From Campylobacterales bacterium (lineage in GTDB: Bacteria; Campylobacterota; Campylobacteria; Campylobacterales; Sulfurospirillaceae), in contig JAFGFU010000013.1 of assembly GCA_016930915.1 (NCBI GenBank), forward strand, positions 62,001 through 126,000: 64,000 bases of DNA, in the 5' to 3' direction. The position numbers were made by a program, and so were the translations under genes. Each line of letters opens with the position of its first letter. Within the stretch, counting starts at the first letter, position 1. The notes beneath the pieces are model-generated. The model made no database searches. It saw only the letters and a program-made list of their open reading frames with translations, and was not told where the DNA came from. Below, in pieces: positions 1 to 64,000 of this stretch.

Positions 1-1102
1 TATACGCAATCACTGGTTCAAATACGTTAAGTTGAAGCTGACCACCCTCGCACGCAAGTGTTACGGCGATGTCTGTACCAATCACTTGGAAACATACTTG
101 GTTCACAACCTCAGGGATAACAGGATTGACTTTACCTGGCATAATAGAGCTACCTGGTTGCATTGCAGGAAGGTTGATCTCACCAAAACCTGTTCTAGGA
201 CCTGAGCTTAACAAACGAAGGTCGTTACAAATTTTTGACATTTTGGTTGCTACACGTTTAAGAACACCAGAGATTTGTACATACGCACCTGTATCTTGTG
301 TTGCTTCAACAAGATCACCCGCAGTTACAAATGGACGTCCTGTTACTTCTTGTAATTTTGCTTCAACCATTTTTGAATAATCAGGGTGTGAATTAATACC
401 TGTACCAATCGCTGTTGCACCTAAGTTCATCTCACGAACGAGTTGTTGTGCTTCACTAACACGTTGGATATCTTCACCAATCATAACCGCATAGGTTCTG
501 AACTCTTGCTCTAACGTCATAGGAACCGCATCTTGAAGTTGTGTACGTCCCATTTTAATGATGTCTTTAAACTCGCTTGCTTTGTTTGCAAATGAGCCTT
601 TGATGATTTTCATAGACTCAGTAAGTTCACCTAATTTTTCATAAAGTGCTACACGAAGCGCTGTTGGGTAAGCATCATTGGTAGATTGAGAAAGGTTAAC
701 ATCATTGTTTGGGTGTAAAAATTTGTATTCACCTTTTTGGTGACCCATTTTTTCCAAACCAATGTTTGCGATAACTTCATTGGCATTCATATTGGTTGAA
801 GTACCTGCTCCACCTTGGAACATGTCTACAACAAATTGGTCATGGTATTTGCCTGCAATAATCTCATCACATGCTTCACAAATCACATTTTTTTTAGCTT
901 CCGCAAGAAGTCCTAATTCGAAGTTTGCTAAAGCTGCTGCTTTTTTTACTTTTGCTAGCGATACAATAAACGTAGGGAAGCTTGAAAGTTTAATACCTGT
1001 AATATGAAAGTTCTCAGCCGCACGTGCCGTTTGAACGCCATAATAACATTCGTTAGATATTTCTTTATCACCGATTAAATCGTGTTCCATTCTGGTTGAC
1101 AT
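1..1102 (-). CDS. aspA: Aspartate ammonia-lyase, copy 1 (3' end outside window)
   Basis: Aspartase deaminates L-aspartate to fumarate and ammonia, feeding fumarate respiration. About 367 codons are visible; the C-terminus lies beyond position 1. The N-terminus (MSTRMEHDLIG) and the fumarase/aspartase superfamily signature (GSSxMPxKxNP, coded near 120-160) are readable. An AAGGAG ribosome site sits five bases before the ATG. It is a close paralogue of the gene directly upstream (1274-2704), with the same start and near-identical motifs but a more AT-rich coding style. The hairpin between the two genes suggests separate expression levels. Fumarase is a less likely alternative, given the aspartase-type N-terminus. 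Confidence 0.93.
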   Translation of the reverse strand, partial: MSTRMEHDLIGDKEISNECYYGVQTARAAENFHITGIKLSSFPTFIVSLAKVKKAAALANFELGLLAEAKKNVICEACDEIIAGKYHDQFVVDMFQGGAGTSTNMNANEVIANIGLEKMGHQKGEYKFLHPNNDVNLSQSTNDAYPTALRVALYEKLGELTESMKIIKGSFANKASEFKDIIKMGRTQLQDAVPMTLEQEFRTYAVMIGEDIQRVSEAQQLVREMNLGATAIGTGINSHPDYSKMVEAKLQEVTGRPFVTAGDLVEATQDTGAYVQISGVLKRVATKMSKICNDLRLLSSGPRTGFGEINLPAMQPGSSIMPGKVNPVIPEVVNQVCFQVIGTDIAVTLACEGGQLQLNVFEPVIAY

Positions 1103-1249
1103 TTTGTCTCCTTAAAAAGTTAAACATGGTGGAAGTTTAAACCTCTAAAGGGATTTGAAAATGACTTTTTGGATTTTTTTTTAAAAAAAGCTTGAAAGAA
1201 GAGAATTAATTAAAATATATAAAATTTTAAGGAAAAATGTTTTACATGT

Positions 1250-1271
1250 AAAGAGGGAAGTATCCCTCTTT
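1250..1271 (-). terminator. Hairpin between the two aspartase genes
   Basis: A perfect 9-base stem (AAAGAGGGA and its complement, loop of four) begins just after the stop of the second aspartase gene and abuts a TTTACATGTAAA copy at 1241-1252. On the minus strand it is followed by a weakly T-rich stretch, so termination may be partial. The rest of the 171-base spacer holds only the ribosome site and presumably the promoter of aspartase copy 1. Confidence 0.6.
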
Positions 1272-1273
1272 GC

Positions 1274-2704
1274 TTAGAGCTTGACGAATTTACTTTTTTC
1301 AGAAAGTCCGAAATTTCGAGGTTTTATCATGTTTTCAGGCTGAATAATATCATCCAGTTCGGCTTTATCCAGTAAGCCTTTTTCTAGGACAATATCATAC
1401 ACTGAGCGCCCGCTCTCCAGCGCCTCTTTCGCTACCATCGTAGAATTTTCATAACCGATGAAAGGATTAAGTGCGGTGACTAAGCCAATGCTATTGAGTA
1501 CCAACGCTTTGCATCGCTCTGGATTGGCGGTAATACCATCCACGCAGGTGTACGCTAAAGTTTCAAACGCATTTTTCATCATATTAATGGAGTTAAAAAG
1601 GTTATAGCCAATCAGTGGTTCAAAGACGTTGAGTTGCAGTTGTCCGCCCTCGCACGCAAGCGTTACGGCAATGTCCGTTCCAATGACTTGAAAGCAGACT
1701 TGATTGACCACTTCGGGGATGACGGGATTGACCTTGCCTGGCATGATGGAGCTTCCTGGTTGCATCGCAGGCAGGTTAATCTCCCCAAAACCTGTACGAG
1801 GGCCTGAGCTTAAAAGCCTCAAATCGTTGCAAATTTTTGACATTTTGGTTGCCACTCTTTTTAAAACACCTGAGATTTGCACGTACGCACCCGTATCTTG
1901 CGTCGCTTCAATCAAATCACCTGCGGTGACAAAGGGACGACCTGTGACTTCTTGCAGTTTTGCTTCAACCGTTTTTGCATAATCAGGATGTGCGTTAATG
2001 CCCGTACCAATCGCCGTAGCGCCCATGTTAATCTCACGCACCAACTGCCTTGCCTCATGAACACGCTGTATGTCTTCGCCAATCATCACGGCGTAGGTGC
2101 GAAACTCTTGCTCTAGGGTCATGGGGACGGCATCTTGCAGTTGGGTGCGACCCATTTTGATGATGTCTTTAAACTCAGTCGCTTTTTTGGCAAAGGAGTT
2201 TTGGATGATTTTCATTGACTCACTAAGTTCGCCCAGTTTTTCATACAAAGCAACACGAAGGGCGGTGGGGTAAGCGTCATTGGTCGATTGTGAGAGATTG
2301 ACATCGTTGTTGGGGTGCAAAAATTTGTATTCGCCTTTTTGGTATCCCATCAGTTCTAAGCCAATGTTAGCGATGACTTCGTTGGCGTTCATATTGGTCG
2401 ATGTTCCTGCGCCTCCTTGAATCATATCGACCACAAATTGGTCATGGTATTTTCCTACGATGAGTTGGTCGCACGCCTCAACAATGGCGTTTTTCTTTGC
2501 TTCTGAGAGAAGCCCTAATTCGTAGTTTGCCAAAGCGGCTGCTTTTTTAACTTTAGCGATGGATTCAATAAAGGTTGGAAATTTGGAGAGGGTTACGCCT
2601 GTGATATGAAAATTCTCAGCCGCACGTGCGGTTTGAACGCCATAATAGCACTCGTTTGAAATTTCCTTATCGCCAATAAGATCGTGTTCAATGCGTGTAG
2701 ACAT
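1274..2704 (-). CDS. aspA: Aspartate ammonia-lyase, copy 2
   Basis: Complete 476-residue aspartase, the normal family length. The superfamily signature GSSIMPGKVNP lies near residue 320 and the substrate-binding stretch with STNDAYP near 140. I chose the ATG at 2704 over the in-frame ATG at 2725: it has AAGGAG five bases upstream and matches the start of the neighbouring paralogue. The enzyme makes fumarate from aspartate for C4-dicarboxylate metabolism. Two aspartases in a row suggest a tandem duplication that has since diverged in codon use; different affinity or expression would explain keeping both. Confidence 0.95.
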   Translation of the reverse strand: MSTRIEHDLIGDKEISNECYYGVQTARAAENFHITGVTLSKFPTFIESIAKVKKAAALANYELGLLSEAKKNAIVEACDQLIVGKYHDQFVVDMIQGGAGTSTNMNANEVIANIGLELMGYQKGEYKFLHPNNDVNLSQSTNDAYPTALRVALYEKLGELSESMKIIQNSFAKKATEFKDIIKMGRTQLQDAVPMTLEQEFRTYAVMIGEDIQRVHEARQLVREINMGATAIGTGINAHPDYAKTVEAKLQEVTGRPFVTAGDLIEATQDTGAYVQISGVLKRVATKMSKICNDLRLLSSGPRTGFGEINLPAMQPGSSIMPGKVNPVIPEVVNQVCFQVIGTDIAVTLACEGGQLQLNVFEPLIGYNLFNSINMMKNAFETLAYTCVDGITANPERCKALVLNSIGLVTALNPFIGYENSTMVAKEALESGRSVYDIVLEKGLLDKAELDDIIQPENMIKPRNFGLSEKSKFVKL

Positions 2705-2778
2705 GGTAACTCCTTTTTTGAGCAATGATTTGCGCCATTATAAGCGGAGTTACTATAAAGTATCTTTACATGTAAAGA

Positions 2779-3435
2779 TTATTTTTTAGTGATTCCTACC
2801 TTTTGAGGACGTATACTCAAATCAGTAATCACCCCGTTTACATGTAAGACATCCCACACGCTTTTAGCGATGGTCTCAGGAAGCAGATGGGTGCTCTCAT
2901 CCTCACTTGGTTTAAAATGAAGTGCATCAAAAAAAGGTGTTTGGGTCATGTCGGGGTTAATGGAAGTGACTTTCACACCGCTTTTGCGCACCTCTTCAAA
3001 CAAACAATGCCCAAAATCTCGAAGCCCACTTTTCGTGGCGGTGTACAAAGCAGAATATTTGGCATGGCGGGTCGCCTCAATGGAGGTAATGTTAATGATA
3101 TGCCCTTGCGTTTTTTGCAAAGAACGCAAACACAAAGAACTTAACATAATAGGAGCCGTGAGGTTAATGTCGATGAGGTTTTTAATTTTAGAGGGGCTGA
3201 TGCTCTCATGTGGGTCAAATAGCCCAATGCCCGCACAGTTAATCAGCACATCAACCTCATGCGTTTTCAACCACGCCTTCACCGCATTTTCAAGACTCTT
3301 TTCGTCTCTTAAATCACAAACAATCTGCGCTTCGTTTCGTCCAATATTAAAAACCTGATACTCTTTACATGTAAGAATGTTTTTTATCGCTTTACCAATG
3401 CCACTGCTACCGCCAGTCATTAAAACGGTTTTCAT
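2779..3435 (-). CDS. Short-chain dehydrogenase/reductase (SDR)
   Basis: 218-residue classical SDR. The nucleotide-binding motif TGGSSGIGKA lies at residues 7-16, NCAG near 87 and the catalytic YSALYTATK (Tyr and Lys of YxxxK) near 147; the usual Ser precedes it (ITSIE). The substrate cannot be told from the sequence. Its start overlaps the 3' end of the radical SAM gene by four bases, so it is the last gene of a three-gene operon with the nucleosidase. Two TTACATGTAA copies lie within it and one lies just past its stop. Confidence 0.85.
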   Translation of the reverse strand: MKTVLMTGGSSGIGKAIKNILTCKEYQVFNIGRNEAQIVCDLRDEKSLENAVKAWLKTHEVDVLINCAGIGLFDPHESISPSKIKNLIDINLTAPIMLSSLCLRSLQKTQGHIINITSIEATRHAKYSALYTATKSGLRDFGHCLFEEVRKSGVKVTSINPDMTQTPFFDALHFKPSEDESTHLLPETIAKSVWDVLHVNGVITDLSIRPQKVGITKK

Positions 3436-4670
3436 AAAGCTCCTTTTATTTTTTTCATATATGCCCCTAGCATCGCTTCTTCAAAGGCTTCATTGTTTTC
3501 AAATTCGTAGCCAAAAACCTTTTGCCACAAGCTTTCATCTTCCATGCAGAGGTAAAAAAAGACCTCGTTGTGCCATGGTGTAAATGCTTGATAGAGCGTG
3601 CTAAACATCTCCTCTTTTAAAGAAAGTGGATAAGAATATTTACCACTGGCATCGACTAAGGGCATTTGTAAAATTTTACTGCTTTGCGCACGCAAACGAA
3701 TCTTCTTCAAAACGGGCTTAATGAACGTCAGCGTTCCCATAGAAACGAGGGCGACCTCTTTACATGTAAAGCGTTCAAGAAGCTCTTTGGCGATGGCGGT
3801 GTACGCCTCTTGCCAGCCTTCAAAAAGCACGATGGGGTGAAAATGAAAGCCGACTAACACCCCTTTATCCGCCAAAGCTCTGGCACTTTGGATGCGTTTT
3901 TCAAGGCTAGAGGCTCGTTTTTCTTCATTCTCAATAATAACCTGAGGGTTCAACGACCATGTGCAAATAACATTTTTTGGAACCTCCTTTTCAAGCAAAT
4001 AGGCGATATTGTCTGACTTGCTTTTGAGCTCCAAAATAACGTTGGGATTTTTTCTAGCAAAGGCAAAAAGGGCTTCTAAAACGCCTGAACGGTTTCCCCA
4101 CATTAAGGAGTCCGAGGATTGCCCCGTACCGATGTGGTAGGTTTTAGAGGGCTCAAGCGCTAAACGCTCTAACTTTTCAGCAAAGCTTTTATCAAAGGTG
4201 ATGGTGTTGTTTTTGTAAAAACTCTGAATGGAGCAGTACGAACAGTCAAACCCACAACTCTCCACGGCGTCCAGTGTCATAAGGTTGCAACAGCGTGTTT
4301 TAGGTGACGCCACAGGACAACTTCCCAGCCCCAAATGCTCTTTTTCAAGCTCTTCGATTTTAAACGTCTCTTTTTCAAAATCCATGGGTGTTGGAGGATA
4401 CGTCTTTAGGTTGGTTTTTAAGGCTTCATAAGCTTTTTGGAGGGCTAAAAACGCCTCTTTTTTGCTATCTTTCTCCTCCCAAAACGCTTCAATATCTTCA
4501 CCCCACATCTGCATATCAATCGCCATAATGATACACTGCTGGATTTGCGAAAAACTAAGATGATACGCTAAGGATTTCTCTTTTAAAAAATGTTGTGTGT
4601 TTACATGTAAGCTTTGAAAAGCGGTGTTTTCGCACGCTTTTTCAAAGTGTTCAAGTTTATCTTCTAACAT
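3432..4670 (-). CDS. Spore-photoproduct-lyase-family radical SAM protein
   Basis: 412 residues. The cluster motif CGFDCSYC (CX3CX2C spacing) lies near residue 136, and the following TIM-barrel-like portion matches the SplB/SPL-like radical SAM family rather than typical CX3CX2C activases. True SPL repairs a thymine dimer; non-spore-formers carry homologues of unknown role, so the function here is open. The gene overlaps the nucleosidase upstream by 14 bases and the SDR downstream by four, implying translational coupling. An upstream Cys pair (CPVASPKTRCC) may bind metal. Confidence 0.8.
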   Translation of the reverse strand: MLEDKLEHFEKACENTAFQSLHVNTQHFLKEKSLAYHLSFSQIQQCIIMAIDMQMWGEDIEAFWEEKDSKKEAFLALQKAYEALKTNLKTYPPTPMDFEKETFKIEELEKEHLGLGSCPVASPKTRCCNLMTLDAVESCGFDCSYCSIQSFYKNNTITFDKSFAEKLERLALEPSKTYHIGTGQSSDSLMWGNRSGVLEALFAFARKNPNVILELKSKSDNIAYLLEKEVPKNVICTWSLNPQVIIENEEKRASSLEKRIQSARALADKGVLVGFHFHPIVLFEGWQEAYTAIAKELLERFTCKEVALVSMGTLTFIKPVLKKIRLRAQSSKILQMPLVDASGKYSYPLSLKEEMFSTLYQAFTPWHNEVFFYLCMEDESLWQKVFGYEFENNEAFEEAMLGAYMKKIKGAL

Positions 4671-5178
4671 ATTTCTCCCACTGTTTAATGCTTTTTCCTA
4701 TCCAATTTCCCACATCGGTTTTGTTTGGAATGCTACTTTCCAAATGGTCTGAGACGATTTTAAAAACGTAAGCTTCGATATTTTTGGGAAGGATTTGGAT
4801 GAAGGTGTCCGCTTCCATATCCACCAAAGTAGTCTTTACATGTAAAGCATTCTCCACTGCTTTTTCATGTGAGGAACAGCTCGCAAAAGGTATGCCCAAA
4901 CCCTCATGTGTGGTGCAAAAAAGAGTGCCTTTGGCAACGGTTTTATCCACACACCCCGCAATGCCGATATTGATAGCAACGCACGGCTCATAAAGACTGA
5001 GCGCATACACAAGCGCATTTTGGGTGTTTTCGCTTCCCATGCCTGAGACGATAAGTGCGATACCATCACCCTCATAAAGATTGAACGGTTGTTTTGCTTT
5101 ACATGTAAGCTTAAAATGCCCAATAATCGGCTTGGCTTCAGCAACGAGTGCGGTGTGAATTAAAGTATGGATTTTCAT
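4657..5178 (-). CDS. Nucleoside phosphorylase / MTA-SAH nucleosidase-like protein
   Basis: 173 residues from the ATG at 5178. Visible family features are the N-terminal VAEAKPI strand, the central GMGSENTQNAL, NIGIAGCVD and the ribose-binding VDMEAD. The protein is shorter than MTAN (about 230), so parts of the C-terminal half are trimmed. A TTG start at 5211 would also be open, but homology begins at MKIHTLI and a TATAAT-like box lies just before the ATG. It leads an overlapping operon with an SPL-like radical SAM protein and an SDR. It may cleave 5'-deoxyadenosine or methylthioadenosine, relevant to radical SAM chemistry; that link is inference. Confidence 0.7.
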   Translation of the reverse strand: MKIHTLIHTALVAEAKPIIGHFKLTCKAKQPFNLYEGDGIALIVSGMGSENTQNALVYALSLYEPCVAINIGIAGCVDKTVAKGTLFCTTHEGLGIPFASCSSHEKAVENALHVKTTLVDMEADTFIQILPKNIEAYVFKIVSDHLESSIPNKTDVGNWIGKSIKQWEKYVRR

Positions 5179-5211
5179 GGCAGTATTATAACGAATTGAA
5201 AAATTGGGCAA

Positions 5212-6033
5212 TTATGTATTATCAAATTTTTCAAGAACATTGATTGTATCAATCTTTACAAAATTGTCAGTTAATTTTCGTATTTCTGGAACAATATCTT
5301 TAAAATCTTTTATATCTAGGCTCAAGAGAGTGTGATAAATACTTAAAGATTCAAATGGATTTGGCTCTTCAAATAATGTTTTATTTTTTTTATGCAACTG
5401 CATATATCCGAGCAAGATTAGAAAAGAAATTTTCATATTGGTATATATATCTTTTTTAAGAATTTCAAGTTCTTCGATTAAATCAATTTTTGATTGAGAT
5501 ATTTTTATAAAATTTAGTAGGTTTACATATAGATTTAAGTAAGTATAAACCATTTCTATTTTAATTAAAAGATTGTTATTTAAATGACCATATTTACAAT
5601 TCATAAAAAAAATATATAAACCATTTTGCCCATGAGTGCTTATATCGAGCGTTTGTGAAATTCCATATTCTATTTCTGTTAATTTAGCAATTTTTCTATC
5701 AAACTGATTTTGAATGGATTGAATTTCAAGCTCTTTCATCTGTTGTTCGTAGAGTTTATTTTGTTCTTTAAATTGTTCTGTTTGATTTTGAAATTCTTCT
5801 CTTTGAAGTTTAAATTCTTGGCTTTGAATGTAGATGCCATATGCCAGCCAGATAAATGCCAAAATACTGAAATGTCCCGAAGTAAAATCCCCAAAAACAC
5901 CTTTTTTCTCTAGTGTGAGATTGTTATCCATGTAAAAGTTTGCATTGGTTCCATCAACAAAAGAAAAGCCAAATAGAAAAAAGAGGTAATGTACTATGAC
6001 AATGACTGTTAGTGCAATGATGAAATTTTTCAC
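5212..6033 (-). CDS. Membrane protein with coiled coil, putative Abi-like (putAbiC)
   Basis: 273 residues: a membrane segment at about 4-24, a second hydrophobic stretch near 52-68, then a Gln/Glu-rich coiled coil (about 70-110) and a helical C-terminal domain. This layout resembles the putative phage abortive-infection family (PF16872 type). It is more AT-rich than its neighbours and carries no TTACATGTAA copy between 5109 and 6078, both compatible with later arrival. Function is not proven and no partner defence gene is adjacent. Confidence 0.5.
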   Translation of the reverse strand: MKNFIIALTVIVIVHYLFFLFGFSFVDGTNANFYMDNNLTLEKKGVFGDFTSGHFSILAFIWLAYGIYIQSQEFKLQREEFQNQTEQFKEQNKLYEQQMKELEIQSIQNQFDRKIAKLTEIEYGISQTLDISTHGQNGLYIFFMNCKYGHLNNNLLIKIEMVYTYLNLYVNLLNFIKISQSKIDLIEELEILKKDIYTNMKISFLILLGYMQLHKKNKTLFEEPNPFESLSIYHTLLSLDIKDFKDIVPEIRKLTDNFVKIDTINVLEKFDNT

Positions 6034-6091
6034 TATTTTCCTTTGACATTTTCTAAAATCAAATTATATCCAAACCTTTACATGTAAAAAA

Positions 6092-6850
6092 CTAATTCAC
6101 CACCTCAAACCCCGACAACGCCGCACCTACTGCACCCATGAGTTGAGGGTGTTTGGGAATGACAATCTTTCGCTCTAATTTAAGCTCCAACATATGGTGC
6201 AAAAAAGGATTGAGCGCTCCGCCACCTGTGAAGACGATAGTCTCACCCTCTTTAACGACAAATTTTCGAGCCATGGAAGCAAGTCTTGAGGCGATGGATT
6301 CATGCACACCGTAGCAGATGTTCGCCAAACTCTCTTTTTTGGCGATAAGTGAGATGACCTCCGACTCGGCAAACACGGCACACATGCTGGATATGGTCAA
6401 CTCCTTGTCGTACGCAAAGCCTGCTTTGGCAAAGGTTTGCATGTCTAAGCCCAAACGATTAGCGGCGATTTCTAGGAATTTTCCTGTACCTGCGGCGCAT
6501 TTATCGTTCATGCGAAAGTCGGTGAAACTGCCCGATTCACCCATTTTAATCACTTTGCTATCTTGTCCACCCAAATCAATCACCGTAGCGACACTGGGTT
6601 CAAAAAAGTACGCCCCTTTGGCATGCGCTTTAATCTCTGAGATGACGGGTGCGCCGTGCGATTCTTCTAACATATAACGCCCGTAGCCTGTGGCAACGAG
6701 CATTTTAACCTCTTTGTCTGCCAAATACTCGCCCACGATAACGTCTTGATTGAAGATGGTGGGGATAACTGCGCTATGCACAATCTCCCGCTCTTTGCCA
6801 ATGCCTATGATTTTTGTATAGGTCGAACCTATATCCACACCCCAAAACAT
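6092..6850 (-). CDS. yjiL: ATP-dependent activator of a 2-hydroxyacyl-CoA-dehydratase-like enzyme (YjiL/HgdC family)
   Basis: 252 residues, usual for the family. The ASKHA ATPase phosphate loop DIGSTYTK is at residues 5-12, IDLGGQDSK near 92, KCAAGTGKF near 115 and FTGGGALN near 210. Cysteines at the KCAAGTG and SSMCAVFAESE motifs are those that bridge the [4Fe-4S] cluster of the homodimer in HgdC. The protein hydrolyses ATP to push single low-potential electrons onto its partner. Its start overlaps the stop of the partner gene (6850-8169), so the two are coupled. A TTACATGTAA copy lies just past the stop. Confidence 0.88.
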   Translation of the reverse strand: MFWGVDIGSTYTKIIGIGKEREIVHSAVIPTIFNQDVIVGEYLADKEVKMLVATGYGRYMLEESHGAPVISEIKAHAKGAYFFEPSVATVIDLGGQDSKVIKMGESGSFTDFRMNDKCAAGTGKFLEIAANRLGLDMQTFAKAGFAYDKELTISSMCAVFAESEVISLIAKKESLANICYGVHESIASRLASMARKFVVKEGETIVFTGGGALNPFLHHMLELKLERKIVIPKHPQLMGAVGAALSGFEVVN

Positions 6851-8169
6851 TATTTGTTAGCGAATGCTTGGGCTTTTTTCTTAAAGCTAATGCTCTCCAA
6901 AAACGCCTCTACACGGGTTTTAATCTGCCCTGCATCCTCAGGTGAGTAGTCTGATTCGATGACGAGGCAAGGAATCCCCTCTTTTGCCATCGCTTCAGTG
7001 ACAAGGTGTGATTCAACATTGTAGGTGTGACAAAAAGAGAGCGTGTAGTAGATAACGCCATCAGCTTGACGCTCCTTGTACATCTGCACGATTTTATCAA
7101 TACGCCCTGTATTTGGGGTAAAACAGGCACAGTCGATTTTGGAGTAACGCTCCATCAAGCGTGCATAAAGTTCCTCTTCACTCTCCACGCCTTCAATGTC
7201 CACGTTGTCTTTAAAGTAACGATGCCCGATACAACTCTCTTCATTGATAACACATCCACCTGTATTTTCAACCGCCGTGTGAAGTTTCCAGTTCGGTGGC
7301 GCAAACGGAGTTCCTAAGGCCATCAAACGAGGCGTTCCTTTTGGGAAAACACTCACACCCTCTCTCACACGCTCTTCCAACTCATCGCAGAGTTCATTGA
7401 TTTTTGCGGTGTAACGTTCAATGTCATCCATAAAACCTACTTGCGTAATCCACAAACAATCCTTCCCGCTAATAGGCATAACATCAGGGTTTGAGCTGCG
7501 AAGTTTGTCTAATCTTTGAAGGGCAGAACGTTTAGCATTTACTTTTCGCACACCCTCTTTCATCGCCTCAAGGCTTAAAGGTTTCTCAATCACCCCTTCG
7601 ATATGCTCTTTAAACTCCTCAATCTCCTCTTGCCACATTTTAAGGTCTTTTTCACGCTTCATATGTGGGATGTTCATCACATGCACAGGATGGTGTTTCG
7701 CAAGGATTTCCCACGCTTTTTTCTTGGCTTCACAGGTGGTTTCACCGTAGATGAAGTCTGAGGATTGGGTGTAGGCACAGGTGCGTTGAAGCTTAAAACC
7801 GTGGGCGGATTTAATCAGCGGGCAGATGTTGCGAGGAAGTTCGGTCTCAGCGTCGGCAATGGTTGCGTTTGAACCACCGCACAAACCATAACAGGCTCCC
7901 CCTGCTCCTACGACAATCTCTTCAGGAACGAAGATACAAAAGGTACCCACAGCTGGTTTTTTCTCCGCACGAAGTTGATTGATTTCAGCGATACGTTGCC
8001 CTTGAATCTCGCTCATAAACCAATCAAAATATTCCATCGCTTTAGGACGGTTAGGTTGTCCTAAAAATTGCGCTTTGTAAGCGTCTAAGCCCATTGCCAT
8101 CATCTTTGCGTGACGATCAACGTCCACACCAATACTGCCTAATAAATCTTTGTGTTGCTCAACACCCAT
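6850..8169 (-). CDS. yjiM: Double-cubane cluster protein / 2-hydroxyacyl-CoA dehydratase family (YjiM-like)
   Basis: 439 residues. The HgdB-like fold is recognised by ACYGLCGGSN (near 90), NICPLIKSAHGFK (near 115) and GETTCEAKKK (near 145), with more conserved cysteines downstream (CIGHRYF, CACFTPNTGR). The single-subunit protein paired with its own activator matches the YjiM/YjiL and double-cubane cluster protein group, not the two-subunit hydroxyglutaryl-CoA or lactyl-CoA dehydratases. Characterised members reduce small molecules with very low-potential electrons; the natural substrate is unknown. A promoter and palindromic operator precede it (8257-8294). Confidence 0.82.
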   Translation of the reverse strand: MGVEQHKDLLGSIGVDVDRHAKMMAMGLDAYKAQFLGQPNRPKAMEYFDWFMSEIQGQRIAEINQLRAEKKPAVGTFCIFVPEEIVVGAGGACYGLCGGSNATIADAETELPRNICPLIKSAHGFKLQRTCAYTQSSDFIYGETTCEAKKKAWEILAKHHPVHVMNIPHMKREKDLKMWQEEIEEFKEHIEGVIEKPLSLEAMKEGVRKVNAKRSALQRLDKLRSSNPDVMPISGKDCLWITQVGFMDDIERYTAKINELCDELEERVREGVSVFPKGTPRLMALGTPFAPPNWKLHTAVENTGGCVINEESCIGHRYFKDNVDIEGVESEEELYARLMERYSKIDCACFTPNTGRIDKIVQMYKERQADGVIYYTLSFCHTYNVESHLVTEAMAKEGIPCLVIESDYSPEDAGQIKTRVEAFLESISFKKKAQAFANK

Positions 8170-8256
8170 GAAGTTTCCTTTTATGATGAAAAATGATGCT
8201 GTGTGTGGGTTACATGTAAAGAAGAAAAGCAGAAAAAAGGAGTGCTACTTCATGTA

Positions 8257-8294
8257 TGTCTAAGCCTTAGACCAACAGCATTTCCAACATTATA
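8257..8294 (-). promoter_or_regulatory. Promoter and palindromic operator of the double-cubane operon
   Basis: On the minus strand a TATAAT -10 box (8294-8289) is followed, roughly at the expected start of transcription, by GGTCTAAGGCTTAGACA (8273-8257). That is a palindrome with GTCTAA/TTAGAC arms around three bases. The same sequence with one change lies before yedF-selD (28981-28997). The position beyond the -10 box suits repression, or the element could fold as a small hairpin in the leader RNA. The leader of about 90 bases also holds a TTACATGTAA copy at 8210. Confidence 0.6.
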
Positions 8295-8418
8295 AAGGAG
8301 AAAAGATTAAAAATAGGTAAAAAGTTTTTTACCAAATTAGGAGCAAATTTATCCGCTTACATTTACTCTAACACGCCTTATGTTACAATCTCGCATTATT
8401 TTACATGTAGGACTATTT

Positions 8419-9186
8419 GTGGATATTTTTCAGTCGATTATTATGGGAGTGGTTGAGGGTTTTACGGAGTTTTTGCCTATCTCTTCTACGGGGCATATGA
8501 TTATTGTGGGGGATTGGTTAGGTATTGAGCAAAATGCTATGATTAAAGCATATGAAGTTATTATTCAGTTTGCGGCGATTTTAGCGGTGGTTTTAAACTA
8601 TAAAGAGAAGTTTTCCCCTAAAAAAATTAACCTTTGGATGAAACTAGCCGTAGCGTTTGTACCACTGGGTGCCGTGGGATTTTTATTTGCCAAGCAAATC
8701 AAGGCGATGTTTAGCGTTGAGATTGTAGCGTTAATGTTTATCATTGGGGGCATCATCTTTTTAGCCGTCGAAAAATTTTACAAACCCAAAGAACACTTCG
8801 TAGATGATGTGGAAAAAGTAAGTTATAAACAAGCCCTTTGGATTGGCATTGCACAGATTTTTGCCCTCATTCCTGGAACAAGCAGAGCAGGTTCGACTAT
8901 TATTGGAGCGATGTTGGTGGGTTTAACACGCAAAGCGAGTGCGGAATTTTCCTTTTTACTCGCCTTTCCTGTGATGTGTGCCACCACAGGTTATGACATT
9001 CTCAAACATAAAAATGAACTCTTTATGGATAGTAATTTTACTGTTTTGGCAGTGGGCTTTATTGTCTCGTTCATTGTGGCGTATGCGACTATCAAACTCT
9101 TTTTAAAATTTTTAGAAAAATTTACCTTTGTTGCTTTTGGAATTTACCGCATTCTTTTTGGCATAGCGCTTCTACTCTACGCCTAA
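8419..9186 (+). CDS. uppP: Undecaprenyl-diphosphatase UppP (BacA)
   Basis: 255 residues from a GTG start. The family motifs [17 protein letters not shown] (residues 10-26) and [10 protein letters not shown] (near 160) hold the catalytic Glu/His and Arg. It is an integral membrane enzyme with about seven or eight hydrophobic helices that dephosphorylates undecaprenyl diphosphate for cell-wall lipid recycling. I prefer GTG 8419 over ATG 8380: AGGA lies seven bases before the GTG, and the ATG falls inside a likely -10 box (TACAAT, 8383-8388). Its end overlaps the convergent DUF134 gene by four bases. Confidence 0.95.
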
Positions 9187-9767
9187 AAAAGTTTAGAAAT
9201 TTCATTCGCTTCAATAGACTCTTTTTCAATCACTTGAATACCTCTGGCACCAAGAGCATTTCGAAAGCCTTGCCCAAGTGTTTTTGTTAAAAAAAAGTTT
9301 ACCTGATGTTCTTGTAAAAGTGGGGCTAACACTAAAGGTGGCTTAGCCTCTTTCTCATGTGCGGGATTTTCAAGAAAAAGGGTTTTTACAATACGATGAT
9401 TTTCTACGTTAAAGATACAGAGGTATTTATCTTTGGTATTCAGTTCTTCAAAATGGGTCTTATCATTGCTGCAAAACGCTACCACGTAACGCTCTCGTTT
9501 AACCTCTAAATGCAACCGATGTCCACCTAAAAGAGCCAAAGCCACTTTATGACGTGCCGTTTTAATAATACGTGCAAAAGTGGGGCGAGAAACTTCCATC
9601 TTTAAGGCTGCTTCTTCTTGATACAAATCCAATAAATCCATTAAATAGAGTGCTTCTATCTCTTCAGGAATCAAGGAAATTACCTCATCATGTTTTGCTC
9701 CTTTAGGATCAAAACGAGTAATCAGTGGCTGATACGAAGTCGCACGATAGCATTTATGGCGAGACAT
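9183..9767 (-). CDS. DUF134 DNA-binding protein fused to a NifX/NifB-like domain
   Basis: 194 residues. The N-terminal 90 or so match DUF134: CYR near the start, [11 protein letters not shown], and a sigma-like helix-turn-helix [17 protein letters not shown]. The C-terminal half (about 95-185) resembles the dinitrogenase Fe-Mo cofactor-binding fold (NifX). It faces a stand-alone NifX-type gene, and two matching operator palindromes flank that promoter, so autoregulation and control of the neighbour are likely (inference). No nitrogenase genes are in the window, so the sensed ligand is unknown. Confidence 0.78.
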
Positions 9768-9825
9768 TAAACAATCCTTTTTACATGTAATGGGCTCATA
9801 GTAACATAAAAGATTTTAAATATTC

Positions 9826-9880
9826 TTGACATATGTTCATTTAAAGTGCTACAATTCTGAACATATGTCCAATTAAGGAG
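9826..9880 (+). promoter_or_regulatory. Promoter with two flanking operators
   Basis: TTGACA (9826-9831) and TACAAT (9850-9855), 18 bases apart, form a near-consensus promoter for the His-rich NifX gene. TGACATATGTTCA (9827-9839) overlaps the -35 box, and its inverse TGAACATATGTCCA (9858-9871) lies just past the -10 box. Two sites embracing a promoter are typical of a repressor that bridges or blocks polymerase. The adjacent DUF134 protein is the obvious candidate. AAGGAG at 9875-9880 is the ribosome site. Confidence 0.75.
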
Positions 9881-9886
9881 AACAAA

Positions 9887-10384
9887 ATGATCGCAATGCC
9901 GATTAAAACAGAAAATCAAAATGGTATCTTAGCGCCCCTCTTTGGAAAAGCAAAATGGTTTGCTTTTATCGATGAGTCTGGCTCCATCCGTGTGGAAGCT
10001 AATAGCGCTGAAGGTGGAATTAAAGTAGCACGCTGGTTTGAGAGTTTGAGCGTTAAAACGCTTATTACCAGCCATTTAGGGGAAAAACCTTTTCATGCGC
10101 TGACAAATGCGGGTGTTAAGATTTACTTTGCAGGAGAAGAACGCATCAGCGTCGAAGAGGCTCTTGCATCGTTTAAAGCAGGCAACTTACCTGAGGTGAC
10201 TGTAAGCAATTATATGGAACTTTTAGGTGAAGAAGCACAAGGGCACAAACACGAAGGACATTGCCACCACGGCGATGAAAAGGCTTCGTTTAAATCCAAA
10301 CTCAAATGCTGTGAAACCAAAGGGGCAAATCCTCTCTCTGGACATGGGCATAAACACGCACACTCCCATAGCCACAACGCATAA
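9887..10384 (+). CDS. NifX/NifB-type dinitrogenase cofactor-domain protein with His-rich tail
   Basis: 165 residues. Residues 1-110 form the NifX/Y-like cofactor-binding domain. The C-terminal 50 are rich in His and Cys (HKHEGHCHHGDE, LKCCETKG, HGHKHAHSHSH), a likely metal-binding tail. ATG follows AAGGAG by six bases. It is divergent from the DUF134-NifX gene and lies just upstream of the nickel transporter genes. A role in holding or delivering a metal, perhaps nickel, is plausible but only from context. A GAGTGC/GCACTC stem just past the gene (about 10394-10425) followed by T's is a probable terminator. Confidence 0.75.
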   Translation: MIAMPIKTENQNGILAPLFGKAKWFAFIDESGSIRVEANSAEGGIKVARWFESLSVKTLITSHLGEKPFHALTNAGVKIYFAGEERISVEEALASFKAGNLPEVTVSNYMELLGEEAQGHKHEGHCHHGDEKASFKSKLKCCETKGANPLSGHGHKHAHSHSHNA

Positions 10385-10477
10385 TACCAAGGAGTGCCTT
10401 CGTAGTCAAACGGAGTGCACTCTTTTCTTCATAAAAACACTTTTTAAAGATTTATCCGCTAAAATAACACTAAATAA

Positions 10478-10490
10478 TTATTAGTAATAA
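10478..10490. promoter_or_regulatory. Short palindrome in the nikA leader
   Basis: TTATTA-G-TAATAA is a perfect 6-1-6 palindrome 34 bases before the nikA start, just after a TAAAAT -10-like box. The position suits an operator for a nickel-responsive regulator. It is AT-rich and short, so chance cannot be excluded. Confidence 0.3.
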
Positions 10491-10523
10491 AATTAAACTG
10501 GCTTTTATGATAAAGGAGTGTGA

Positions 10524-12116
10524 ATGTTATTGGGAAAAAAAGAGTGTCTGCTTGTGTGCTCAGCCCTTATTTTAGCGCTTTTTACAGGATGCGAAAGCAA
10601 ACCCAAAGAGGTAAAGGTTGCTAAAACCGAGTTGGTGTACGCCAGTACTAAAGATATTCGTAACATTAACCCGCATCTGTATGGCGGTGAGATGTCCGCT
10701 CAAAATATGGTCTTTGAATCACTGGTGATTAACACGCCTGAAGGTGTAAAACCATGGTTGGCAGAGCGCTGGGACATTAGTAGTGATGGCAAAAGCTACA
10801 CCTTTTACTTACGCAAAGATGTGAAATTTAACGATGGCACCTCTTTTGATGCAACGGTGGTCAAGAAAAATATTGATGCGGTGATTGATAACCGTCCAAG
10901 ACACGCATGGTTGGAGCTGGTCAATCAAATTGAAAGCAGTGAGCTCGTCGATACTTTTACCTATAAACTCACCCTAAAAAATCCCTACTATCCTACATTA
11001 ACAGAGCTTGCCATGACACGACCCTTTCGCTTCATTTCCCCTGCGTGTTTCGTAGAGGGTAGCACCAAAAATGGAGTGAGTTGCTATGTGGGAACAGGCG
11101 TGTGGAGACTTTCAGAGCATGAAAAAAACGCCTTTGCACTCTTTAAAAAGAACCCAAACTATTGGGGTGAGAAAGCCAAGCTGGAGCAGATTAAATGGCG
11201 AGTGATGCCTGATCATCAAAGTGTCTTACTCGCACTTCAAAAAGGGGAGATTGACCTTATTTTTGGGGCTGATGGCGACATGATTGACCTCAATGCCTTT
11301 AGCGTGCTTCAAAAAGAGGGAAAATACACTACCTTGCTCAGCCAACCCACTGCCTCTCGTGCCATTTTACTCAACACCAAACAGCCAATTACAGGCGAAG
11401 CCAAAGTGAGAGAAGCCCTGCAATACGCCATTAACAAGGAAATGATTGTCTCTGGCATTTTAAATCACTCTGAAAATAGTGCCAACACTCTTTTTGCCCC
11501 AACAACGCCTTATTGTGATGTACCACTCTCTCGTAAACTCTACGACATCACGCAAGCAAAAGCTGTGTTAGAAGAAGCGGGCTGGAAGATGGATGAGAAG
11601 TTAGGCTACCGAACCAAAGAGGGAAAAACACTCGCCTTGCGTCTTTATTTTAATGCCAATAACGCACAAGAAAAAGCCATTAGCGAGTACATTCAAAGCA
11701 ATCTTAAAGAAGTAGGCGTGGAGCTTAAGATTATTGGGGAAGAGAAACAAACCTTTTTAGACAGACAAAAAAGCGGTGACTTTGACTTACAATACGCTCT
11801 TTCATGGGGAACACCCTATGATCCTCAATCGTTCGTCTCCTCATGGCGTATGGCAGCGCATGGCGATTATCAAGCGCAGTTGGGTTTAGAGAAAAAAGCG
11901 TGGTTGGATGCAAAGATTCAAGCCATTTTGATTGAACCATCGCATGAAAAACGTGGCAAAATGTACGCAGAGATTTTGAGTTACATTCACGATGAAAACG
12001 TCTATATACCTCTGAGTTATGCTCGTACCAAAGCGGTTTTTACACCGCATCTAAAAGGGGTGAGCTTTAATCCCTCACAGTATGAAATCCCTTTTGAAAA
12101 GATGTTTTTCGAGTAA
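10524..12116 (+). CDS. nikA: Nickel ABC transporter substrate-binding lipoprotein NikA
   Basis: 530 residues, the usual length. A signal peptide ends in the lipobox LFTGC (Cys near 23). The mature part resembles E. coli NikA along its whole length, with INPHLYGG, RPRHAWLELVNQI, TRPFRFI, TLFAPTTPY and IGEEKQTFLDRQKSGDF all recognisable. It captures nickel, probably as a chelate, in the periplasm for NikB/NikC. It starts the operon, and nikB follows three bases after its stop. Peptide-binding DppA/OppA proteins are the wider family, but the NikA-specific motifs make nickel the best call. Confidence 0.9.
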   Translation: MLLGKKECLLVCSALILALFTGCESKPKEVKVAKTELVYASTKDIRNINPHLYGGEMSAQNMVFESLVINTPEGVKPWLAERWDISSDGKSYTFYLRKDVKFNDGTSFDATVVKKNIDAVIDNRPRHAWLELVNQIESSELVDTFTYKLTLKNPYYPTLTELAMTRPFRFISPACFVEGSTKNGVSCYVGTGVWRLSEHEKNAFALFKKNPNYWGEKAKLEQIKWRVMPDHQSVLLALQKGEIDLIFGADGDMIDLNAFSVLQKEGKYTTLLSQPTASRAILLNTKQPITGEAKVREALQYAINKEMIVSGILNHSENSANTLFAPTTPYCDVPLSRKLYDITQAKAVLEEAGWKMDEKLGYRTKEGKTLALRLYFNANNAQEKAISEYIQSNLKEVGVELKIIGEEKQTFLDRQKSGDFDLQYALSWGTPYDPQSFVSSWRMAAHGDYQAQLGLEKKAWLDAKIQAILIEPSHEKRGKMYAEILSYIHDENVYIPLSYARTKAVFTPHLKGVSFNPSQYEIPFEKMFFE

Positions 12117-12119
12117 GCC

Positions 12120-13049
12120 ATGATGCGTTTTATCGCCAAACGCCTTTTGTTGATGCTTCCTCTGCTTTTGGGGATTTCGGTAGTGAGTTTTACCCTCTCC
12201 ACCCTAAGTCCCAGTGACCCAGCAGAGGTGGCATTGCGAGTCAATGACATTACCCCAACGCCTGAAGCGATTGAGCAAATGCGTGAAGAGTTAGGACTCA
12301 ATGCTTCTTTACATGTAAGATATTTTTCATGGCTTTTAGGTATTTTCAAGGGTGATTTTGGGGTGAGTTACATTACCAAAACACCCGTACTGCACGAAAT
12401 AGCCAACGCCTTGCCCACTACCCTTCTTTTAGCGGGTATTACCTTAGGTTTGGTACTCGTTTGGGGTGCATTTTTAGGTGTGGTGTGCGCCTTATATCGC
12501 AATCGCTTTTTAGATAGAGCTATCAGAAGCGTCATCTTTTTTACGGGTGCCATTCCTAGCTTTTGGCTCGCACTGCTGTTTATCGCCTTTTTTTCACTCA
12601 CCTTAGACCTTTTCCCCACCGCAGGCTTAGAGGAAAGCTCAGGCATTATTTTGCCCTCACTCACCCTTTTTTTAAGCTACGTAGCGACCTACATGAGACT
12701 GATGCGAAGTAGCATGTTGCAAAATGAGCATGCCCCTTACATCTTCTATGCCAAAGCTAGAGGGCTGAGTGAGGCGAGGATTATAAAGCATCGTATTATC
12801 AATGCATTGCACCCTTTTGTGATTGCCCTTGGCATGTCGATTCCTAAATTAATCGCTGGAACGGTAATTATTGAAACTATTTTTGCTTTGCCTGGGGTGG
12901 GACGCTTGTGTGTGAGTGCGATTTTTAGTCGTGACTATCCCATGATTCAAGGCTATGTCTTTTTAATGGCGCTTTTGTTTTTGCTCTTTAATCTTATCGC
13001 TGATGTGAGTGTGAAGCTCATAGATCCTCGTTTAAGAGGTGAGTTATGA
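12120..13049 (+). CDS. nikB: Nickel ABC transporter permease NikB
   Basis: 309-residue inner-membrane permease of the dipeptide/nickel class with about six helices. The N-terminal MRFIAKRLLLMLPLL and the cytoplasmic coupling region (ARGLSEARIIKHRIINAL, near 215-232) are typical. It sits between nikA and nikC and overlaps nikC by four bases (ATGA), so the two permeases are made together. A TTACATGTAA copy (12309) is read as Leu-His-Val in a periplasmic stretch. Confidence 0.88.
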   Translation: MMRFIAKRLLLMLPLLLGISVVSFTLSTLSPSDPAEVALRVNDITPTPEAIEQMREELGLNASLHVRYFSWLLGIFKGDFGVSYITKTPVLHEIANALPTTLLLAGITLGLVLVWGAFLGVVCALYRNRFLDRAIRSVIFFTGAIPSFWLALLFIAFFSLTLDLFPTAGLEESSGIILPSLTLFLSYVATYMRLMRSSMLQNEHAPYIFYAKARGLSEARIIKHRIINALHPFVIALGMSIPKLIAGTVIIETIFALPGVGRLCVSAIFSRDYPMIQGYVFLMALLFLLFNLIADVSVKLIDPRLRGEL

Positions 13050-13879
13050 GTGGATTTTACGCCAAATTGTTGCGTGACCCTTTGGCGATAGCTTCCCTAA
13101 GTGTCATTGTTGGAATGATTTTTTTAGGCATTTTTGCGCCATGGATTGCCCCGCACGACCCCATTGCGACCAACCTTGCGCACAAATTTGCCCCATGGGG
13201 TGGGCAGTTTCCACTCGGCAGTGACCATTTGGGGCGATGTATTTTATCCAGAGTGCTTTTTGGCATTCGTACCACGCTCTTTTTAGCCTTAATGGCAATG
13301 GGAATTACCCTAAGCTTAGGTCTTATTTTAGGGCTTATGGCTGGATTTTTTCGCAAAGCAGAAGAGGTGATTCTGCGAGGGTGCGATGTGATGCTCTCCT
13401 TTCCCAGTGAGCTGATGATATTAGCCATTGTGGGGATGTTAGGTGCAGGCATAGGGAATCTCATCTTAGCCAATGTGATTGCCAAAGTGGCATGGTACAC
13501 CCGTATGATTTATTCGTTTGTGTTGGTCTATCGTGAGCAAAACTACATTGCCTTTGCCAAAGCCACAGGTGTTCCACCACTTCGCATTTTAAAAACACAT
13601 ATTTTGCCCTCCATCTTCGATGACATCGTGATGTTAGCCACGCTGGATGCGGGGTGGGTGATTATGAGTATTTCCGCACTCTCTTTTTTGGGACTAGGCG
13701 TGCAAGCGCCCACGCCTGAATGGGGCATGATGCTCAGTGAAGCTAAAAATGTGATGAGTGTTTATCCTCTTCAAATGCTCCCCTCAGGATTTGCCATTTT
13801 AATGGTGGTTTTAGCGTTTAATTTTTTAGGAGACAGCATTCGTGACGCACGAGATGCCAGAGAAATATCTATATTATAA
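13046..13879 (+). CDS. nikC: Nickel ABC transporter permease NikC
   Basis: 277 residues, second permease of the nickel importer. The N-terminal helix, the LGSDHLGRCILSRVLFG signature (near 58) and the coupling segment (AKATGVPPLRILKTHILP, near 170-187) are clear. The operon contains no ATPase gene: after nikC comes an acetyltransferase and then a convergent gene. The importer needs NikD/NikE-type ATPases coded elsewhere or borrowed from another transporter. Confidence 0.88.
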   Translation: MSGFYAKLLRDPLAIASLSVIVGMIFLGIFAPWIAPHDPIATNLAHKFAPWGGQFPLGSDHLGRCILSRVLFGIRTTLFLALMAMGITLSLGLILGLMAGFFRKAEEVILRGCDVMLSFPSELMILAIVGMLGAGIGNLILANVIAKVAWYTRMIYSFVLVYREQNYIAFAKATGVPPLRILKTHILPSIFDDIVMLATLDAGWVIMSISALSFLGLGVQAPTPEWGMMLSEAKNVMSVYPLQMLPSGFAILMVVLAFNFLGDSIRDARDAREISIL

Positions 13880-13891
13880 TCAGGAATATAA

Positions 13892-14431
13892 ATGTTACAT
13901 GTAAAAACCATTTCTTATGAGAGAGTAACGCAAAAAACGTTTGAAAAAGCCAATGCGTTTATTTGGGAGCAGTGTCAATTTCATTATGGCGATAAGATCA
14001 TGCCAGAACGTTATGAAGTCCTTAAAAAACGCATTAATGTGGAGATGAGTCGCCCTGAGTGCTGTGCAATTTTTATAGCTCTCAATGAAAAAGAAGAAGT
14101 GGTGGGCGTCATTGCGCTGAGCGATTATGACGATAGAATTGAGAGCATTAAAGGGCGCTATCGAAAAGGAACAACGGCGGAGATGAGTCGCTGTTACGTC
14201 CACGAAGCATATCGACGTTGTGGCATTGGCGTGCGCCTTTTTGAGTTGGCAACGGCATTTGCGAAGGAGAAAGGGTATGAGATGCTTTACTTGCATACCC
14301 ACTACTTTTTGCCGGATGGATTTTTGTTTTGGAGTGCTATGGGTTTTGCCATTACCCTTGATGAGGGTGGCGTATGGCAAACGGTGCATATGGAGCGCCT
14401 CGTGGAGCAAGAAGCGCGCTCGTATGCCTAA
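13892..14431 (+). CDS. GNAT-family N-acetyltransferase
   Basis: 179 residues. The acetyl-CoA-binding core is visible as EMSRCYVHEAYRRCGIGVRLFELA (arginine/glycine motif A near 97-120), followed by an aromatic beta strand (LYLHTHYFLPDGFLFWSAMGF). AGGA precedes the ATG. It lies 12 bases after nikC, so it is probably co-transcribed with the nickel genes; the acceptor substrate is unknown. A TTACATGTAA copy spans codons 2-5 and another follows the stop. Confidence 0.8.
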   Translation: MLHVKTISYERVTQKTFEKANAFIWEQCQFHYGDKIMPERYEVLKKRINVEMSRPECCAIFIALNEKEEVVGVIALSDYDDRIESIKGRYRKGTTAEMSRCYVHEAYRRCGIGVRLFELATAFAKEKGYEMLYLHTHYFLPDGFLFWSAMGFAITLDEGGVWQTVHMERLVEQEARSYA

Positions 14432-14449
14432 AACATTTTACATGTAAAC

Positions 14450-16006
14450 CTAACGCAAAAGATCTAAGCTGGGTTTATACTCACTCGTTTGAATTTTAAA
14501 AAGGCTTAAAATTGTATGAAAAAGATGGTCATGCGAAAGTGCCTCTTTGGCTTTTACATGTAAAGATTTTTGCTTCTCTTTATCGCTAAAATAAAAGAGT
14601 GCAGGAATATGTTTTTGATCACTGGGCGCTATCATGTAAGGAAGCCCATGAAGATAAATGCCATTTTCTCCGAGCGATTCACCATGATCAGACGCATAAA
14701 TCAGTGCTGTTTCGTATTTGTCTTCATTCTTTTTTAAAAGTTCTAGGGCTTGGTTAATCACATAATCGGTATAGAGAATCGTGTTATTGTAGGTATTGAC
14801 AATCTCCTCTTGCGTGCATTTTTCCAAATCCTGCGTATCGCAGGTTGGAGTAAACTTTTTAAAGGCTTCTGGGTAACGCTGAAAGTAGGTAGGTCCATGG
14901 CTTCCCTCTTGATGCAGGACAATAAAGGTATCTTCGTAGGTCTTATCCACACTCTCTTGAAAATCTTTAAGGAGTACCTCATCAAACTCACGCCCTCTAT
15001 AATGCACCACATCACTCACTCTTTGGGCAATATTTTTATCTTTGCCTGAGTTGTTATCTCTCCAAATCACCCGCACCCCTGTTTTCATCAACACATCGAC
15101 AAGATTTTCATAGTGCTCTTTCTCACTCTCCCACGCTTTGCGCTCAAATTTTGAGAACATACATGGCAAAGAGATGGCCGTTGCCGTACCACAAGAGCTC
15201 ATGTTGGAGAGATAGACGATATCGTCTCGTTCTCCTAGCAGAGGGTTGGTTGGTTTTTCATAACTACCCAATGAAAAGTTTTTAGCCCGAGCCGTCTCTC
15301 CTACCACAAATACCACCAATTTTTTCTTCGCTTCACTTTGCTTTTTCGCATCGAGTGCAATGGCTTGAAAAACGGGTTTTGGTTTCAAGCTTGCATAGAC
15401 GAGCTTTGAAGCTGAAGCAATCGGGAAAAAGGGATTGAGGTACATTTTAAGCTCTTTATGGTTTCTAAAAAAAGAGCTGTACGATTTGCTTAATGCCATG
15501 TAAACCCCGCCAATCAGCACAAAACTGACCACTGCAACCAACGCCTTTTGTACCAACTCCACCTTATAGTCTCTAAAATGAATGCGCACACGAAAAAGCA
15601 TCCAATAGGCACAAAAAAGCGCCAATCCAAGATAGAGTAAGAGTTTAGGGGTTAAAAGTCCTAAGGCTTCATCGGTATCGGTTTGCAGAACATTGATGAG
15701 CATATCTTTATCAATGACCGTACCAAATGAGTCAATAAAGTAGCTACTGACAATGCTCACCACCACCAAGAGTACCACACCCGCACGAAAACTCATGCGG
15801 TGGGTGAAGAGTAAGAGCACATTGGTAGCGAAAACATATAAAAGCACCATCACAAACGGTGCACTAAACGCAATGATGTAATTTTGCTCTGCTAAGGCAA
15901 AGTCATAAAGCTTTGAAAAAAATGTAAAATTAAAAAGCACACTTAACGCAAGCGCTAATAAAAAAATAATTTTTTGGGTTTTAAAGTGAATGAGTATTGC
16001 TCCCAT
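14450..16006 (-). CDS. eptA: Phosphoethanolamine transferase, EptA/EptC family
   Basis: 518 residues: five N-terminal membrane helices (to about 190), then a periplasmic sulfatase-like domain. VVGETARAKN (metal-binding Glu), SSCGTATAISLPCMF (catalytic Thr of the CGTAT motif) and ASDHGESLGE (metal-binding Asp/His) are present. The family moves phosphoethanolamine from phosphatidylethanolamine to lipid A or other surface targets and can reduce cationic peptide binding. It is third in an operon after a response regulator and a kinase, like the pmr-type arrangement. Confidence 0.88.
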   Translation of the reverse strand: MGAILIHFKTQKIIFLLALALSVLFNFTFFSKLYDFALAEQNYIIAFSAPFVMVLLYVFATNVLLLFTHRMSFRAGVVLLVVVSIVSSYFIDSFGTVIDKDMLINVLQTDTDEALGLLTPKLLLYLGLALFCAYWMLFRVRIHFRDYKVELVQKALVAVVSFVLIGGVYMALSKSYSSFFRNHKELKMYLNPFFPIASASKLVYASLKPKPVFQAIALDAKKQSEAKKKLVVFVVGETARAKNFSLGSYEKPTNPLLGERDDIVYLSNMSSCGTATAISLPCMFSKFERKAWESEKEHYENLVDVLMKTGVRVIWRDNNSGKDKNIAQRVSDVVHYRGREFDEVLLKDFQESVDKTYEDTFIVLHQEGSHGPTYFQRYPEAFKKFTPTCDTQDLEKCTQEEIVNTYNNTILYTDYVINQALELLKKNEDKYETALIYASDHGESLGENGIYLHGLPYMIAPSDQKHIPALFYFSDKEKQKSLHVKAKEALSHDHLFHTILSLFKIQTSEYKPSLDLLR

Positions 16007-16027
16007 AATTTAGAATCCTTTTTATGT

Positions 16028-16060
16028 TGGACTTCTTTCATACCCCTTGAAAGAAGTCCA
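16028..16060 (-). other. Intercistronic hairpin before eptA
   Basis: A perfect 13-base inverted repeat (TGGACTTCTTTCA and complement, seven-base loop) fills most of the 101-base gap between the kinase gene and eptA. No T-run follows on either strand, so it looks like an mRNA stabiliser, processing site or regulator-binding palindrome rather than a terminator. The eptA ribosome site follows directly. Confidence 0.6.
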
Positions 16061-16107
16061 TGAATGATAAAAAGAATTCTAAAGAATGAAAATGAACGTG
16101 AAATGAA

Positions 16108-17529
16108 TTAGAATTGAACGGTTACGATGGTACGTGTACCCTCTTTTGAAAAATGAAGTGTAGCACGGTGAAGGTCTAAAATAGTTTTGACAATCGCCAA
16201 CCCAAGCCCACTTCCTTTAGCATACTCCTTACTTTTTTGCGAACGATAAAAAGGCTCACACAACTGCGCCATCTCTTTAGTGTCAATCTCAATACCCTCA
16301 TTTTCAATGCTTAAATGCTTTACATGTAAAGCAATATGAACATGAGAATTTTCAAACGCATACTTTATGGCATTGTCAATGAGATTGGAGAAAACCATCT
16401 TCAACAAAATCGCATTGCTCTGAAGGCTAAAAGGCTCTAGGGTGTCTAAAAGAAGCGTAATGCCCCGCTTACGAGCCGCCTCTTTCTTCTCCTCAATACA
16501 CTCTACTAAAACCTCATCCACATAAATTTCTGAAAAATGTTTAATCAACTCTCCTTTGGTATTGCTCGATAAAAAGAGAATTTTCTCAATCACCTCATGC
16601 AAATGGGAAAGTTCATGGTTGATTTTTTGCAAAATAGCCTGATACTCCAAAGGGCTTCGCTCTTTACGAAGTCCCACTTCAATTTCACCTTGCATAATCG
16701 TAAGCGGTGTTTTAAGTTCATGCGAGGCGTTTTGACCAAATTGCTTCACTTGCGCATAAGCGTGTTGTAAGTTTGATAAAAGCGTGTTAAAAGTCTCAAT
16801 CAAATCATCAATTTCTTTGGCAATATAACTTTTAGGAAGGCTTTTATGGGTGTCTTGAATGCCTATTTTTCGAACCGAATTGGTGACGTTTTGAACATTT
16901 CTAAGTGAAACTGAGATAAGAAACGAGGCAAGTAAAAGGACAATGAAAAGCAAAAGGGATAAGCCAATCCACAACGCCTCTTTCATCCTTTCGATTTCAG
17001 GGGTACGTTTATCGTAAGGCATGGCGCATTGAAGCAGGAGCATTTGATTTTCATGTGTGCCTAAAAAGAGTGTTCCTATGTAAATCTTATTTTTCGTCAG
17101 TGTACTATTTTTCGTTTCTGAAAAGTAAATTTTCTCAGGCGCTTCTAAAATTTTTTGAATCAAATCATCTTTGAGTTTTAAGCGCTCACCTTTCAAATCT
17201 TGTGATTGGGCAATAATAATAGGCTCTTGCGAAGCGATTTTATAGCTCAAGAGTTGTGCATAAAGCAAAGGAATATCAAACTCCTCTTTCACCTCATCGA
17301 GCTCCTCTTTTAACTCATCAAAATCTATCGTTTGCCCCTTATCACTTCTTTCAATGTAATCATGTTGCAAATCTTTGGCATAGGCTGTCAATGAAGCCTC
17401 AATGGAGCGTTCTTGCGATTTCTTCATCGTATAGATAACCCCTGAGCCAAAGGCATAAAAGAAGACAAATAAAATCAGCCCAAGGGCAAAAAGAAGGCGG
17501 AATTTTAAATTTTTAAAGAGCGTTTTCAT
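16108..17529 (-). CDS. Sensor histidine kinase (PmrB/QseC-like class)
   Basis: 473 residues: membrane helices near 10-32 and 188-210 flank a periplasmic sensor region, followed by a HAMP-like linker. The phospho-accepting His is in NASHELKTPLT (near 270), the N box is NLIDNAIKYAF and the G box GSGLGLAIVK. Its start overlaps the response-regulator gene by 17 bases. With the regulator upstream and eptA downstream it probably senses envelope conditions and tunes surface modification (inference from order). Confidence 0.88.
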   Translation of the reverse strand: MKTLFKNLKFRLLFALGLILFVFFYAFGSGVIYTMKKSQERSIEASLTAYAKDLQHDYIERSDKGQTIDFDELKEELDEVKEEFDIPLLYAQLLSYKIASQEPIIIAQSQDLKGERLKLKDDLIQKILEAPEKIYFSETKNSTLTKNKIYIGTLFLGTHENQMLLLQCAMPYDKRTPEIERMKEALWIGLSLLLFIVLLLASFLISVSLRNVQNVTNSVRKIGIQDTHKSLPKSYIAKEIDDLIETFNTLLSNLQHAYAQVKQFGQNASHELKTPLTIMQGEIEVGLRKERSPLEYQAILQKINHELSHLHEVIEKILFLSSNTKGELIKHFSEIYVDEVLVECIEEKKEAARKRGITLLLDTLEPFSLQSNAILLKMVFSNLIDNAIKYAFENSHVHIALHVKHLSIENEGIEIDTKEMAQLCEPFYRSQKSKEYAKGSGLGLAIVKTILDLHRATLHFSKEGTRTIVTVQF

Positions 17530-18187
17530 TGAGGCTGTATCCTAAATTTCGATGGGTTTTAATCAGTTTACGTTCAAAATTTTTATCGATTTTACTGCGT
17601 AAGCGGTACATGTAAACACTCACCATATTGCTATTAATGCTTTGCTCACTGGAAAAGAGTTGCTCTTCTAGCATTTTCTCTTCGATAATGGCTCCCTTAT
17701 GGCGCATCAAATACTCTAAAAGCATGTACTCTTTGGCGGTAAGGCTTATGCTCTCTGTAGAACGTGTTACACATTTTGTTAAAGGGTTCAGCTCCAAATC
17801 AGCGACTTTGAGCAGAGGCTCTTTGTCGTTTTGTTTGCGTAGTTGCACATGAATACGTGCGAGTAACTCCTCAAAACTAAAGGGTTTGGTAAGGTAGTCA
17901 TCTGCGCCCAAATGCAATAATCCCACTTTATCGCTGATAGTACTTTTCGCACTGAGGACAATAATCGGCGTATGAAGCTTTTTTTCTCTTAGCTTCTCGC
18001 AAACCGCATCGCCTTGAATCCCTTTAATCATCAAATCCAAAATAATCATATCATAGGTATTTATCTCTGCTAAATAGAGCGCATCTTCGCCATTATCGCA
18101 CAGCTCAACACTAAAGAGCTCCTCTTCTAAACCTTGTTTTAAAAAAGAAGCAATGCCCTCATCATCTTCCACAATTAAAATTTTCAT
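17513..18187 (-). CDS. OmpR/PhoB-family response regulator
   Basis: 224 residues. The receiver domain (1-118) has the acidic pair EDDEG, phospho-acceptor Asp in IILDLMIKG (near 51) and LTKPF (Lys near 101). The C-terminal winged helix (about 130-220) ends in VYMYRLRSKID and THRNLGYSL, as in PhoB-type DNA-binding domains. It leads the regulator-kinase-eptA operon. A TTACATGTAA copy (18223) lies in its upstream region. Confidence 0.9.
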   Translation of the reverse strand: MKILIVEDDEGIASFLKQGLEEELFSVELCDNGEDALYLAEINTYDMIILDLMIKGIQGDAVCEKLREKKLHTPIIVLSAKSTISDKVGLLHLGADDYLTKPFSFEELLARIHVQLRKQNDKEPLLKVADLELNPLTKCVTRSTESISLTAKEYMLLEYLMRHKGAIIEEKMLEEQLFSSEQSINSNMVSVYMYRLRSKIDKNFERKLIKTHRNLGYSLNENAL

Positions 18188-18277
18188 CGTACCCTCTTTT
18201 CAAATTATCTTCGTATTATACCTTACATGTAAGCCTTGCAAAGAGGTGTTATAATAGTCTTAAAAAAAGGAATATAG

Positions 18278-18622
18278 ATGGTAAAAATTTATGGAATTAC
18301 TACGTGTGGAAGCGTAAAAAAGGCACTCTCTTTCTTAAAAGCGGAGGTAATCCCTTACACATTTATTGATTTGAAAACAACCCAAATCAGCGAAGCAAAG
18401 CTTGAAACGTGGCTTACTAAACAGCCTCTGTCGGTTGTATTTAACACCAAAGGAACCAAATTTAAAACACTAGGACTCTCTAAAGAGATAAGTGATGAAG
18501 AGAAAAAGACGTGGCTTTTAAAAGAGCAGTTACTCTTCAAGCGTCCCATTATCGAATGTGAAGATGGAACGCTTTTAGTGGGGTTTGATGAAGCGCTTTA
18601 TCTACGCACGTTTGGCGGTTGA
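18278..18622 (+). CDS. ArsC/Spx-like thioredoxin-fold protein (YffB type)
   Basis: 114 residues, normal for the family. The N-terminal TTCGSVKKA keeps the single active-site Cys of ArsC, and FNTKGTKFK plus KRPIIE are family hallmarks. The subgroup resembles YffB/Spx more than true arsenate reductases, and no ars genes lie nearby. The likely role is a glutathione- or thiol-dependent reductase; the substrate is unknown. It overlaps the convergent LysE gene by 21 bases. Confidence 0.8.
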   Translation: MVKIYGITTCGSVKKALSFLKAEVIPYTFIDLKTTQISEAKLETWLTKQPLSVVFNTKGTKFKTLGLSKEISDEEKKTWLLKEQLLFKRPIIECEDGTLLVGFDEALYLRTFGG

Positions 18623-19225
18623 GATAAAAAAAGCGGCCAGAAGTAAAAACGCTCCTGTAATTTGGTTTTGAATGCGAATGGCACGAATGGACTTAATGAC
18701 ATGCTTAAGCCTTGAAGCCAAAGAACTATACCCTGTCATCACGATAATATCCACCCCAATCAATGTCGCACAAATAATCCCAAATTGCCCTAGAAGAGGA
18801 GCGTTTGGATTGAGAAATTGGGGAATAAACGCCACTAAAAAAACGGTGGCTTTAATGTTCGTTAGGTTAATCAGCGTGGCTTGAATAAACGCTTTTGAGG
18901 CACTGTACGCTTTAATCTGCGTCGCATCATCAGGTAAATGGGGTTTTTCAATAAACTTCATCACTCCTAAAAAGACCAGATACGCTACGCCTATCCATTT
19001 AATGATGTTAAAAAGTAAAAGTGAACTCATAATGAGTGAGCCAAGTCCAATGACCACAATAAAGGTTTGCGCAAAAAGCCCCGCTTGTAAGCCAAAAATG
19101 GCAGCATACGAGCGCTTCAGCCCATACTTCAACCCATAATTCATGGAGACGACCGCACCCGCTCCAGGGGAAACACTAATCAAAATGGAAGCAACCAGCA
19201 TGGTGAGCCAAATATCCAAAGACAT
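18602..19225 (-). CDS. LysE/RhtB-family exporter
   Basis: 207 residues with about six membrane helices. The family signature SVSPGAGAVV near residue 18 and NLTNIKATVFLVAFIPQF near 115-132 are clear. Members export amino acids or related small molecules; the substrate is unknown. It is one of two LysE genes close together (the other at 20142-20768), separated by a divergent epimerase gene. The two are only distantly similar, so this is not a recent duplication. Confidence 0.83.
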   Translation of the reverse strand: MSLDIWLTMLVASILISVSPGAGAVVSMNYGLKYGLKRSYAAIFGLQAGLFAQTFIVVIGLGSLIMSSLLLFNIIKWIGVAYLVFLGVMKFIEKPHLPDDATQIKAYSASKAFIQATLINLTNIKATVFLVAFIPQFLNPNAPLLGQFGIICATLIGVDIIVMTGYSSLASRLKHVIKSIRAIRIQNQITGAFLLLAAFFISTAKRA

Positions 19226-19329
19226 GAAAAAATCCTTACATGTAAAGTTAAAAAGGATTCTACTTCATGGTGACTTAGAAGCCATTAATGTGGTACAATT
19301 TTTCAAAATGCATACGACAAGGATAGACG

Positions 19330-20145
19330 ATGAAAATAGCAATGAGCGGTGCGAGTGGATTTGTTGCCAATGCTTTAAAAAAGCAATTTCCTGATGTAGT
19401 GGTGATTGAGCGCAGTGATGATGTGCAAACCATTATTCAAAAACTAGAGGGTGTTGATGCGGTGTTTAATCTAGCAGGTGCACCCATTGCCGCACGTTGG
19501 GATGATGCGTATAAAAAAGTGCTCTGGAGCAGTCGCATAGAGACCACCAAAAAGCTGGTGACTGCGATCAATCAAAGTGAGGTGAAACACTTCATCTCCA
19601 CTTCTGCTGTAGGCATCTATCCTAGCGGTGTTCCTTGCGATGAAAATAGCCAAAAATTAGGTGAGGATTTTTTAGCGCATTTAGCGATTGCATGGGAAAG
19701 TGAAGCGCAAAAATGCACTAAAAAAACAACGATTTTGCGTTTTGGCGTGGTGCTAGGGCATGGAGGTGCGCTAGAGAAGATGTTACCCTCTTTTAAACTA
19801 GGGCTAGGCGGGATTATAGGCAATGGAGCGATGGTGATGAGCTGGATTGACATCGATGATTTGGTAGCTATCTATGCCTTTGTCCTTGAAAAAGGGCTTG
19901 AGGGCATTTACAATGCCACGTCTCCTCAACCACTGACCAACTTTCGCTTTACCAAAATGTTAGGCAAAGTGCTCCATCGCCCTACGTTTTTGCCTGTGCC
20001 TTCATTCATCATCAAAATGCTTTTTGGAGAGGGCGCAACCGTGCTTTTAGATAGCAAAGAGGCGTACCCCAAAGCTTTGCTTGAAAAAGGCTTTGTTTTT
20101 ACGTACGGCGATTTAGAAACATCTCTACGCAAAATTTTAGCTTAG
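19330..20145 (+). CDS. TIGR01777-family NAD(P)-dependent epimerase-like protein (YfcH type)
   Basis: 271 residues, extended-SDR fold. The nucleotide-binding GASGFVANAL is at 7-16, with NLAGAPIAARW (near 54) typical of the YfcH/SULA subgroup and a C-terminal DUF1731-like tail. The actual reaction is unknown for the family. It overlaps the convergent LysE gene by four bases. Confidence 0.82.
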   Translation: MKIAMSGASGFVANALKKQFPDVVVIERSDDVQTIIQKLEGVDAVFNLAGAPIAARWDDAYKKVLWSSRIETTKKLVTAINQSEVKHFISTSAVGIYPSGVPCDENSQKLGEDFLAHLAIAWESEAQKCTKKTTILRFGVVLGHGGALEKMLPSFKLGLGGIIGNGAMVMSWIDIDDLVAIYAFVLEKGLEGIYNATSPQPLTNFRFTKMLGKVLHRPTFLPVPSFIIKMLFGEGATVLLDSKEAYPKALLEKGFVFTYGDLETSLRKILA

Positions 20146-20768
20146 CGTTTCTCCAAAAAAAGTCGGATGCCCAAGCCTATCATCACCACGCCTGAGAGGG
20201 CATCGAGACTTTGACGCACCTTTTTTTTGGTGATAAACCCATTGGCAGAGACGATGGTATAGACCAAAATAGCCTGCCAAAGATTGCCCACAATAAAATG
20301 AAGTGAAGCCAAAAAGAGCGATTGCGCAAGAGCAGAGTGCTCATGATTGATAAATTGTGGCAAAAACGCCATATAAAAAACAACAGCTTTAGGATTTAAA
20401 ACATTTGATAAAAACCCTTCTCTTAAAGAGACCCAAAAAGAGAAGGGGCGTTTTTCAACAGCTCTTTCCTGCACCTTTCTATGATGCCAAAACGATTTAA
20501 GTGAACTCATTCCCAGCCATATGAGATAAAGCGCTCCTACAATTTTTAGGGCTGTAAATGCGGTTGCAGAGTATAAAAGTACCGCTGAAATACCCACCGC
20601 TGAAAGTGTTGCGTGCACAAATAATCCCGAACAAATGCCCAAACTTGAAACCAAGCCATCTTTTGCACCTCCTCGAAGCGTGTTGCGAATTACAATCATC
20701 GTATCCGCTCCTGGACTCATCGTCAGTAGCGTAATAGCAACCATAAATGTCCATAATTCTAAGGGCAT
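20142..20768 (-). CDS. LysE/RhtB-family exporter, second copy
   Basis: 208 residues, about six helices. TMSPGADTMIVIRN near residue 17 and SNVLNPKAVVFYMAFLPQF near 120-138 are the usual RhtB hallmarks. It is closer to the threonine/homoserine-lactone exporter branch than the other LysE gene. The substrate is not predictable. Confidence 0.83.
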   Translation of the reverse strand: MPLELWTFMVAITLLTMSPGADTMIVIRNTLRGGAKDGLVSSLGICSGLFVHATLSAVGISAVLLYSATAFTALKIVGALYLIWLGMSSLKSFWHHRKVQERAVEKRPFSFWVSLREGFLSNVLNPKAVVFYMAFLPQFINHEHSALAQSLFLASLHFIVGNLWQAILVYTIVSANGFITKKKVRQSLDALSGVVMIGLGIRLFLEKR

Positions 20769-20826
20769 TGCATCGACCTCTTTTTTTGTAAATGCAGTAT
20801 TTTACTCAAAAGCGACACAAAATATC

Positions 20827-20855
20827 TTGACTTATTATTTGAAAACGGTTATCAT
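20827..20855 (+). promoter_or_regulatory. Promoter with Fur-box-like element
   Basis: TTGACT (20827-20832) and TATCAT (20850-20855), spaced by 17, form a good promoter. TGAAAACGGTTATCA (20840-20854) overlaps the -10 box and matches about 11 of 14 positions of the 7-1-7 Fur model. Iron control of the following hypothetical gene and flavodoxin would make sense, since flavodoxin replaces ferredoxin when iron is short. Similar but weaker matches lie before 23480 and 24779. Confidence 0.4.
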
Positions 20856-20879
20856 TTCATAAATTAAAAGAGGTGAACG

Positions 20880-21326
20880 ATGTCTGAGTCCTATTCAACC
20901 CTGCAAGAAATCAGCCGACGATTTGACCGTGAAGATTTAGAGTTGGTCGCACACCATCCTGATCTTTGCTTTACCATCAACAGTTATGAACTTTTTACCC
21001 ACCATGTTTTTACACGGGTCAAACGTCAAAATCCTGACAAATCTATTACGCAAGAGTCGTGTCGCATTGTGATTCAAAGTGAAGAGTGCGAAGATGCTTT
21101 GCATCTGTATCCCACATGGAAACGCATTGAAGAGCGTGTGGATTTTGAAGCCACAGAAGAGATTAACCGTGCGATAGAGTTACTCGCATCCAAAGAGTGC
21201 AAACATATCTATTTGCTTTTTCCACGTAGTGCCAATTTCAGACGACATGTACCGATTCGAAGCCCAAAGCTTGATGCTATGGGATTGGAGTATACCCTCA
21301 AACTTGTCCCTTATGTCATCTACTAA
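20880..21326 (+). CDS. Hypothetical protein upstream of flavodoxin
   Basis: 148 residues, no signal peptide or membrane helix. I do not recognise the family. Visible features are several Cys and His residues (SCRIVIQSEECEDALHL, SKECKHIYLL) and a basic stretch (RSANFRRHVPIRS). GAGGTG precedes the ATG. It shares direction with the flavodoxin gene 74 bases downstream and may be co-regulated through the Fur-like promoter. Confidence 0.6.
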   Translation: MSESYSTLQEISRRFDREDLELVAHHPDLCFTINSYELFTHHVFTRVKRQNPDKSITQESCRIVIQSEECEDALHLYPTWKRIEERVDFEATEEINRAIELLASKECKHIYLLFPRSANFRRHVPIRSPKLDAMGLEYTLKLVPYVIY

Positions 21327-21400
21327 ATCTCTTTTAGACCCTTTTATGCGCTCCATCAAAGGGTATCAAAGACATTTATGAATTGAAAAGGAGTTTTTCT

Positions 21401-21907
21401 ATGAAGACAGGAATTTTTTACGGAAGTACCAATGGCAATACGGCGGATGCCGCACAAAAGATTCAAAAATCTTTTGATGCCGAGTGCTTTGATGTGGGTA
21501 AATTAAACAGTGCGGATGTACTAAACAGCTATGACTTTCTCATTCTAGGAACCTCTACATGGTACGATGGCGATTTACAAGATGATTGGGATAGTTTTAT
21601 AAGCCACCTCAAATCGGCTGATTTGAAAGGAAAAACCGTTGCCCTTTTTGGCATGGGTGATCAAGAAAGTTATGGAAGTGATTATGTCAGCGGTATGCGT
21701 CAGATTTATGATGTGGTCGTTGAAAAAGGTGCAAACGTCATTGGTGCGTGGGAAGATCAAGGCTACGCATATGAGCACTCAGCATCAATCATTGATGGAA
21801 AATTTGTTGGACTTGCTTTGGATGAAGACAACCAAAGTGACCTCACCGATGAGCGTATCGCTTCATGGTGCGCCCAATTAAACACTGAGTTGAAAGCAAG
21901 TGCATGA
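21401..21907 (+). CDS. fldA: Flavodoxin
   Basis: 168 residues, long-chain flavodoxin length. The FMN phosphate loop GSTNGNTAD is at residues 7-15, the isoalloxazine-stacking TSTWYDGDLQDDW near 50-62, and MGDQESYGSDY near 88-98. I set the start at ATG 21401, preceded by AAGGAG seven bases away, instead of an in-frame TTG 18 bases upstream. It carries single electrons at low potential, for example from pyruvate or oxoglutarate oxidoreductases. Confidence 0.95.
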   Translation: MKTGIFYGSTNGNTADAAQKIQKSFDAECFDVGKLNSADVLNSYDFLILGTSTWYDGDLQDDWDSFISHLKSADLKGKTVALFGMGDQESYGSDYVSGMRQIYDVVVEKGANVIGAWEDQGYAYEHSASIIDGKFVGLALDEDNQSDLTDERIASWCAQLNTELKASA

Positions 21908-22046
21908 GTGCATGTGACATAGTTTGCACTCAACCAAACCAACGGGTGCGTCAAACGTCAAAAGATGTCAAAAAACCTGAACAAAACGATGCAGTCAAAA
22001 ATGCAAAAGAGCGGCTGCTTTTTTGCAAATGCACGTGCTGAAATCT

Positions 22047-22074
22047 GTACGAGAAGGCTTTTGCCTTTTCGTAC
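22047..22074. terminator. Bidirectional terminator between fldA and DUF1007 gene
   Basis: A 12-base stem (GTACGAGAAGGC against GCCTTTTCGTAC, one G-T pair) with a TTTT loop ends right at the stop codon of the convergent gene. A second partial stem (GCAAATGCAC/GTGC) lies just upstream. Confidence 0.7.
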
Positions 22075-22584
22075 CTACTCTTGAATCACCACTTTATACG
22101 CATAGTAAAAATCCGCATCATACCCTTCAACACGACATTTTTCTTTTTTACATGTAAGAAAATTTTTTTTAACAATAAGAGCAACAAACATCTCAGGATC
22201 ATAAAAACGTAGTTCATATTTTTTATGAGAGGGTTTTGCAATACTAAAGCGATAGACTAATTTTCGTTTTTCAAATACGGCACTAAAATTACTCACGTCT
22301 TGAATGTCTGACTCTTTTTTGCCATCAAACAGATGCATAAAATAACTGTAAGGCTCCAACGTTTTAAAATGGTCTTTTTCCATAAACGCCACTTCATTGG
22401 CATCTAGCGTTTTGTCTCTATTTTTATCATAATCCTCCATAAGCATGGAAGAGCTCATCTCATCAAATACCCAGCGAATATCAATTTTATCGGGCAAAAC
22501 GTCCACATAGGTATCTAAAAAGACATGCGGATGCGCAAAAAGCGAAACAGTACAAACCCACCCTATCAAAAGTAGCTTTTTCAT
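22075..22584 (-). CDS. DUF1007 family periplasmic protein
   Basis: 169 residues with an N-terminal signal peptide (LLLIGWVCTVSLFAHPHVF). The His-rich AHPHVFLDT right after the cleavage region and the WVFDEM motif are DUF1007 hallmarks. Such proteins usually sit beside NicO/RcnA-type nickel or cobalt carriers, as here: it lies three bases after the transporter gene. The His near the mature N-terminus may bind metal. It likely helps nickel/cobalt handling in the periplasm. Confidence 0.8.
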   Translation of the reverse strand: MKKLLLIGWVCTVSLFAHPHVFLDTYVDVLPDKIDIRWVFDEMSSSMLMEDYDKNRDKTLDANEVAFMEKDHFKTLEPYSYFMHLFDGKKESDIQDVSNFSAVFEKRKLVYRFSIAKPSHKKYELRFYDPEMFVALIVKKNFLTCKKEKCRVEGYDADFYYAYKVVIQE

Positions 22585-22587
22585 ACA

Positions 22588-23334
22588 CTAAAACGCCCGT
22601 GATGAAACAGGATTGAGTAAAAAGAAAATACCCAAAGCCATCACACACAACACCCCTAAAAGACGTAAAACCCAAAACCAACGAGGCTGTGTAACAACAG
22701 GACGTGATTTTTGAAAAGCGTGAACCAAAAGCCCCGCCAAAGAGATACTAAGCCCCATCCCAAGGCTCATAAAAAATGCCGCAATGATGCCTATTTCCAT
22801 ATGCCCTAAAGTAATCGCAAAAAAGCAAAGCGTAATTACCCCAGGACACGGAACAATACCCGCTAAGAGCACCACGCCAAAACGGCTTTTATGCGGTTTT
22901 ACACGCTCTTTGCTTATCTTCCGTGATTGCCATACTTCATACAACAGCCAAAAACTCAATAAAACAATAAACGCCCCTGAGATTTGAAACAGTGGAGGAT
23001 TGACGCTGCGAAAAAGCTTCATGGCACTCACATGAATCAAATAATTTGCCACCAGTGTCACTAAAAGCGCAGAGAGCGCATGCACAATCGCAATCAAAAA
23101 ACCCAATTGAAACACGTGCATTTTTTTAGAAGGATTTGCCAACACATACCCTGCCACCAATGCCTTCCCGTGCCCAGGTCCTAAGGCATGAAGCACTCCA
23201 TAAGCAAAAGAGAGAATAAAAATAAGGGCAATAGCGCTTGTGCTTCCCTCATCTATACTTCGAAAATGGTTGGAGAGTTCAGCATTAAAATAGCGGTTGG
23301 CTTCGGCAAAATAGATAGCAAGACTTGAAAACAT
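22588..23334 (-). CDS. NicO/RcnA-family nickel/cobalt transporter
   Basis: 248 residues, about six membrane helices. LHALGPGHGKALVAGYVL (near 49-66) is the HX4DH-like metal motif of the NicO family, and PCPGVITLCFFAITLGH (near 160) is also typical. Whether it imports or exports cannot be read from sequence; with DUF1007 and no RcnR nearby, uptake or homeostasis are both possible. Together with nikABC at 10.5 kb, the window holds two nickel systems. Confidence 0.82.
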   Translation of the reverse strand: MFSSLAIYFAEANRYFNAELSNHFRSIDEGSTSAIALIFILSFAYGVLHALGPGHGKALVAGYVLANPSKKMHVFQLGFLIAIVHALSALLVTLVANYLIHVSAMKLFRSVNPPLFQISGAFIVLLSFWLLYEVWQSRKISKERVKPHKSRFGVVLLAGIVPCPGVITLCFFAITLGHMEIGIIAAFFMSLGMGLSISLAGLLVHAFQKSRPVVTQPRWFWVLRLLGVLCVMALGIFFLLNPVSSRAF

Positions 23335-23479
23335 ACGATTCCTTCTTTTGTATGATTTATTTTACACAAAGCAACTTTAGAACAAAATAGAGTTGTTTAT
23401 GATATTTATTCTCAATTTTAAAAGATTTTAAGCAAAGATACCTTATTATTTCAATAACAATTATCAAAAAGGAGAAACA

Positions 23480-23791
23480 ATGTCAGCAGTTCTCGTTATC
23501 GGTGGCGATAAGATTGATTCTATTACCTCTGTTTTACAAGATTTCTCTTTTGAAAAAGTAACGCATTGGGATGCGCGTAACCCTTCTGTGGTTAAAAAAG
23601 AGATTCCACAAGATGTGAAGTTGGTCATTATGCTCACCAACTTTTTGAACCATAACGCCATGAATAAATTTAAAAACGAAGCCAAACGCAAAGCGATTGA
23701 GTTTATTTGTGCAAAGCGCTCTGAGAGTTCTGTCTTTTGTGAACTCTGTAAAAAGTACAATCCACATGGATGTATTCTCGATAAAAAATAG
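23480..23791 (+). CDS. DUF2325 domain protein
   Basis: 103 residues. The Rossmann-like VLVIGGDKIDSI start and the alternating strands LVIMLTNFLNH and AIEFICAKRS match DUF2325. The C-terminus carries a Cys pair and a third Cys (CELCKKYNPHGC). AGGAG lies ahead of the ATG, and a Fur-like AT-rich element (about 23455-23470) lies before that. Function is unknown. A 34-base palindrome follows six bases after the gene. Confidence 0.7.
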   Translation: MSAVLVIGGDKIDSITSVLQDFSFEKVTHWDARNPSVVKKEIPQDVKLVIMLTNFLNHNAMNKFKNEAKRKAIEFICAKRSESSVFCELCKKYNPHGCILDKK

Positions 23792-23796
23792 TTTGC

Positions 23797-23830
23797 ATAT
23801 TTAGGTTTTTACATGTAAAAACCTAAATAT
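23797..23830. terminator. Perfect 34-base palindrome, probable terminator
   Basis: Seventeen-base arms (ATATTTAGGTTTTTACA on one side) are perfectly self-complementary and centred on a TTTACATGTAAA copy. It begins six bases after the DUF2325 stop. As RNA it would fold into a long hairpin, and it reads the same on both strands. It shows the dispersed motif built into a terminator-like stem. Confidence 0.65.
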
Positions 23831-23858
23831 AACTTTATCTTTCTCTAAAGGTTCTTTC

Positions 23859-24593
23859 ATGTCTTTACCCCTACTCTGTAATGAAAATCTCCTCAGTGAA
23901 TGTGATGTGGTTCGTATGATTCATGACCGTCACTTTTGGGTAGAGTATGAACCGATTATTTCAATGAATTCAGGGACGATTTTTGGGTATGAAGCATTGG
24001 CTCGTTTTATTTTAAATGAACGACGTATTCCACCAATGCCTGTGTTTATGGTGGCGCATCAAAATCCTGAACTTTTTTTTCACTTAGAATCTGAACTTAA
24101 AGCCTTACAACTCTTTCACCGACCTAAAAATACGATGCTTTTTTTAAATCTTGACCCTCATAATTTTAGTGACGATACAAAAATCGCCTTTTGGAAACAG
24201 CTTTTTGAGGGTGCTCAAGATCTTTGTCTTGAGGTCACTGAAAATACTGACGATATGCAAACGGCTTTTTTATCACACTGTTTAAACGAAATTCAACAGA
24301 TTGGTTTTCCTATTGCGCAAGATGACATTGGGAATGATGAAAAACCATTTTGTTTTGAGTTAACCAGCCGTGCAGACTTTTTAAAGTTTGACAAAACATG
24401 GCTTTTAAAAATCAAACGTTGCACTGATTATCAAGAGATTTTAAAAGGCTTTTTATCTTTTGCCAAAGCACAAGGTAAAAAGTCTGTCTTAGAAGGTATT
24501 GAAACCGAAGGCGACTTTCTTTTGGCACGTGATTTAGGCGTTGATTTTGTGCAAGGCTACCTCTTTAAACACCTCAACCACCACTCCTGCTAA
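23859..24593 (+). CDS. EAL-domain cyclic-di-GMP phosphodiesterase
   Basis: 244 residues, almost entirely one EAL domain. GYEALARF (the EAL motif, near 47), LFLNLDPHN, CLEVTEN, AQDDIGND (DDFG-type loop), LKFDKTWL, VLEGIET and VQGYLFK are all present, so the metal and substrate residues look intact and hydrolysis of c-di-GMP is likely. No GGDEF, signal or membrane part is attached. A TTACATGTAA copy lies right after the stop. Confidence 0.85.
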   Translation: MSLPLLCNENLLSECDVVRMIHDRHFWVEYEPIISMNSGTIFGYEALARFILNERRIPPMPVFMVAHQNPELFFHLESELKALQLFHRPKNTMLFLNLDPHNFSDDTKIAFWKQLFEGAQDLCLEVTENTDDMQTAFLSHCLNEIQQIGFPIAQDDIGNDEKPFCFELTSRADFLKFDKTWLLKIKRCTDYQEILKGFLSFAKAQGKKSVLEGIETEGDFLLARDLGVDFVQGYLFKHLNHHSC

Positions 24594-24778
24594 TCTTTAC
24601 ATGTAAACCTATTTTTACGCCATTTTTGACACACTTTTCCTCTTTTCACACAAAAAGTATAAAAATGTGTTTAACTTTTTAATGTGAATCTATCCATCAA
24701 TAGAAATTTTAGTCTTTTTTGATAAGCTTTCTTTTTTATTATTATAAATAAAAATGAGAATTATAATAAGGAGTTATT

Positions 24779-25747
24779 ATGGAAACATCTGAAACAATCG
24801 AAAAAAATAGACTCAAATTTTTCCCGATTATGATGTATGCAATTGTTATGGGACTCAGTGGTTTGACCATCATGTACCAAAAAGCAGTCAATACACTTGG
24901 CTTTTCTGAGTGGATTGCTTTAGGTTTAATGGCACTTTCCACCATTGTTTTTGTGGTGATTAGTATTATTTACGTGGTGAAATTTTTTACCTATAAAGAG
25001 GCCGTTAAAAAAGAATTTACGCATCCTGTTCGTATTAATTTCTTCGCCGCAGTCTCTATTTCAATGCTCATGCTAGCCATCGTCTATAAAGAGCAAATAG
25101 AAAGTATTGCAGCCATTTTTTGGTACGCAGGCGTTGCGCTTCATTTCTACTTGACCCTTCATACGATTTCGTATTGGATTAATAATAATCAAGAACTCGC
25201 TCACTCCAATCCCGCATGGCTTATTCCCATTGTTGGAAATGTTTTAGTTCCTATTGGTGGTGTTGGCTTTGCACCACAAGGTGTGCTACTCTACTTTTTT
25301 AGCGTGGGAATCTTTTTTTGGGTGATTCTTTTTGCAATTTTGTTTAACCGTATCATTTTTCACCATCAATTAGCAATTAAATTTATGCCAACGCTTTTTA
25401 TTTTGATTGCGCCTCCTGCGGTTGGATTTTTAGCTTACTTTAAAATGTTTGGTGTAGTGGATTTATTTGCCAATATTTTATTTGATTTGGCACTCTTTTT
25501 CACCCTTTTAATTGCCTTTTTGTATAAAAACTTTATCAAAATTAAATTTTTCATCTCATGGTGGGCATTCGTGTTCCCTTTAGCAGCTATGGGGATTAGT
25601 GCAATGGTCATGTATGCACATACCAAAGACTTTTTCTTACTCTGTCTCTCTTACACCATGGTAGGTGTTACAACGGCTGTCATTGCAGTCGTACTTTATC
25701 AAACCTTGATTCATATGCAAAAAGGTGAAATTTGTATTCAAGAATAG
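24779..25747 (+). CDS. TDT/SLAC1-family membrane transporter
   Basis: 322 residues with about ten membrane helices. The organisation (paired helices, GLSGLTIMYQKA near 22, PAWLIPIVGNVLVPIGG near 145) matches the TehA/SLAC1 anion channel and C4-dicarboxylate group. The transported anion is unknown; sulfite, tellurite-related and dicarboxylate members are known. AAGGAG precedes the start. An AT-rich Fur-like stretch (about 24750-24770) lies upstream. Confidence 0.75.
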   Translation: METSETIEKNRLKFFPIMMYAIVMGLSGLTIMYQKAVNTLGFSEWIALGLMALSTIVFVVISIIYVVKFFTYKEAVKKEFTHPVRINFFAAVSISMLMLAIVYKEQIESIAAIFWYAGVALHFYLTLHTISYWINNNQELAHSNPAWLIPIVGNVLVPIGGVGFAPQGVLLYFFSVGIFFWVILFAILFNRIIFHHQLAIKFMPTLFILIAPPAVGFLAYFKMFGVVDLFANILFDLALFFTLLIAFLYKNFIKIKFFISWWAFVFPLAAMGISAMVMYAHTKDFFLLCLSYTMVGVTTAVIAVVLYQTLIHMQKGEICIQE

Positions 25748-25763
25748 ACTAAACGCTTTTACA

Positions 25764-25798
25764 TGTAAAAAGACAATGTTACCTTTTGTCTTTTTACA
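25764..25798 (+). terminator. Rho-independent terminator after the TDT gene
   Basis: A 13-base stem (TGTAAAAAGACAA and complement, nine-base loop) begins inside a TTTACATGTAAA copy and ends in T's. The remaining spacer to the next gene (25799-25938) is very AT-rich and presumably holds its promoter. Confidence 0.75.
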
Positions 25799-25938
25799 TC
25801 CCTCTTTTTTGTTACTTTTCTTCACATCTTCTCCTATTAAAAAAATTAAATTTACAAATCGAAACAAAAAGTCTTTTTTATGTCTTAGGGGTTTATTAGA
25901 ATCTTTTAACAAATCAGATCAAAAGGAATAACATTATT

Positions 25939-27297
25939 ATGGAACACATAGATAAACCTGCGTACAAACTGATTGCTATTGCTTTCGTATTGGGTTTTGT
26001 AGGCTATGGTCTTGCGCTTTTAGGATTTAAACCATTGCATGCTACGATGATTGGTGTACTTGTTTTTCTCGTCGCTCTTTGGACAAATGAAGGATTGCCT
26101 GTAGGTGTTGTCTCATTACTCCCTATTATTCTCTTTCCCGCATTTAAGCTTCTTCCCACAGCAGCAACCACAACCAATTATTCTAACCCCATTATTTACC
26201 TTTTTTTAGGTGGTTTTTTGCTGGCAATTGCCACAGAAAAAACAGGGCTCCATAAAGTGATTGCTCAAAAGATTTTAACCGTATTTCCAACCACACCTCG
26301 TGGGGTTATCTTCTCACTTGCGATTACTTCAGGGCTGTTAAGCTCCATTCTCTCTAATACGACTACCGCACTTTTGCTGATTCCTATTGCCTCATTTTTG
26401 AGTTCGCATAAAATTCTACAAGTGCGTTTTATTTTAGCCATTGCCTATGGTGCAAGTATTGGTGGCATTATTACCCCTGTGGGAACGCCTCCGAATATGC
26501 TTCTTTTAGGCTTTATGGAAAACAATGGCATGGAGATGATTCCTTTTGTAAAATGGATGATGTTAGTCACTCCTGTGGCATTTTTGATGGTTGTTTTTGC
26601 CTCATTTTTTCTCTCCTATGGCTTACACAATGTAGGGCATATTGAAGAAATCGAAGAAAAACACAAAATCACAAAAGATCAAAAACGCCTTTTATGGATG
26701 CTTATCTCTTTAATTGTACTTTTGTTTGTCAACTCTCCAATTAAACCCTATTATGATGGATTGGGTTTGGATGAGCGCATTATTTTACTCAGCTACGGTT
26801 TATTGATGTTTTTACCAAAAGTGGGTGTTCTAAAATGGGAAGACAGCAAAAAAATACCCTTTGATATTATGTTTCTCTTTGGTGCAGGATTTGCCATTGC
26901 TGGGGCATTCTCAAAAACAGGATTAGCAGGCGAAATTGCAAATAAATTGATGCTCGTTGCTGATTTTTCACCGTGGCTCATTTTGCTCATTGTCGCAGCT
27001 CTCGTAACGTTTACCACAGAAATTACTAGCAATACTGCTCTTATTTCTATTATGCTTCCCATAATTTTCTCGCTCTCTCAGGCCGTGGGGGCTGATACAC
27101 AACTGCTTATGATGGCAGCCACCATTTGTGCGAGTTACGCCTTTATGCTTCCCATCGCCACCCCACCCAATGCCATTGCGATGAGTACGGGTATGGTTAG
27201 TGTTGCTTTTATGGCAAAAATTGGGTTTGTTCTCAATGTTGTTGGTATTCTTTTGATTGTTTGTGCAGCAGAATTTTACTGGAAGTTTTTTCTTTAA
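25939..27297 (+). CDS. DASS/SLC13-family anion:Na+ symporter
   Basis: 452 residues, about eleven helices. Two Ser-Asn-Thr motifs (ILSNTTTALLLIPI near 135 and ITSNTALISIMLPI near 360) and the paired GTPPN / TPPNAIA loops are the substrate- and Na+-binding hairpins of the VcINDY/SLC13 fold. Dicarboxylates such as succinate or fumarate are the likely cargo given the aspartases in the window, but sulfate cannot be excluded. Confidence 0.85.
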   Translation: MEHIDKPAYKLIAIAFVLGFVGYGLALLGFKPLHATMIGVLVFLVALWTNEGLPVGVVSLLPIILFPAFKLLPTAATTTNYSNPIIYLFLGGFLLAIATEKTGLHKVIAQKILTVFPTTPRGVIFSLAITSGLLSSILSNTTTALLLIPIASFLSSHKILQVRFILAIAYGASIGGIITPVGTPPNMLLLGFMENNGMEMIPFVKWMMLVTPVAFLMVVFASFFLSYGLHNVGHIEEIEEKHKITKDQKRLLWMLISLIVLLFVNSPIKPYYDGLGLDERIILLSYGLLMFLPKVGVLKWEDSKKIPFDIMFLFGAGFAIAGAFSKTGLAGEIANKLMLVADFSPWLILLIVAALVTFTTEITSNTALISIMLPIIFSLSQAVGADTQLLMMAATICASYAFMLPIATPPNAIAMSTGMVSVAFMAKIGFVLNVVGILLIVCAAEFYWKFFL

Positions 27298-27303
27298 TTC
27301 ATG

Positions 27304-27333
27304 TTACATGTAAGGATTTTTCCTTACATGTAA
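27304..27333. terminator. Paired-motif hairpin between convergent genes
   Basis: Two TTACATGTAA copies in inverse orientation build a 13-base stem (TTACATGTAAGGA and complement, TTTT loop) between the DASS and selD genes. The right arm includes the selD stop codon. This is the arrangement known for paired DNA uptake sequences acting as terminators in other bacteria. Confidence 0.75.
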
Positions 27334-28355
27334 AAGAGTGGTTTTTCTTCTTTTTCAAACACCTCAGCGATAATCGCACTGTAACTAAGCCCCTCATCAA
27401 GCAGTTCTTGCAAAAGTTTTGGCGCATCCTTTTGGGAGACGGCTATTAAAAGTCCACCTGAGGTTTGCGCATCGTAGAGTAAAATTTCATCTTTATGCGG
27501 CACTTTTGCATCCACATACATGTTCACATACGCTTTATTATTGTACGCACCTGCAGGGATAATTCCCATATCTGCCATCGCTCTGGCTTCCTCTAAAATA
27601 GGAATCTTGCTCATCCAAAACCCAATGCTCACCCGATGAAAACTCATCTCATACGCATGTCCTAAAAGCCCAAACCCTGTAATGTCCGTACACGCACTTA
27701 CATCGTATTTTTGCATAATGCGTGAAGCTTTGTGATTGAGCGTAGCCAAAATAGACGCCACTTTTTCCACCACGCTATCCTCAAGCATATCCGCTTTAAT
27801 GGACGTGGTTAAAACACCCATTCCCAAAGGTTTGGTCAAGATAAGCACATCCCCCACACGAGGCGTATTGTTGCGGTAAATTTTTTGAGGATGCACAAAA
27901 CCTGTGACACTCATACCATAGGTCATCTCAGGCGCTTCGATGGTATGCCCACCAATAATCACTCCACCGCACTCATTGACCTTACTCTGTCCACCTGCAA
28001 GTATCTCTTTGAGTACGCTTCTAGGCTGATGACACCCATCAAAACCTACAATATTCATTGCCGTAGCGACTTCACCCCCCATGGCAAAAACATCGCTTAA
28101 CGAATTTGCCGCAGCGATTTGCCCATACACAAACGGGTCATCCACCACGGGAGTGATAATATCTACCGTTTGAACAAGGGCTCGCTCTTCATCAAGGTAA
28201 TAAACACTGGCATCATCACTCTCATCCATTCCAACCAGTACCTTCTCATGCGTGCAGTTTAAACCACCTATCGCTTCTGTGAGGTCTCCCGGACCCAGCT
28301 TGGCAGCACAACCCGCAGCTTTGACGTACTTGGTCAATTTTGCTTCGTTGTTCAT
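27324..28355 (-). CDS. selD: Selenide, water dikinase SelD
   Basis: 343 residues from the ATG at 28355, preceded by AGGAAG; an upstream in-frame start would overlap yedF. SelD makes selenophosphate from selenide and ATP for selenocysteine synthesis. The active-site motif AAGCAAKLGPGDL (near 15-27) has Cys (TGT codon), so this is the cysteine form, not a selenoprotein. MDESDDASVYYL and TDITGFGLLGH are further family marks. The last codons FYM-stop are supplied by a TTACATGTAA copy. It sits seven bases after yedF. Confidence 0.95.
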   Translation of the reverse strand: MNNEAKLTKYVKAAGCAAKLGPGDLTEAIGGLNCTHEKVLVGMDESDDASVYYLDEERALVQTVDIITPVVDDPFVYGQIAAANSLSDVFAMGGEVATAMNIVGFDGCHQPRSVLKEILAGGQSKVNECGGVIIGGHTIEAPEMTYGMSVTGFVHPQKIYRNNTPRVGDVLILTKPLGMGVLTTSIKADMLEDSVVEKVASILATLNHKASRIMQKYDVSACTDITGFGLLGHAYEMSFHRVSIGFWMSKIPILEEARAMADMGIIPAGAYNNKAYVNMYVDAKVPHKDEILLYDAQTSGGLLIAVSQKDAPKLLQELLDEGLSYSAIIAEVFEKEEKPLFYM

Positions 28356-28362
28356 TTGCTTC

Positions 28363-28953
28363 CTATAAACTAATTGTACCCTCTCCACCAAAAAGCATCT
28401 CTAAGGTTCCATAGGCATTGCCGATTTTTCCAACTTTGAGTTGATCCATACGTCCATAGAATTCTAAACAAATCCCACACGAATAGATTTCAACACCCTT
28501 TGCCTCTAGTGCCTTTAACACCTCCATAATCGGAGAATCTTCTTCTGCGGATGTGAGATAAACAGCCGTATTTACACAAATAAGACGCTTTGGAATTTTA
28601 GGCAGCTCTAAGGCCGATTTTAAAAAGCCCACGACGAGTTTTTCACCCAATTCGCCCTCACCTACGGTATGACTTTTCAAAAACAACGTTTTATCTAAAA
28701 ATGCATCATCTTTGCTATTGGTAACAATTTGACATGCAAAACCTTTGATGATGGAAACAAGCGTTTTGCCATCTGATAAACTCTCCACACGTGTTTCAAG
28801 ACCACCATTTTGCGCAAAACGTACCACATTTTCTCGTGAAGCAATATTATCTACGATGACTTCTAAAATCGAATCATTGGGTAAGCTTTCCAATGCTTTT
28901 TTGGTTTGTAATACAGGCTCAGGACACGCTAAGCCACTGCAATCAATTTTCAT
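28363..28953 (-). CDS. yedF: Selenium metabolism protein YedF
   Basis: 196 residues: an N-terminal TusA/SirA domain with LACPEPVLQTKKAL (CPxP motif, near 8-21), then a DsrE-like domain (about 95-190) with CGICLEFYG. This fusion is the YedF family that accompanies selD and may carry selenium for it. It is first in the operon with selD, and a palindromic operator shared with the double-cubane operon lies just upstream. Confidence 0.9.
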   Translation of the reverse strand: MKIDCSGLACPEPVLQTKKALESLPNDSILEVIVDNIASRENVVRFAQNGGLETRVESLSDGKTLVSIIKGFACQIVTNSKDDAFLDKTLFLKSHTVGEGELGEKLVVGFLKSALELPKIPKRLICVNTAVYLTSAEEDSPIMEVLKALEAKGVEIYSCGICLEFYGRMDQLKVGKIGNAYGTLEMLFGGEGTISL

Positions 28954-28980
28954 GAATTTCCTTTTGTAAGTAATACCGTT

Positions 28981-28997
28981 TGTCTAAACCTTAGACC
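28981..28997 (-). promoter_or_regulatory. Palindromic operator before yedF-selD
   Basis: GGTCTAAGGTTTAGACA on the minus strand differs by one base from the element before the double-cubane operon (8257-8273). It lies about 28 bases before the yedF start and just past the terminator of the preceding gene. The protein or RNA that reads it is unknown. Confidence 0.55.
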
Positions 28998-29010
28998 TAA
29001 AAAAGCAGAA

Positions 29011-29028
29011 GAGAGATCAAAATCTCTC
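29011..29028 (-). terminator. Terminator of the 62-residue gene
   Basis: A seven-base stem (GAGAGAT and complement, four-base loop) is followed on the minus strand by a run of six T's near 29000-29005. Confidence 0.65.
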
Positions 29029-29059
29029 ATAATAGACTATGTATAATGATGCAAAAAGC

Positions 29060-29248
29060 CTATTTTTGATTCATCGTCTTTTCAACCCATTTTTGAGCGG
29101 CATCAACACTCTCAAAGGTGTGGCTTTTAGCCACTTGGACTTGACCTTCGTAAAAACGAACCCGAATACCATCTTGTACCTCATCAATTTTAATCCGTGT
29201 AATACGATCCGCATTCAAATACACTCTATCATTTAACTTTACAAACAT
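29060..29248 (-). CDS. Small conserved-looking protein, 62 residues
   Basis: A 62-residue ORF with a good start region (AAAGGGAG about seven bases before the ATG) and its own terminator. The sequence (MFVKLNDRVYLNADRI, then a beta-rich middle and a C-terminal helix with QKWVEKTM) suggests a small alpha/beta domain. I do not recognise a function. Confidence 0.6.
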   Translation of the reverse strand: MFVKLNDRVYLNADRITRIKIDEVQDGIRVRFYEGQVQVAKSHTFESVDAAQKWVEKTMNQK

Positions 29249-29392
29249 ATGAAACTCCCTTTCTTTAATAATGCTTTATTTTAACACGATTTTTGTAAAA
29301 CTATCCCTCTTTTGCCCGTATATTAAAAGCTTATTTTAAAATGTATAGAAAATAGGGTACGTCAATAAATGTCATTTTTTCACATACCATCA

Positions 29393-30448
29393 TTAATAAA
29401 GCCCAACACTCGTTGCTTTAAACGAAAGGAAAACATGAGAATGCAAAGCTAAAGATAAATGCTCATAAGAATTGGGTGTCATCATAACAATCAAAATAAT
29501 GCTATTGACTTGAACGCTTAACTCCATAATATGCCCACGTTTTTCAACCTTAATGATCATTCCTTCTATCTCATTTTTAGCAGAAGTTTCTATTTTTGTG
29601 GTCGTAATAATAATATTTTCTGGTCGAATAGAAAGACGTACCTTTTCTCCAATCTTTGCTTCGCAACTTGAATATACCTCAAACCCATCTGCTTTTAAAA
29701 TCGTTAAATCAGGCTCCTTACGAACAACCGTTGCTTCAAAAATATTTGTACCCACAAAATTTGCCACAAAATCACTATTGGGATGTGCGAAAATTTCATC
29801 AGGCTTTCCAACTTGTAAGATTTCACCAAATCTCAAAACAACACACATATCCGCCATTGCCCATACATCTTCAAAATCATGTGTTACATGTAAAACCGTT
29901 GTGCCATATTTTTTTGCGACATCTTTAACAAGCTTACGCATCTCTTTTTTTATTTTATAATCTAATGCACTAAACGCTTCATCCATGAGTAAAAGTTCGG
30001 GCTTTACTACAAGAGCTCTAGCAATACTCGTTCTTTGCATTTCGCCACCACTCAGTGTTAAAGGTTTTCGCTCTAAAAGATGATCAATATTGAGCAATGC
30101 AGCGATTTCTCGAACCTCCTTATCATGGTCTGCTTTCTGTGTGGATTTCTTTTTTAAGCCATATAAAATATTTTCATACACACTCATATGAGGAAATAAA
30201 ACATAATCTTGATACACAATACTAATGTTTATATCTTCAATATTTTTATAGGTAATATCTTCTCCTTTAAGATAAACCTTACCTTTATTAGGAGTATAAA
30301 AACCTGCTATATTTTCAAGTAAAATGGATTTTCCACTTCCACTTGGACCTATAATAGTGACGTATTGCCCCTCTTTTACCTCTAAATGAATATCTTTTAA
30401 GTTAAATTTGCCTAAACGTATAGTGATATTTTCAATCTTCAAAAACAC
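29393..30448 (-). CDS. Molybdate/tungstate ABC transporter ATPase (first system)
   Basis: 351 residues. Walker A is GPSGSGKS, the signature LSGGEMQRTSIARAL and Walker B LLLMDEAFSALD; the H loop is HVTHDF. The C-terminal 110 residues form a regulatory (TOBE/Mop-like) domain as in ModC/WtpC. I chose GTG 30448, with GGAGG upstream and the VFLKIENI start, over an ATG 69 bases further up that lies deep inside the permease gene; the overlap is then 17 bases. It is last in a binding protein-permease-ATPase operon. Confidence 0.82.
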   Translation of the reverse strand: MFLKIENITIRLGKFNLKDIHLEVKEGQYVTIIGPSGSGKSILLENIAGFYTPNKGKVYLKGEDITYKNIEDINISIVYQDYVLFPHMSVYENILYGLKKKSTQKADHDKEVREIAALLNIDHLLERKPLTLSGGEMQRTSIARALVVKPELLLMDEAFSALDYKIKKEMRKLVKDVAKKYGTTVLHVTHDFEDVWAMADMCVVLRFGEILQVGKPDEIFAHPNSDFVANFVGTNIFEATVVRKEPDLTILKADGFEVYSSCEAKIGEKVRLSIRPENIIITTTKIETSAKNEIEGMIIKVEKRGHIMELSVQVNSIILIVMMTPNSYEHLSLALHSHVFLSFKATSVGLY

Positions 30449-31226
30449 TTTTTTTACCCTCCATATATTCAAAAAAGAGGATTGCAATAAAAGAAATAGT
30501 GATAAGAACAATGCCACTTGTAATCGCCATTCCTAGGTTCCCATACGATATATTAAGAAAAAGGGTAATAGGCAAAATCTCCGTTTTCATGTAGGTACCC
30601 CCTGCTAAAATAAGCACAGCACCAAATGCTCCCATGGTACGAGCAAAAGTAATAATAGTAGAAGCGTATATGCCATTTCTCACCAAAGGTATGGTGATAT
30701 TTTTAAATGTTTGAAATTCTGTATAACCTAAACTTCTTGAGACATTTTCATACCGCTTTGATATGCCTTCAAACGCCGCATACACAATTCTAATGCCATA
30801 AGGCAAAGCGGTAAAAAATTGCGCTATGACAATAGCACTTTTGGTAAAAACAATAGAAATTCCAAAATAATGCAATAAATCACCAACGTATGTCCTGCTA
30901 AATAAAAGCAAAAGAGCCAACCCTAAAACAAGTTCTGGAAATGCCATGGGAAGGTTCATAATAGTTTTTAAAATAGCTTTACCAAAAAAATCATACCGTG
31001 ACAAGGCATAAGCTATAGGAATGGCAACAGCAATGACTAAGAGTGTTGATAAAGATGCTGTCATTAAAGAGAGTTTTAGAGAATAGAGCATTTCAGAAGA
31101 TTGTAGAGCCTCCAATACTTCTTCAAACTTTGGAACAAAGAAAAGACTCAATATTGCCATCAGTAAAAGAAGTGTCACACATAAGGAAAGGGCTATACTA
31201 AAGAACTTAAATGTAAAAAAATTCAT
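30432..31226 (-). CDS. Molybdate/tungstate ABC transporter permease (first system)
   Basis: 264 residues, about six helices. The ABC coupling signature is near 165-185 (SRSLGYTEFQTFKNITIPL), followed by FARTMGAFGAVLILAGG, a stretch typical of ModB/WtpB permeases. It overlaps the binding-protein gene by four bases and the ATPase gene by 17, so the three are one operon. Confidence 0.82.
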   Translation of the reverse strand: MNFFTFKFFSIALSLCVTLLLLMAILSLFFVPKFEEVLEALQSSEMLYSLKLSLMTASLSTLLVIAVAIPIAYALSRYDFFGKAILKTIMNLPMAFPELVLGLALLLLFSRTYVGDLLHYFGISIVFTKSAIVIAQFFTALPYGIRIVYAAFEGISKRYENVSRSLGYTEFQTFKNITIPLVRNGIYASTIITFARTMGAFGAVLILAGGTYMKTEILPITLFLNISYGNLGMAITSGIVLITISFIAILFFEYMEGKKSVFED

Positions 31227-31975
31227 AGTTTAAATCCCCATTTTTCCCATATCTTTTTCGACTCAGAATTAACCATGTAATCGTTAAAGGTATTGGCAAG
31301 TGCTTTATTTTGACTCATGCTACCAACCCCATTTAAAATCGTTTTTATCGCATTTTCATCTTCAGGAATAGCAATGATTTCAAGCTTTCCCTTCTCTTTT
31401 GCCCACGTAACCATATCTTCCCAAATAATGGCAACATCCGCTTGATTCATAGCCATATACACCAAAAGTTGATTGACTGTTCCAACCTGTGTCACAATAT
31501 TTTTATCTATTGCTTCTCGTAATCCTTTTTTTGTGAGCATTGCATCAGAGACTTTTCCTATCGCCACACTTCGTGGATCACCATAAACTATTTTTAATCC
31601 ATCCTGCGTTAAATCACTCAGTTTTGTAATATTTTTAGGATTTCCTTTTTGTGTTACAAATACAGGAATATGTTTTGTAACGGGATAGACACTTTTTTTC
31701 TCCACCAGCCCCTTTTCGATTGCCCGCTCACTATAATACTCAGCCCCAGGAATAAAAACATCACATCCTGTCGTTCCAAGTATTGAAAAAAGCTCTCCAG
31801 AACCGCCATAGTGAACATCTATTTTAGCGCCTGTTTTATCTTCAAATTGTTTGACAATTTCATTCATAGGCTTCATTAAACCAGCACCACTACACAAAAG
31901 TAACGTTTGGTTTTCAAACTCTTTCGCCACAAGAAAACCACTTAAAAACATTAGAATCAACAATCCTTTTTTCAT
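31223..31975 (-). CDS. ModA-like molybdate/tungstate-binding protein (first system)
   Basis: 250 residues with a signal peptide (LLILMFLSGFLVAKE). LLLCSGAGLMKPMNEI near the mature start, HYGGSGELFSIL and DVFIPGAEYYSERA are features of the ModA/SBP_bac_11 oxyanion-binding fold. It delivers the oxyanion to the adjacent permease. Whether it prefers molybdate or tungstate cannot be judged; the second system next door is WtpA-type, so the two may divide the metals. Confidence 0.78.
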   Translation of the reverse strand: MKKGLLILMFLSGFLVAKEFENQTLLLCSGAGLMKPMNEIVKQFEDKTGAKIDVHYGGSGELFSILGTTGCDVFIPGAEYYSERAIEKGLVEKKSVYPVTKHIPVFVTQKGNPKNITKLSDLTQDGLKIVYGDPRSVAIGKVSDAMLTKKGLREAIDKNIVTQVGTVNQLLVYMAMNQADVAIIWEDMVTWAKEKGKLEIIAIPEDENAIKTILNGVGSMSQNKALANTFNDYMVNSESKKIWEKWGFKL

Positions 31976-32025
31976 TTTAACCCCTTTATGTAAATATGTG
32001 AAAATTGCATATTTATACGTACATG

Positions 32026-32057
32026 TAATGCAAGGAAATCGAAATTTCCCTGCATTA
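32026..32057 (-). terminator. Terminator after wtpABC
   Basis: A 14-base stem (TAATGCAGGGAAAT on the minus strand, one G-T pair) with a TTCG loop overlaps the stop codon of the permease gene. A one-base variant of the dispersed palindrome forms its outer edge. It separates the two Mo/W importer operons. Confidence 0.7.
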
Positions 32058-32834
32058 ACGTAGTCTATTGTTTACAAATCTGACGGTCAAAAACACCATG
32101 ATAGAGAGAATAATCATCACCGCTGCAACGGGTGCAGAGTAACTAAGCCCAAAGCTGGTAAATCTATCGTAAATCAGCACAGGTGCCGTCATTGGATGAT
32201 AGACCAAAATCACCACCGCACCAAATTCACCCAACCCTCGTCCCCACATCATCAGACACCCATTGACAATGTCTTTTTTCGCATTGGGCAAAGAGATAGC
32301 AAAAAAGACTTTAATGGGACTCGCCCCAAGTGTCCGAGCCACCTTTTCAAGCTTGACATCCACTTTTTTAAACCCCTCTTTAGCCCCATTGATCAAAAAC
32401 GTTGCGGAAAGAAACATCATCGCTATCATAATGCCCGCTTCTGTTCCAATAAACTTTATGCCAAACAGATCAAAAAAGCCCCCCAATGAGCCATGCCCAA
32501 AAGCCACCAAAAGCGCAATACCTGCAGCCGTATGAGGAATCATAATAGGAATATCAACCAGCGTTTCCAAAAAAGAGCGTCCTATAAATTCATGCCTTGC
32601 AATTAAATAGGCTAAAGGAAGCCCCGTAACCAAAGCAAAAAGTGTTGCAAACAAAGAAACTTTCATGGTCAACCAAATGGAAGAAGAGACATCAGCTTCT
32701 TTTAGGGTTTTAAGAAGCGTAGCAGGATCATTCCCTATCATCATCTTAAATAAAGGAAGTGTTAAAAAAAGCAACATAATTGCGCCCAAAAAAACTAAAA
32801 ATGTTGTAAACCAGTAGCGTTTCATAGGTAGCAC
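32055..32834 (-). CDS. wtpB: Tungstate/molybdate ABC transporter permease WtpB-like
   Basis: 259 residues, about six helices; the coupling loop is near 170-190 (ARTLGASPIKVFFAISLP), followed by WGRGLGEFGAVVILVYHP, the WtpB/ModB hallmark. It overlaps the ATPase gene by 13 bases. It is last in the WtpA-C-B operon and is followed directly by a terminator. Confidence 0.83.
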   Translation of the reverse strand: MLPMKRYWFTTFLVFLGAIMLLFLTLPLFKMMIGNDPATLLKTLKEADVSSSIWLTMKVSLFATLFALVTGLPLAYLIARHEFIGRSFLETLVDIPIMIPHTAAGIALLVAFGHGSLGGFFDLFGIKFIGTEAGIMIAMMFLSATFLINGAKEGFKKVDVKLEKVARTLGASPIKVFFAISLPNAKKDIVNGCLMMWGRGLGEFGAVVILVYHPMTAPVLIYDRFTSFGLSYSAPVAAVMIILSIMVFLTVRFVNNRLR

Positions 32835-33805
32835 ACATCCTTTTTATTAAATCCAATATAAATTGTTTCACCACGATTGATGGCACATCCCTCGTGCTCA
32901 CGTTTCAACACTTTGACGAAAAATTGCTCTTTTCCTATCGTCACAAAGAGTTTAAAATGATCCACTATTCCCATACATTCATCCAATTTTCCTTCAAAAC
33001 AATAATCACATTTTAGATTGTTTTCTTTAGAAACTAAAATAGCATTGGGATCAATCGAAAAAAGCTGAACAACATCTTCACCCAATAATGATGATGAAAA
33101 AATATTTTTAAACCCTAAAAATTCTGCTACTTTTAAGGAGCTTGGATGGGAAAGAACCTCATTGGCGCATCCCACTTGTTGCACCCGTCCATCCATCACA
33201 ATGGCAATGCGATCTGCTAAATAAGAAGCTTCTCTAAAATTATGCGTTACATGTAATGTTGTAAGATGATAACGTCTGTGCATCTCTTTGAGAAATTTCA
33301 TAATGGCATTACGAAAGGTTGGATCAATAGCACTTAAAGGTTCATCTAAAAGTAAAATTTTAGGGCGTGAAAAAACCGCTCGAGCAATCGCAATGCGTTG
33401 CTTTTCGCCTCCTGAGAGATTATCAATACGCCTATCAAGCAACTTTTCCAAACCTAAAAAATCCACCAAATCGTTAAACAAAGACTCCGCATCTTCGATC
33501 TCTTTATAACGTCCTGCAAAACGGATATTGTCTCTCACGCTTAAATTTGGAAAAAGTGCAAAATCTTGATACACAAAGCCAACTGAGCGCTCTTCAGGAG
33601 CTTTATTTGTAATCTCAACTCCATTAAAAAGGAGTTTTCCACCCACACTATGTAACCCTGCAATGGATTCCAAAATAACCGTCTTTCCCGCTCCAGAGTG
33701 CCCTAATATGACAAAATATTCACCCTCGCCCACATCAAAGCTAATATCGTTGAGATGAAACGCCCCTACATTACATGTAAGGGCTTGAAGGCTTAAAAAA
33801 CTCAT
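32822..33805 (-). CDS. wtpC: Tungstate/molybdate ABC transporter ATPase WtpC-like
   Basis: 327 residues. Walker A GHSGAGKT, signature LSGGEKQRIAIARAV, Walker B ILLLDEPLSAID and HVTHNF are complete. The C-terminal 100 residues are a TOBE-like regulatory part with several Cys (CDYCFEGKLDEC), unusual for the family and possibly metal- or redox-sensitive. It overlaps wtpA by four bases. Confidence 0.85.
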   Translation of the reverse strand: MSFLSLQALTCNVGAFHLNDISFDVGEGEYFVILGHSGAGKTVILESIAGLHSVGGKLLFNGVEITNKAPEERSVGFVYQDFALFPNLSVRDNIRFAGRYKEIEDAESLFNDLVDFLGLEKLLDRRIDNLSGGEKQRIAIARAVFSRPKILLLDEPLSAIDPTFRNAIMKFLKEMHRRYHLTTLHVTHNFREASYLADRIAIVMDGRVQQVGCANEVLSHPSSLKVAEFLGFKNIFSSSLLGEDVVQLFSIDPNAILVSKENNLKCDYCFEGKLDECMGIVDHFKLFVTIGKEQFFVKVLKREHEGCAINRGETIYIGFNKKDVCYL

Positions 33806-34752
33806 TTTGTCCCTAAAATAGAACTATCTCCTGTAATAATAGGAGGGTTCATTGCATCTTGTCCGTTTTTCTTCATAATCGCTTGTCCCTCAGCAGAGAG
33901 TACAAAATTCACAAACGCCACCGCACCTGCTTTATTGGCTGGCGATTTATCGTTTTGAAACACACTCAAACCATACACCATCGGTGCGCCCACTTGTTTA
34001 ACCACCTCGCCTGGTTTTTTACCATCAATGTTAAAGAAAACCGATTTATAAAAATCCTCAAATTTTGCATTTTTGAGGTTAATCTCTTCAGGCAATGTCA
34101 CGTATTTGAGTTTGTGTTGATCTGCTACGGATTTGTAAATATACAAATAATCATACTGGTTAGACTCTAAAAGACCCAATAAATCAGTCTCTTTTGGGCG
34201 GACAATGACTTTTTTAGCATTTTCTTCACCGATTTCGTAATGATCACCGTATCCAAAAATTTTATTGTATAAACCCTCTTTTTTATAGTGCTTTTCTGCT
34301 AGCATTGTCACCAACATAGAGCGATACCCACATGGGTCTAGGTTAGGATTGGAGTGACCCACTGTAACGCCCTCACGTAGAAAAATATCAGCCCAGTTAT
34401 TGCTGTTAATCTCTTTGGCAAATTTTGATTTTTCGGTATACGCTAAAACCATCTCATTGGTCGCAAAATGGGCGTTAAACTTTGCATGATTAGGAATTAA
34501 CATGGTATCAATCACTTGATAATCTGCACTGCCCATGACATCAGCTGCTCTACCTAAATCCGTTACTTTACGTGCTGCTGCGACACTTCCACTGGGTTCA
34601 CGTTGGACATCAAACTGCGGATATTTGGTTTCAAAAACCTTCTCAATTTCCGCAAATGGAACCGAAAGGCTTCCTGCATGCAATACCACGACAGGCTCTT
34701 TTGCCAACAAAAACGATGCCGCTAGGGCGCTGAGTAACAACACTTTATTCAT
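33802..34752 (-). CDS. wtpA: Tungstate/molybdate-binding protein WtpA
   Basis: 316 residues with a signal peptide (LLLSALAASFLLAKE). VLHAGSLSVPF, EPSGSVAAARKV and ADVMGSADYQVI (within the first 80 mature residues) are WtpA-type oxyanion-binding segments, with DPCGYRS further on. The WtpA class binds tungstate and molybdate with high affinity. It leads the wtpA-C-B operon, downstream of fdhD and the ModE-like gene, which fits supply of metal for formate dehydrogenase. Confidence 0.88.
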   Translation of the reverse strand: MNKVLLLSALAASFLLAKEPVVVLHAGSLSVPFAEIEKVFETKYPQFDVQREPSGSVAAARKVTDLGRAADVMGSADYQVIDTMLIPNHAKFNAHFATNEMVLAYTEKSKFAKEINSNNWADIFLREGVTVGHSNPNLDPCGYRSMLVTMLAEKHYKKEGLYNKIFGYGDHYEIGEENAKKVIVRPKETDLLGLLESNQYDYLYIYKSVADQHKLKYVTLPEEINLKNAKFEDFYKSVFFNIDGKKPGEVVKQVGAPMVYGLSVFQNDKSPANKAGAVAFVNFVLSAEGQAIMKKNGQDAMNPPIITGDSSILGTK

Positions 34753-34800
34753 AAAAACTCCTTTTCTAAGATGTGTTATTTTTGCATATTGAGCGTTACA

Positions 34801-34835
34801 TCTTCATGAAAAAAACGATTTTTTTTTCATGAAGA
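34801..34835. promoter_or_regulatory. Inverted repeat in the wtpA promoter region
   Basis: Perfect 15-base arms (TCTTCATGAAAAAAA and complement) around five bases lie about 50 bases before wtpA; each arm itself contains the palindrome TTCATGAA. On the minus strand a TACTAT -10-like box lies just upstream (around 34840-34848), so the repeat covers the start of transcription. A repressor site, perhaps for the ModE-like protein next door, is the simplest reading. Confidence 0.55.
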
Positions 34836-34872
34836 AATAGTATCCTATATTAATAGCACCAAAATAGCGACT

Positions 34873-34904
34873 AAGAATAAAGATTACATGTAATCTTTAT
34901 TCTT
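34873..34904. terminator. Perfect 32-base palindrome at the end of the ModE-like gene
   Basis: Sixteen-base arms (AAGAATAAAGATTACA) are perfectly self-complementary, centred on TTACATGTAA, and include the stop codon of the ModE-like gene. It probably terminates the fdhD-modE transcript before wtpA. Confidence 0.65.
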
Positions 34905-35634
34905 TAAACTCTTTTTTATTGCGAGGCTTTAAAAACAACTCTTTAAAACGCTCATTGGCATAGTTTTCAATGTCTTCTTGAAGCTTTCGATACTTATCCA
35001 TATATTCACGTGCCACAGGTGTTAATCTCGTACCAGCATCTTCACCACCACCTTGCTTAGTTTCAACCATCACATCATTAATATTTTTTTGCAAAATCTT
35101 AATGTGCGTCCACGCTTTTTTGTAATTCATCCCAATCACTTCTGACGCTTTAGAGATAGAACCTTCTTGCTCAATAAGCTCTAAAATCTCCGTTTTTCCC
35201 TTACCAAAGAGCAATTCACCCTCAGCATTTTCGATCCATGTTTTCGTTTTTACATACAAACGTGGACGCTTTTTCTCGGTAAAACATCCCAAACTACAAT
35301 AGGTCACATCTATATTTTTCTCTTTAAGTGTGCCTCTGATTTTTTTAAGTCCAATGCCTCCTGCTTGCGCCCGTGCATCTTTACATGTAATACGATTTTT
35401 CTCATCCAAAAAAGGGCTCAAACGATTCAGTGCTTCTACGTCAAAAGAGCCACCCTCCACTCTACCAAATTGACCCAAATCACACGAATCAATGCGTATT
35501 TCCATTGCTTTAGCCCTGTCACCAACCTCACGGATAGGGCATTTTAACTTTGCGGCAATCTTATAGGCATCCGCACAATCAAGCTTGCCTTTCTCATTCA
35601 AATAGTGCTTAATTAACTCTTCCATCTCAGACAT
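34897..35634 (-). CDS. ModE-type HTH protein with duplicated Cys-containing N-terminal domain
   Basis: 245 residues. The C-terminal part (about 130-225) is a ModE/LysR-type winged helix: FGKGKTEILELIEQEGSISKASEVIGMNYKKAWTHI, then KQGGGEDAGTRLTPVA. The N-terminal 125 residues hold two related units of about 45 residues, each opening with a Cys (KLDCADAYKIA, RITCKDARAQA) and closing on SCDLGQFG or YCSLGCF. No Mop/TOBE oxyanion-binding domain follows, unlike the ModE at 47493. The Cys-rich repeats may be the sensor. It starts two bases after fdhD. Confidence 0.75.
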   Translation of the reverse strand: MSEMEELIKHYLNEKGKLDCADAYKIAAKLKCPIREVGDRAKAMEIRIDSCDLGQFGRVEGGSFDVEALNRLSPFLDEKNRITCKDARAQAGGIGLKKIRGTLKEKNIDVTYCSLGCFTEKKRPRLYVKTKTWIENAEGELLFGKGKTEILELIEQEGSISKASEVIGMNYKKAWTHIKILQKNINDVMVETKQGGGEDAGTRLTPVAREYMDKYRKLQEDIENYANERFKELFLKPRNKKEFKE

Positions 35635-35636
35635 AC

Positions 35637-36425
35637 TTACGCCTCCACCACAATTCTTTGAGGATGACGGTAAATATTCATCGTATCGCCTCTTACAAAT
35701 CCAATCAGTGTTAAACCAAATTTCTCCGCAATCATCAAACCTAAACAGGTGGATGCCGTTCTTGAAGCCAAAATGGGGATTTGATGCATCACCGCTTTAG
35801 CAACCATCTCCGAAGAGAGTCTCCCACTCACCATTAAAAAAGCATTTTTAACATCCGCACCTGCTAGTACCGCTTTGCCCACAACTTTATCAATCGTATT
35901 GTGTTGGGCAATATCTTCACCAATAAAATAAGTATGCTCATCCGTAAAGAGTTTTGCGGTATGTACACAGCCTGTTTGCTCATACAAAGGACATTCGGTA
36001 TAAAACTGGCTCATTTCAGTGCTGAGTTTATGAGCGCTAAGGGTAAAGGGGCTTTGAATCACTTTTGCGGCAATCGCCTCAGGGTCTATGTTCGCGGTCA
36101 TGCTCTTGCCACATCCACTAATCACCACGCCCTCTGCATTTAATTTATGAATACTCTCTTCATTCACTTTGGCTTCAATTTCTACACGCATGCCATCATT
36201 GAGAAGCTTAAGGGAAGTGACATCGCTAAGTTTTTCAATGATATTTTCACTCATCAAATAGCCAATCGCAAGGGCTTCTTGATCCACAGGTGTTGCCATC
36301 ACTGCACCCACACGATTGCCATTGACGTAGAGTTCAAGCTTAATTTCACGCACCAACGTGTCCTCTCGCTCAAATATCTCTTTTCCTTTGATTTTTGTAA
36401 TTGTAGTTTTAAAAACAGGTTCCAT
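35637..36425 (-). CDS. fdhD: Formate dehydrogenase accessory sulfurtransferase FdhD
   Basis: 262 residues. FdhD passes sulfur from IscS to the Mo/W-bis-MGD cofactor, needed for active formate dehydrogenase. The early motif TPVDQEALAIGYLMSENI, the Cys loop SGCGKS (near 115; a single Cys instead of the common CxxC) and the C-terminal SRTASTCLGLMIAEKFG and FVRGDTMNIY are typical. It is first in the operon with the ModE-like gene. Confidence 0.92.
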   Translation of the reverse strand: MEPVFKTTITKIKGKEIFEREDTLVREIKLELYVNGNRVGAVMATPVDQEALAIGYLMSENIIEKLSDVTSLKLLNDGMRVEIEAKVNEESIHKLNAEGVVISGCGKSMTANIDPEAIAAKVIQSPFTLSAHKLSTEMSQFYTECPLYEQTGCVHTAKLFTDEHTYFIGEDIAQHNTIDKVVGKAVLAGADVKNAFLMVSGRLSSEMVAKAVMHQIPILASRTASTCLGLMIAEKFGLTLIGFVRGDTMNIYRHPQRIVVEA

Positions 36426-36708
36426 TTTCTCTCCTATTAAACGTCAATAAAAGAGATTGTAGCGCACTAAAGTTAATAATATGCCATGGTTTTTACATTT
36501 AAAGGAGAGGTAAGCATGCATGTATAAAAAGTGTTTTACATGTAGAAAGTAGAGGCTTAGTTCAGTCAATACGTAAGAGATTTTTAGACTCTCTCACACG
36601 CTCACCCAAGCCTTGTTTAAGTTCAAACACACTACAAATGGGCTAACCCACACCACACGCCCTTCTAAAGAAGCTCCTCTAGCGCATGTGGCGTAGATAT
36701 TTTTTTTC
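36426..36708. other. Structured 283-base spacer before fdhD
   Basis: No credible ORF. Reading the minus strand, CCACATGC pairs with GCGTGTGG (about 36687 and 36657), and TGAGAGA pairs with TCTCTTA (about 36594 and 36578). The central part is richer in G and C than other spacers here. A near-copy of the dispersed palindrome lies at 36536-36545. It could be a small RNA, a long leader of fdhD, or remnants of a lost gene. I found no selenocysteine-tRNA anticodon arm in it. Confidence 0.3.
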
Positions 36709-37731
36709 TTAAAGATTAAAATACTGCTTTAAGGCTTCATCAGAGAGTTCTACAGTGAAAAACACTCTGTAAAACTCTTTCACTTTATCCTGAATGGAGT
36801 GACAATACTGCTTGGGATACAACCGACTCGCTACCCAATGCGCACTCAAAATTCGCATAAAAGAAGGGGGTCTATCAACCCAGTTAAAGGGCGTATTGGG
36901 GACAAGATAGACCCGTTTGTTTTGAACGGCCTTGAGTGTTTTCCATTTTGCATCATCAAAGATTTTTTTGAAAAATGAAGCTTCTTGCACGATAATTGCA
37001 TCAGGGTCATACGTAGCAACTTGTTCAAAACTCACCCTTTGCAAGCCCAAAATGGTCGCTTGCTGGCATTTATGCACCAAATCTGCCCCTCCTAAAACAA
37101 AGGCTTCGGTATGAAACGATTTGTCACAATCGGTGGCTAAACCATCTTCTTCTTCCGCATAGTAAAGCTTAACACGTTTTTCTTGTGGCAAAGTTTTAAC
37201 AAACTGGTCAATCTCTTTAAGATACTTTGACGCCATATCTGCAAGTTTATTGGCACGCTCTTCTTTGTTCAAAACTTTACCCATAAAGCGAAAAACATCG
37301 GGGTAATTGTGCACATCATCGAGATTGACTTTAAGTGTGGATACGGAGATACGAGCAAGGTCTTTGCTTATTTTTTGATTGAGCAAGGGGGTGTCCCATG
37401 TCACAAGTAACTCAGGTCTCGCTTCCAAAATAGTCTCAAGATTGGGAACACTATCGCCATGCCATGTTCCAAGCATGGGTAGCTCCATAAAATGTTTACT
37501 CAAGAATTTATCGCCATTTTTATTGCTTTTATTGATTTGGGGGAAATTAACACCCATAAGAGGCGTATCATCAATCACCGCAATCAAAAAAGAAACAGGC
37601 GGTGCTGTCGTAAAGATTCGGCTTAAGTGCTCTGGCAAAACCACCTCTTTGTTATTGACATCTAAAAAGGTACGAGGCGCACCTAAGAGTGCTGAAAAAA
37701 ACAGCAATACAACGAGCAATAAACGCATCAC
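36709..37731 (-). CDS. Periplasmic binding protein, FecB/BtuF/MolA-like (paralogue 1)
   Basis: 340 residues with a signal peptide (LLLVVLLFFSALLGA). The TroA/FecB class fold is indicated by VNNKEVVLPEHLSRI, VPNLETILEARPELLVTW and a final DRPPSFMRIL; a conserved Cys lies in the ATDCDKSFH stretch. Two more copies of the same length occur at 44548-45570 and 48376-49398. The class carries metal chelates, cobalamin or, in Haemophilus MolA, molybdate and tungstate. It is the last gene on the minus strand of the TonB island, after a hairpin. Confidence 0.78.
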   Translation of the reverse strand: MMRLLLVVLLFFSALLGAPRTFLDVNNKEVVLPEHLSRIFTTAPPVSFLIAVIDDTPLMGVNFPQINKSNKNGDKFLSKHFMELPMLGTWHGDSVPNLETILEARPELLVTWDTPLLNQKISKDLARISVSTLKVNLDDVHNYPDVFRFMGKVLNKEERANKLADMASKYLKEIDQFVKTLPQEKRVKLYYAEEEDGLATDCDKSFHTEAFVLGGADLVHKCQQATILGLQRVSFEQVATYDPDAIIVQEASFFKKIFDDAKWKTLKAVQNKRVYLVPNTPFNWVDRPPSFMRILSAHWVASRLYPKQYCHSIQDKVKEFYRVFFTVELSDEALKQYFNL

Positions 37732-37753
37732 ATCTCCTTTAAAAATAAATTTT

Positions 37754-37775
37754 CAAGAGAGCCTAAACTCTCTTG
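37754..37775 (-). terminator. Hairpin between receptor and binding-protein genes
   Basis: An eight-base stem (CAAGAGAG and complement, six-base loop) with a T-rich stretch after it on the minus strand lies between the TonB receptor (37859-40084) and paralogue 1. It may reduce read-through into the latter. Confidence 0.5.
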
Positions 37776-37858
37776 TATGCTTTACATGTAACCAATGGAA
37801 TCTTCTCTTAAAAATTAAAATAATACAGCTACCATAGATACAGTAATAACATGCCTAT

Positions 37859-40084
37859 CTAAAATTTCAATCCAACGCTTAAATAAGCACTAAAGGGTGC
37901 TCCTACGAGATAAGTAGGTTGCGTTGTATCGGCAGCAAGGGCATTATCGGGCGTAATGATAGATGCGATGTAGCGTTTATCAAATAAATTGACAAGGCTC
38001 AATTTTAAATCAGCTGATTTGAAACCTTTTATCTTAGGGAGTTTATAATCAATGTCAAAATCAACTGTTGTAAACGAAGGAATTTCTTGTGTATGATCAG
38101 CATTGCCATATCTGCTTCCCGTGTACTTCACAATAGGGGTAAATTTCCAATTTTCTATTTTATACGTTAAAGATCCTTTCACGCCTCGTGTTGGAGCATC
38201 AGGGATTTGATTACCCTTAATGGAACTTGTTTCTGTTGCCATTGTTTTAAAATCTTCCGTATAAGAGTACTGGTTATAAAAGAAGCTTGCTAGAAAATCG
38301 ATTGACTCACTAAGAGCGCCACTCATAGCGAACTCTGCGCCATAGCTCATTGCATCTATACTATTGGAAGGATAGGCTATGCCATATTGAGAGTCATAAA
38401 CATTGGCCTGTTTACCCGTGACCGTTGTGAAAAAAAGATTTGGATTATACACAATACCGTTGTGTCTGTATTTTATACCCAGATCGAAATTATCCGATAG
38501 TTCTAATTTTTGTTTATCCCACAATTGTTGTAGCGTTACATTTTTCGCTACAAAATTAGCACGACTCGCAATATACGTTGGGAATAGATTGACGTCATAT
38601 CCATAACTTCGAGCATAATCGAAATAAACATCGGTATTTGGGGTAAGTTTATACCCTAAATAGGCACTTGGTAACCACTCTGTAAATGTCTTTGAATCAA
38701 CACTACCCCATGGATCAATCGTTCCTTGCGCTATCGCCGTGTCATAATCAGAACTGGTCATAGCATTGGTACCAAAAGTATAATTTTTCAATCCTGCTAA
38801 TTTAAAATCAAGGTATCGAATGCCAAAAGAGTAACTAAATTTATTTCTATCTCCACGGAACTCTATAAAGGGCGAATTAAACTCATGATATTCATTCTTA
38901 GCTAAAATATTCCATCCCGCATATTGCAACTGCCCCGATGCGTTAATGGTATAAAGTCTACGACTAGAAGGTGGTCCAGGGGGTTGTTGTCTGCCTCGCC
39001 AGTACCCCATTTTCATATTAAGCTCATCGCTTAAAGGAACTTCATACTCAAGGACTGCGCCATAGCGATCATGATCGATCAACCATTCAATTTCTCTTGT
39101 TTTAGCATCATTGCTAAACCAATACGTCCCCTTATCTTCTGAATAATAAGGTTTGAACCGCACAACAGAATCATTGACAAAACGATACTCAAAGTTCGCG
39201 GCTAAAACGGTATCAGTAAATGATTGTTTATTCCAATCATAATAATTTGAGCTTCCTGCACTAGAAGCACTATTCCAATCTTTTTTAGCGTAGGTATCCA
39301 AATCTTTCGCTTCTGCATAACTTAAACCATAATAATTATGATGCTCATCTTTATTGTGAATGAAAAACATTTCTGTTTTAAAATTATCATTAGGTGTATA
39401 AACAGCACCTAGCATTGCATTGGTTCGATCTAAATCACCTTCACCTTTCCATTTATCGCCACTTGTTTTAGAAACAGAGCCAAAAAGCGCTAGATCTTCC
39501 ATTTGCCCTGTATCAAATCGCAAAAAGCTTCTTAAGGCGTTATCTGATCCAACAGTTTGAGCAAATTGTGTTTCCATCTCTTTTTTGGGTCTATTAACGG
39601 TTAAATCAACCTTACCTATAAGATTTGAAAAACCAAGACTTTTATCAACAGGTGCGTATCCTTTGTAAAGATCAATACCCGAAATATTTTCCATATCAAA
39701 CATGGTTTTACCGCCGCCTGGATTACCACTAATCGGCAGAGATTCAAGCATATACACACCACCTGGTCCTGATTGATTTTTGCCCCTGATTCTTAATGGA
39801 TCATGAAAAGATGTTTCATTAGAGCCAAAGGCTTCTGTGGGTTGATAATCTACAGAAGGTGACATACCAACAACTTTGAGGGCTGACATACCAATAGATC
39901 CACCATAAAGTTCAATTGCCTCTTTGGTAAAACCTTGAGAATTAATATTATCTCTATTGTCCGTTTCGAAAATAGCACCATCACTACCATTTGATACAGT
40001 CACTTTTTCTAACGTATGCGTATCTTCGCTGTAAAGAATACTCAACGTAGCCATTAAACTCATCAAAATAACTTTTTGCTTCAT
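37859..40084 (-). CDS. TonB-dependent outer-membrane receptor, 741 residues
   Basis: Signal peptide (LMSLMATLSILYSED), plug domain with a TonB-box-like start (LEKVTVSN), RIRGKNQSGPGGVYMLESLPI, and a 22-strand barrel ending in the terminal aromatic strand SAYLSVGLKF. It imports a ligand across the outer membrane using TonB energy. It lies in the same direction as exbB-exbD-tonB and the FecCD-type importer. The ligand is not evident; a metal chelate is likely, and ModE context suggests molybdenum or tungsten. No TTACATGTAA copy lies in the gene. Confidence 0.88.
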   Translation of the reverse strand: MKQKVILMSLMATLSILYSEDTHTLEKVTVSNGSDGAIFETDNRDNINSQGFTKEAIELYGGSIGMSALKVVGMSPSVDYQPTEAFGSNETSFHDPLRIRGKNQSGPGGVYMLESLPISGNPGGGKTMFDMENISGIDLYKGYAPVDKSLGFSNLIGKVDLTVNRPKKEMETQFAQTVGSDNALRSFLRFDTGQMEDLALFGSVSKTSGDKWKGEGDLDRTNAMLGAVYTPNDNFKTEMFFIHNKDEHHNYYGLSYAEAKDLDTYAKKDWNSASSAGSSNYYDWNKQSFTDTVLAANFEYRFVNDSVVRFKPYYSEDKGTYWFSNDAKTREIEWLIDHDRYGAVLEYEVPLSDELNMKMGYWRGRQQPPGPPSSRRLYTINASGQLQYAGWNILAKNEYHEFNSPFIEFRGDRNKFSYSFGIRYLDFKLAGLKNYTFGTNAMTSSDYDTAIAQGTIDPWGSVDSKTFTEWLPSAYLGYKLTPNTDVYFDYARSYGYDVNLFPTYIASRANFVAKNVTLQQLWDKQKLELSDNFDLGIKYRHNGIVYNPNLFFTTVTGKQANVYDSQYGIAYPSNSIDAMSYGAEFAMSGALSESIDFLASFFYNQYSYTEDFKTMATETSSIKGNQIPDAPTRGVKGSLTYKIENWKFTPIVKYTGSRYGNADHTQEIPSFTTVDFDIDYKLPKIKGFKSADLKLSLVNLFDKRYIASIITPDNALAADTTQPTYLVGAPFSAYLSVGLKF

Positions 40085-40113
40085 CTTAACCCTTTATATG
40101 AATTTAAAAAAAT

Positions 40114-40569
40114 CTAAACTAAAAACATCAACTTCGCTAACAAAACAATGATGACTCCCAATGTAAAAATATAGTAATAGGAAGAACTTTCAACAGGATT
40201 TGGATCTTGTGAATTTTTTATCTTAAAGAGGAGACGTTTTGTGATAGATAAGACAACTTTGATTCCAATGCCATAAGCAAGTAAGCCTTTTAGAATAAGC
40301 ATCGTTTGAAAATTGTTAGGGAAAATCCCATTTTCAAAGGTGAGATACTGCGTACTTAAAATCGTACCTGTCAAGATCAGTACCATCATATTAGCGGGAT
40401 AAATTTTCCAAACTCTTTTGGATAACTCTTTTTGTAAATTGGCAAAATTATCTTTACCAAACGTACTATTAATAGGGGCAATAACAAAAAGTTTAGCAAA
40501 GCCCCAACCCATAAATAACATTGCACAAAAAAGATGCGCAATGAGTGTTGTTTTGTATAGTAACTCCAT
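40114..40569 (-). CDS. Small four-helix membrane protein, CopD/DUF2269-like
   Basis: 151 residues with four hydrophobic segments. The His in LIAHLFCAMLFMGWG near the N-terminus and YPANMMVLILTGTIL resemble the CopD/DUF2269 group, in which conserved His may bind metal or haem. It sits between two TonB-dependent receptors. Function is unknown; a role in the energy or metal step of the uptake island is possible. Confidence 0.6.
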   Translation of the reverse strand: MELLYKTTLIAHLFCAMLFMGWGFAKLFVIAPINSTFGKDNFANLQKELSKRVWKIYPANMMVLILTGTILSTQYLTFENGIFPNNFQTMLILKGLLAYGIGIKVVLSITKRLLFKIKNSQDPNPVESSSYYYIFTLGVIIVLLAKLMFLV

Positions 40570-40650
40570 AAAAATTCCTTTTTTATGTGATAAATAAAAA
40601 AAACAGAGGCTAAGCCCAAAGAACTCTAATTTTTTTACATGTAAAGCGTT

Positions 40651-42663
40651 TTAGAAGCTATAACGCACATTCGCGTAATAGTTTCGACCCTCTTGAACAT
40701 AGCCATTATTGTAGTAATAAAGCTCATCAAAGAGATTTTTAATGCCAACGGCGAGTTCAAGCGCTTTGACAGGTCTGTACGCAATGCGTATATCTGCCAC
40801 CGTATAGGAGCTACTCTTTTCACTGCCTGTTACGTTAGAATAACGCTCACCTTCGTGTCGAAGGATAGGAGTAATATCAATCGAATGAATCGGTGAATAG
40901 GTCATACTTGCATAATAACTGTGTTTGGGTGTATCGGTCGTGTACTGAGCATTTGCCGTTTTACTGTCTTCAATTTCTGCGTCAATATAGGTGTAAGAGA
41001 GCGTACTTTTAAACTGACTGCTCCACAACGAATCCAATGTAATTTCCACACCTTTATGCTCTTCTTGATCGAAATTTTGCATTTGTTTGCAGTTTGTACC
41101 GGTACAACCCAGTGTGGCATCTGTATTGGTTAAACCACTCACGGAAGCAATATAATCTTTTGTTTTGGTGTAAAAAAGCGCTACTTTAGCATGATGATCG
41201 TCCACAAATGCCCAATCACTGCCGACTTCATACGTCGTAGAACGTTCTGCATCCAAGCTAGGATTGAGAATATAATCTCCAAATTTTGAGGAGTAACGAT
41301 CTTTCAGTGTTGGCATGTTACTTTTTTGAGAGATGCTTCCATAAAACATCAACTCTTTTGTGGCATTAAACGTCAGAATAGTTTGAGGATTGAAGGCATC
41401 AGAGTCGTATTTGGGAAACTCTCCAGCGATGAGTGTTCCTGCACTGTTTCGGTATTCTGCTTTTGTCACCTCATTTTTATCGTAACTGCCACCCAATGTC
41501 CATGTTAATTTATCATTCAGTTGCCATGAATATTCAGCGCCTAATGACAACGTTTTACTCTCATCTTTAAGATCTGCATTAGGAGATTTTGAGCTGATGT
41601 CTTTGTGATTGTCGTATTTTTGAGAAACAGAAAGTTTCAAAAGATGATTATCAGCGATTTTAATATCCCCTTCGACAATGCCACCAAAGGTGTTATCATC
41701 GTATTCTGAAATCTCGCTCACAACATCTTGCGCCCCAGATTGCGGTGTTCCTTTAAATAGAATTTTGTTGTAAAACTCATCGTAATACAGACGTGTTTTA
41801 AGATAATGCTCCCCAATAGCCGTTTTGGTAATCAGATAATAACTCGTCTTATCCCAGTCTTTCCAATCCCAGTTGCGGTTATAAGCATTGTTCGTTGTAG
41901 TACCTTGCGCCATCGCAAACCACGGTTGCTCTTTTTCACCACGTTGAGCGATATAATTCAAAGAGTACTCATCCGTTGAATTGGGGGTATAGCCGACTTT
42001 GATGTTTATTTTTTTATCGCCATACTCTGAATTGGAACGTTTGCGTCCTTCTTGATGCCCTGCAGAATCGTAATCGCTTGGAAGTTTATAATAGTCTCTT
42101 TGCATATTGGAAACAGAGAGCAATCCATAGTAAAGCTCTTGTTTGGTTCCGATGGTTGCATACTCCTCATAGCCATTGCCACTAAATACGCCCGCACCAA
42201 CTTCGCCCTCAAGCTCTTTGGTCGGTTTTTTGGTAATAAGATTTATCGCCCCACCCATGGTATTTGCCCCATACATCGGAGAAACATAGCCTTTGGAAAC
42301 ATCGATCTCACCAATATCATAGGTTTTAAACCGTGCCAAATCGATATTGTGATCGTAGGGAACGTAAATGGGAATTCCGTCGATGTAAATAGGCACACGC
42401 GTACTCGAAAAGCCACGCACACGCACTTTTGACTCACCTCTTGCCCCCGTGTAATCCGTATAAACACTCGGTACACTTTGCAGTGCTTCAACAACCGTTT
42501 TTGATTCACTCTCTTTGATTGTCTCTGCAAAAACAACATCCACACTTGGATTTTGATTAATATCCTTCTGTGAAGTTACCTCAATTTTTCCTAACTCATA
42601 CGGCTCACCCATCAACACGGATGCAGTGATCAACGAGAACGCCACGCCAATTTTAAATTTCAT
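40651..42663 (-). CDS. TonB-dependent outer-membrane receptor, 670 residues
   Basis: Signal peptide (FSLITASVLMGEP), TonB box LGKIEVTSQ, plug motifs VRVRGFSSTRVPIYIDGIPI and MYGANTMGGAINLITKKP, barrel ending ...NYYANVRYSF. The plug resembles FepA/CirA/BtuB-type receptors. It follows the FecE-type ATPase gene by 74 bases, with a ModE-like site in that gap. A TTACATGTAA copy lies just past the stop. Confidence 0.9.
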   Translation of the reverse strand: MKFKIGVAFSLITASVLMGEPYELGKIEVTSQKDINQNPSVDVVFAETIKESESKTVVEALQSVPSVYTDYTGARGESKVRVRGFSSTRVPIYIDGIPIYVPYDHNIDLARFKTYDIGEIDVSKGYVSPMYGANTMGGAINLITKKPTKELEGEVGAGVFSGNGYEEYATIGTKQELYYGLLSVSNMQRDYYKLPSDYDSAGHQEGRKRSNSEYGDKKINIKVGYTPNSTDEYSLNYIAQRGEKEQPWFAMAQGTTTNNAYNRNWDWKDWDKTSYYLITKTAIGEHYLKTRLYYDEFYNKILFKGTPQSGAQDVVSEISEYDDNTFGGIVEGDIKIADNHLLKLSVSQKYDNHKDISSKSPNADLKDESKTLSLGAEYSWQLNDKLTWTLGGSYDKNEVTKAEYRNSAGTLIAGEFPKYDSDAFNPQTILTFNATKELMFYGSISQKSNMPTLKDRYSSKFGDYILNPSLDAERSTTYEVGSDWAFVDDHHAKVALFYTKTKDYIASVSGLTNTDATLGCTGTNCKQMQNFDQEEHKGVEITLDSLWSSQFKSTLSYTYIDAEIEDSKTANAQYTTDTPKHSYYASMTYSPIHSIDITPILRHEGERYSNVTGSEKSSSYTVADIRIAYRPVKALELAVGIKNLFDELYYYNNGYVQEGRNYYANVRYSF

Positions 42664-42687
42664 TTTCCCTCCTTTTGTATGCTACCA

Positions 42688-42717
42688 AAACATAGTATTT
42701 TATTTTATATAACGATA
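42688..42717. promoter_or_regulatory. ModE-box-like site before the TonB receptor
   Basis: The right arm TATATAACGATA (42706-42717) is a perfect ModE half site; the left arm, six bases away, is weak (about half the positions match). It lies 25 bases upstream of the 670-residue receptor gene. Confidence 0.45.
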
Positions 42718-42737
42718 CCTCTAGCTTTTCAAAAAAT

Positions 42738-43538
42738 CTAACCAACCTCTAACATTTTAGTCGTATGCACAAATGAAGGAATGCAGACAGGATAGCCGCA
42801 AACCGTCTGTTTAAGCTCGATGTTTGTGTGGTAAAGCTCGTTAATAAGATCTTGTGTAATCGTTTTACATGTAAGCCCGTGCGCTAAGATATGCCCATTT
42901 TTCAGCGCATACGTGTAACCACCTAGCATCAGCGCATGTTCAGGGAAATGGGTTGATTTTAAAAAGGTGTAGCCCTCTTTGGAGAGCTTCAGGATCGTCT
43001 CCAAAAGGCGCAGTTGATTGCCATAGTCTAGCCCCGAAACGGGTTCATCCATGACCAATATTTTTGCCCCCTGTGCTAAAGAACGGGCGATTAACACCAA
43101 CTGCTTTTCCCCACCACTGAGCGTTTGAAAAATACGCTTTTCCAGATAAACAATGCCCAATCGCTCCATCGCAGCGCGTGCTAAATCCCTGTCCTTTTTA
43201 CTTGGTTTTTGAAACCATGACTCAAAAGCGATGCGCCCCATCATAACAATGTCAAGTGCGCAAAACGCGAAGGCAACCTGTGTACTTTGCGGAACATAGC
43301 TTACATGTAAAGCCCTCTCTTTGATCGAATAGCTCTGTAATGGCTTTCCTTTTAAGAGCACTTCGCCACTTTCTGGGCTTAAAAGTCCTAAAAAAAGTTT
43401 CATCAGCGTACTTTTTCCCGTGCCATTGGGTCCTAAAAGTGAGACGATGGAGCCCTCCTCGATGCGAAGATCCACCCCTTGCAAAATCGGCGTGCTGTTG
43501 TAAGAAAAATAGAGATTTTCAGCGCTGTAAAAACTCAT
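42738..43538 (-). CDS. FecE/MolC-type ABC ATPase
   Basis: 266 residues. Walker A GPNGTGKST, signature LSGGEKQLVLIARSL, Walker B ILVMDEPVSGLD. The type is that of iron-siderophore, cobalamin and MolABC importers. It overlaps the permease gene by four bases. Two TTACATGTAA copies lie within it. The next copy to the right is 7.2 kb away. Confidence 0.88.
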   Translation of the reverse strand: MSFYSAENLYFSYNSTPILQGVDLRIEEGSIVSLLGPNGTGKSTLMKLFLGLLSPESGEVLLKGKPLQSYSIKERALHVSYVPQSTQVAFAFCALDIVMMGRIAFESWFQKPSKKDRDLARAAMERLGIVYLEKRIFQTLSGGEKQLVLIARSLAQGAKILVMDEPVSGLDYGNQLRLLETILKLSKEGYTFLKSTHFPEHALMLGGYTYALKNGHILAHGLTCKTITQDLINELYHTNIELKQTVCGYPVCIPSFVHTTKMLEVG

Positions 43539-44551
43539 GCAAATCCTTTTTTCGCATTTTTAAGCGCAAAGACAAAGATGGGAATACCAATGAGTGATGT
43601 CGCAATCCCGATGGGAATTTCAACGCTCATCGAAGTACGACATAAAGTGTCCACGATGATGAGAAAAGTCGCACCCAAAAGAGCACACATCGGAAGCAGA
43701 ACACGATTATCTGCTCCTACCAAAAAGCGTGCGATATGTGGAATGATAAGTCCTACCCAGCCGATCATTCCAGCCACAACGACGGTCAGAGTGCTGAGCA
43801 AAGTAGCGAGTAAAATCGCACTGTTGCGCACCCAAATGACACGCACACCCAGCGCCTTGGCATCCTCATCGCCCAGACTTAAAACATTGAGGTATTTGCC
43901 CATGAAAGAGAGCGCCATGGTGCTGAAAATCAGAGGAATGGCAACGCCAGAGAGTGTTTTCATATCGACTGAGCTGAAAGAGCCCATCAACCAGTAGACA
44001 ATCGTCGGAAGTTTGTTGTACGGATCGGCAACATACTTCACCGTTGAAAGCAGTGCGGAAAAAAGTGAACTGGAGATGACGCCACCAAGGACTAAAAGAA
44101 TCGTCTGTGAGCCACTCCTGCCGTAAATCTTCGCCACACCAAGGGCGACCAAAACGGCTACAAACCCAAAGGTAAATGAGAAGAGTTGCACGCCAAACCA
44201 GCTATCAGAGATCATAATGCCAAGTGCAGCGCCAAACGAAGCACCGGCAAGCACGCCCAAAATACCAGGAGATACCAGAGGGTTCACAAACATCGCTTGA
44301 AACGCCCCACCTGAAACCGAGAGTGCAGCGCCCACTAAAATGACCGCTAAAATGCGTGGTAAGCGAATGTCAAACACGATGTTAGACAAAAGCATCACCT
44401 CTTTGGGAGCCGTACCAATGTTCAGCAGTTTCCATAGAAGCAGCTGCGTCAGTGTGCCAAGGTCGATCTCATAGCGACCAAGGGCTAGGGAAATGAGCAA
44501 ACTTACCCCAAGCAACACCGCCATCATGCCAAAAAGAAACGAGTTTTTCAT
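43535..44551 (-). CDS. FecCD/BtuC/MolB-type ABC permease
   Basis: 338 residues with about ten helices. VGAALSVSGGAFQAMFVNPLVSPGILG (near 77-103) and GWVGLIIPHIARFLVG (near 262) are the FecCD family motifs. It forms the inner-membrane channel with the ATPase at 42738 and takes ligand from the binding protein at 44548, whose gene it overlaps by four bases. Confidence 0.92.
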   Translation of the reverse strand: MKNSFLFGMMAVLLGVSLLISLALGRYEIDLGTLTQLLLWKLLNIGTAPKEVMLLSNIVFDIRLPRILAVILVGAALSVSGGAFQAMFVNPLVSPGILGVLAGASFGAALGIMISDSWFGVQLFSFTFGFVAVLVALGVAKIYGRSGSQTILLVLGGVISSSLFSALLSTVKYVADPYNKLPTIVYWLMGSFSSVDMKTLSGVAIPLIFSTMALSFMGKYLNVLSLGDEDAKALGVRVIWVRNSAILLATLLSTLTVVVAGMIGWVGLIIPHIARFLVGADNRVLLPMCALLGATFLIIVDTLCRTSMSVEIPIGIATSLIGIPIFVFALKNAKKGFA

Positions 44552-45570
44552 AGCACGCCCGAAATTTCATGAATCTGCTGCTCTGTGAGATCAATGTTCA
44601 AAAAAAGTTTGTAAAACTCACGCATCTCTTGCGCAAATTGCTCCGAATTGGGTGTATTGTAAAAAATATGCGTCAGCCACCTCACACCCAAAAGCCGCAT
44701 AAAAGAGGGCGGTCGGTCGATCCAGTTAAACGGCACTTTGGGCACGAGAAAGATTTTGCCCTCTTTGATGGCTTTGATGGAATTCCACCTCGCATCGCTT
44801 TTGACTTTCTCAAAAAATTCTTTCTCTTGCGCGACGATGACATCGGGATTGTATAAAATAACCTGTTCTAAAGAGACCTTTTCAAGCCCCAGTCCGCTTT
44901 TGGTCGGACATAAATGTGGGTTGATGCCACCTGCAAATTTGATCGCTTCGTAGTGAAATGACTGGTCGCACTCAGTCGCAAGCCCATCTGCGCCCTCTGC
45001 GTAGTAGACAACAGGGCGCTTTGTGGCATTTGTTTGCACGATTTCTTTGGTTTTTTCCAGTGCGACACGGGCATAGTCTGAAAGCACTTTTGCCCTAGCT
45101 TGCCTGTTTAAAACCTCACCAAAAAAGAGGTAGGCTTTGGGCAGACTCTCAACGCTCTCCAAGTCCACATTGATACTCGGAATTTTACTGCTCTCAAAAA
45201 GATACTTCGCTAACTGACTCGAAGCATCGTTGTTCCACAAAAAGACCACATCAGGATGCAACGAGAGCAAGGTTTCCCGATTCATACTATTCCCTCCACC
45301 TTGAAGACCTCCCACAACAGGAAGTGCCATAAAACGAGGGTCAAGCATATTGGAGGATTCGTTATTGCCACGGGCATGGTTGAAATTCAGCCCTACGATC
45401 AAGGAAGCGTCAATCGTATAGATCATATACGTCGATGGCGGAGAGGTGCCAAACACTTTGGTGATGACATTGGGGATTTCAACGCTTTGTCCGCCCATAT
45501 CGACGATCTCATGCGCTCCTAGGCTGACAAATAACCCTAAAAGTGCTAAAACGATTTTTTTCATACCCAT
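44548..45570 (-). CDS. Periplasmic binding protein, FecB/BtuF/MolA-like (paralogue 2)
   Basis: 340 residues with a signal peptide (IVLALLGLFVSLGAHE). It shares with the other copies the motifs VDMGGQSVEIPNVITKVFG, ATECDQSFH (conserved Cys) and DRPPSFMRLLG. It is coded directly with the FecCD permease and FecE ATPase, so it is the dedicated partner of that importer. The gene lies 83 bases after tonB in the same direction. Confidence 0.82.
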   Translation of the reverse strand: MGMKKIVLALLGLFVSLGAHEIVDMGGQSVEIPNVITKVFGTSPPSTYMIYTIDASLIVGLNFNHARGNNESSNMLDPRFMALPVVGGLQGGGNSMNRETLLSLHPDVVFLWNNDASSQLAKYLFESSKIPSINVDLESVESLPKAYLFFGEVLNRQARAKVLSDYARVALEKTKEIVQTNATKRPVVYYAEGADGLATECDQSFHYEAIKFAGGINPHLCPTKSGLGLEKVSLEQVILYNPDVIVAQEKEFFEKVKSDARWNSIKAIKEGKIFLVPKVPFNWIDRPPSFMRLLGVRWLTHIFYNTPNSEQFAQEMREFYKLFLNIDLTEQQIHEISGVL

Positions 45571-45653
45571 TCCTTTTTCAGTTCACAATAAGAGCATATA
45601 TTTTCAATTTCATATGATTCAAAACTCCTTGATCTTGACATATTACTTATTTC

Positions 45654-46349
45654 TTAAGAAGTGAGTTTAAAAACAACAGGCACTTTAATTTCAATATCCT
45701 CGTGGGGAGGGACCTCAAAAGGGAGCGCTTCCATGACCGCATCAATAGCATTGCGATCTAAAACTGCTTTTCCACTGGACTTTGTAATTTTAATCGATGA
45801 GGCATCCACCATACCATTGGTGTGAATTAAGAACTGTATGATGGCTTCACCCTCCATACCCATTTTTTTTGCCATTGAAGGGTAACGAAGGCTACCTTGA
45901 ATTTTTAGTCTAACTTTGGAAAGATAGACTAAAAGTAGGTCTTCCTTACGTTCTGATGTACTTGCATGAGGAATTTCTTTCTCTGTTCGCACAGTAGCTT
46001 GTATCGCCTCTTTTTGCTCTTGTAAAGGCTCTTGGGAAACTGCGTGTTCTCCCTGTGTAGAAGGTTTTTGGATGATTTTTTGCATAAGAGTCGTTTTCCC
46101 CAACGCTTTGGAGACTTTTTTTTCAGGTTTTTTCTCAACAATGGGCTCGATTTTATTTGGAAGCTCTTGTTGAATTTCTTCTTGAAGTGGGCTAGGTTGA
46201 ATCTCTTCTATCAAACTCACATGGGTAACAATAAACTCTTTGAGCATAGGTTTTTTAAGCATGACACTTCCTGTAAAAAGCAAATATGCTATTAAACAAT
46301 GAATCAAAAAAGTCCCAAAAGAAGCAACAAAAAAATGCGATATTTTCAC
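45654..46349 (-). CDS. tonB: TonB energy-transducing protein
   Basis: 231 residues: an N-terminal membrane anchor (FLIHCLIAYLLFTGSV), a Glu/Lys/Pro-rich periplasmic spacer (about 45-140), and the C-terminal TonB domain (RYPSMAKKMGMEGEAIIQF, SSGKAVLDRNAIDAV, VPVVFKL). It transmits the proton-motive force to outer-membrane receptors. It overlaps exbD by four bases. A set devoted to this island is implied by position. Confidence 0.9.
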   Translation of the reverse strand: MKISHFFVASFGTFLIHCLIAYLLFTGSVMLKKPMLKEFIVTHVSLIEEIQPSPLQEEIQQELPNKIEPIVEKKPEKKVSKALGKTTLMQKIIQKPSTQGEHAVSQEPLQEQKEAIQATVRTEKEIPHASTSERKEDLLLVYLSKVRLKIQGSLRYPSMAKKMGMEGEAIIQFLIHTNGMVDASSIKITKSSGKAVLDRNAIDAVMEALPFEVPPHEDIEIKVPVVFKLTS

Positions 46350-46753
46350 ATTTTTCTCTTTGTGGTTTGAATGGCAAAAGTACTAATATGGTTCTTTTTA
46401 CAAATATCAATGAGTTTAACCACATGCTCAAAGGGTGTTTTTGCATCACTGCGAAGAACGATATGAGGCTTTTTGGTACTTATTTGCGCTATTTTCGCAT
46501 CCAATAATTCTATGCTCAACGCCACATCGTCATAATAGAGTTCTCCCGTTTCCGTGAGCGACAAGATAATAGGCTTCTGCTCATCTTTATGATTTTGAGC
46601 CGTAGAGGCTTGTGGAAGATTGAGCGGTATTTTACCTTGGGTAACAAAGGTGGCTGTCACCATAAAAATGACCAAAATCACTAAAACAATATCCACAAAA
46701 GGGGTCATATTGATCTCAGCAATGTCGCTTTCATAAACAGGCTCACGCTTCAT
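46346..46753 (-). CDS. exbD: ExbD biopolymer transport protein
   Basis: 135 residues with one N-terminal membrane helix. INMTPFVDIVLVILVIFMVTA holds the essential membrane Asp (VDIVLV). The periplasmic domain has the usual NLPQAS and VVLRSDAKTPFEHVV-like stretch. It works with ExbB as the proton-driven motor for TonB and overlaps exbB by 11 bases. Confidence 0.92.
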   Translation of the reverse strand: MKREPVYESDIAEINMTPFVDIVLVILVIFMVTATFVTQGKIPLNLPQASTAQNHKDEQKPIILSLTETGELYYDDVALSIELLDAKIAQISTKKPHIVLRSDAKTPFEHVVKLIDICKKNHISTFAIQTTKRKM

Positions 46754-47189
46754 TGAGTTGTGCCTCTTTGTATGTTAATACCACTTTGACACGTCTAATA
46801 AAATAGTTATAAGCAATCACACAAGGAATAGCAACAAAAAGCCCAGTAGCCGTCGCAATCAATGCTTCAGAAATACCTTGCATAATAGGCTGAACATCAA
46901 AAACATTGTTAGAACCCATGGTATGAAACGCTTGAATAATGCCTAAAACCGTTCCAAAAAGCCCAATAAAAGGGGAATTGTTGCCAAAGGTTGCTAGAAT
47001 ACCTAAATGCGACTCAAGACTCAATCGCAAGGTATAATAATCCATCGTTTGATACTGTTTTTGAAGCGCACTAAACGCTAATAAACGCTCTATCATTACC
47101 CCAACAGCAACCACACTCATCGCAACCAAAATCCAAAGAACAGGGTCAATCCCCAAAAGGGCAAACGATAATAGCTTTTCACTAAGCAT
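46743..47189 (-). CDS. exbB: ExbB biopolymer transport protein
   Basis: 148 residues, short for the family, with three hydrophobic segments. ATFGNNSPFIGLFGTVLGII and EALIATATGLFVAIPCVIAYN are the conserved channel segments. It is the first gene of the exbB-exbD-tonB operon. Two ModE-box-like sites lie 50-140 bases upstream of it. Confidence 0.9.
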   Translation of the reverse strand: MLSEKLLSFALLGIDPVLWILVAMSVVAVGVMIERLLAFSALQKQYQTMDYYTLRLSLESHLGILATFGNNSPFIGLFGTVLGIIQAFHTMGSNNVFDVQPIMQGISEALIATATGLFVAIPCVIAYNYFIRRVKVVLTYKEAQLNEA

Positions 47190-47240
47190 CTTCTCTCCTC
47201 ATTAATACGTATTTCATAGATCCAAAAATTCCTATTTATT

Positions 47241-47332
47241 CGATATATACTTTTTGTAAATAACGGTTGAGATAAAAATAAAAAATTAGTAATGCTGGAT
47301 TGTATCGTAATATAATTAAAAATACAACGATA
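47241..47332. promoter_or_regulatory. Two ModE-box-like palindromes before exbB
   Basis: CGATATATA-N7-TAAATAACG (47241-47265) and TATCGTAATATA-N6-AATACAACGATA (47303-47332) resemble the E. coli ModE operator (CGnTATATA arms, N6). They lie in the 294-base region between exbB and the divergent modE gene and cover likely exbB promoter positions. ModE bound to molybdate usually represses uptake genes, so repression at high Mo/W is expected. Confidence 0.65.
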
Positions 47333-47429
47333 ATTCTATCTTCTCTTTTTTGCATATGCTATGACTTACATCAAGAGTTATATTTCCAAGAAATAGAAGA
47401 TGACTTCTTTCATAAACATTTGTAAAATT

Positions 47430-47470
47430 GACGATTGATTTGAGATTTGGTTATACTTTTCAGAGTATAA
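47430..47470 (+). promoter_or_regulatory. modE promoter with inverted repeat
   Basis: TTGACG (near 47428-47433) and TATACT (47452-47457) form a promoter. TTATACT-N6-AGTATAA (47451-47470) is a perfect inverted repeat covering the -10 box, a possible autoregulatory site. Confidence 0.5.
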
Positions 47471-47492
47471 AGATCAGGTAAAGGTGATAGTA

Positions 47493-48266
47493 ATGTTAGA
47501 AGCAAGACTTTGGATGAAAAAAAGCGACAAAAATTATCTTGGCAAAGGGCGTATTGAACTCTTAGAGCGTATCCGTGAAAACGGCTCTATCCACGCTGCT
47601 GCGAAATCGATGAAAATGAGTTATAAAGCTGCTTGGGACTCCGTCGATGCTATGAATAATCTTTCTGAAGTACCCTTGGTTGAAAAGAAAAATGGTGGCA
47701 AAGGCGGTGGAGGAACATTTCTGACCCAAAAAGGTGAAGAGGTTATTGAAGCTTTTCATAATTTACAAGCCAAACACCAACAATTTTTAAATCTTTTTGC
47801 CAACAGTGATGACATGTCCACCATTGTTCAAACACTGAGTCGTCTCTCTTTAAAACTCAGTGCTCGCAACCAGCTTATAGGCACCATTAGCGCAATTCGT
47901 GAAAATGCTGTCAATATTCAAGTTGAGCTTACTATTAAAGCAGCCGATAAAATTTACGCCAGTATTACCAAAAGTAGCTATCAAGAACTAGGTCTTCATC
48001 TAGGAGAAAATGCTATTGCCATTATTAAGGCCAGTTCCATGTTACTCTCAAAAACAACACCTACCATTGCATGTGAAAATCTCTTACAAGGAAAAATTAT
48101 CCAAATTCTAAGCGACACAACTAACACCGAAATCACCTTAGAACTGAAGAGCAAAAGTACCATCACTGCGACCATTGCCAATGATGCCTTTGAAACTTTA
48201 GGGTTAAAAATCAATGAAGAGGCATATGCTTTCTGTAAAGCATCAAACGTCATTTTAGGTGTTTAA
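47493..48266 (+). CDS. modE: ModE molybdate-responsive regulator
   Basis: 257 residues. The N-terminal winged helix (about 1-100) has GKGRIELLERIRENGSIHAAAKSMKMSYKAAWD and the ModE-specific Gly-rich KNGGKGGGGTFLT. Two Mop/TOBE domains follow (SARNQLIGTISAI near 120, CENLLQGKIIQIL near 190), which bind molybdate or tungstate between dimers. I chose ATG 47493 (AAAGGTG upstream) over a GTG nine bases earlier. It is a complete, canonical ModE, unlike the protein at 34897, and sits at the centre of the TonB island. Confidence 0.92.
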   Translation: MLEARLWMKKSDKNYLGKGRIELLERIRENGSIHAAAKSMKMSYKAAWDSVDAMNNLSEVPLVEKKNGGKGGGGTFLTQKGEEVIEAFHNLQAKHQQFLNLFANSDDMSTIVQTLSRLSLKLSARNQLIGTISAIRENAVNIQVELTIKAADKIYASITKSSYQELGLHLGENAIAIIKASSMLLSKTTPTIACENLLQGKIIQILSDTTNTEITLELKSKSTITATIANDAFETLGLKINEEAYAFCKASNVILGV

Positions 48267-48375
48267 TTATTAACTAACCGCAAGCCTTCAGATTATCGCA
48301 GATAAAAAAGTTTAATGTTTACATTATATATTTATTTATACAATGGATAGAAATTTTCTTTTTGGAGGCGTTTCT

Positions 48376-49398
48376 ATGCATTTATTGGTTCTTTTTTTAC
48401 TTTTTTTTAGCTCCCTTTTTGCCAACGAAGAACGTACCTTTGTCGATATTTCAGGCAAAACCATCACATTACCTGAACATATCACACGCATTTATGGTTC
48501 AGCTCCACCCATTAGTTTCATGATTTATGTCATTGATGACACTCCACTTATTGGTGTGAATTTTCCACAAACAAACAAAGACAACAGCGATGGTGAAAAA
48601 TTTTTGAGCAAACATTTTATGAGTCTTCCTATTTTAGGAGGATGGCATGGCAATAACATTCCCAATTTAGAGGCAATTTTAGCGGCAAAACCTGATGTCA
48701 TTATCACATGGGATACACCACTCCTCAATGAAAAAACTGCCAAAGATTTAAAACGCATTCACATTCCTGCTCTTAAAGTAAACATTGATGATTCACACAA
48801 TTATCCTGAAGTATTTCGCTATCTTGGAAAAGTAATGAACAAAGAGGAGCGTGCCAATAAACTCGCTCATATGGCGCAGAGCTATTTAGATGAACTTAAA
48901 ACGTTTGTCGCAAGCATTCCTGAAAAAGAACGTACCAAAGTCTATTATGCTGAGGGTGACTTTGGACTACAAACGGAATGCGACATCTCTTTTCATTCAG
49001 AACCTTTAGCACTTGCTGGAGGCAACTTAGTACACAAATGTGTTCAAAATAGCGTTATGGGATTGCAAGAAGTAAGTTTTGAGCAGGTTGTTGTGTATGA
49101 TCCTGAGGTAATCATCGTACAAAATCCTACGTTTTACAAAACAATCTTTAACGATAAAAAATGGGCAATGCTCAAAGCCGTTCAAAATAAACGCATTTAC
49201 CTAGTCCCAAAATCACCTTTCAATTGGACAGATCGTCCGCCTTCTTTTATGCGGATTATTGGGGCGCATTGGATTGCGAGCAAGCTTTATCCTACACGAT
49301 ATCCGTACAAAATTCAAGACAAAATAAAAGCCTTTTACCAGCTCTTTTTTGGTGTTAAACTCAGTAACGAAGATTTAAAAATCTATTTTAACCTGTAA
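48376..49398 (+). CDS. Periplasmic binding protein, FecB/BtuF/MolA-like (paralogue 3)
   Basis: 340 residues from ATG 48376, which has GGAGG seven bases upstream; an in-frame ATG 33 bases earlier would disturb the signal peptide (LLVLFLLFFSSLFANE). It is much closer to paralogue 1 than to paralogue 2: IDDTPLIGVNFPQTNKDN, LSKHFMSLPILGGWHG and DRPPSFMRIIGAHW match nearly throughout. It lies between modE and the radical SAM fusion gene (17 bases ahead of it), so those two form a unit. Confidence 0.82.
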   Translation: MHLLVLFLLFFSSLFANEERTFVDISGKTITLPEHITRIYGSAPPISFMIYVIDDTPLIGVNFPQTNKDNSDGEKFLSKHFMSLPILGGWHGNNIPNLEAILAAKPDVIITWDTPLLNEKTAKDLKRIHIPALKVNIDDSHNYPEVFRYLGKVMNKEERANKLAHMAQSYLDELKTFVASIPEKERTKVYYAEGDFGLQTECDISFHSEPLALAGGNLVHKCVQNSVMGLQEVSFEQVVVYDPEVIIVQNPTFYKTIFNDKKWAMLKAVQNKRIYLVPKSPFNWTDRPPSFMRIIGAHWIASKLYPTRYPYKIQDKIKAFYQLFFGVKLSNEDLKIYFNL

Positions 49399-49415
49399 GT
49401 ACGAAAGGAATTTAT

Positions 49416-51197
49416 ATGATTTGCCCAATCTGTGAACGACGATGTCGTATCGAAGAAAAAGATATTGGGGCGTGCGGTCGCTACCAATGTAAAAATAACA
49501 CCCTAATAGAGCGTTTTCCAAACGCATACCTTGTCGTAGCACCTATTTCAGCAGAAACGATGCCCGTGCTTCATTTTCACCCTCGTGCCAAATTTTTACA
49601 AATTAGCACCACAGGGTGTAATTTTGACTGCTTAGGATGTATTTCAACGGTGGTCGCTAAAGAGATGGATACGCAAAGCCCTGCGCTTAAAAAACTTTCA
49701 CCCATACAAATCATCAACAAAGCATTAGAACAAGAGTGCGATGGCATTGTCTTTCTTATGAACGACCCCCTCGCCTCCTTTTACACCTTTTTAGAGATTT
49801 GCACGCTTGCTAAAGAGCATGGGCTTTTGACGGGGTGTTCAACCAACGGCTATTTTACGCAAGAATCTCTCGCATTGCTCTCCCCTCATCTGGACTTTGT
49901 CAATATTGGACTCAAAGGCTTGTGTAACGATATTTACCGTAGTTGTGGTGCGTCTAGCTACAAACCTGTGTTACGCAATATCGAACTTTTTTACCGTCAA
50001 GACGTGCATGTTGAAGTGGCGTGTATTCATAAAACCGATAACGAAGAAGAGCTCTTAGTGATTGCCCAAACGTTGGCACACATTTCCAAAGAAATTCCGC
50101 TTCAAATGATGCGATTTATTCCCATTGATGACGCTAGCATCGGCTTAGAACCCTCCATTTTAGCGTCTGAAACCCTTTATAAAAAGCTCTTATCGCATCT
50201 TGATTATGTCTATCTTTTCAACTCTCCTGGAACGGAGTGCCTTAACACCTATTGTCCCAAGTGTGGTGCATTGATTTTTGAGAGAGATTTTTACGGACCC
50301 ATGGGCTCAAAATTAAGAACGGTTAGCCCAAGTTATCACCGCAACACGTGTTCAAACTGCCACCACGTTCTCCCTATCAAAGGAAAACCTGCCAAAAAAA
50401 TCTTCAATGAAGATGGTTTTGAAGGCGGTTATCCACTCACAAGAGCTTTAGAAATTGTCGAGGGCACTCTTGCAACGCTAGGTGTCAAAGAGCAAAAAGA
50501 TGTCACGGCATGTTGGGAAGAGCTTTTACAAGGGGACGGACTGAAACGTTTACATGTAAACATTCAAAACTTTGACGATTATGCCAATACCATCAACTAT
50601 CTTGCCAAAATGACGCATCAAGAAGATACGGCTGAGAGATTACTGGATTATATGCGAAACAAAATTGCCATAATCACACAAGAGCTTCCCAAAATACACA
50701 CCAAACCACGGGTCTATTATGTGATGGGGAAACCCTTGTTCGCACTTGAAGAAGAACGCCTTGAAAACCAATTGGTCGAAATGGCAGGTGGCATTAGTGT
50801 CAATAAAGGGCTAGACTTGCAAGGAAGACCGGGGAAGAAAATATCCGTCGAAATGCTCAACGCACTCAATCCTGATATTATTTTTATCTCATCGTTCTTG
50901 GATTGTCCGTTGGACGAATTTTACATGTATTGTGAAACACAAGGCATTGACGTGGAAGCGCTCAAACAAAAACGCATCTACACACACCTTGCACCCTGTT
51001 TTGATTTTGGAAGCCCTCGTTGGATTTTGGGTTTGATGTACATCGCCAACATGCTCCACCCAACGCTTTACCATTTCGATGTTTTAGAAGAAGCCCAATT
51101 CTTTTACCAAACATTTTACGAAAGCAACTTTACACTCTCAACCATCAATCGCTCCTTTGCCAAACCAAGCCAACACCACAAAATGGTTCAAATTTAG
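49416..51197 (+). CDS. Radical SAM protein fused to a FecB/BtuF-like binding domain
   Basis: 593 residues, no signal peptide. Residues 1-60 have Cys pairs (CPICERRCRI, ACGRYQC). The radical SAM motif is STTGCNFDCLGC (CX3CX2C, near 67-75), within a PflA/AmrS-like half up to about 290. A Cys-rich linker follows (CPKCGALIF, CSNCHHV). Residues about 345-585 resemble the C-terminal part of the neighbouring binding proteins (VYYVMGKPLFALEEERLENQLVEMAGG, NPDIIFISSF, PRWILGLMYIANMLHP). A cytoplasmic binding domain joined to a radical SAM enzyme suggests it acts on the imported ligand. Function is not established. Confidence 0.75.
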   Translation: MICPICERRCRIEEKDIGACGRYQCKNNTLIERFPNAYLVVAPISAETMPVLHFHPRAKFLQISTTGCNFDCLGCISTVVAKEMDTQSPALKKLSPIQIINKALEQECDGIVFLMNDPLASFYTFLEICTLAKEHGLLTGCSTNGYFTQESLALLSPHLDFVNIGLKGLCNDIYRSCGASSYKPVLRNIELFYRQDVHVEVACIHKTDNEEELLVIAQTLAHISKEIPLQMMRFIPIDDASIGLEPSILASETLYKKLLSHLDYVYLFNSPGTECLNTYCPKCGALIFERDFYGPMGSKLRTVSPSYHRNTCSNCHHVLPIKGKPAKKIFNEDGFEGGYPLTRALEIVEGTLATLGVKEQKDVTACWEELLQGDGLKRLHVNIQNFDDYANTINYLAKMTHQEDTAERLLDYMRNKIAIITQELPKIHTKPRVYYVMGKPLFALEEERLENQLVEMAGGISVNKGLDLQGRPGKKISVEMLNALNPDIIFISSFLDCPLDEFYMYCETQGIDVEALKQKRIYTHLAPCFDFGSPRWILGLMYIANMLHPTLYHFDVLEEAQFFYQTFYESNFTLSTINRSFAKPSQHHKMVQI

Positions 51198-51226
51198 ACA
51201 CAAACCTCTTGTGCTTCTCTTCAAAA

Positions 51227-51254
51227 TTCGTTATAGTTTCAACTATATAACGAA
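51227..51254. promoter_or_regulatory. ModE-box-like operator before the methyltransferase
   Basis: TTCGTTATAGT-N6-TATATAACGAA; with the flanking A/T bases 13 of 15 positions on each side are symmetric. The form and six-base spacer match the E. coli ModE operator. It lies 16-43 bases upstream of the methyltransferase start, in the 72-base gap after the radical SAM fusion gene. Confidence 0.7.
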
Positions 51255-51269
51255 TTTTGAAGGATTTTT

Positions 51270-52055
51270 ATGGAAGCAAAGCTTACCTTTTGGGACAACA
51301 TGGCAAAGCGTTATCCACGCTTTAACGATGCTTCAATGAGCAAAGATGTCAATCACATTTTAAACTGGTGCCATGAAAACGATGTTTTCTTTGACAACAT
51401 GTCCGTTCTTGACATTGGTGCGGGAAAGGGTTCTATGACCATTCCTCTCGCACAAAAAGGAGCTCGTGTCACAGCCATTGATGTCTCAGCGGGTATGCTA
51501 GAAGCCCTCAATGAAGACGCCACCCAAACAGGCGTGTCACACCATGTCCAAACCCATCAAAGCGATTGGGGTGCTTTTGCGTTGGCAAAACAATACGACA
51601 TCGTCATCGCCTCCATGACCCCTGCGATTAATGAGGTGCAAAAAATTGAAAAAATGCTTGGTGCCACCAAACAACTTGGCATTTACGTGGGGTGGGGAAA
51701 ATACCGCACCAACAAGCTTGTGGAAGCCTTAGCCAAAGCGCACACGCTTCAAGAAGAAGACGATTGTTCATCAGCAGGCTGCTTTAGAGTGGCACAATTT
51801 ATGGAAATTTTAAATGAAAAACAGATTGCCTATGAGAGTACTTTTTTTGACACGGGTTGGGAAGAGGAGTACTCGTTTGAAGAAGCCAAGGAGTATGCGT
51901 ACGAGCAACTTGGTCGCAAAGAGCTCACTCCCGATGATGCCATCATCGAATCTATCCTACTCGCCCACATGCAAAACGACAAAGTCATCGTACAAACGCA
52001 AGCCGAAAAAGGAGTTGTGTTGTGGAAAAAACTTAACGCATCCTCGAATAGCTAA
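51270..52055 (+). CDS. Class I SAM-dependent methyltransferase
   Basis: 261 residues. The SAM-binding motif VLDIGAGKGSMTIPLA (near 45) and the acidic strand TAIDVSAGMLEAL are clear; the C-terminal half has Cys residues (DDCSSAGCFRVA). Substrate unknown. It is the last gene of the modE/binding protein/radical SAM group and has its own ModE-like operator, so methylation of an imported or produced ligand is conceivable. A convergent formate dehydrogenase gene follows after 53 bases. Confidence 0.82.
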   Translation: MEAKLTFWDNMAKRYPRFNDASMSKDVNHILNWCHENDVFFDNMSVLDIGAGKGSMTIPLAQKGARVTAIDVSAGMLEALNEDATQTGVSHHVQTHQSDWGAFALAKQYDIVIASMTPAINEVQKIEKMLGATKQLGIYVGWGKYRTNKLVEALAKAHTLQEEDDCSSAGCFRVAQFMEILNEKQIAYESTFFDTGWEEEYSFEEAKEYAYEQLGRKELTPDDAIIESILLAHMQNDKVIVQTQAEKGVVLWKKLNASSNS

Positions 52056-52108
52056 TAAAGAAGACAAGCCCAAAATCATTGAGCTTATCTATCTTAAATC
52101 TAAAAGGC

Positions 52109-53008
52109 TTACACCTTGCCTTCTTCTTTGAGTTTTCTATACCAAGAACTATGAAGAATAGCAACTTCTTCTTCTTCTTTATAGCCTGTAATCATAGAGT
52201 GAATTGCACCTTTGATTGCAATCGCTGCCATGTAAACATGTACCATAAAAAACGTAGCAACCACCATACCCAATACATTGTGGATAATCGCCGAGATACG
52301 GAGTAAATCAATTTGACTGACCCCAAAAAGTGTTGCTACAGGAGAGAGATTGATATTTAAGAAAAACATCAACGCTCCTGTTAAAATCATTAAAATACCA
52401 CCAGGCATTGCAATCCAAAACCACGCCTTTTGACCTGCGTTAAACTTACCCGCAGGAATAGGCTTTTTCTCTTTGGAAAGATAGCCTCCTACAATCATCA
52501 TCCACTTGACATCATCCATGTTGAAAATCATATCTCGAATCCATGCGATGATCATAGGAAGGACGGTAATCGCAAAAACAGGTGTGGCAATACCATGAAG
52601 GTTTTTACACACACGAACGAAGGTTCCACCTCCGAAGAAGTCTCCAAACGCCATCACAAATCCTGTTGGCACCAACACCAAAAAGGAGAGTGCCGCAAGG
52701 TTGTGCATGATACGCATGAACAAGCCAAATGCAAAGATTTTCTTGCCATCATGCGAAAACACTTTAGGTCCAATAATCATATAATGAATTGAACCTGCAA
52801 CAGGAACTAAAAAGAGCGCAATCAAAAATCCTTTCCAAAACCACTCACGTTGGAGGTAGGTAAAAACCTCTCCAAACGCAAAGTATTTTGGAATAGCATT
52901 GAGCATGGCTGTTCCATACAAAGGATCATCATACGTTCCTGTGCTTATGGCATATAAAGAGGTCATCGAAAGTAACAAGCTGCTTAAGAGCACACGGTAC
53001 TTTTTCAT
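52109..53008 (-). CDS. fdhC: Formate dehydrogenase cytochrome b subunit
   Basis: 299 residues. A signal-like N-terminal helix is followed by four membrane helices carrying His ligands for two haems b (RIMHNLAALSF, CKNLHGIATP, AIIHNVLGM, MVHVYMAA). It anchors the periplasmic FdhAB to the membrane and passes electrons to menaquinone. It overlaps fdhB by four bases. It is the last gene of the operon. Confidence 0.92.
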   Translation of the reverse strand: MKKYRVLLSSLLLSMTSLYAISTGTYDDPLYGTAMLNAIPKYFAFGEVFTYLQREWFWKGFLIALFLVPVAGSIHYMIIGPKVFSHDGKKIFAFGLFMRIMHNLAALSFLVLVPTGFVMAFGDFFGGGTFVRVCKNLHGIATPVFAITVLPMIIAWIRDMIFNMDDVKWMMIVGGYLSKEKKPIPAGKFNAGQKAWFWIAMPGGILMILTGALMFFLNINLSPVATLFGVSQIDLLRISAIIHNVLGMVVATFFMVHVYMAAIAIKGAIHSMITGYKEEEEVAILHSSWYRKLKEEGKV

Positions 53009-53637
53009 TGTGTAAGCCCTTTTCTGCTTTGTTTATTATAGGCAACATTCCAAAGATAAGAGTTGTTTGCCTCTTTGCTCTCTCCACGAGCTAAAACACG
53101 TGTACGATACAATTCAGAGACTTTCTCAGATGTTCCAATCATCAAAGCATTGGTCGAACACATCGCCGCACAGACAGGCACTTTTCCCTCAGAGATACGG
53201 TTTTGACCATAGGTATGACGCTCTATTTCAGAGTTGGTCTCCAATGGACCACCCGCACACATGGTACACTTATCCATCGCACCTTTTGCACCAAAGACAC
53301 CATCTTTTGGAAACTGAGGCGCTCCAAAAGGACATGCGTACAAGCAGTATCCACACCCAATACACTTCTCTTTATCATGAAGTACAATGCCATCTTCTCT
53401 AATGTAAAAACAATCCACAGGACAAACCTGAGAACATGGAGCATCCGAACAATGCATACACGCAATAGAGATAGAGGTCTCTTTGCCCTCCACACCATCA
53501 TTAAGCGTTACGACTTTACGACGTGCGATACCTACAGGAAGTTCATGCGCATTTTGGCAAGCAACCACACATGCAAAACACTCAATACATCTATCTGCAT
53601 CACAATAAAATTTTAGACGACTGTTGATATTTTCCAT
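53005..53637 (-). CDS. fdhB: Formate dehydrogenase iron-sulfur subunit
   Basis: 210 residues from ATG 53637 (AAGGAG six bases upstream); the frame stays open further up, into fdhA, but that part is not like the family. Four [4Fe-4S] cluster motifs are seen: CIECFACVVACQ, CMHCSDAPCSQVCPVDC, CIGCGYCLYACPFG and CTMC with CAAMC. It relays electrons from FdhA to the cytochrome b subunit. Confidence 0.93.
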   Translation of the reverse strand: MENINSRLKFYCDADRCIECFACVVACQNAHELPVGIARRKVVTLNDGVEGKETSISIACMHCSDAPCSQVCPVDCFYIREDGIVLHDKEKCIGCGYCLYACPFGAPQFPKDGVFGAKGAMDKCTMCAGGPLETNSEIERHTYGQNRISEGKVPVCAAMCSTNALMIGTSEKVSELYRTRVLARGESKEANNSYLWNVAYNKQSRKGLTQ

Positions 53638-53647
53638 AGGGCTCTCC

Positions 53648-56512
53648 TTACGCTTTCTCAACACGGCATAGACCCGCATTGAACTCTGAAATTTGGGTGA
53701 TAGGGTCAAATCCATAGTTGACAACGGTACATGAACTCTCACCAATCGTATAAGGACGGGTTCCCTCTGGATAATTCGCACTCAAATCCACACCCTGCAT
53801 AACACCCGCAAAGTTATACGGCATACAAATTCTATCCGCAGTTACACTTCGGTTATAGTGTGCACGTACCTTAATTTTTGTACCATGAGGTGCATGAATC
53901 CACATCATCCCTTTATCTTCAATCCCATACTTAGAAGCTAAATCTGGGTGAATGTTGGCAAACATCTCTGGCGTAATGCTTGAGAGGTACTTACTGGTTC
54001 GCTCTAACATACCTGCACCTGAAAGGTTTACCAGACGCATAGAGGTCATAATAGTTGGGAACTCTTTTGACCAATCTTGTTTGGTTTGCTCAGAGATAAA
54101 CCTTGTTGCTACCCTAAAGTTGTTGTCTTGATCAGGCAATGCTGGGTATTTTTGAACCAAATCCCAACGAGGAGAGTGAATTGGCTCACGATGCACTGGT
54201 ACGGGATCAGGGAACTCCCAAACAATCGTACGTGCCCTTGCATTTCCATACACACAAACACCATACTCACGTGCGTATTTTTGGATAATCCCACTAAAGT
54301 CCATCGCCCAGCTAGGTCCCATTTGCGCTTTCTCTTCTTCTGAGAGCGTAATGCCCAATACTTTTTCAATGTTCGCTTTGGTAAGTTGTGGATAACCCCC
54401 TTTGATTTTTTGACCTGGAAGCGTTACAGTCTCATCAGCGATTTGACTGACACCATTGTGTTCCATTCCAAAACGATTTCTAAAGCCCATACCGCCTTCA
54501 TTGACGGGTTTGGATACATCGTAAAGCACAGGAGAACCTGGGTGTTTTTCATCCCAGCATGGCCATGGAAGCCCGTAGTATTCACCTTCCATCTCACCAT
54601 GCCCTTTAAGGGTCAATGGATCAAAAAGATGCCAGTTTGCTTGATGTTTGCGCAGTCGCTCTGGTGTCCAGCCAGAGAGACCAATACTCTTAACCGTACG
54701 AGCGATCTCACGAACAGCGTCATCTGGCCAGACAAAGTCATCTTTATATTGAACGACTTCACCTTTTTCGACACGCATTTTCATGCCTTTAACATACTCA
54801 TCATAGAAACCAAATTTTTTCGCAAACGCAAACATCACTTCGTGATCCGCTTTACTCTCATAAAGTGGCTCAACCACTTGTGTGCGCCATTGCGCTGAAC
54901 GATTGGTTGCAGAGAGGGTTCCTTCACACTCAAACTGTGTTGCCGCAGGAAGAATATAAATACCATCTTTTCGATCGGTGATAATCGCCGCTTCATTCAC
55001 AAACGGCTCAGCAACAACGAGCATATCGAGTTTATCAATCGCTTCTTTGATTTTCACTTGCTGAGACATAGAAGTAATTCCCGTTCCTTGTACCCAAAGC
55101 ACACGAATAGGAGCCGATGAATGTGTTTTTTCTTCTTGAAGAACACCTTGCCACCATTTAGCTAAAGAGAAACCTTTAGCATGCATCCATTTATGCTCGC
55201 CTTTGGCATCAAGTTCAGGATGGAAACGGCTTTGAAGATACTCTAAGCTGACACCCCATGTTTTTGCATAGTATTCCCATGCCGCTTTTCCAAGACCATA
55301 ATATCCTGGAAGAGAATCCGCGAGGTTTGCCATATCGGTGGCACCTTGAACATTATCGTGTCCACGAATAATTTGACAACCACCACCTGCTTTTCCAGCA
55401 TTCCCTGTCACAAGCGCTAAGATTGGAAGAATTCTGGTGTTTGAACTACCCACAGAGTGTTGTGTAATTCCTAAAGACCATGCAATAGCAGCAGGTTTGG
55501 TTTTAGCATACAATTCTGCTACTTCAAGAATTTGTGCAACAGAAGCACCTGATACATTAGACGCCTCTTCAGGTGTCCATTTCGCAGCTTCAGCTCGGAT
55601 TTGATCCATCGCATAGGTTCTATGATCGATAAAATCTTTATCTTCCCAACCGTTTTTAAAGATTACATGTAAAAGTCCATACGCAAACGCAATATCTGTA
55701 CCAGGACGAATACGAACATAAATATCCGCTTTTGCAGCACTGCGTGTAAAGATAGGATCAACCACGATCAACTTCGCGCCTCTATCTTTGGCTTGTAAGA
55801 AATGTTTAAATCCAATTGGATTGGCAACGGCAGAGTTTGCTCCGACCATCATAATTAACTTAGAATTTGCAACAATATCACCAAAGTGATTTGTCATAGC
55901 ACCGTAACCCCATGTATTTGCCGCACCGGCAACGGAAGCACTGTGTCAGATTCTAGCTACGTGATCGATATTGTTGGAACCCCAAAATGCAGCAAACTTT
56001 CTAAAGTAGTAAGACTGCTGGTTGTTAAATTTTGCTGAACCTAGGAACATTGCAGTATCTGGACCATTTTCTTCTCTAATTTTTAACATTTTAGAAGAGA
56101 TTTCCTCAATCGCTTGATCCCATGTTAAACGATGCCATTTACCGTTCTCTTTTTTCATTGGGTATTTGATACGTTGTTTGGATTTGGTCAAATCAATTTG
56201 ATCGGTTCCTTTACAACAATGGCTTCCCTCACTGATAGGATGGTCATGTGCAGGTTCTTGTCTTACCCATACACCATTTTGCACTTCAGCTTTTATACCA
56301 CATCCTGCTGAACAAATCGAACAGATGGTTTTTACTGTTTTTGAGCCTGGAAATGGATTTTTAACCTCTTCCGCACTCGCCGCTCTAATCTTCTCTTCTT
56401 TTGCAAGAAGATTTCCTGCTCCAAAACTAGCCGTTCCTAAAGCCGCCATTTTTAAAAATGAACGTCTTCCTACTTTGCTAGAGGAGAGTATTTGGGTTTC
56501 TGTTTTACTCAT
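53648..56512 (-). CDS. fdhA: Formate dehydrogenase catalytic subunit, selenoprotein
   Basis: 954 residues including selenocysteine at residue 189, coded by an in-frame TGA at 55946-55948. The context ARI-Sec-HSASVAG...GAMTNH is that of FdnG/FdhF, so the TGA is recoded and the two half-ORFs are one gene. A Tat signal (RRSFLKMAAL) and the [4Fe-4S] ligands CSICSAGCGIK...CC start the protein. It oxidises formate to CO2 in the periplasm at a Mo- or W-bis-MGD cofactor. SelA, SelD, YedF and FdhD in the window supply the needs of its active site. Confidence 0.96.
55918..55948 (-). promoter_or_regulatory. SECIS-like hairpin after the fdhA TGA codon
   Basis: Reading the minus strand, 13 bases after TGA come TTGCC-GGTGC-GGCAA, a five-base stem with a GGU-containing loop at the distance expected for bacterial SECIS elements bound by SelB. 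The outer stem is not clear by eye. Confidence 0.65.
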
Positions 56513-56663
56513 ACTGTCTCCTAAGTTTTATAGAGTTCTTTGAACTCTTGATACATTTTTAAAGCAAAGCTCTAAAAACTACGTTAACACTGGGTTTTCT
56601 TCGGCAGAATGCCCACGCACCCTTAGTGCTTTTGTTCCCCACGAATAGAATTTTGCGAGAAAT

Positions 56664-56867
56664 CTAGTTGGTTCTCTTATAGTAGAGTTCCCACTCTTTT
56701 GTCTCTTTATACAAAATCTCTTTTTTGGGAGATTTTCCATAAACAACACCATTGTTGCCTTTTGTGTCACCCTTAGCACTCGCTAAAGCCACACTCGCCC
56801 CAGCCGTTGCAATAACCGCTGATGTTCCAAGGGCTTTCTTTAAAAAGTCCCTTCTGTTCTCGTGCAT
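56664..56867 (-). CDS. fdhX: Formate dehydrogenase-associated Tat-signal small protein
   Basis: 67 residues: twin-arginine motif NRRDFLKKALG, hydrophobic stretch to about 32, and the tail ETKEWELYYKRTN. It matches the short Tat-target protein found next to fdhA in many Campylobacterota and other proteobacteria. Its role is uncertain, perhaps in export or assembly of FdhAB. Good ribosome site (GGAGG) before the ATG. The 151-base gap to fdhA has a potential weak hairpin. Confidence 0.78.
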   Translation of the reverse strand: MHENRRDFLKKALGTSAVIATAGASVALASAKGDTKGNNGVVYGKSPKKEILYKETKEWELYYKRTN

Positions 56868-56968
56868 AATTCTATGCCTCCTTTTCCTAAAATAGGAATC
56901 AGTTTTTCACCCTTAAAAGAGTTATGCAAAAAGAGGGTTTTTCTCCTCGCATAACGCTTTTATAGTAT

Positions 56969-57026
56969 TATGCTAAATTTGCATATTAAAAGACAAAAAG
57001 AGTCTTAAATATGCAAAAATAGCATA
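56969..57026. other. Imperfect 58-base inverted repeat between torD and fdhX
   Basis: Arms of about 26 bases (TATGCTAAATTTGCATAT on the left) differ at only three or four positions. A second inverted repeat (GTTATGC/GCATAAC, near 56930-56964) follows on the minus strand, as does a TACTATAAA -10-like box. The block may end or attenuate the upstream transcript and start a new one for fdhXABC. Confidence 0.55.
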
Positions 57027-57031
57027 TTTAT

Positions 57032-57742
57032 TTATAAAACAATTTCATCCAAATTACGGCGAATTCGCTGTGTTAAAGGCTTTCTATCGGTTTGAATGAC
57101 CGCACTCACACGATGCGCACTTGCAACTTTTTGAGAAGGTGCCACATCCAAATAGAGACGTTCAAAATCACAAAAAGCTTTTAAAACAATAGCTGTTTCT
57201 CTAAACAACACACTCTTTTCATGCATAAAAAGAAGCTCCGCAAAATCATCAAGACACTCATTTAAAATCTCAGCAAAAAAGGTATGTGCCAACGTTAAAC
57301 TCTCTGCATCTCCTTCAATCCCTGCTTGAATGAGAGTTGACATAAAACGAAACGCAAAAACCATTTGATCTTCAGAGTCATTGCATAAAGGTTTGTTACG
57401 TCTAAATTTGGAACGAAGCACCAAACCAGCAGCTTTTACCCGTTTTTGACCATCGTCTCTTCCCTCATCATAGTAGGATGCACTCAAAGGAATAAACGAG
57501 CTTTCAGGTGAAACAAACACCTCATCATACTCCGCTCTTAATGCGCTAAAACCCTCTGTTTTAATTTTCTCTTGAATTGCCTCTAACGCTTCATAACTGC
57601 TCTCATCCAAAGGATTGGAGAGAAATACAGGAAGCAAGGTCTCAATATCTTTATAACCCTCATCCGTAGAAGAAAAATCCAACATTTTCGCAAAAAAAAT
57701 GTAGTACAACGAACGGGCTTGATTGATTGCTTTTTTATCCAT
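57032..57742 (-). CDS. TorD/DmsD-family maturation chaperone
   Basis: 236 residues, all-helical. ARSLYYIFFAKMLDF near the start, EYDEVFVSP, PLSASYYDEGRDDGQ and EDQMVFAFRFMSTLI (near 118) are TorD-family features. It should hold FdhA until cofactor and clusters are in place and guard its Tat signal. It overlaps the ferredoxin gene by eight bases. Confidence 0.88.
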   Translation of the reverse strand: MDKKAINQARSLYYIFFAKMLDFSSTDEGYKDIETLLPVFLSNPLDESSYEALEAIQEKIKTEGFSALRAEYDEVFVSPESSFIPLSASYYDEGRDDGQKRVKAAGLVLRSKFRRNKPLCNDSEDQMVFAFRFMSTLIQAGIEGDAESLTLAHTFFAEILNECLDDFAELLFMHEKSVLFRETAIVLKAFCDFERLYLDVAPSQKVASAHRVSAVIQTDRKPLTQRIRRNLDEIVL

Positions 57743-59420
57743 TTTTAACCTCTTTCATCTCAGTTTCCATATGCGCTTTAAACATCACTTTTGGCTTGCA
57801 ATCTGCACAGCACTGCAATGTTCGAAGTTTGACCTCATCCCCCATAAAAAGTGGGGTCATAATAGCCATAATTTTTTCAACCGATTTGCGTGTGGCAAAC
57901 TCTTTACCACACTCCACACAGGCAAACAGCTCATCGTGCGCCATAATGCGTTGTGAAAACCAGCTGGGTTGGAGATGAATTTCATCTTTTATTACATGTA
58001 AACAATCCTTCTCAGGACAGGTCACTTCACAATAACCACAATTCGTACAAATCGAAGCATTAAAGCGAAGACTATTATCCTCAGGATGTGCCGTTAGGGC
58101 CCTTACGTTACAGGCTCCCACGCAACTTAAACAAAGCGTACATTTATCTGCATCAATGCTAATGTCACCATAATGCACATGCTCACCCGTCTTAACCACA
58201 CCCAAATCCTCTTCACCCACCAAATGCGCCAAACGAGCAGAAAAAACTTCACGTTTGCGAAGCCCTGTCTCATTAATGCCATAACAGCATTCAGGAATGC
58301 TCTGCAACGTTTCAAAAACAGAGGCTAATTCTTCTGTAGTTTCACAGATATAAATGGCTTTTTTATGGTACTTTTTCTCAAAAATTTCATTCAGGATGCG
58401 AATAACATCACCCGTACCTTTAGAGATAAAATCGGTGTAAAAAATGATGGGATTGCCACTGGTTTGAAGTAAATTCAATAGATGTGCCTCATGCAAATAC
58501 TTCTCTCCCTCAATCATCAAAGGAAGCACACCCTCACGAAGTGGAATATCAATCAAACCTAAATCCATCTTATGCGGGATAATCAAAGGAATTGTTTCTC
58601 TAAAATAATCACTCAAATGGGTAAACGCAAGGCGTGGCATCTGAGTATAATCAAGCGCACCGCTAGGGCATACGCTCACACAGCCCCCACAGCCATGACA
58701 ATCAATGTGCGAAAAAACCAGATGCTTGGTCTCATCCTCTTTTAAAATGGCAACCGTTGGGCACACCTCCGCACACTTACCACAAATCTCCTCACGACGT
58801 TCATGGTATTGGCAAATGGAAGGGTCATAACTAATATAGTTTTTATAGTGGTATTCACCCGTTCGCTCACGAAGGGTTTTTAACGCTTCGTCTAAACCTA
58901 TCAAAGCAGGATCATACACGCCACTTTGTTTCATGGCAAACTTCGGAGCATTCCACCAAATAATTTGATCACACTCTAATTCTAAGAGTTCGTCCTCTTT
59001 TTTAAGCGTTACATGTAAAGATCCAATATGTCCATTAACATCTAAAATCATTAAGGGAGAAAGTAACATACCTGTATAGCCCTCTTCTAACAATGTGGAC
59101 TTAAGGGCTTCATGTGCATTATCATCTGTTACAATTAGTAGCTTTTTACCTACGTCTTGAGTGTAATCTACATCTTGTGCAAAATCAAATCCAACAGAGC
59201 GAATAGCATAAAGTTTGGTAAGGTTCATTATTTTTTTTGCAATGCTATCGTGTGATTTTTCAAGATAAAAGTTAATCTCAGGCGCATACATAACTGCCTC
59301 AACATCAGGATGATTGGAAACTAAAAAATCGCCATCAACAGGGCTTTTTACAAGTTCTATTGCTTCATCAAGAGGGAAATCAATACCAACGGTATCGTAG
59401 AATATGTACTCTTTTTGCAT
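57735..59420 (-). CDS. Multi-cluster ferredoxin-type protein of the formate dehydrogenase operon
   Basis: 561 residues. Two pairs of [4Fe-4S] motifs occur: CGKCAEVCP and CHGCGGCVSVCP (about 205-260), then CTLCLSCVGAC and CTNCGYCEVTCP (about 425-475). A zinc-ribbon-like pair (CVECGKEF, CCADCKPK) ends the protein. The N-terminal 190 residues contain no cluster and look like a nucleotide- or redox-binding region. No signal, so cytoplasmic. It is first in the operon; an electron-transfer or assembly role is inferred. Confidence 0.82.
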   Translation of the reverse strand: MQKEYIFYDTVGIDFPLDEAIELVKSPVDGDFLVSNHPDVEAVMYAPEINFYLEKSHDSIAKKIMNLTKLYAIRSVGFDFAQDVDYTQDVGKKLLIVTDDNAHEALKSTLLEEGYTGMLLSPLMILDVNGHIGSLHVTLKKEDELLELECDQIIWWNAPKFAMKQSGVYDPALIGLDEALKTLRERTGEYHYKNYISYDPSICQYHERREEICGKCAEVCPTVAILKEDETKHLVFSHIDCHGCGGCVSVCPSGALDYTQMPRLAFTHLSDYFRETIPLIIPHKMDLGLIDIPLREGVLPLMIEGEKYLHEAHLLNLLQTSGNPIIFYTDFISKGTGDVIRILNEIFEKKYHKKAIYICETTEELASVFETLQSIPECCYGINETGLRKREVFSARLAHLVGEEDLGVVKTGEHVHYGDISIDADKCTLCLSCVGACNVRALTAHPEDNSLRFNASICTNCGYCEVTCPEKDCLHVIKDEIHLQPSWFSQRIMAHDELFACVECGKEFATRKSVEKIMAIMTPLFMGDEVKLRTLQCCADCKPKVMFKAHMETEMKEVKNG

Positions 59421-59516
59421 GTTATATCCATTAGGTGGTAAAGTATAATTTACCGAATTGTAAAATGATTTGGATTAAATGGATCTTAACAAGATAAAAA
59501 ATGTCTCCTTGGAAAA

Positions 59517-59541
59517 CGCTATATAAATAAGCTATATAACG
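59517..59541. promoter_or_regulatory. ModE-box-like site before the formate dehydrogenase operon
   Basis: CGCTATATA-N7-TATATAACG: both arms match the E. coli ModE half site, with a spacer one base longer. It can also be read as a direct repeat of GCTATATAA. It lies in the divergent 205-base promoter region between the ferredoxin gene and the sensor operon. ModE activates molybdoenzyme operons in some bacteria, so activation here is possible. Confidence 0.6.
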
Positions 59542-59625
59542 GTATAAAATGCCTTTTCCTCTTAGCTTTCGTTAATCTTCTTCCGCTATAATTGAACACA
59601 TCCATACCCTATAAGGTCGTCTATT

Positions 59626-60789
59626 TTGGTCAATAAAAATTTTCTGATTCTTAGCAGCACTCTACTTTTTTTCCTCCTTTGTGGTTTTGTTTTTATGCAC
59701 ATTACACAAAAACATGAAAAAAACGCCATTGTTCTAGGAACGTCTCTGCCACTCAGTGGTATTAATTCTGATCTTGGAAAAGATATTGTTATTGGTGCCA
59801 ATACCTATTTTAGTCATATTAATGCCAGAGGTGGCATTCAAAATAAACACATTCAATTTATTCATTACGATGATAAATATGAGCCTGAAAACACGCTTTA
59901 CAACACCCTTAAATTGATTCAAAAAGATGATGTTTTCGCCCTTTTTGGTTTTGTAGGAACGCCTACGGTTAAACGGATTTTGCCTCTAATTTCGCACAGC
60001 AATATTCCATTTATTGCTCCTTATACAGGTGCTTCATTTTTACGAAACACTGAGCATGAAAATATTGTGAATTTTAGAAGCTCTTACGCACAAGAGATGG
60101 ATGCTTTGGTTGAGTATTTAACCACACAAAAGAAAATTACAAAATTTGCTATTTTTTATCAAAATGATGATTACGGTGAAGAGGGCTACATTGCATTAGC
60201 ACAAGCACTTGCTAAACGCAATCTTCAACTCAGTGCTGAGGGCACCTACAAACGTAATACACTCTCTATTCGTCATGCAGTCCATGAAATTGAAGGAGCG
60301 AAACCTGAAGCCATTATTTTAGTAGGAGCGTACAAACCCACCGCACGCTTTATTGAAAAAGTTAAAAGCTCTTTTTCCCACCAACCTATTTTTTGTTCCA
60401 TCTCTTTTGTCAATGCAAATGCCTTGATGCAAGAGTTAAAAGGCAATGGAAAAAACCTTCTTTTTTCGCAAACCGTTCCTTCTTGCGATGATTTTTACTC
60501 TAAAGAAGGGCTTGAATACCGTAAACTACTCTCATTTTATTACCCTGATGCCAAACCCTCTTTAGCCTCTTTTGAGAGTTTTCTTGCGGCAAAATCAGTC
60601 GTCCAAGCCCTTCAAAATATTCATGGCAGTATCACTCATGATAAATTTTTAGCACACCTTAAAAGCCTCAATGGACAAACACTCGATAGCATACCGCTTT
60701 CTTATCGCAATGCACAACTGCTCAATCAAGTCTACATTTCACACTATGTAAAAGAAAAATTTGAAATTATCCAAAAGTATGAATACTAA
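59626..60789 (+). CDS. Periplasmic binding protein (branched-chain amino acid/amide type), likely sensor
   Basis: 387 residues from a TTG start. A single N-terminal hydrophobic helix (about 5-25) anchors or exports it. The Leu/Ile/Val-binding protein fold is indicated by LGTSLPLSGINSDLGKDIVIGANTYF and DDKYEPENTLYNTLKLI. No permease or ATPase follows; the next genes are a histidine kinase and a regulator, so it probably passes a ligand signal to the kinase. The ligand is unknown; formate or a metal complex are possible given the neighbours. Confidence 0.8.
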   Translation: MVNKNFLILSSTLLFFLLCGFVFMHITQKHEKNAIVLGTSLPLSGINSDLGKDIVIGANTYFSHINARGGIQNKHIQFIHYDDKYEPENTLYNTLKLIQKDDVFALFGFVGTPTVKRILPLISHSNIPFIAPYTGASFLRNTEHENIVNFRSSYAQEMDALVEYLTTQKKITKFAIFYQNDDYGEEGYIALAQALAKRNLQLSAEGTYKRNTLSIRHAVHEIEGAKPEAIILVGAYKPTARFIEKVKSSFSHQPIFCSISFVNANALMQELKGNGKNLLFSQTVPSCDDFYSKEGLEYRKLLSFYYPDAKPSLASFESFLAAKSVVQALQNIHGSITHDKFLAHLKSLNGQTLDSIPLSYRNAQLLNQVYISHYVKEKFEIIQKYEY

Positions 60790-62413
60790 CATGAAGCTTT
60801 TTACCCTTATCAATCAAAAACTAGAAACCATCAAATTTTCCAATAAAACCAAAATTCTTATTGTGATTATTTTAAGCGGTATTATGACCATTGGTTTTTT
60901 AATGTTCGTTTCTATTTTTGCCCTAAAGTATGACTATGAAACCCTGTTTCAAAAGCACACCCAACCGCAAGTGGATTTAGAAGAAATTAAAGATATTTAC
61001 CGTGTCAATATCAATGAAACCATTCATGACATCAAGCAAAAACAAATTAGCAATACTGATGCCATTGAGGTCATTCAACTTGCCCAACAAATTACCCACA
61101 AACAATGGGAAAGTTACCAATACTCCATTAGCCATCATATTGGTGGACTTCCCTATTTTGCAAGCCGTTGGTTGAGCCTTTTTTTAGTCTCGCCTAAAAT
61201 TCCAGAAAAAACTCTTTTTCAGCAAGGTATCATTGAAAAAATCAATCTTAAAATGTATGACCTCGATACAAAAATGAACAGCATGCTTAATCTCCTTCAA
61301 AACAATACCCTTAAAAACGAAACATGGATTATGGATGAAATTATGCTTGAGACAAACTCCTTAAATATCTACCTCTCCAGTCTCATTACCACCCACCTTA
61401 AACAGTCCATTACTGAGAAACAAATTAACGATAAGCTTTTTCAAACCAGTACGTTTATGCTTATTCTTCTTATTGGTCTGATTTTCTTTTTTATCTCAAT
61501 GGTGCTTTTTATTATTATCAAGCATTTTGAAAACCTGAACCACTACCTTGAGGAAAATATTTCACTCAAGACCAAAGAGTTACGCTCACTCAACGACTCA
61601 TTGGAACTGCGCATTAAAAAAGAGGTTGAAAACAGCCGTAAAAAAGATAACATCATGTTTCAACAAGCTCGTCTTGCAAGCCTTGGGGAGATGCTCCAAA
61701 ACATTGCACACCAATGGAGACAACCGCTTGGCTCTTTGATGATGATTATTCAAAGTTTTGAGAGCAAATTTATGGCAAAAAAGCTCACCGAAGAATTTGT
61801 AAGTAGCCGTGTAGCAGATGCGCAAATGCTGGCTCAAAATATGTCCGATACCCTAGAGGATTTTCGTACCTTCTTTAATCCAAACAAAAGCAAAAAAGAG
61901 TTCAGCCTAAAAGAGGTGATTCAAAAATCAATTGAGCTTTCTAAATACCAATTAGAACGTGAAGAGATTACCTTGAACTTTTTTCTTAAAGAAGATTTAC
62001 GTGTCTTTGGATTTAAAAATGAGCTCATTCATGTCCTACTAAATCTCATTGGAAACTCTAAAGATGTTTTAGCCAGCAAAACCGAATTACCCCAGCGCAT
62101 TATTCATATTATTGCCAAAGAGAACGAACAGGCGATTTATATTAATGTGATTGATAACGGTGGAGGCATAAAAAGTGATATTATTCCTAAAGTCTTTGAT
62201 CCTTACTTTACCACCAAACATAAAAGTGTTGGAACAGGTATCGGACTTTTTATGTCAAAACAAATGGTTGAAAAACATATGGATGGCAAGATTACATGTA
62301 AGAATATTCGCCATAAATTAAACACCACAAAACTCTGGTCTTGTGCCATGTTTACGATTACGATTCCTAAAAATTATCACTCCACTGAAGAGGTTAACCA
62401 TGAACAAGCGTAA
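60779..62413 (+). CDS. Sensor histidine kinase paired with the binding protein
   Basis: 544 residues: membrane helices near 25-47 and 220-243 enclose a periplasmic domain, followed by a coiled coil (about 255-290). The phospho-His is in NIAHQWRQPLGSL (near 308); NLIGNSKDVLAS, DNGGGI and TGIGLFMSKQ are the ATP-binding boxes. It overlaps the end of the binding-protein gene, as expected for a coupled sensor unit. The start could also be ATG 60791. Confidence 0.87.
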   Translation: MNTNMKLFTLINQKLETIKFSNKTKILIVIILSGIMTIGFLMFVSIFALKYDYETLFQKHTQPQVDLEEIKDIYRVNINETIHDIKQKQISNTDAIEVIQLAQQITHKQWESYQYSISHHIGGLPYFASRWLSLFLVSPKIPEKTLFQQGIIEKINLKMYDLDTKMNSMLNLLQNNTLKNETWIMDEIMLETNSLNIYLSSLITTHLKQSITEKQINDKLFQTSTFMLILLIGLIFFFISMVLFIIIKHFENLNHYLEENISLKTKELRSLNDSLELRIKKEVENSRKKDNIMFQQARLASLGEMLQNIAHQWRQPLGSLMMIIQSFESKFMAKKLTEEFVSSRVADAQMLAQNMSDTLEDFRTFFNPNKSKKEFSLKEVIQKSIELSKYQLEREEITLNFFLKEDLRVFGFKNELIHVLLNLIGNSKDVLASKTELPQRIIHIIAKENEQAIYINVIDNGGGIKSDIIPKVFDPYFTTKHKSVGTGIGLFMSKQMVEKHMDGKITCKNIRHKLNTTKLWSCAMFTITIPKNYHSTEEVNHEQA

Positions 62414-63074
62414 TTTTGAATTATTAGGAAGCTTTAGTGTACTCTATCTTGAAGATGAAGTTGATTTACTCAAACACACAACCTCTATTTTAGAAGATTT
62501 TGTCAAAGTGATTTATCCAGCTTCTAACATTGATGAAGCATGTACGATTATCAAACAAGAAAAAGTCGATGTTATTATCACCGATATTCATCTAAAATAT
62601 GGCAATGGGCTTGATTTTTTACGCAAAATCAAAAACGACTTAGACTTAGAAATTCCCTCCATTGTCACTACCGCTTTTAGCGATACGGAGTACCTTTTAG
62701 ATGCCATAAAATTGCGTGTCGATAACTACTTGATTAAACCCGTCAACATCAAAGAGCTTTTAAATTCCTTGCACGATGTTCTGCTTCCTAAAATTCAAGC
62801 CAAAGAGATTGAACGCTCGTACAATATTATTAAAACTATCTCCGCCGTGACCGATAGCAAACAGGTTGAAATTATTCGTTTTATCATTAAAAATTTAGAC
62901 AATGAAAATATGCTCAATTACTCTTACAGTGAAATTATGGAGCAAGTTGACGTGAGCAAACCCACGGTGATTAAACTCTTTAAACAACTCGGTGATCAAG
63001 GGATTTTGACCAAAATTCAAAATAAAAAATACTGTTTTGACGAAACAAAACTTCCGCTTCCGGAGGATGCATGA
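62400..63074 (+). CDS. Response regulator with C-terminal helix-turn-helix
   Basis: 224 residues from ATG 62400. The receiver has LEDEVD, phospho-Asp in IITDIHLKYGNG (near 58) and IKPVN (Lys near 109). The C-terminal half has a short winged-helix or HTH region (YSEIMEQVDVSKPTVIKLFKQLGDQGILTK), not an OmpR or NtrC type. It overlaps the kinase gene by 14 bases and selA by four. It may control formate dehydrogenase and selenium genes; this rests on position only. Confidence 0.85.
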   Translation: MNKRNFELLGSFSVLYLEDEVDLLKHTTSILEDFVKVIYPASNIDEACTIIKQEKVDVIITDIHLKYGNGLDFLRKIKNDLDLEIPSIVTTAFSDTEYLLDAIKLRVDNYLIKPVNIKELLNSLHDVLLPKIQAKEIERSYNIIKTISAVTDSKQVEIIRFIIKNLDNENMLNYSYSEIMEQVDVSKPTVIKLFKQLGDQGILTKIQNKKYCFDETKLPLPEDA

Positions 63075-64000
63075 ATTACCTAAGAGCCCTTCCAAAAATT
63101 GACAAATGCCTAAGCCATCCGCTCTTTGAAGGGTGCAATCCTACTTTACTGATGAAAATAGCACGCACACACATAGAAGCCCTCCGCCATGCGCTCCTAC
63201 ATAAAGAGATTGACAGCTTTGAAGAAGAGGCATTAATGGATAAAATCAAAAAGGCATACGATCAACTGTTTGAACCCTCTTTAAAACCTCTTATCAATGC
63301 CACAGGCGTTATTTTACACACCAATATGGGCAGAAGTCTTATCTCTAAAACCCTGCTTGATCGTGCAAGTTCAGTCATTTGCAACTACTCAAATCTTGAA
63401 TACAACCTAGAAGAAGGGTGCCGAGGCGAACGCTATGAGCATGTGAGTCACCATCTCAAAACCCTCTTAGGCGTAGAAGATGTTTTGGTGGTCAATAACA
63501 ACGCTTCAGCTGTTTTTCTTATCTTAAACACCTTTGCCAAACAAAAAGAAGTCGTCGTCTCACGAGGTGAATTGGTCGAAATTGGAGGGAGTTTTCGTAT
63601 TCCTGAAGTGATGAAACACAGCGGTGCGCTTTTGTGCGAAGTGGGAGCAACCAATAAAACGAAAAAACGTGATTATGAAAACGCTATCAATGAAAACACG
63701 GTAATGCTTATGAAAGTGCACCAGTCCAACTTCTCCATTGAGGGGTTTAGTGAAGCGGTTGCGTATGAGGAGATTAAAGCGCTTGCAAGCCAACACGCCC
63801 TCTTAGACTACTATGACCTTGGCAGTGGCTATCTTCCAAAACTCCCTTACAACTTAGGCAATCGTGAGCACTCCTTAGGCGAAATTCTTACATGTAATCC
63901 CTCCCTCATTAGCTTTAGTGGCGATAAACTCTTTGGCAGCGTGCAAGCAGGCATTATTGCAGGGCGTGCGGATTTGATTGCAACGCTTAAACAAAACCAA
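63071..64000 (+). CDS. selA: L-seryl-tRNA(Sec) selenium transferase SelA (3' end outside window)
   Basis: 310 codons visible. SelA converts seryl-tRNA(Sec) to selenocysteinyl-tRNA using selenophosphate from SelD, with pyridoxal phosphate. Family motifs are INATGVILHTNMGRS (near 76-90), CRGERYEHV, NNNASAVFLIL and the Lys region SFSGDKLFGSVQAGII (near 285-300). ATG overlaps the stop of the response-regulator gene (ATGA), with GGAGG upstream. selB and the selenocysteine tRNA gene are not in the window; selB often follows selA. Confidence 0.95.
   Translation, partial: MNYLRALPKIDKCLSHPLFEGCNPTLLMKIARTHIEALRHALLHKEIDSFEEEALMDKIKKAYDQLFEPSLKPLINATGVILHTNMGRSLISKTLLDRASSVICNYSNLEYNLEEGCRGERYEHVSHHLKTLLGVEDVLVVNNNASAVFLILNTFAKQKEVVVSRGELVEIGGSFRIPEVMKHSGALLCEVGATNKTKKRDYENAINENTVMLMKVHQSNFSIEGFSEAVAYEEIKALASQHALLDYYDLGSGYLPKLPYNLGNREHSLGEILTCNPSLISFSGDKLFGSVQAGIIAGRADLIATLKQNQ

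Follow-up and report, generated by a model that had tools for sequence, protein, structure and literature searches.

Molybdenum and tungsten are assumed to cross the outer membrane via porins as free oxyanions. A known importer of these metals, MolBC-A of Haemophilus influenzae (HI1470-1472), is of the FecBCD type (type II); its MolA protein binds molybdate and tungstate, and in vivo the system acts as a low-affinity molybdate importer (PMC4031551). The operator of the E. coli-type ModE regulon has the consensus ATCGNTATATA-N6-TATATANCGAT (PMC545781). A TonB-dependent molybdate receptor was already suggested for Azotobacter chroococcum, in which Achr_39320-39290 occur with modE, modG and modABC (PMC4465626), in one sentence on one genome that leaves aside operators, wider distribution and accessory enzymes. 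A comparative genomics paper on the use of Mo makes no mention of TonB or MolA (PMC6147048), and in the open-access literature (subscription journals were outside the scope) nothing on ModE-controlled TonB receptors was found beyond the Azotobacter sentence.

The island described here lies in a 64-kb stretch of DNA, referred to below as the window, from a sulfur-respiring bacterium. It shares the FecBCD-type importer with MolBC-A, but also has a TonB complex of its own, together with receptors, a methyltransferase and ModE operators. Its ModE has the architecture and the operator of the E. coli-type regulon, whereas the targets include TonB, receptor and methyltransferase genes. The likeness to the A. 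chroococcum genes is by description, and since a TonB-dependent molybdate receptor was suggested there, the island is a new and widespread variant and not a new category; its set of accessory proteins is unusual. We consider it very probable that the island takes up molybdenum or tungsten species, with energy supplied through TonB and expression controlled by ModE. This is offered as the best explanation of gene content, operators and conserved association, which were computed; from these we infer the cargo, the direction of regulation and the roles of the enzymes.

Gene content of the island and its flanks

Domain searches with Pfam and NCBIfam, together with the open reading frames, placed all genes named in the initial annotation at the positions given there (Table 1). 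The genes form two divergent blocks around a common region of 0.3 kb. The leftward block runs exbB, exbD, tonB, the gene of a FecB-like binding protein (SBP2), the FecCD permease, the ATPase, a TonB-dependent receptor (TBDT2), a 151-aa membrane protein, a second receptor (TBDT1) and SBP1; the rightward block consists of modE, SBP3, a radical SAM-SBP fusion and a methyltransferase. FecCD permease, FecE-type ATPase and FecB-type binding protein are encoded in one unit, as in a MolABC-type importer, and this importer, the TonB complex and the receptors support the earlier proposal of a system spanning both membranes. The 151-aa protein had been called CopD-like; as it has no Pfam match, this identity was dropped. 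Its homologues, about 59% identical, come after the same ABC genes in Sulfurovum-type loci (L060, L061).

The flanks, absent from the initial annotation, also carry Mo/W genes: wtp, mod and fdhD lie beyond SBP1, and a formate dehydrogenase operon lies beyond the methyltransferase gene. The gene of the formate dehydrogenase alpha subunit (53648-56512) has its in-frame TGA at residue 189, the selenocysteine position. In the regulator adjoining wtpABC, the N-terminal region is apparently duplicated ahead of the ModE-type DNA-binding domain, and this protein is a candidate tungstate-responsive regulator.

Table 1. Features of the island, its flanks and related loci (window positions unless a locus is named)
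Feature	Position	Strand	Basis
modC-like, modB-like, modA-like (molybdate ABC transporter), context	29393..31975	-	NCBIfam modA, Mo_ABC_porter over cut-off; WtpC-like
wtpB-like, wtpC-like, wtpA (tungstate ABC transporter), context	32055..34752	-	WtpA equivalog over cut-off; WtpB 295/340 bits
Regulator with ModE-type DNA-binding domain, without Mop/TOBE, context	34897..35634	-	TIGR00637 64 bits
fdhD, context	35637..36425	-	PF02634
SBP1, FecB-like periplasmic binding protein	36709..37731	-	PF01497; 36% to SBP2
TBDT1, TonB-dependent outer-membrane receptor	37859..40084	-	PF00593
151-aa membrane protein, no assigned family	40114..40569	-	no Pfam match
TBDT2, TonB-dependent receptor	40651..42663	-	PF00593 + PF07715; TIGR01785 below cut-off
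ModE-like box before TBDT2, CATAGTATTTTATTTTATATAACG	42691..42714	.	14/18
FecE-type ATPase	42738..43538	-	PF00005
FecCD-type permease	43535..44551	-	PF01032, 255 bits
SBP2, FecB-like periplasmic binding protein	44548..45570	-	PF01497; 4pag E 1e-73; MolA 3psa 1.4e-13
TonB	45654..46349	-	PF03544
ExbD	46346..46753	-	PF02472
ExbB	46743..47189	-	PF01618
ModE box between exbB and modE	47241..47265	.	1 mismatch, N7
Second ModE-like box between exbB and modE	47306..47329	.	3 mismatches, N6
ModE, HTH + tandem Mop domains	47484..48266	+	TIGR00637 over cut-off; TIGR00638 two stretches
ModE-like box before SBP3	48322..48345	.	3 mismatches
SBP3, FecB-like periplasmic binding protein, PDB 4PAG orthologue	48343..49398	+	PF01497
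Radical SAM (AmmeMemoRadiSam-like) fused to SBP-like domain	49416..51197	+	PF04055 + PF01497; TIGR04337 below cut-off
ModE box before methyltransferase	51229..51252	.	2 mismatches
Class I SAM methyltransferase, travels with FecBCD systems	51270..52055	+	PF13649; family alignment
fdhC, fdhB, selenocysteine-containing fdhA, context	52109..56512	-	one in-frame TGA
Perfect ModE box before fdh maturation/fdh operon	59517..59541	.	0 mismatches
Truncated globins	L043 7304-7852, 10621-11193; L044 7765-8310, 11080-11652; other congeners		HGbIV-type, His-His pair

ModE operators

The island ModE scores 101.4 bits with TIGR00637 (cut-off 98.5) and has two Mop/TOBE domains, each a separate stretch of TIGR00638, behind its HTH domain. 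A first, shorter operator pattern gave counts at chance level and gave way to the consensus published for E. coli, spacer length included. The box searched was CGNTATATA-N6/7-TATATANCG with at most 3 mismatches in 16 core positions, and the expectation was taken from shuffles. The window contains three boxes with the N6 spacer against 0.18 expected, and two with N7 against 0.08. By these counts the ModE-like palindromes noted earlier before exbB, a receptor gene and the methyltransferase gene are real; the one before TBDT2 is weaker than the others, but its position is occupied by a box in most congeneric islands. The search also brought up two further boxes: one precedes SBP3, and the other, free of mismatches, precedes the fdh operon.

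In the whole 2.23-Mb genome, only five sites have 2 mismatches or fewer, and these stand at the methyltransferase gene, the fdh operon, the exbB/modE region, a second modE (modE2) on another contig and a modA-mop operon (L198, with ModA and Mop assigned from its sequence). Since the modE2 and modA-mop sites are independent checks, the motif can be regarded as the organism's own ModE operator. When up to 3 mismatches were allowed, the reversed control pattern gave 10 sites genome-wide against 9 for the motif with N6, and 16 against 7 with N7, and sites with 3 mismatches therefore count by position and conservation alone. The congeneric islands have 46 boxes in 11 loci (1.3 expected), at the same positions as in the window, and the loci of other genera have 44 (3.7 expected), whereas control FecCD loci have 4 against 4.7 expected. 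Control of the island by ModE, as had been proposed, is well supported by the sequences: a ModE with HTH and tandem Mop domains is encoded in the island, E. coli-type operators precede the targets and are kept in relatives, and elsewhere in this genome the motif stands before modA and modE2. By analogy with modABC of E. coli, ModE would repress the island when Mo or W is plentiful.

With a simple consensus, no Fur box was found at any island promoter, and the total in the window was not above chance. A different palindrome, TTACATGTAA, occurs at 39 sites in the window (0.17 expected) and at 1127 sites genome-wide, against 6 for its letters reversed; the longest stretch of the window without it, 43310-50550, lies within the island.

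Distribution of the gene set

The initial annotation had called for a search of the genome and its relatives for the same gene set and ModE boxes, and both recur, in Campylobacterota and in other phyla. Relatives of SBP2 were found in 65 of 399 genomes of the order. In their 20-kb neighbourhoods receptors, SBP, FecCD, ATPase, ExbBD/TonB and methyltransferase genes recur, often with genes of a luciferase-like oxidoreductase (LLM) and a globin. Three loci (L050, L071, L086) have a contiguous run on a single strand, modE-modA-mop-modB-modC-TBDT-LLM-SBP-FecCD-ATPase, which continues towards the methyltransferase gene. The island is also present in two named congeners, Sulfurospirillum diekertiae and S. 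cavolei; together with the S. deleyianum protein encoded in an orthologous island (see below), this places the window in Sulfurospirillum or a very close relative. A profile scan of named genomes gave 445 relatives, in Campylobacterota, Desulfobacterota, Geobacter, Syntrophorhabdus, Rhodocyclales and others; a frequent order here is TBDT-FmdE-MT-SBP-FecCD-FecE-ExbB-ExbD-TonB (MT, methyltransferase), with ModE nearby in several. The genome of the window itself has a second, TonB-less locus (L041, G000:C30:1-10414), in which fdhA2 adjoins MT-SBP-FecCD-ATPase-FmdE-CrcB-DUF190-ModE2-ModD and a ModE box precedes modE2.

Twenty other FecCD loci of this order served as controls. A ModE, ModA, Mop or ModD gene lies within 10 kb in 11 of 14 Sulfurospirillum loci, 16 of 32 loci of other genera and 34 of 69 loci from named genomes, against 0 of 20 controls; the named-genome set and the order set overlap in part, and these loci had themselves served as seeds for the neighbourhood HMMs. 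Fisher tests of this association gave p values of 1e-4 and 1e-5, in which independence is overstated since the loci are related. A ModE box with 2 mismatches or fewer was present in 13/14, 17/32 and 24/69 loci of the same three sets and in 0/20 controls. One or the other, a Mo gene or such a box, was found in 13 of the 14 loci of the genus, 23 of the 32 of other Campylobacterota and 40 of the 69 further loci, altogether 76 of 115 SBP-family loci compared with none of the 20 other FecCD loci. Half of the loci of other Campylobacterota genera (16/32) have no Mo genes nearby, and in 9/32 a box with 2 mismatches or fewer is missing as well. Even so, at a tolerance of 3 mismatches the 16 loci without Mo genes contain 21 boxes where 3.3 are expected, and several of these stand directly before SBP, LLM, TBDT or globin genes.

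Some further genes were seen in these neighbourhoods. DUF364/DUF4213 proteins, annotated as 'putative heavy-metal chelation', recur in Desulfobacterota versions of the locus (L102, L109, L115, L128). TauE/SafE-type membrane proteins adjoin the SBP gene in some Campylobacterota versions (L066 11939-12706, L073 10694-11482). In several Sulfurospirillum loci (L043, L044, L047, L041), crcB, which encodes a fluoride channel, and a DUF190 gene occur downstream of the methyltransferase gene or beside modE2.

Binding proteins

The crystallized protein 4PAG, a binding protein of S. deleyianum DSM 6946 whose deposition title names no ligand, is identical to SBP3 of an orthologous island (L042), which is 89% identical to SBP3 of the window over 325 residues. 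A profile of 41 family sequences run against the PDB gave 4PAG first (E 8e-129), then 4OVK, 4HN9 and MolA (3PSA, 8e-30), with MolA ahead of YiuA, IsdE, BtuF and the binders of haem and siderophores. The structure model of SBP2 (pLDDT 89.5) ranked the folds similarly, with Z scores of 39.0 for 4PAG, 31.2 for 4HN9, 29.1 for 4OVK and 26.8 for MolA (300 residues); YiuA (siderophore) and CeuE followed at 24-25, and BtuF and haem proteins at about 20. By sequence profile and modelled fold, MolA is the nearest functionally characterized relative of the binding proteins, with a modest margin in fold. The suggested comparison with MolA holds at the level of fold and family, but it does not extend to the most conserved residues of the island family, two invariant Cys and a DRPPSFMR motif. 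Since MolA has neither, its ligand mode and geometry are not simply transferable. The assignment of the island to Mo/W, which the initial annotation had put forward, gains support from this relationship, as it does from the recurrent mod genes, the close ModE boxes and the absence of both from all 20 controls.

Accessory enzymes and globins

When compared with the PDB, the methyltransferase gave only general SAM methyltransferase matches and LLM only luciferase-type monooxygenases in general, neither with a hint at the substrate. A paralogue of the methyltransferase (46%) is encoded by the first gene of the TonB-less FecBCD locus in the same genome, a locus that includes FmdE, modE2 and modD and adjoins another fdhA. 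The radical SAM-SBP fusion lacks a signal peptide, and its radical SAM half is rich in cysteine, so the SBP half should be cytoplasmic as read from the sequence; the structure model of the fusion was poor (pLDDT 63.6) and was left out of the analysis. Radical SAM-like ORFs of about 600 aa in two other genomes (G165 and G043; L048, L049) were rejected, as they sit in unrelated neighbourhoods.

Two truncated globins are encoded in congeneric islands, and the genome of the window has neither. Their best solved match, nearly over full length, is 4NK1/4NK2 (E 7e-64), which we take to be HGbIV of Methylacidiphilum infernorum, as the His-His description fits. The HisB9-HisB10 pair of HGbIV is positioned to bind phosphate in the crystal (PMC4476040). 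This pair is common to the M. infernorum protein and the globins of the congeneric islands, and both histidines are invariant in 16 of 16 globin sequences. Among the 399 genomes, 43 of 46 strong globin hits lie within 10 kb of an SBP-family gene, compared with 0 of 25 checked weaker hits, which are ordinary truncated globins. From the His-His geometry one might guess that the globin holds molybdate or tungstate.

Proposed mechanism and alternative cargoes

In the mechanism that we propose, low Mo/W would be sensed by ModE and the units exbB-exbD-tonB-SBP2-FecCD-ATPase, TBDT2-small protein-TBDT1-SBP1, SBP3-radical SAM and the methyltransferase would be expressed. The cargo would enter the periplasm through one or both receptors and be relayed by the three binding proteins to the only FecCD-ATPase importer of the island; the metal would end up in the pterin cofactor of the adjoining formate dehydrogenase. 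The cytoplasmic methyltransferase and the radical SAM-SBP fusion would process the ligand or set the metal free, as might the globins, LLM, FmdE and DUF364 proteins in relatives. Since wtpABC and modABC adjoin the island and already serve the free oxyanions that pass porins, and since the enzymes are co-regulated with transport, the metal probably arrives as a complex or in some other form that is not readily available. The argument is indirect, and a metallophore complex, as first proposed, is a candidate for this form. Methyltransferase, LLM, radical SAM protein and globin could be enzymes of ligand processing or of ligand synthesis; genes for the synthesis of a chelator or ligand were not recognized in the loci examined. 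In its fullest form, which we put forward as a tentative possibility, this would be an undescribed and widespread class of Mo/W metallophore with an organic ligand, its own TonB receptor, MolA-related binding proteins, a methyltransferase, radical SAM-SBP fusion and LLM which open the complex, and a His-His globin holding the oxyanion in its haem pocket.

A serious rival, although we rate it as somewhat doubtful, is that the receptor takes inorganic Mo/W directly, be it molybdate, tungstate, thiomolybdate or a polyoxometalate, much as TonB receptors take nickel and copper. No organic ligand would then be involved, and the methyltransferase and the radical SAM protein would have another cofactor-related job. 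In sulfidic sediments Mo is expected as thiomolybdate, and many carriers of the locus inhabit such sediments. The lack of recognized chelator synthesis genes fits such a cargo as well, and so does the binding of bare oxyanions by MolA (PMC4031551). However, free oxyanions are already covered by wtpABC and modABC next door, and the co-regulated cytoplasmic enzymes with a cytoplasmic SBP-like domain fit a ligand that needs processing. Also conceivable, but improbable, is the salvage from other cells of intact pterin-bound Mo/W, that is, molybdopterin or its breakdown products. The methyltransferase, FmdE and ModD families point past simple ion uptake to the handling of Mo, and GTP cyclohydrolase I is encoded near the locus of one relative (L066); against this, no molybdopterin-handling gene is a regular member of the loci, and the molybdenum cofactor is unstable outside proteins.

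The remaining alternatives have cargoes other than Mo/W, for which the initial annotation had left room. TBDT2 is most like haem and siderophore receptors, its top score being with the TonB-dependent haem receptor model (TIGR01785, 181.9 bits against a cut-off of 316.85), and the ATPase scores best with haem ATPases, all below cut-off; relatives moreover have globins. A system for haem or a ferric siderophore might have come under ModE, for instance to provide molybdoenzymes with iron. That reading is nonetheless quite unlikely in view of the promoters, which have no Fur box, of the recurrent linkage in single operons with modA, mop, modB, modC and modD across families, and of the globins, which are of the HGbIV type with its His-His oxyanion site. 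Uptake of cobalamin or another corrinoid, to which weak matches with BtuC and BtuF models could point, is hardly credible, as the Btu models score far below their cut-offs and ModE operators are present; neither a cobalamin riboswitch nor any other Rfam match was found in the 64-kb window.

Implications

The uptake of a Mo or W species by the island is directly testable, an orthologue of SBP3 having already been crystallized (4PAG), and the loci of the congeners provide a first genomic context for HGbIV-type globins. If the proposed function is true, anaerobes of several phyla would have a conserved ModE-controlled TonB route, by which the outer membrane would become a controlled step in the acquisition of Mo and W. 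Complexed or thiolated Mo/W would then be a real nutrient in anoxic settings, and the limitation of formate dehydrogenase, nitrate reductase and nitrogenase by Mo/W would become accessible to genetics through the island.
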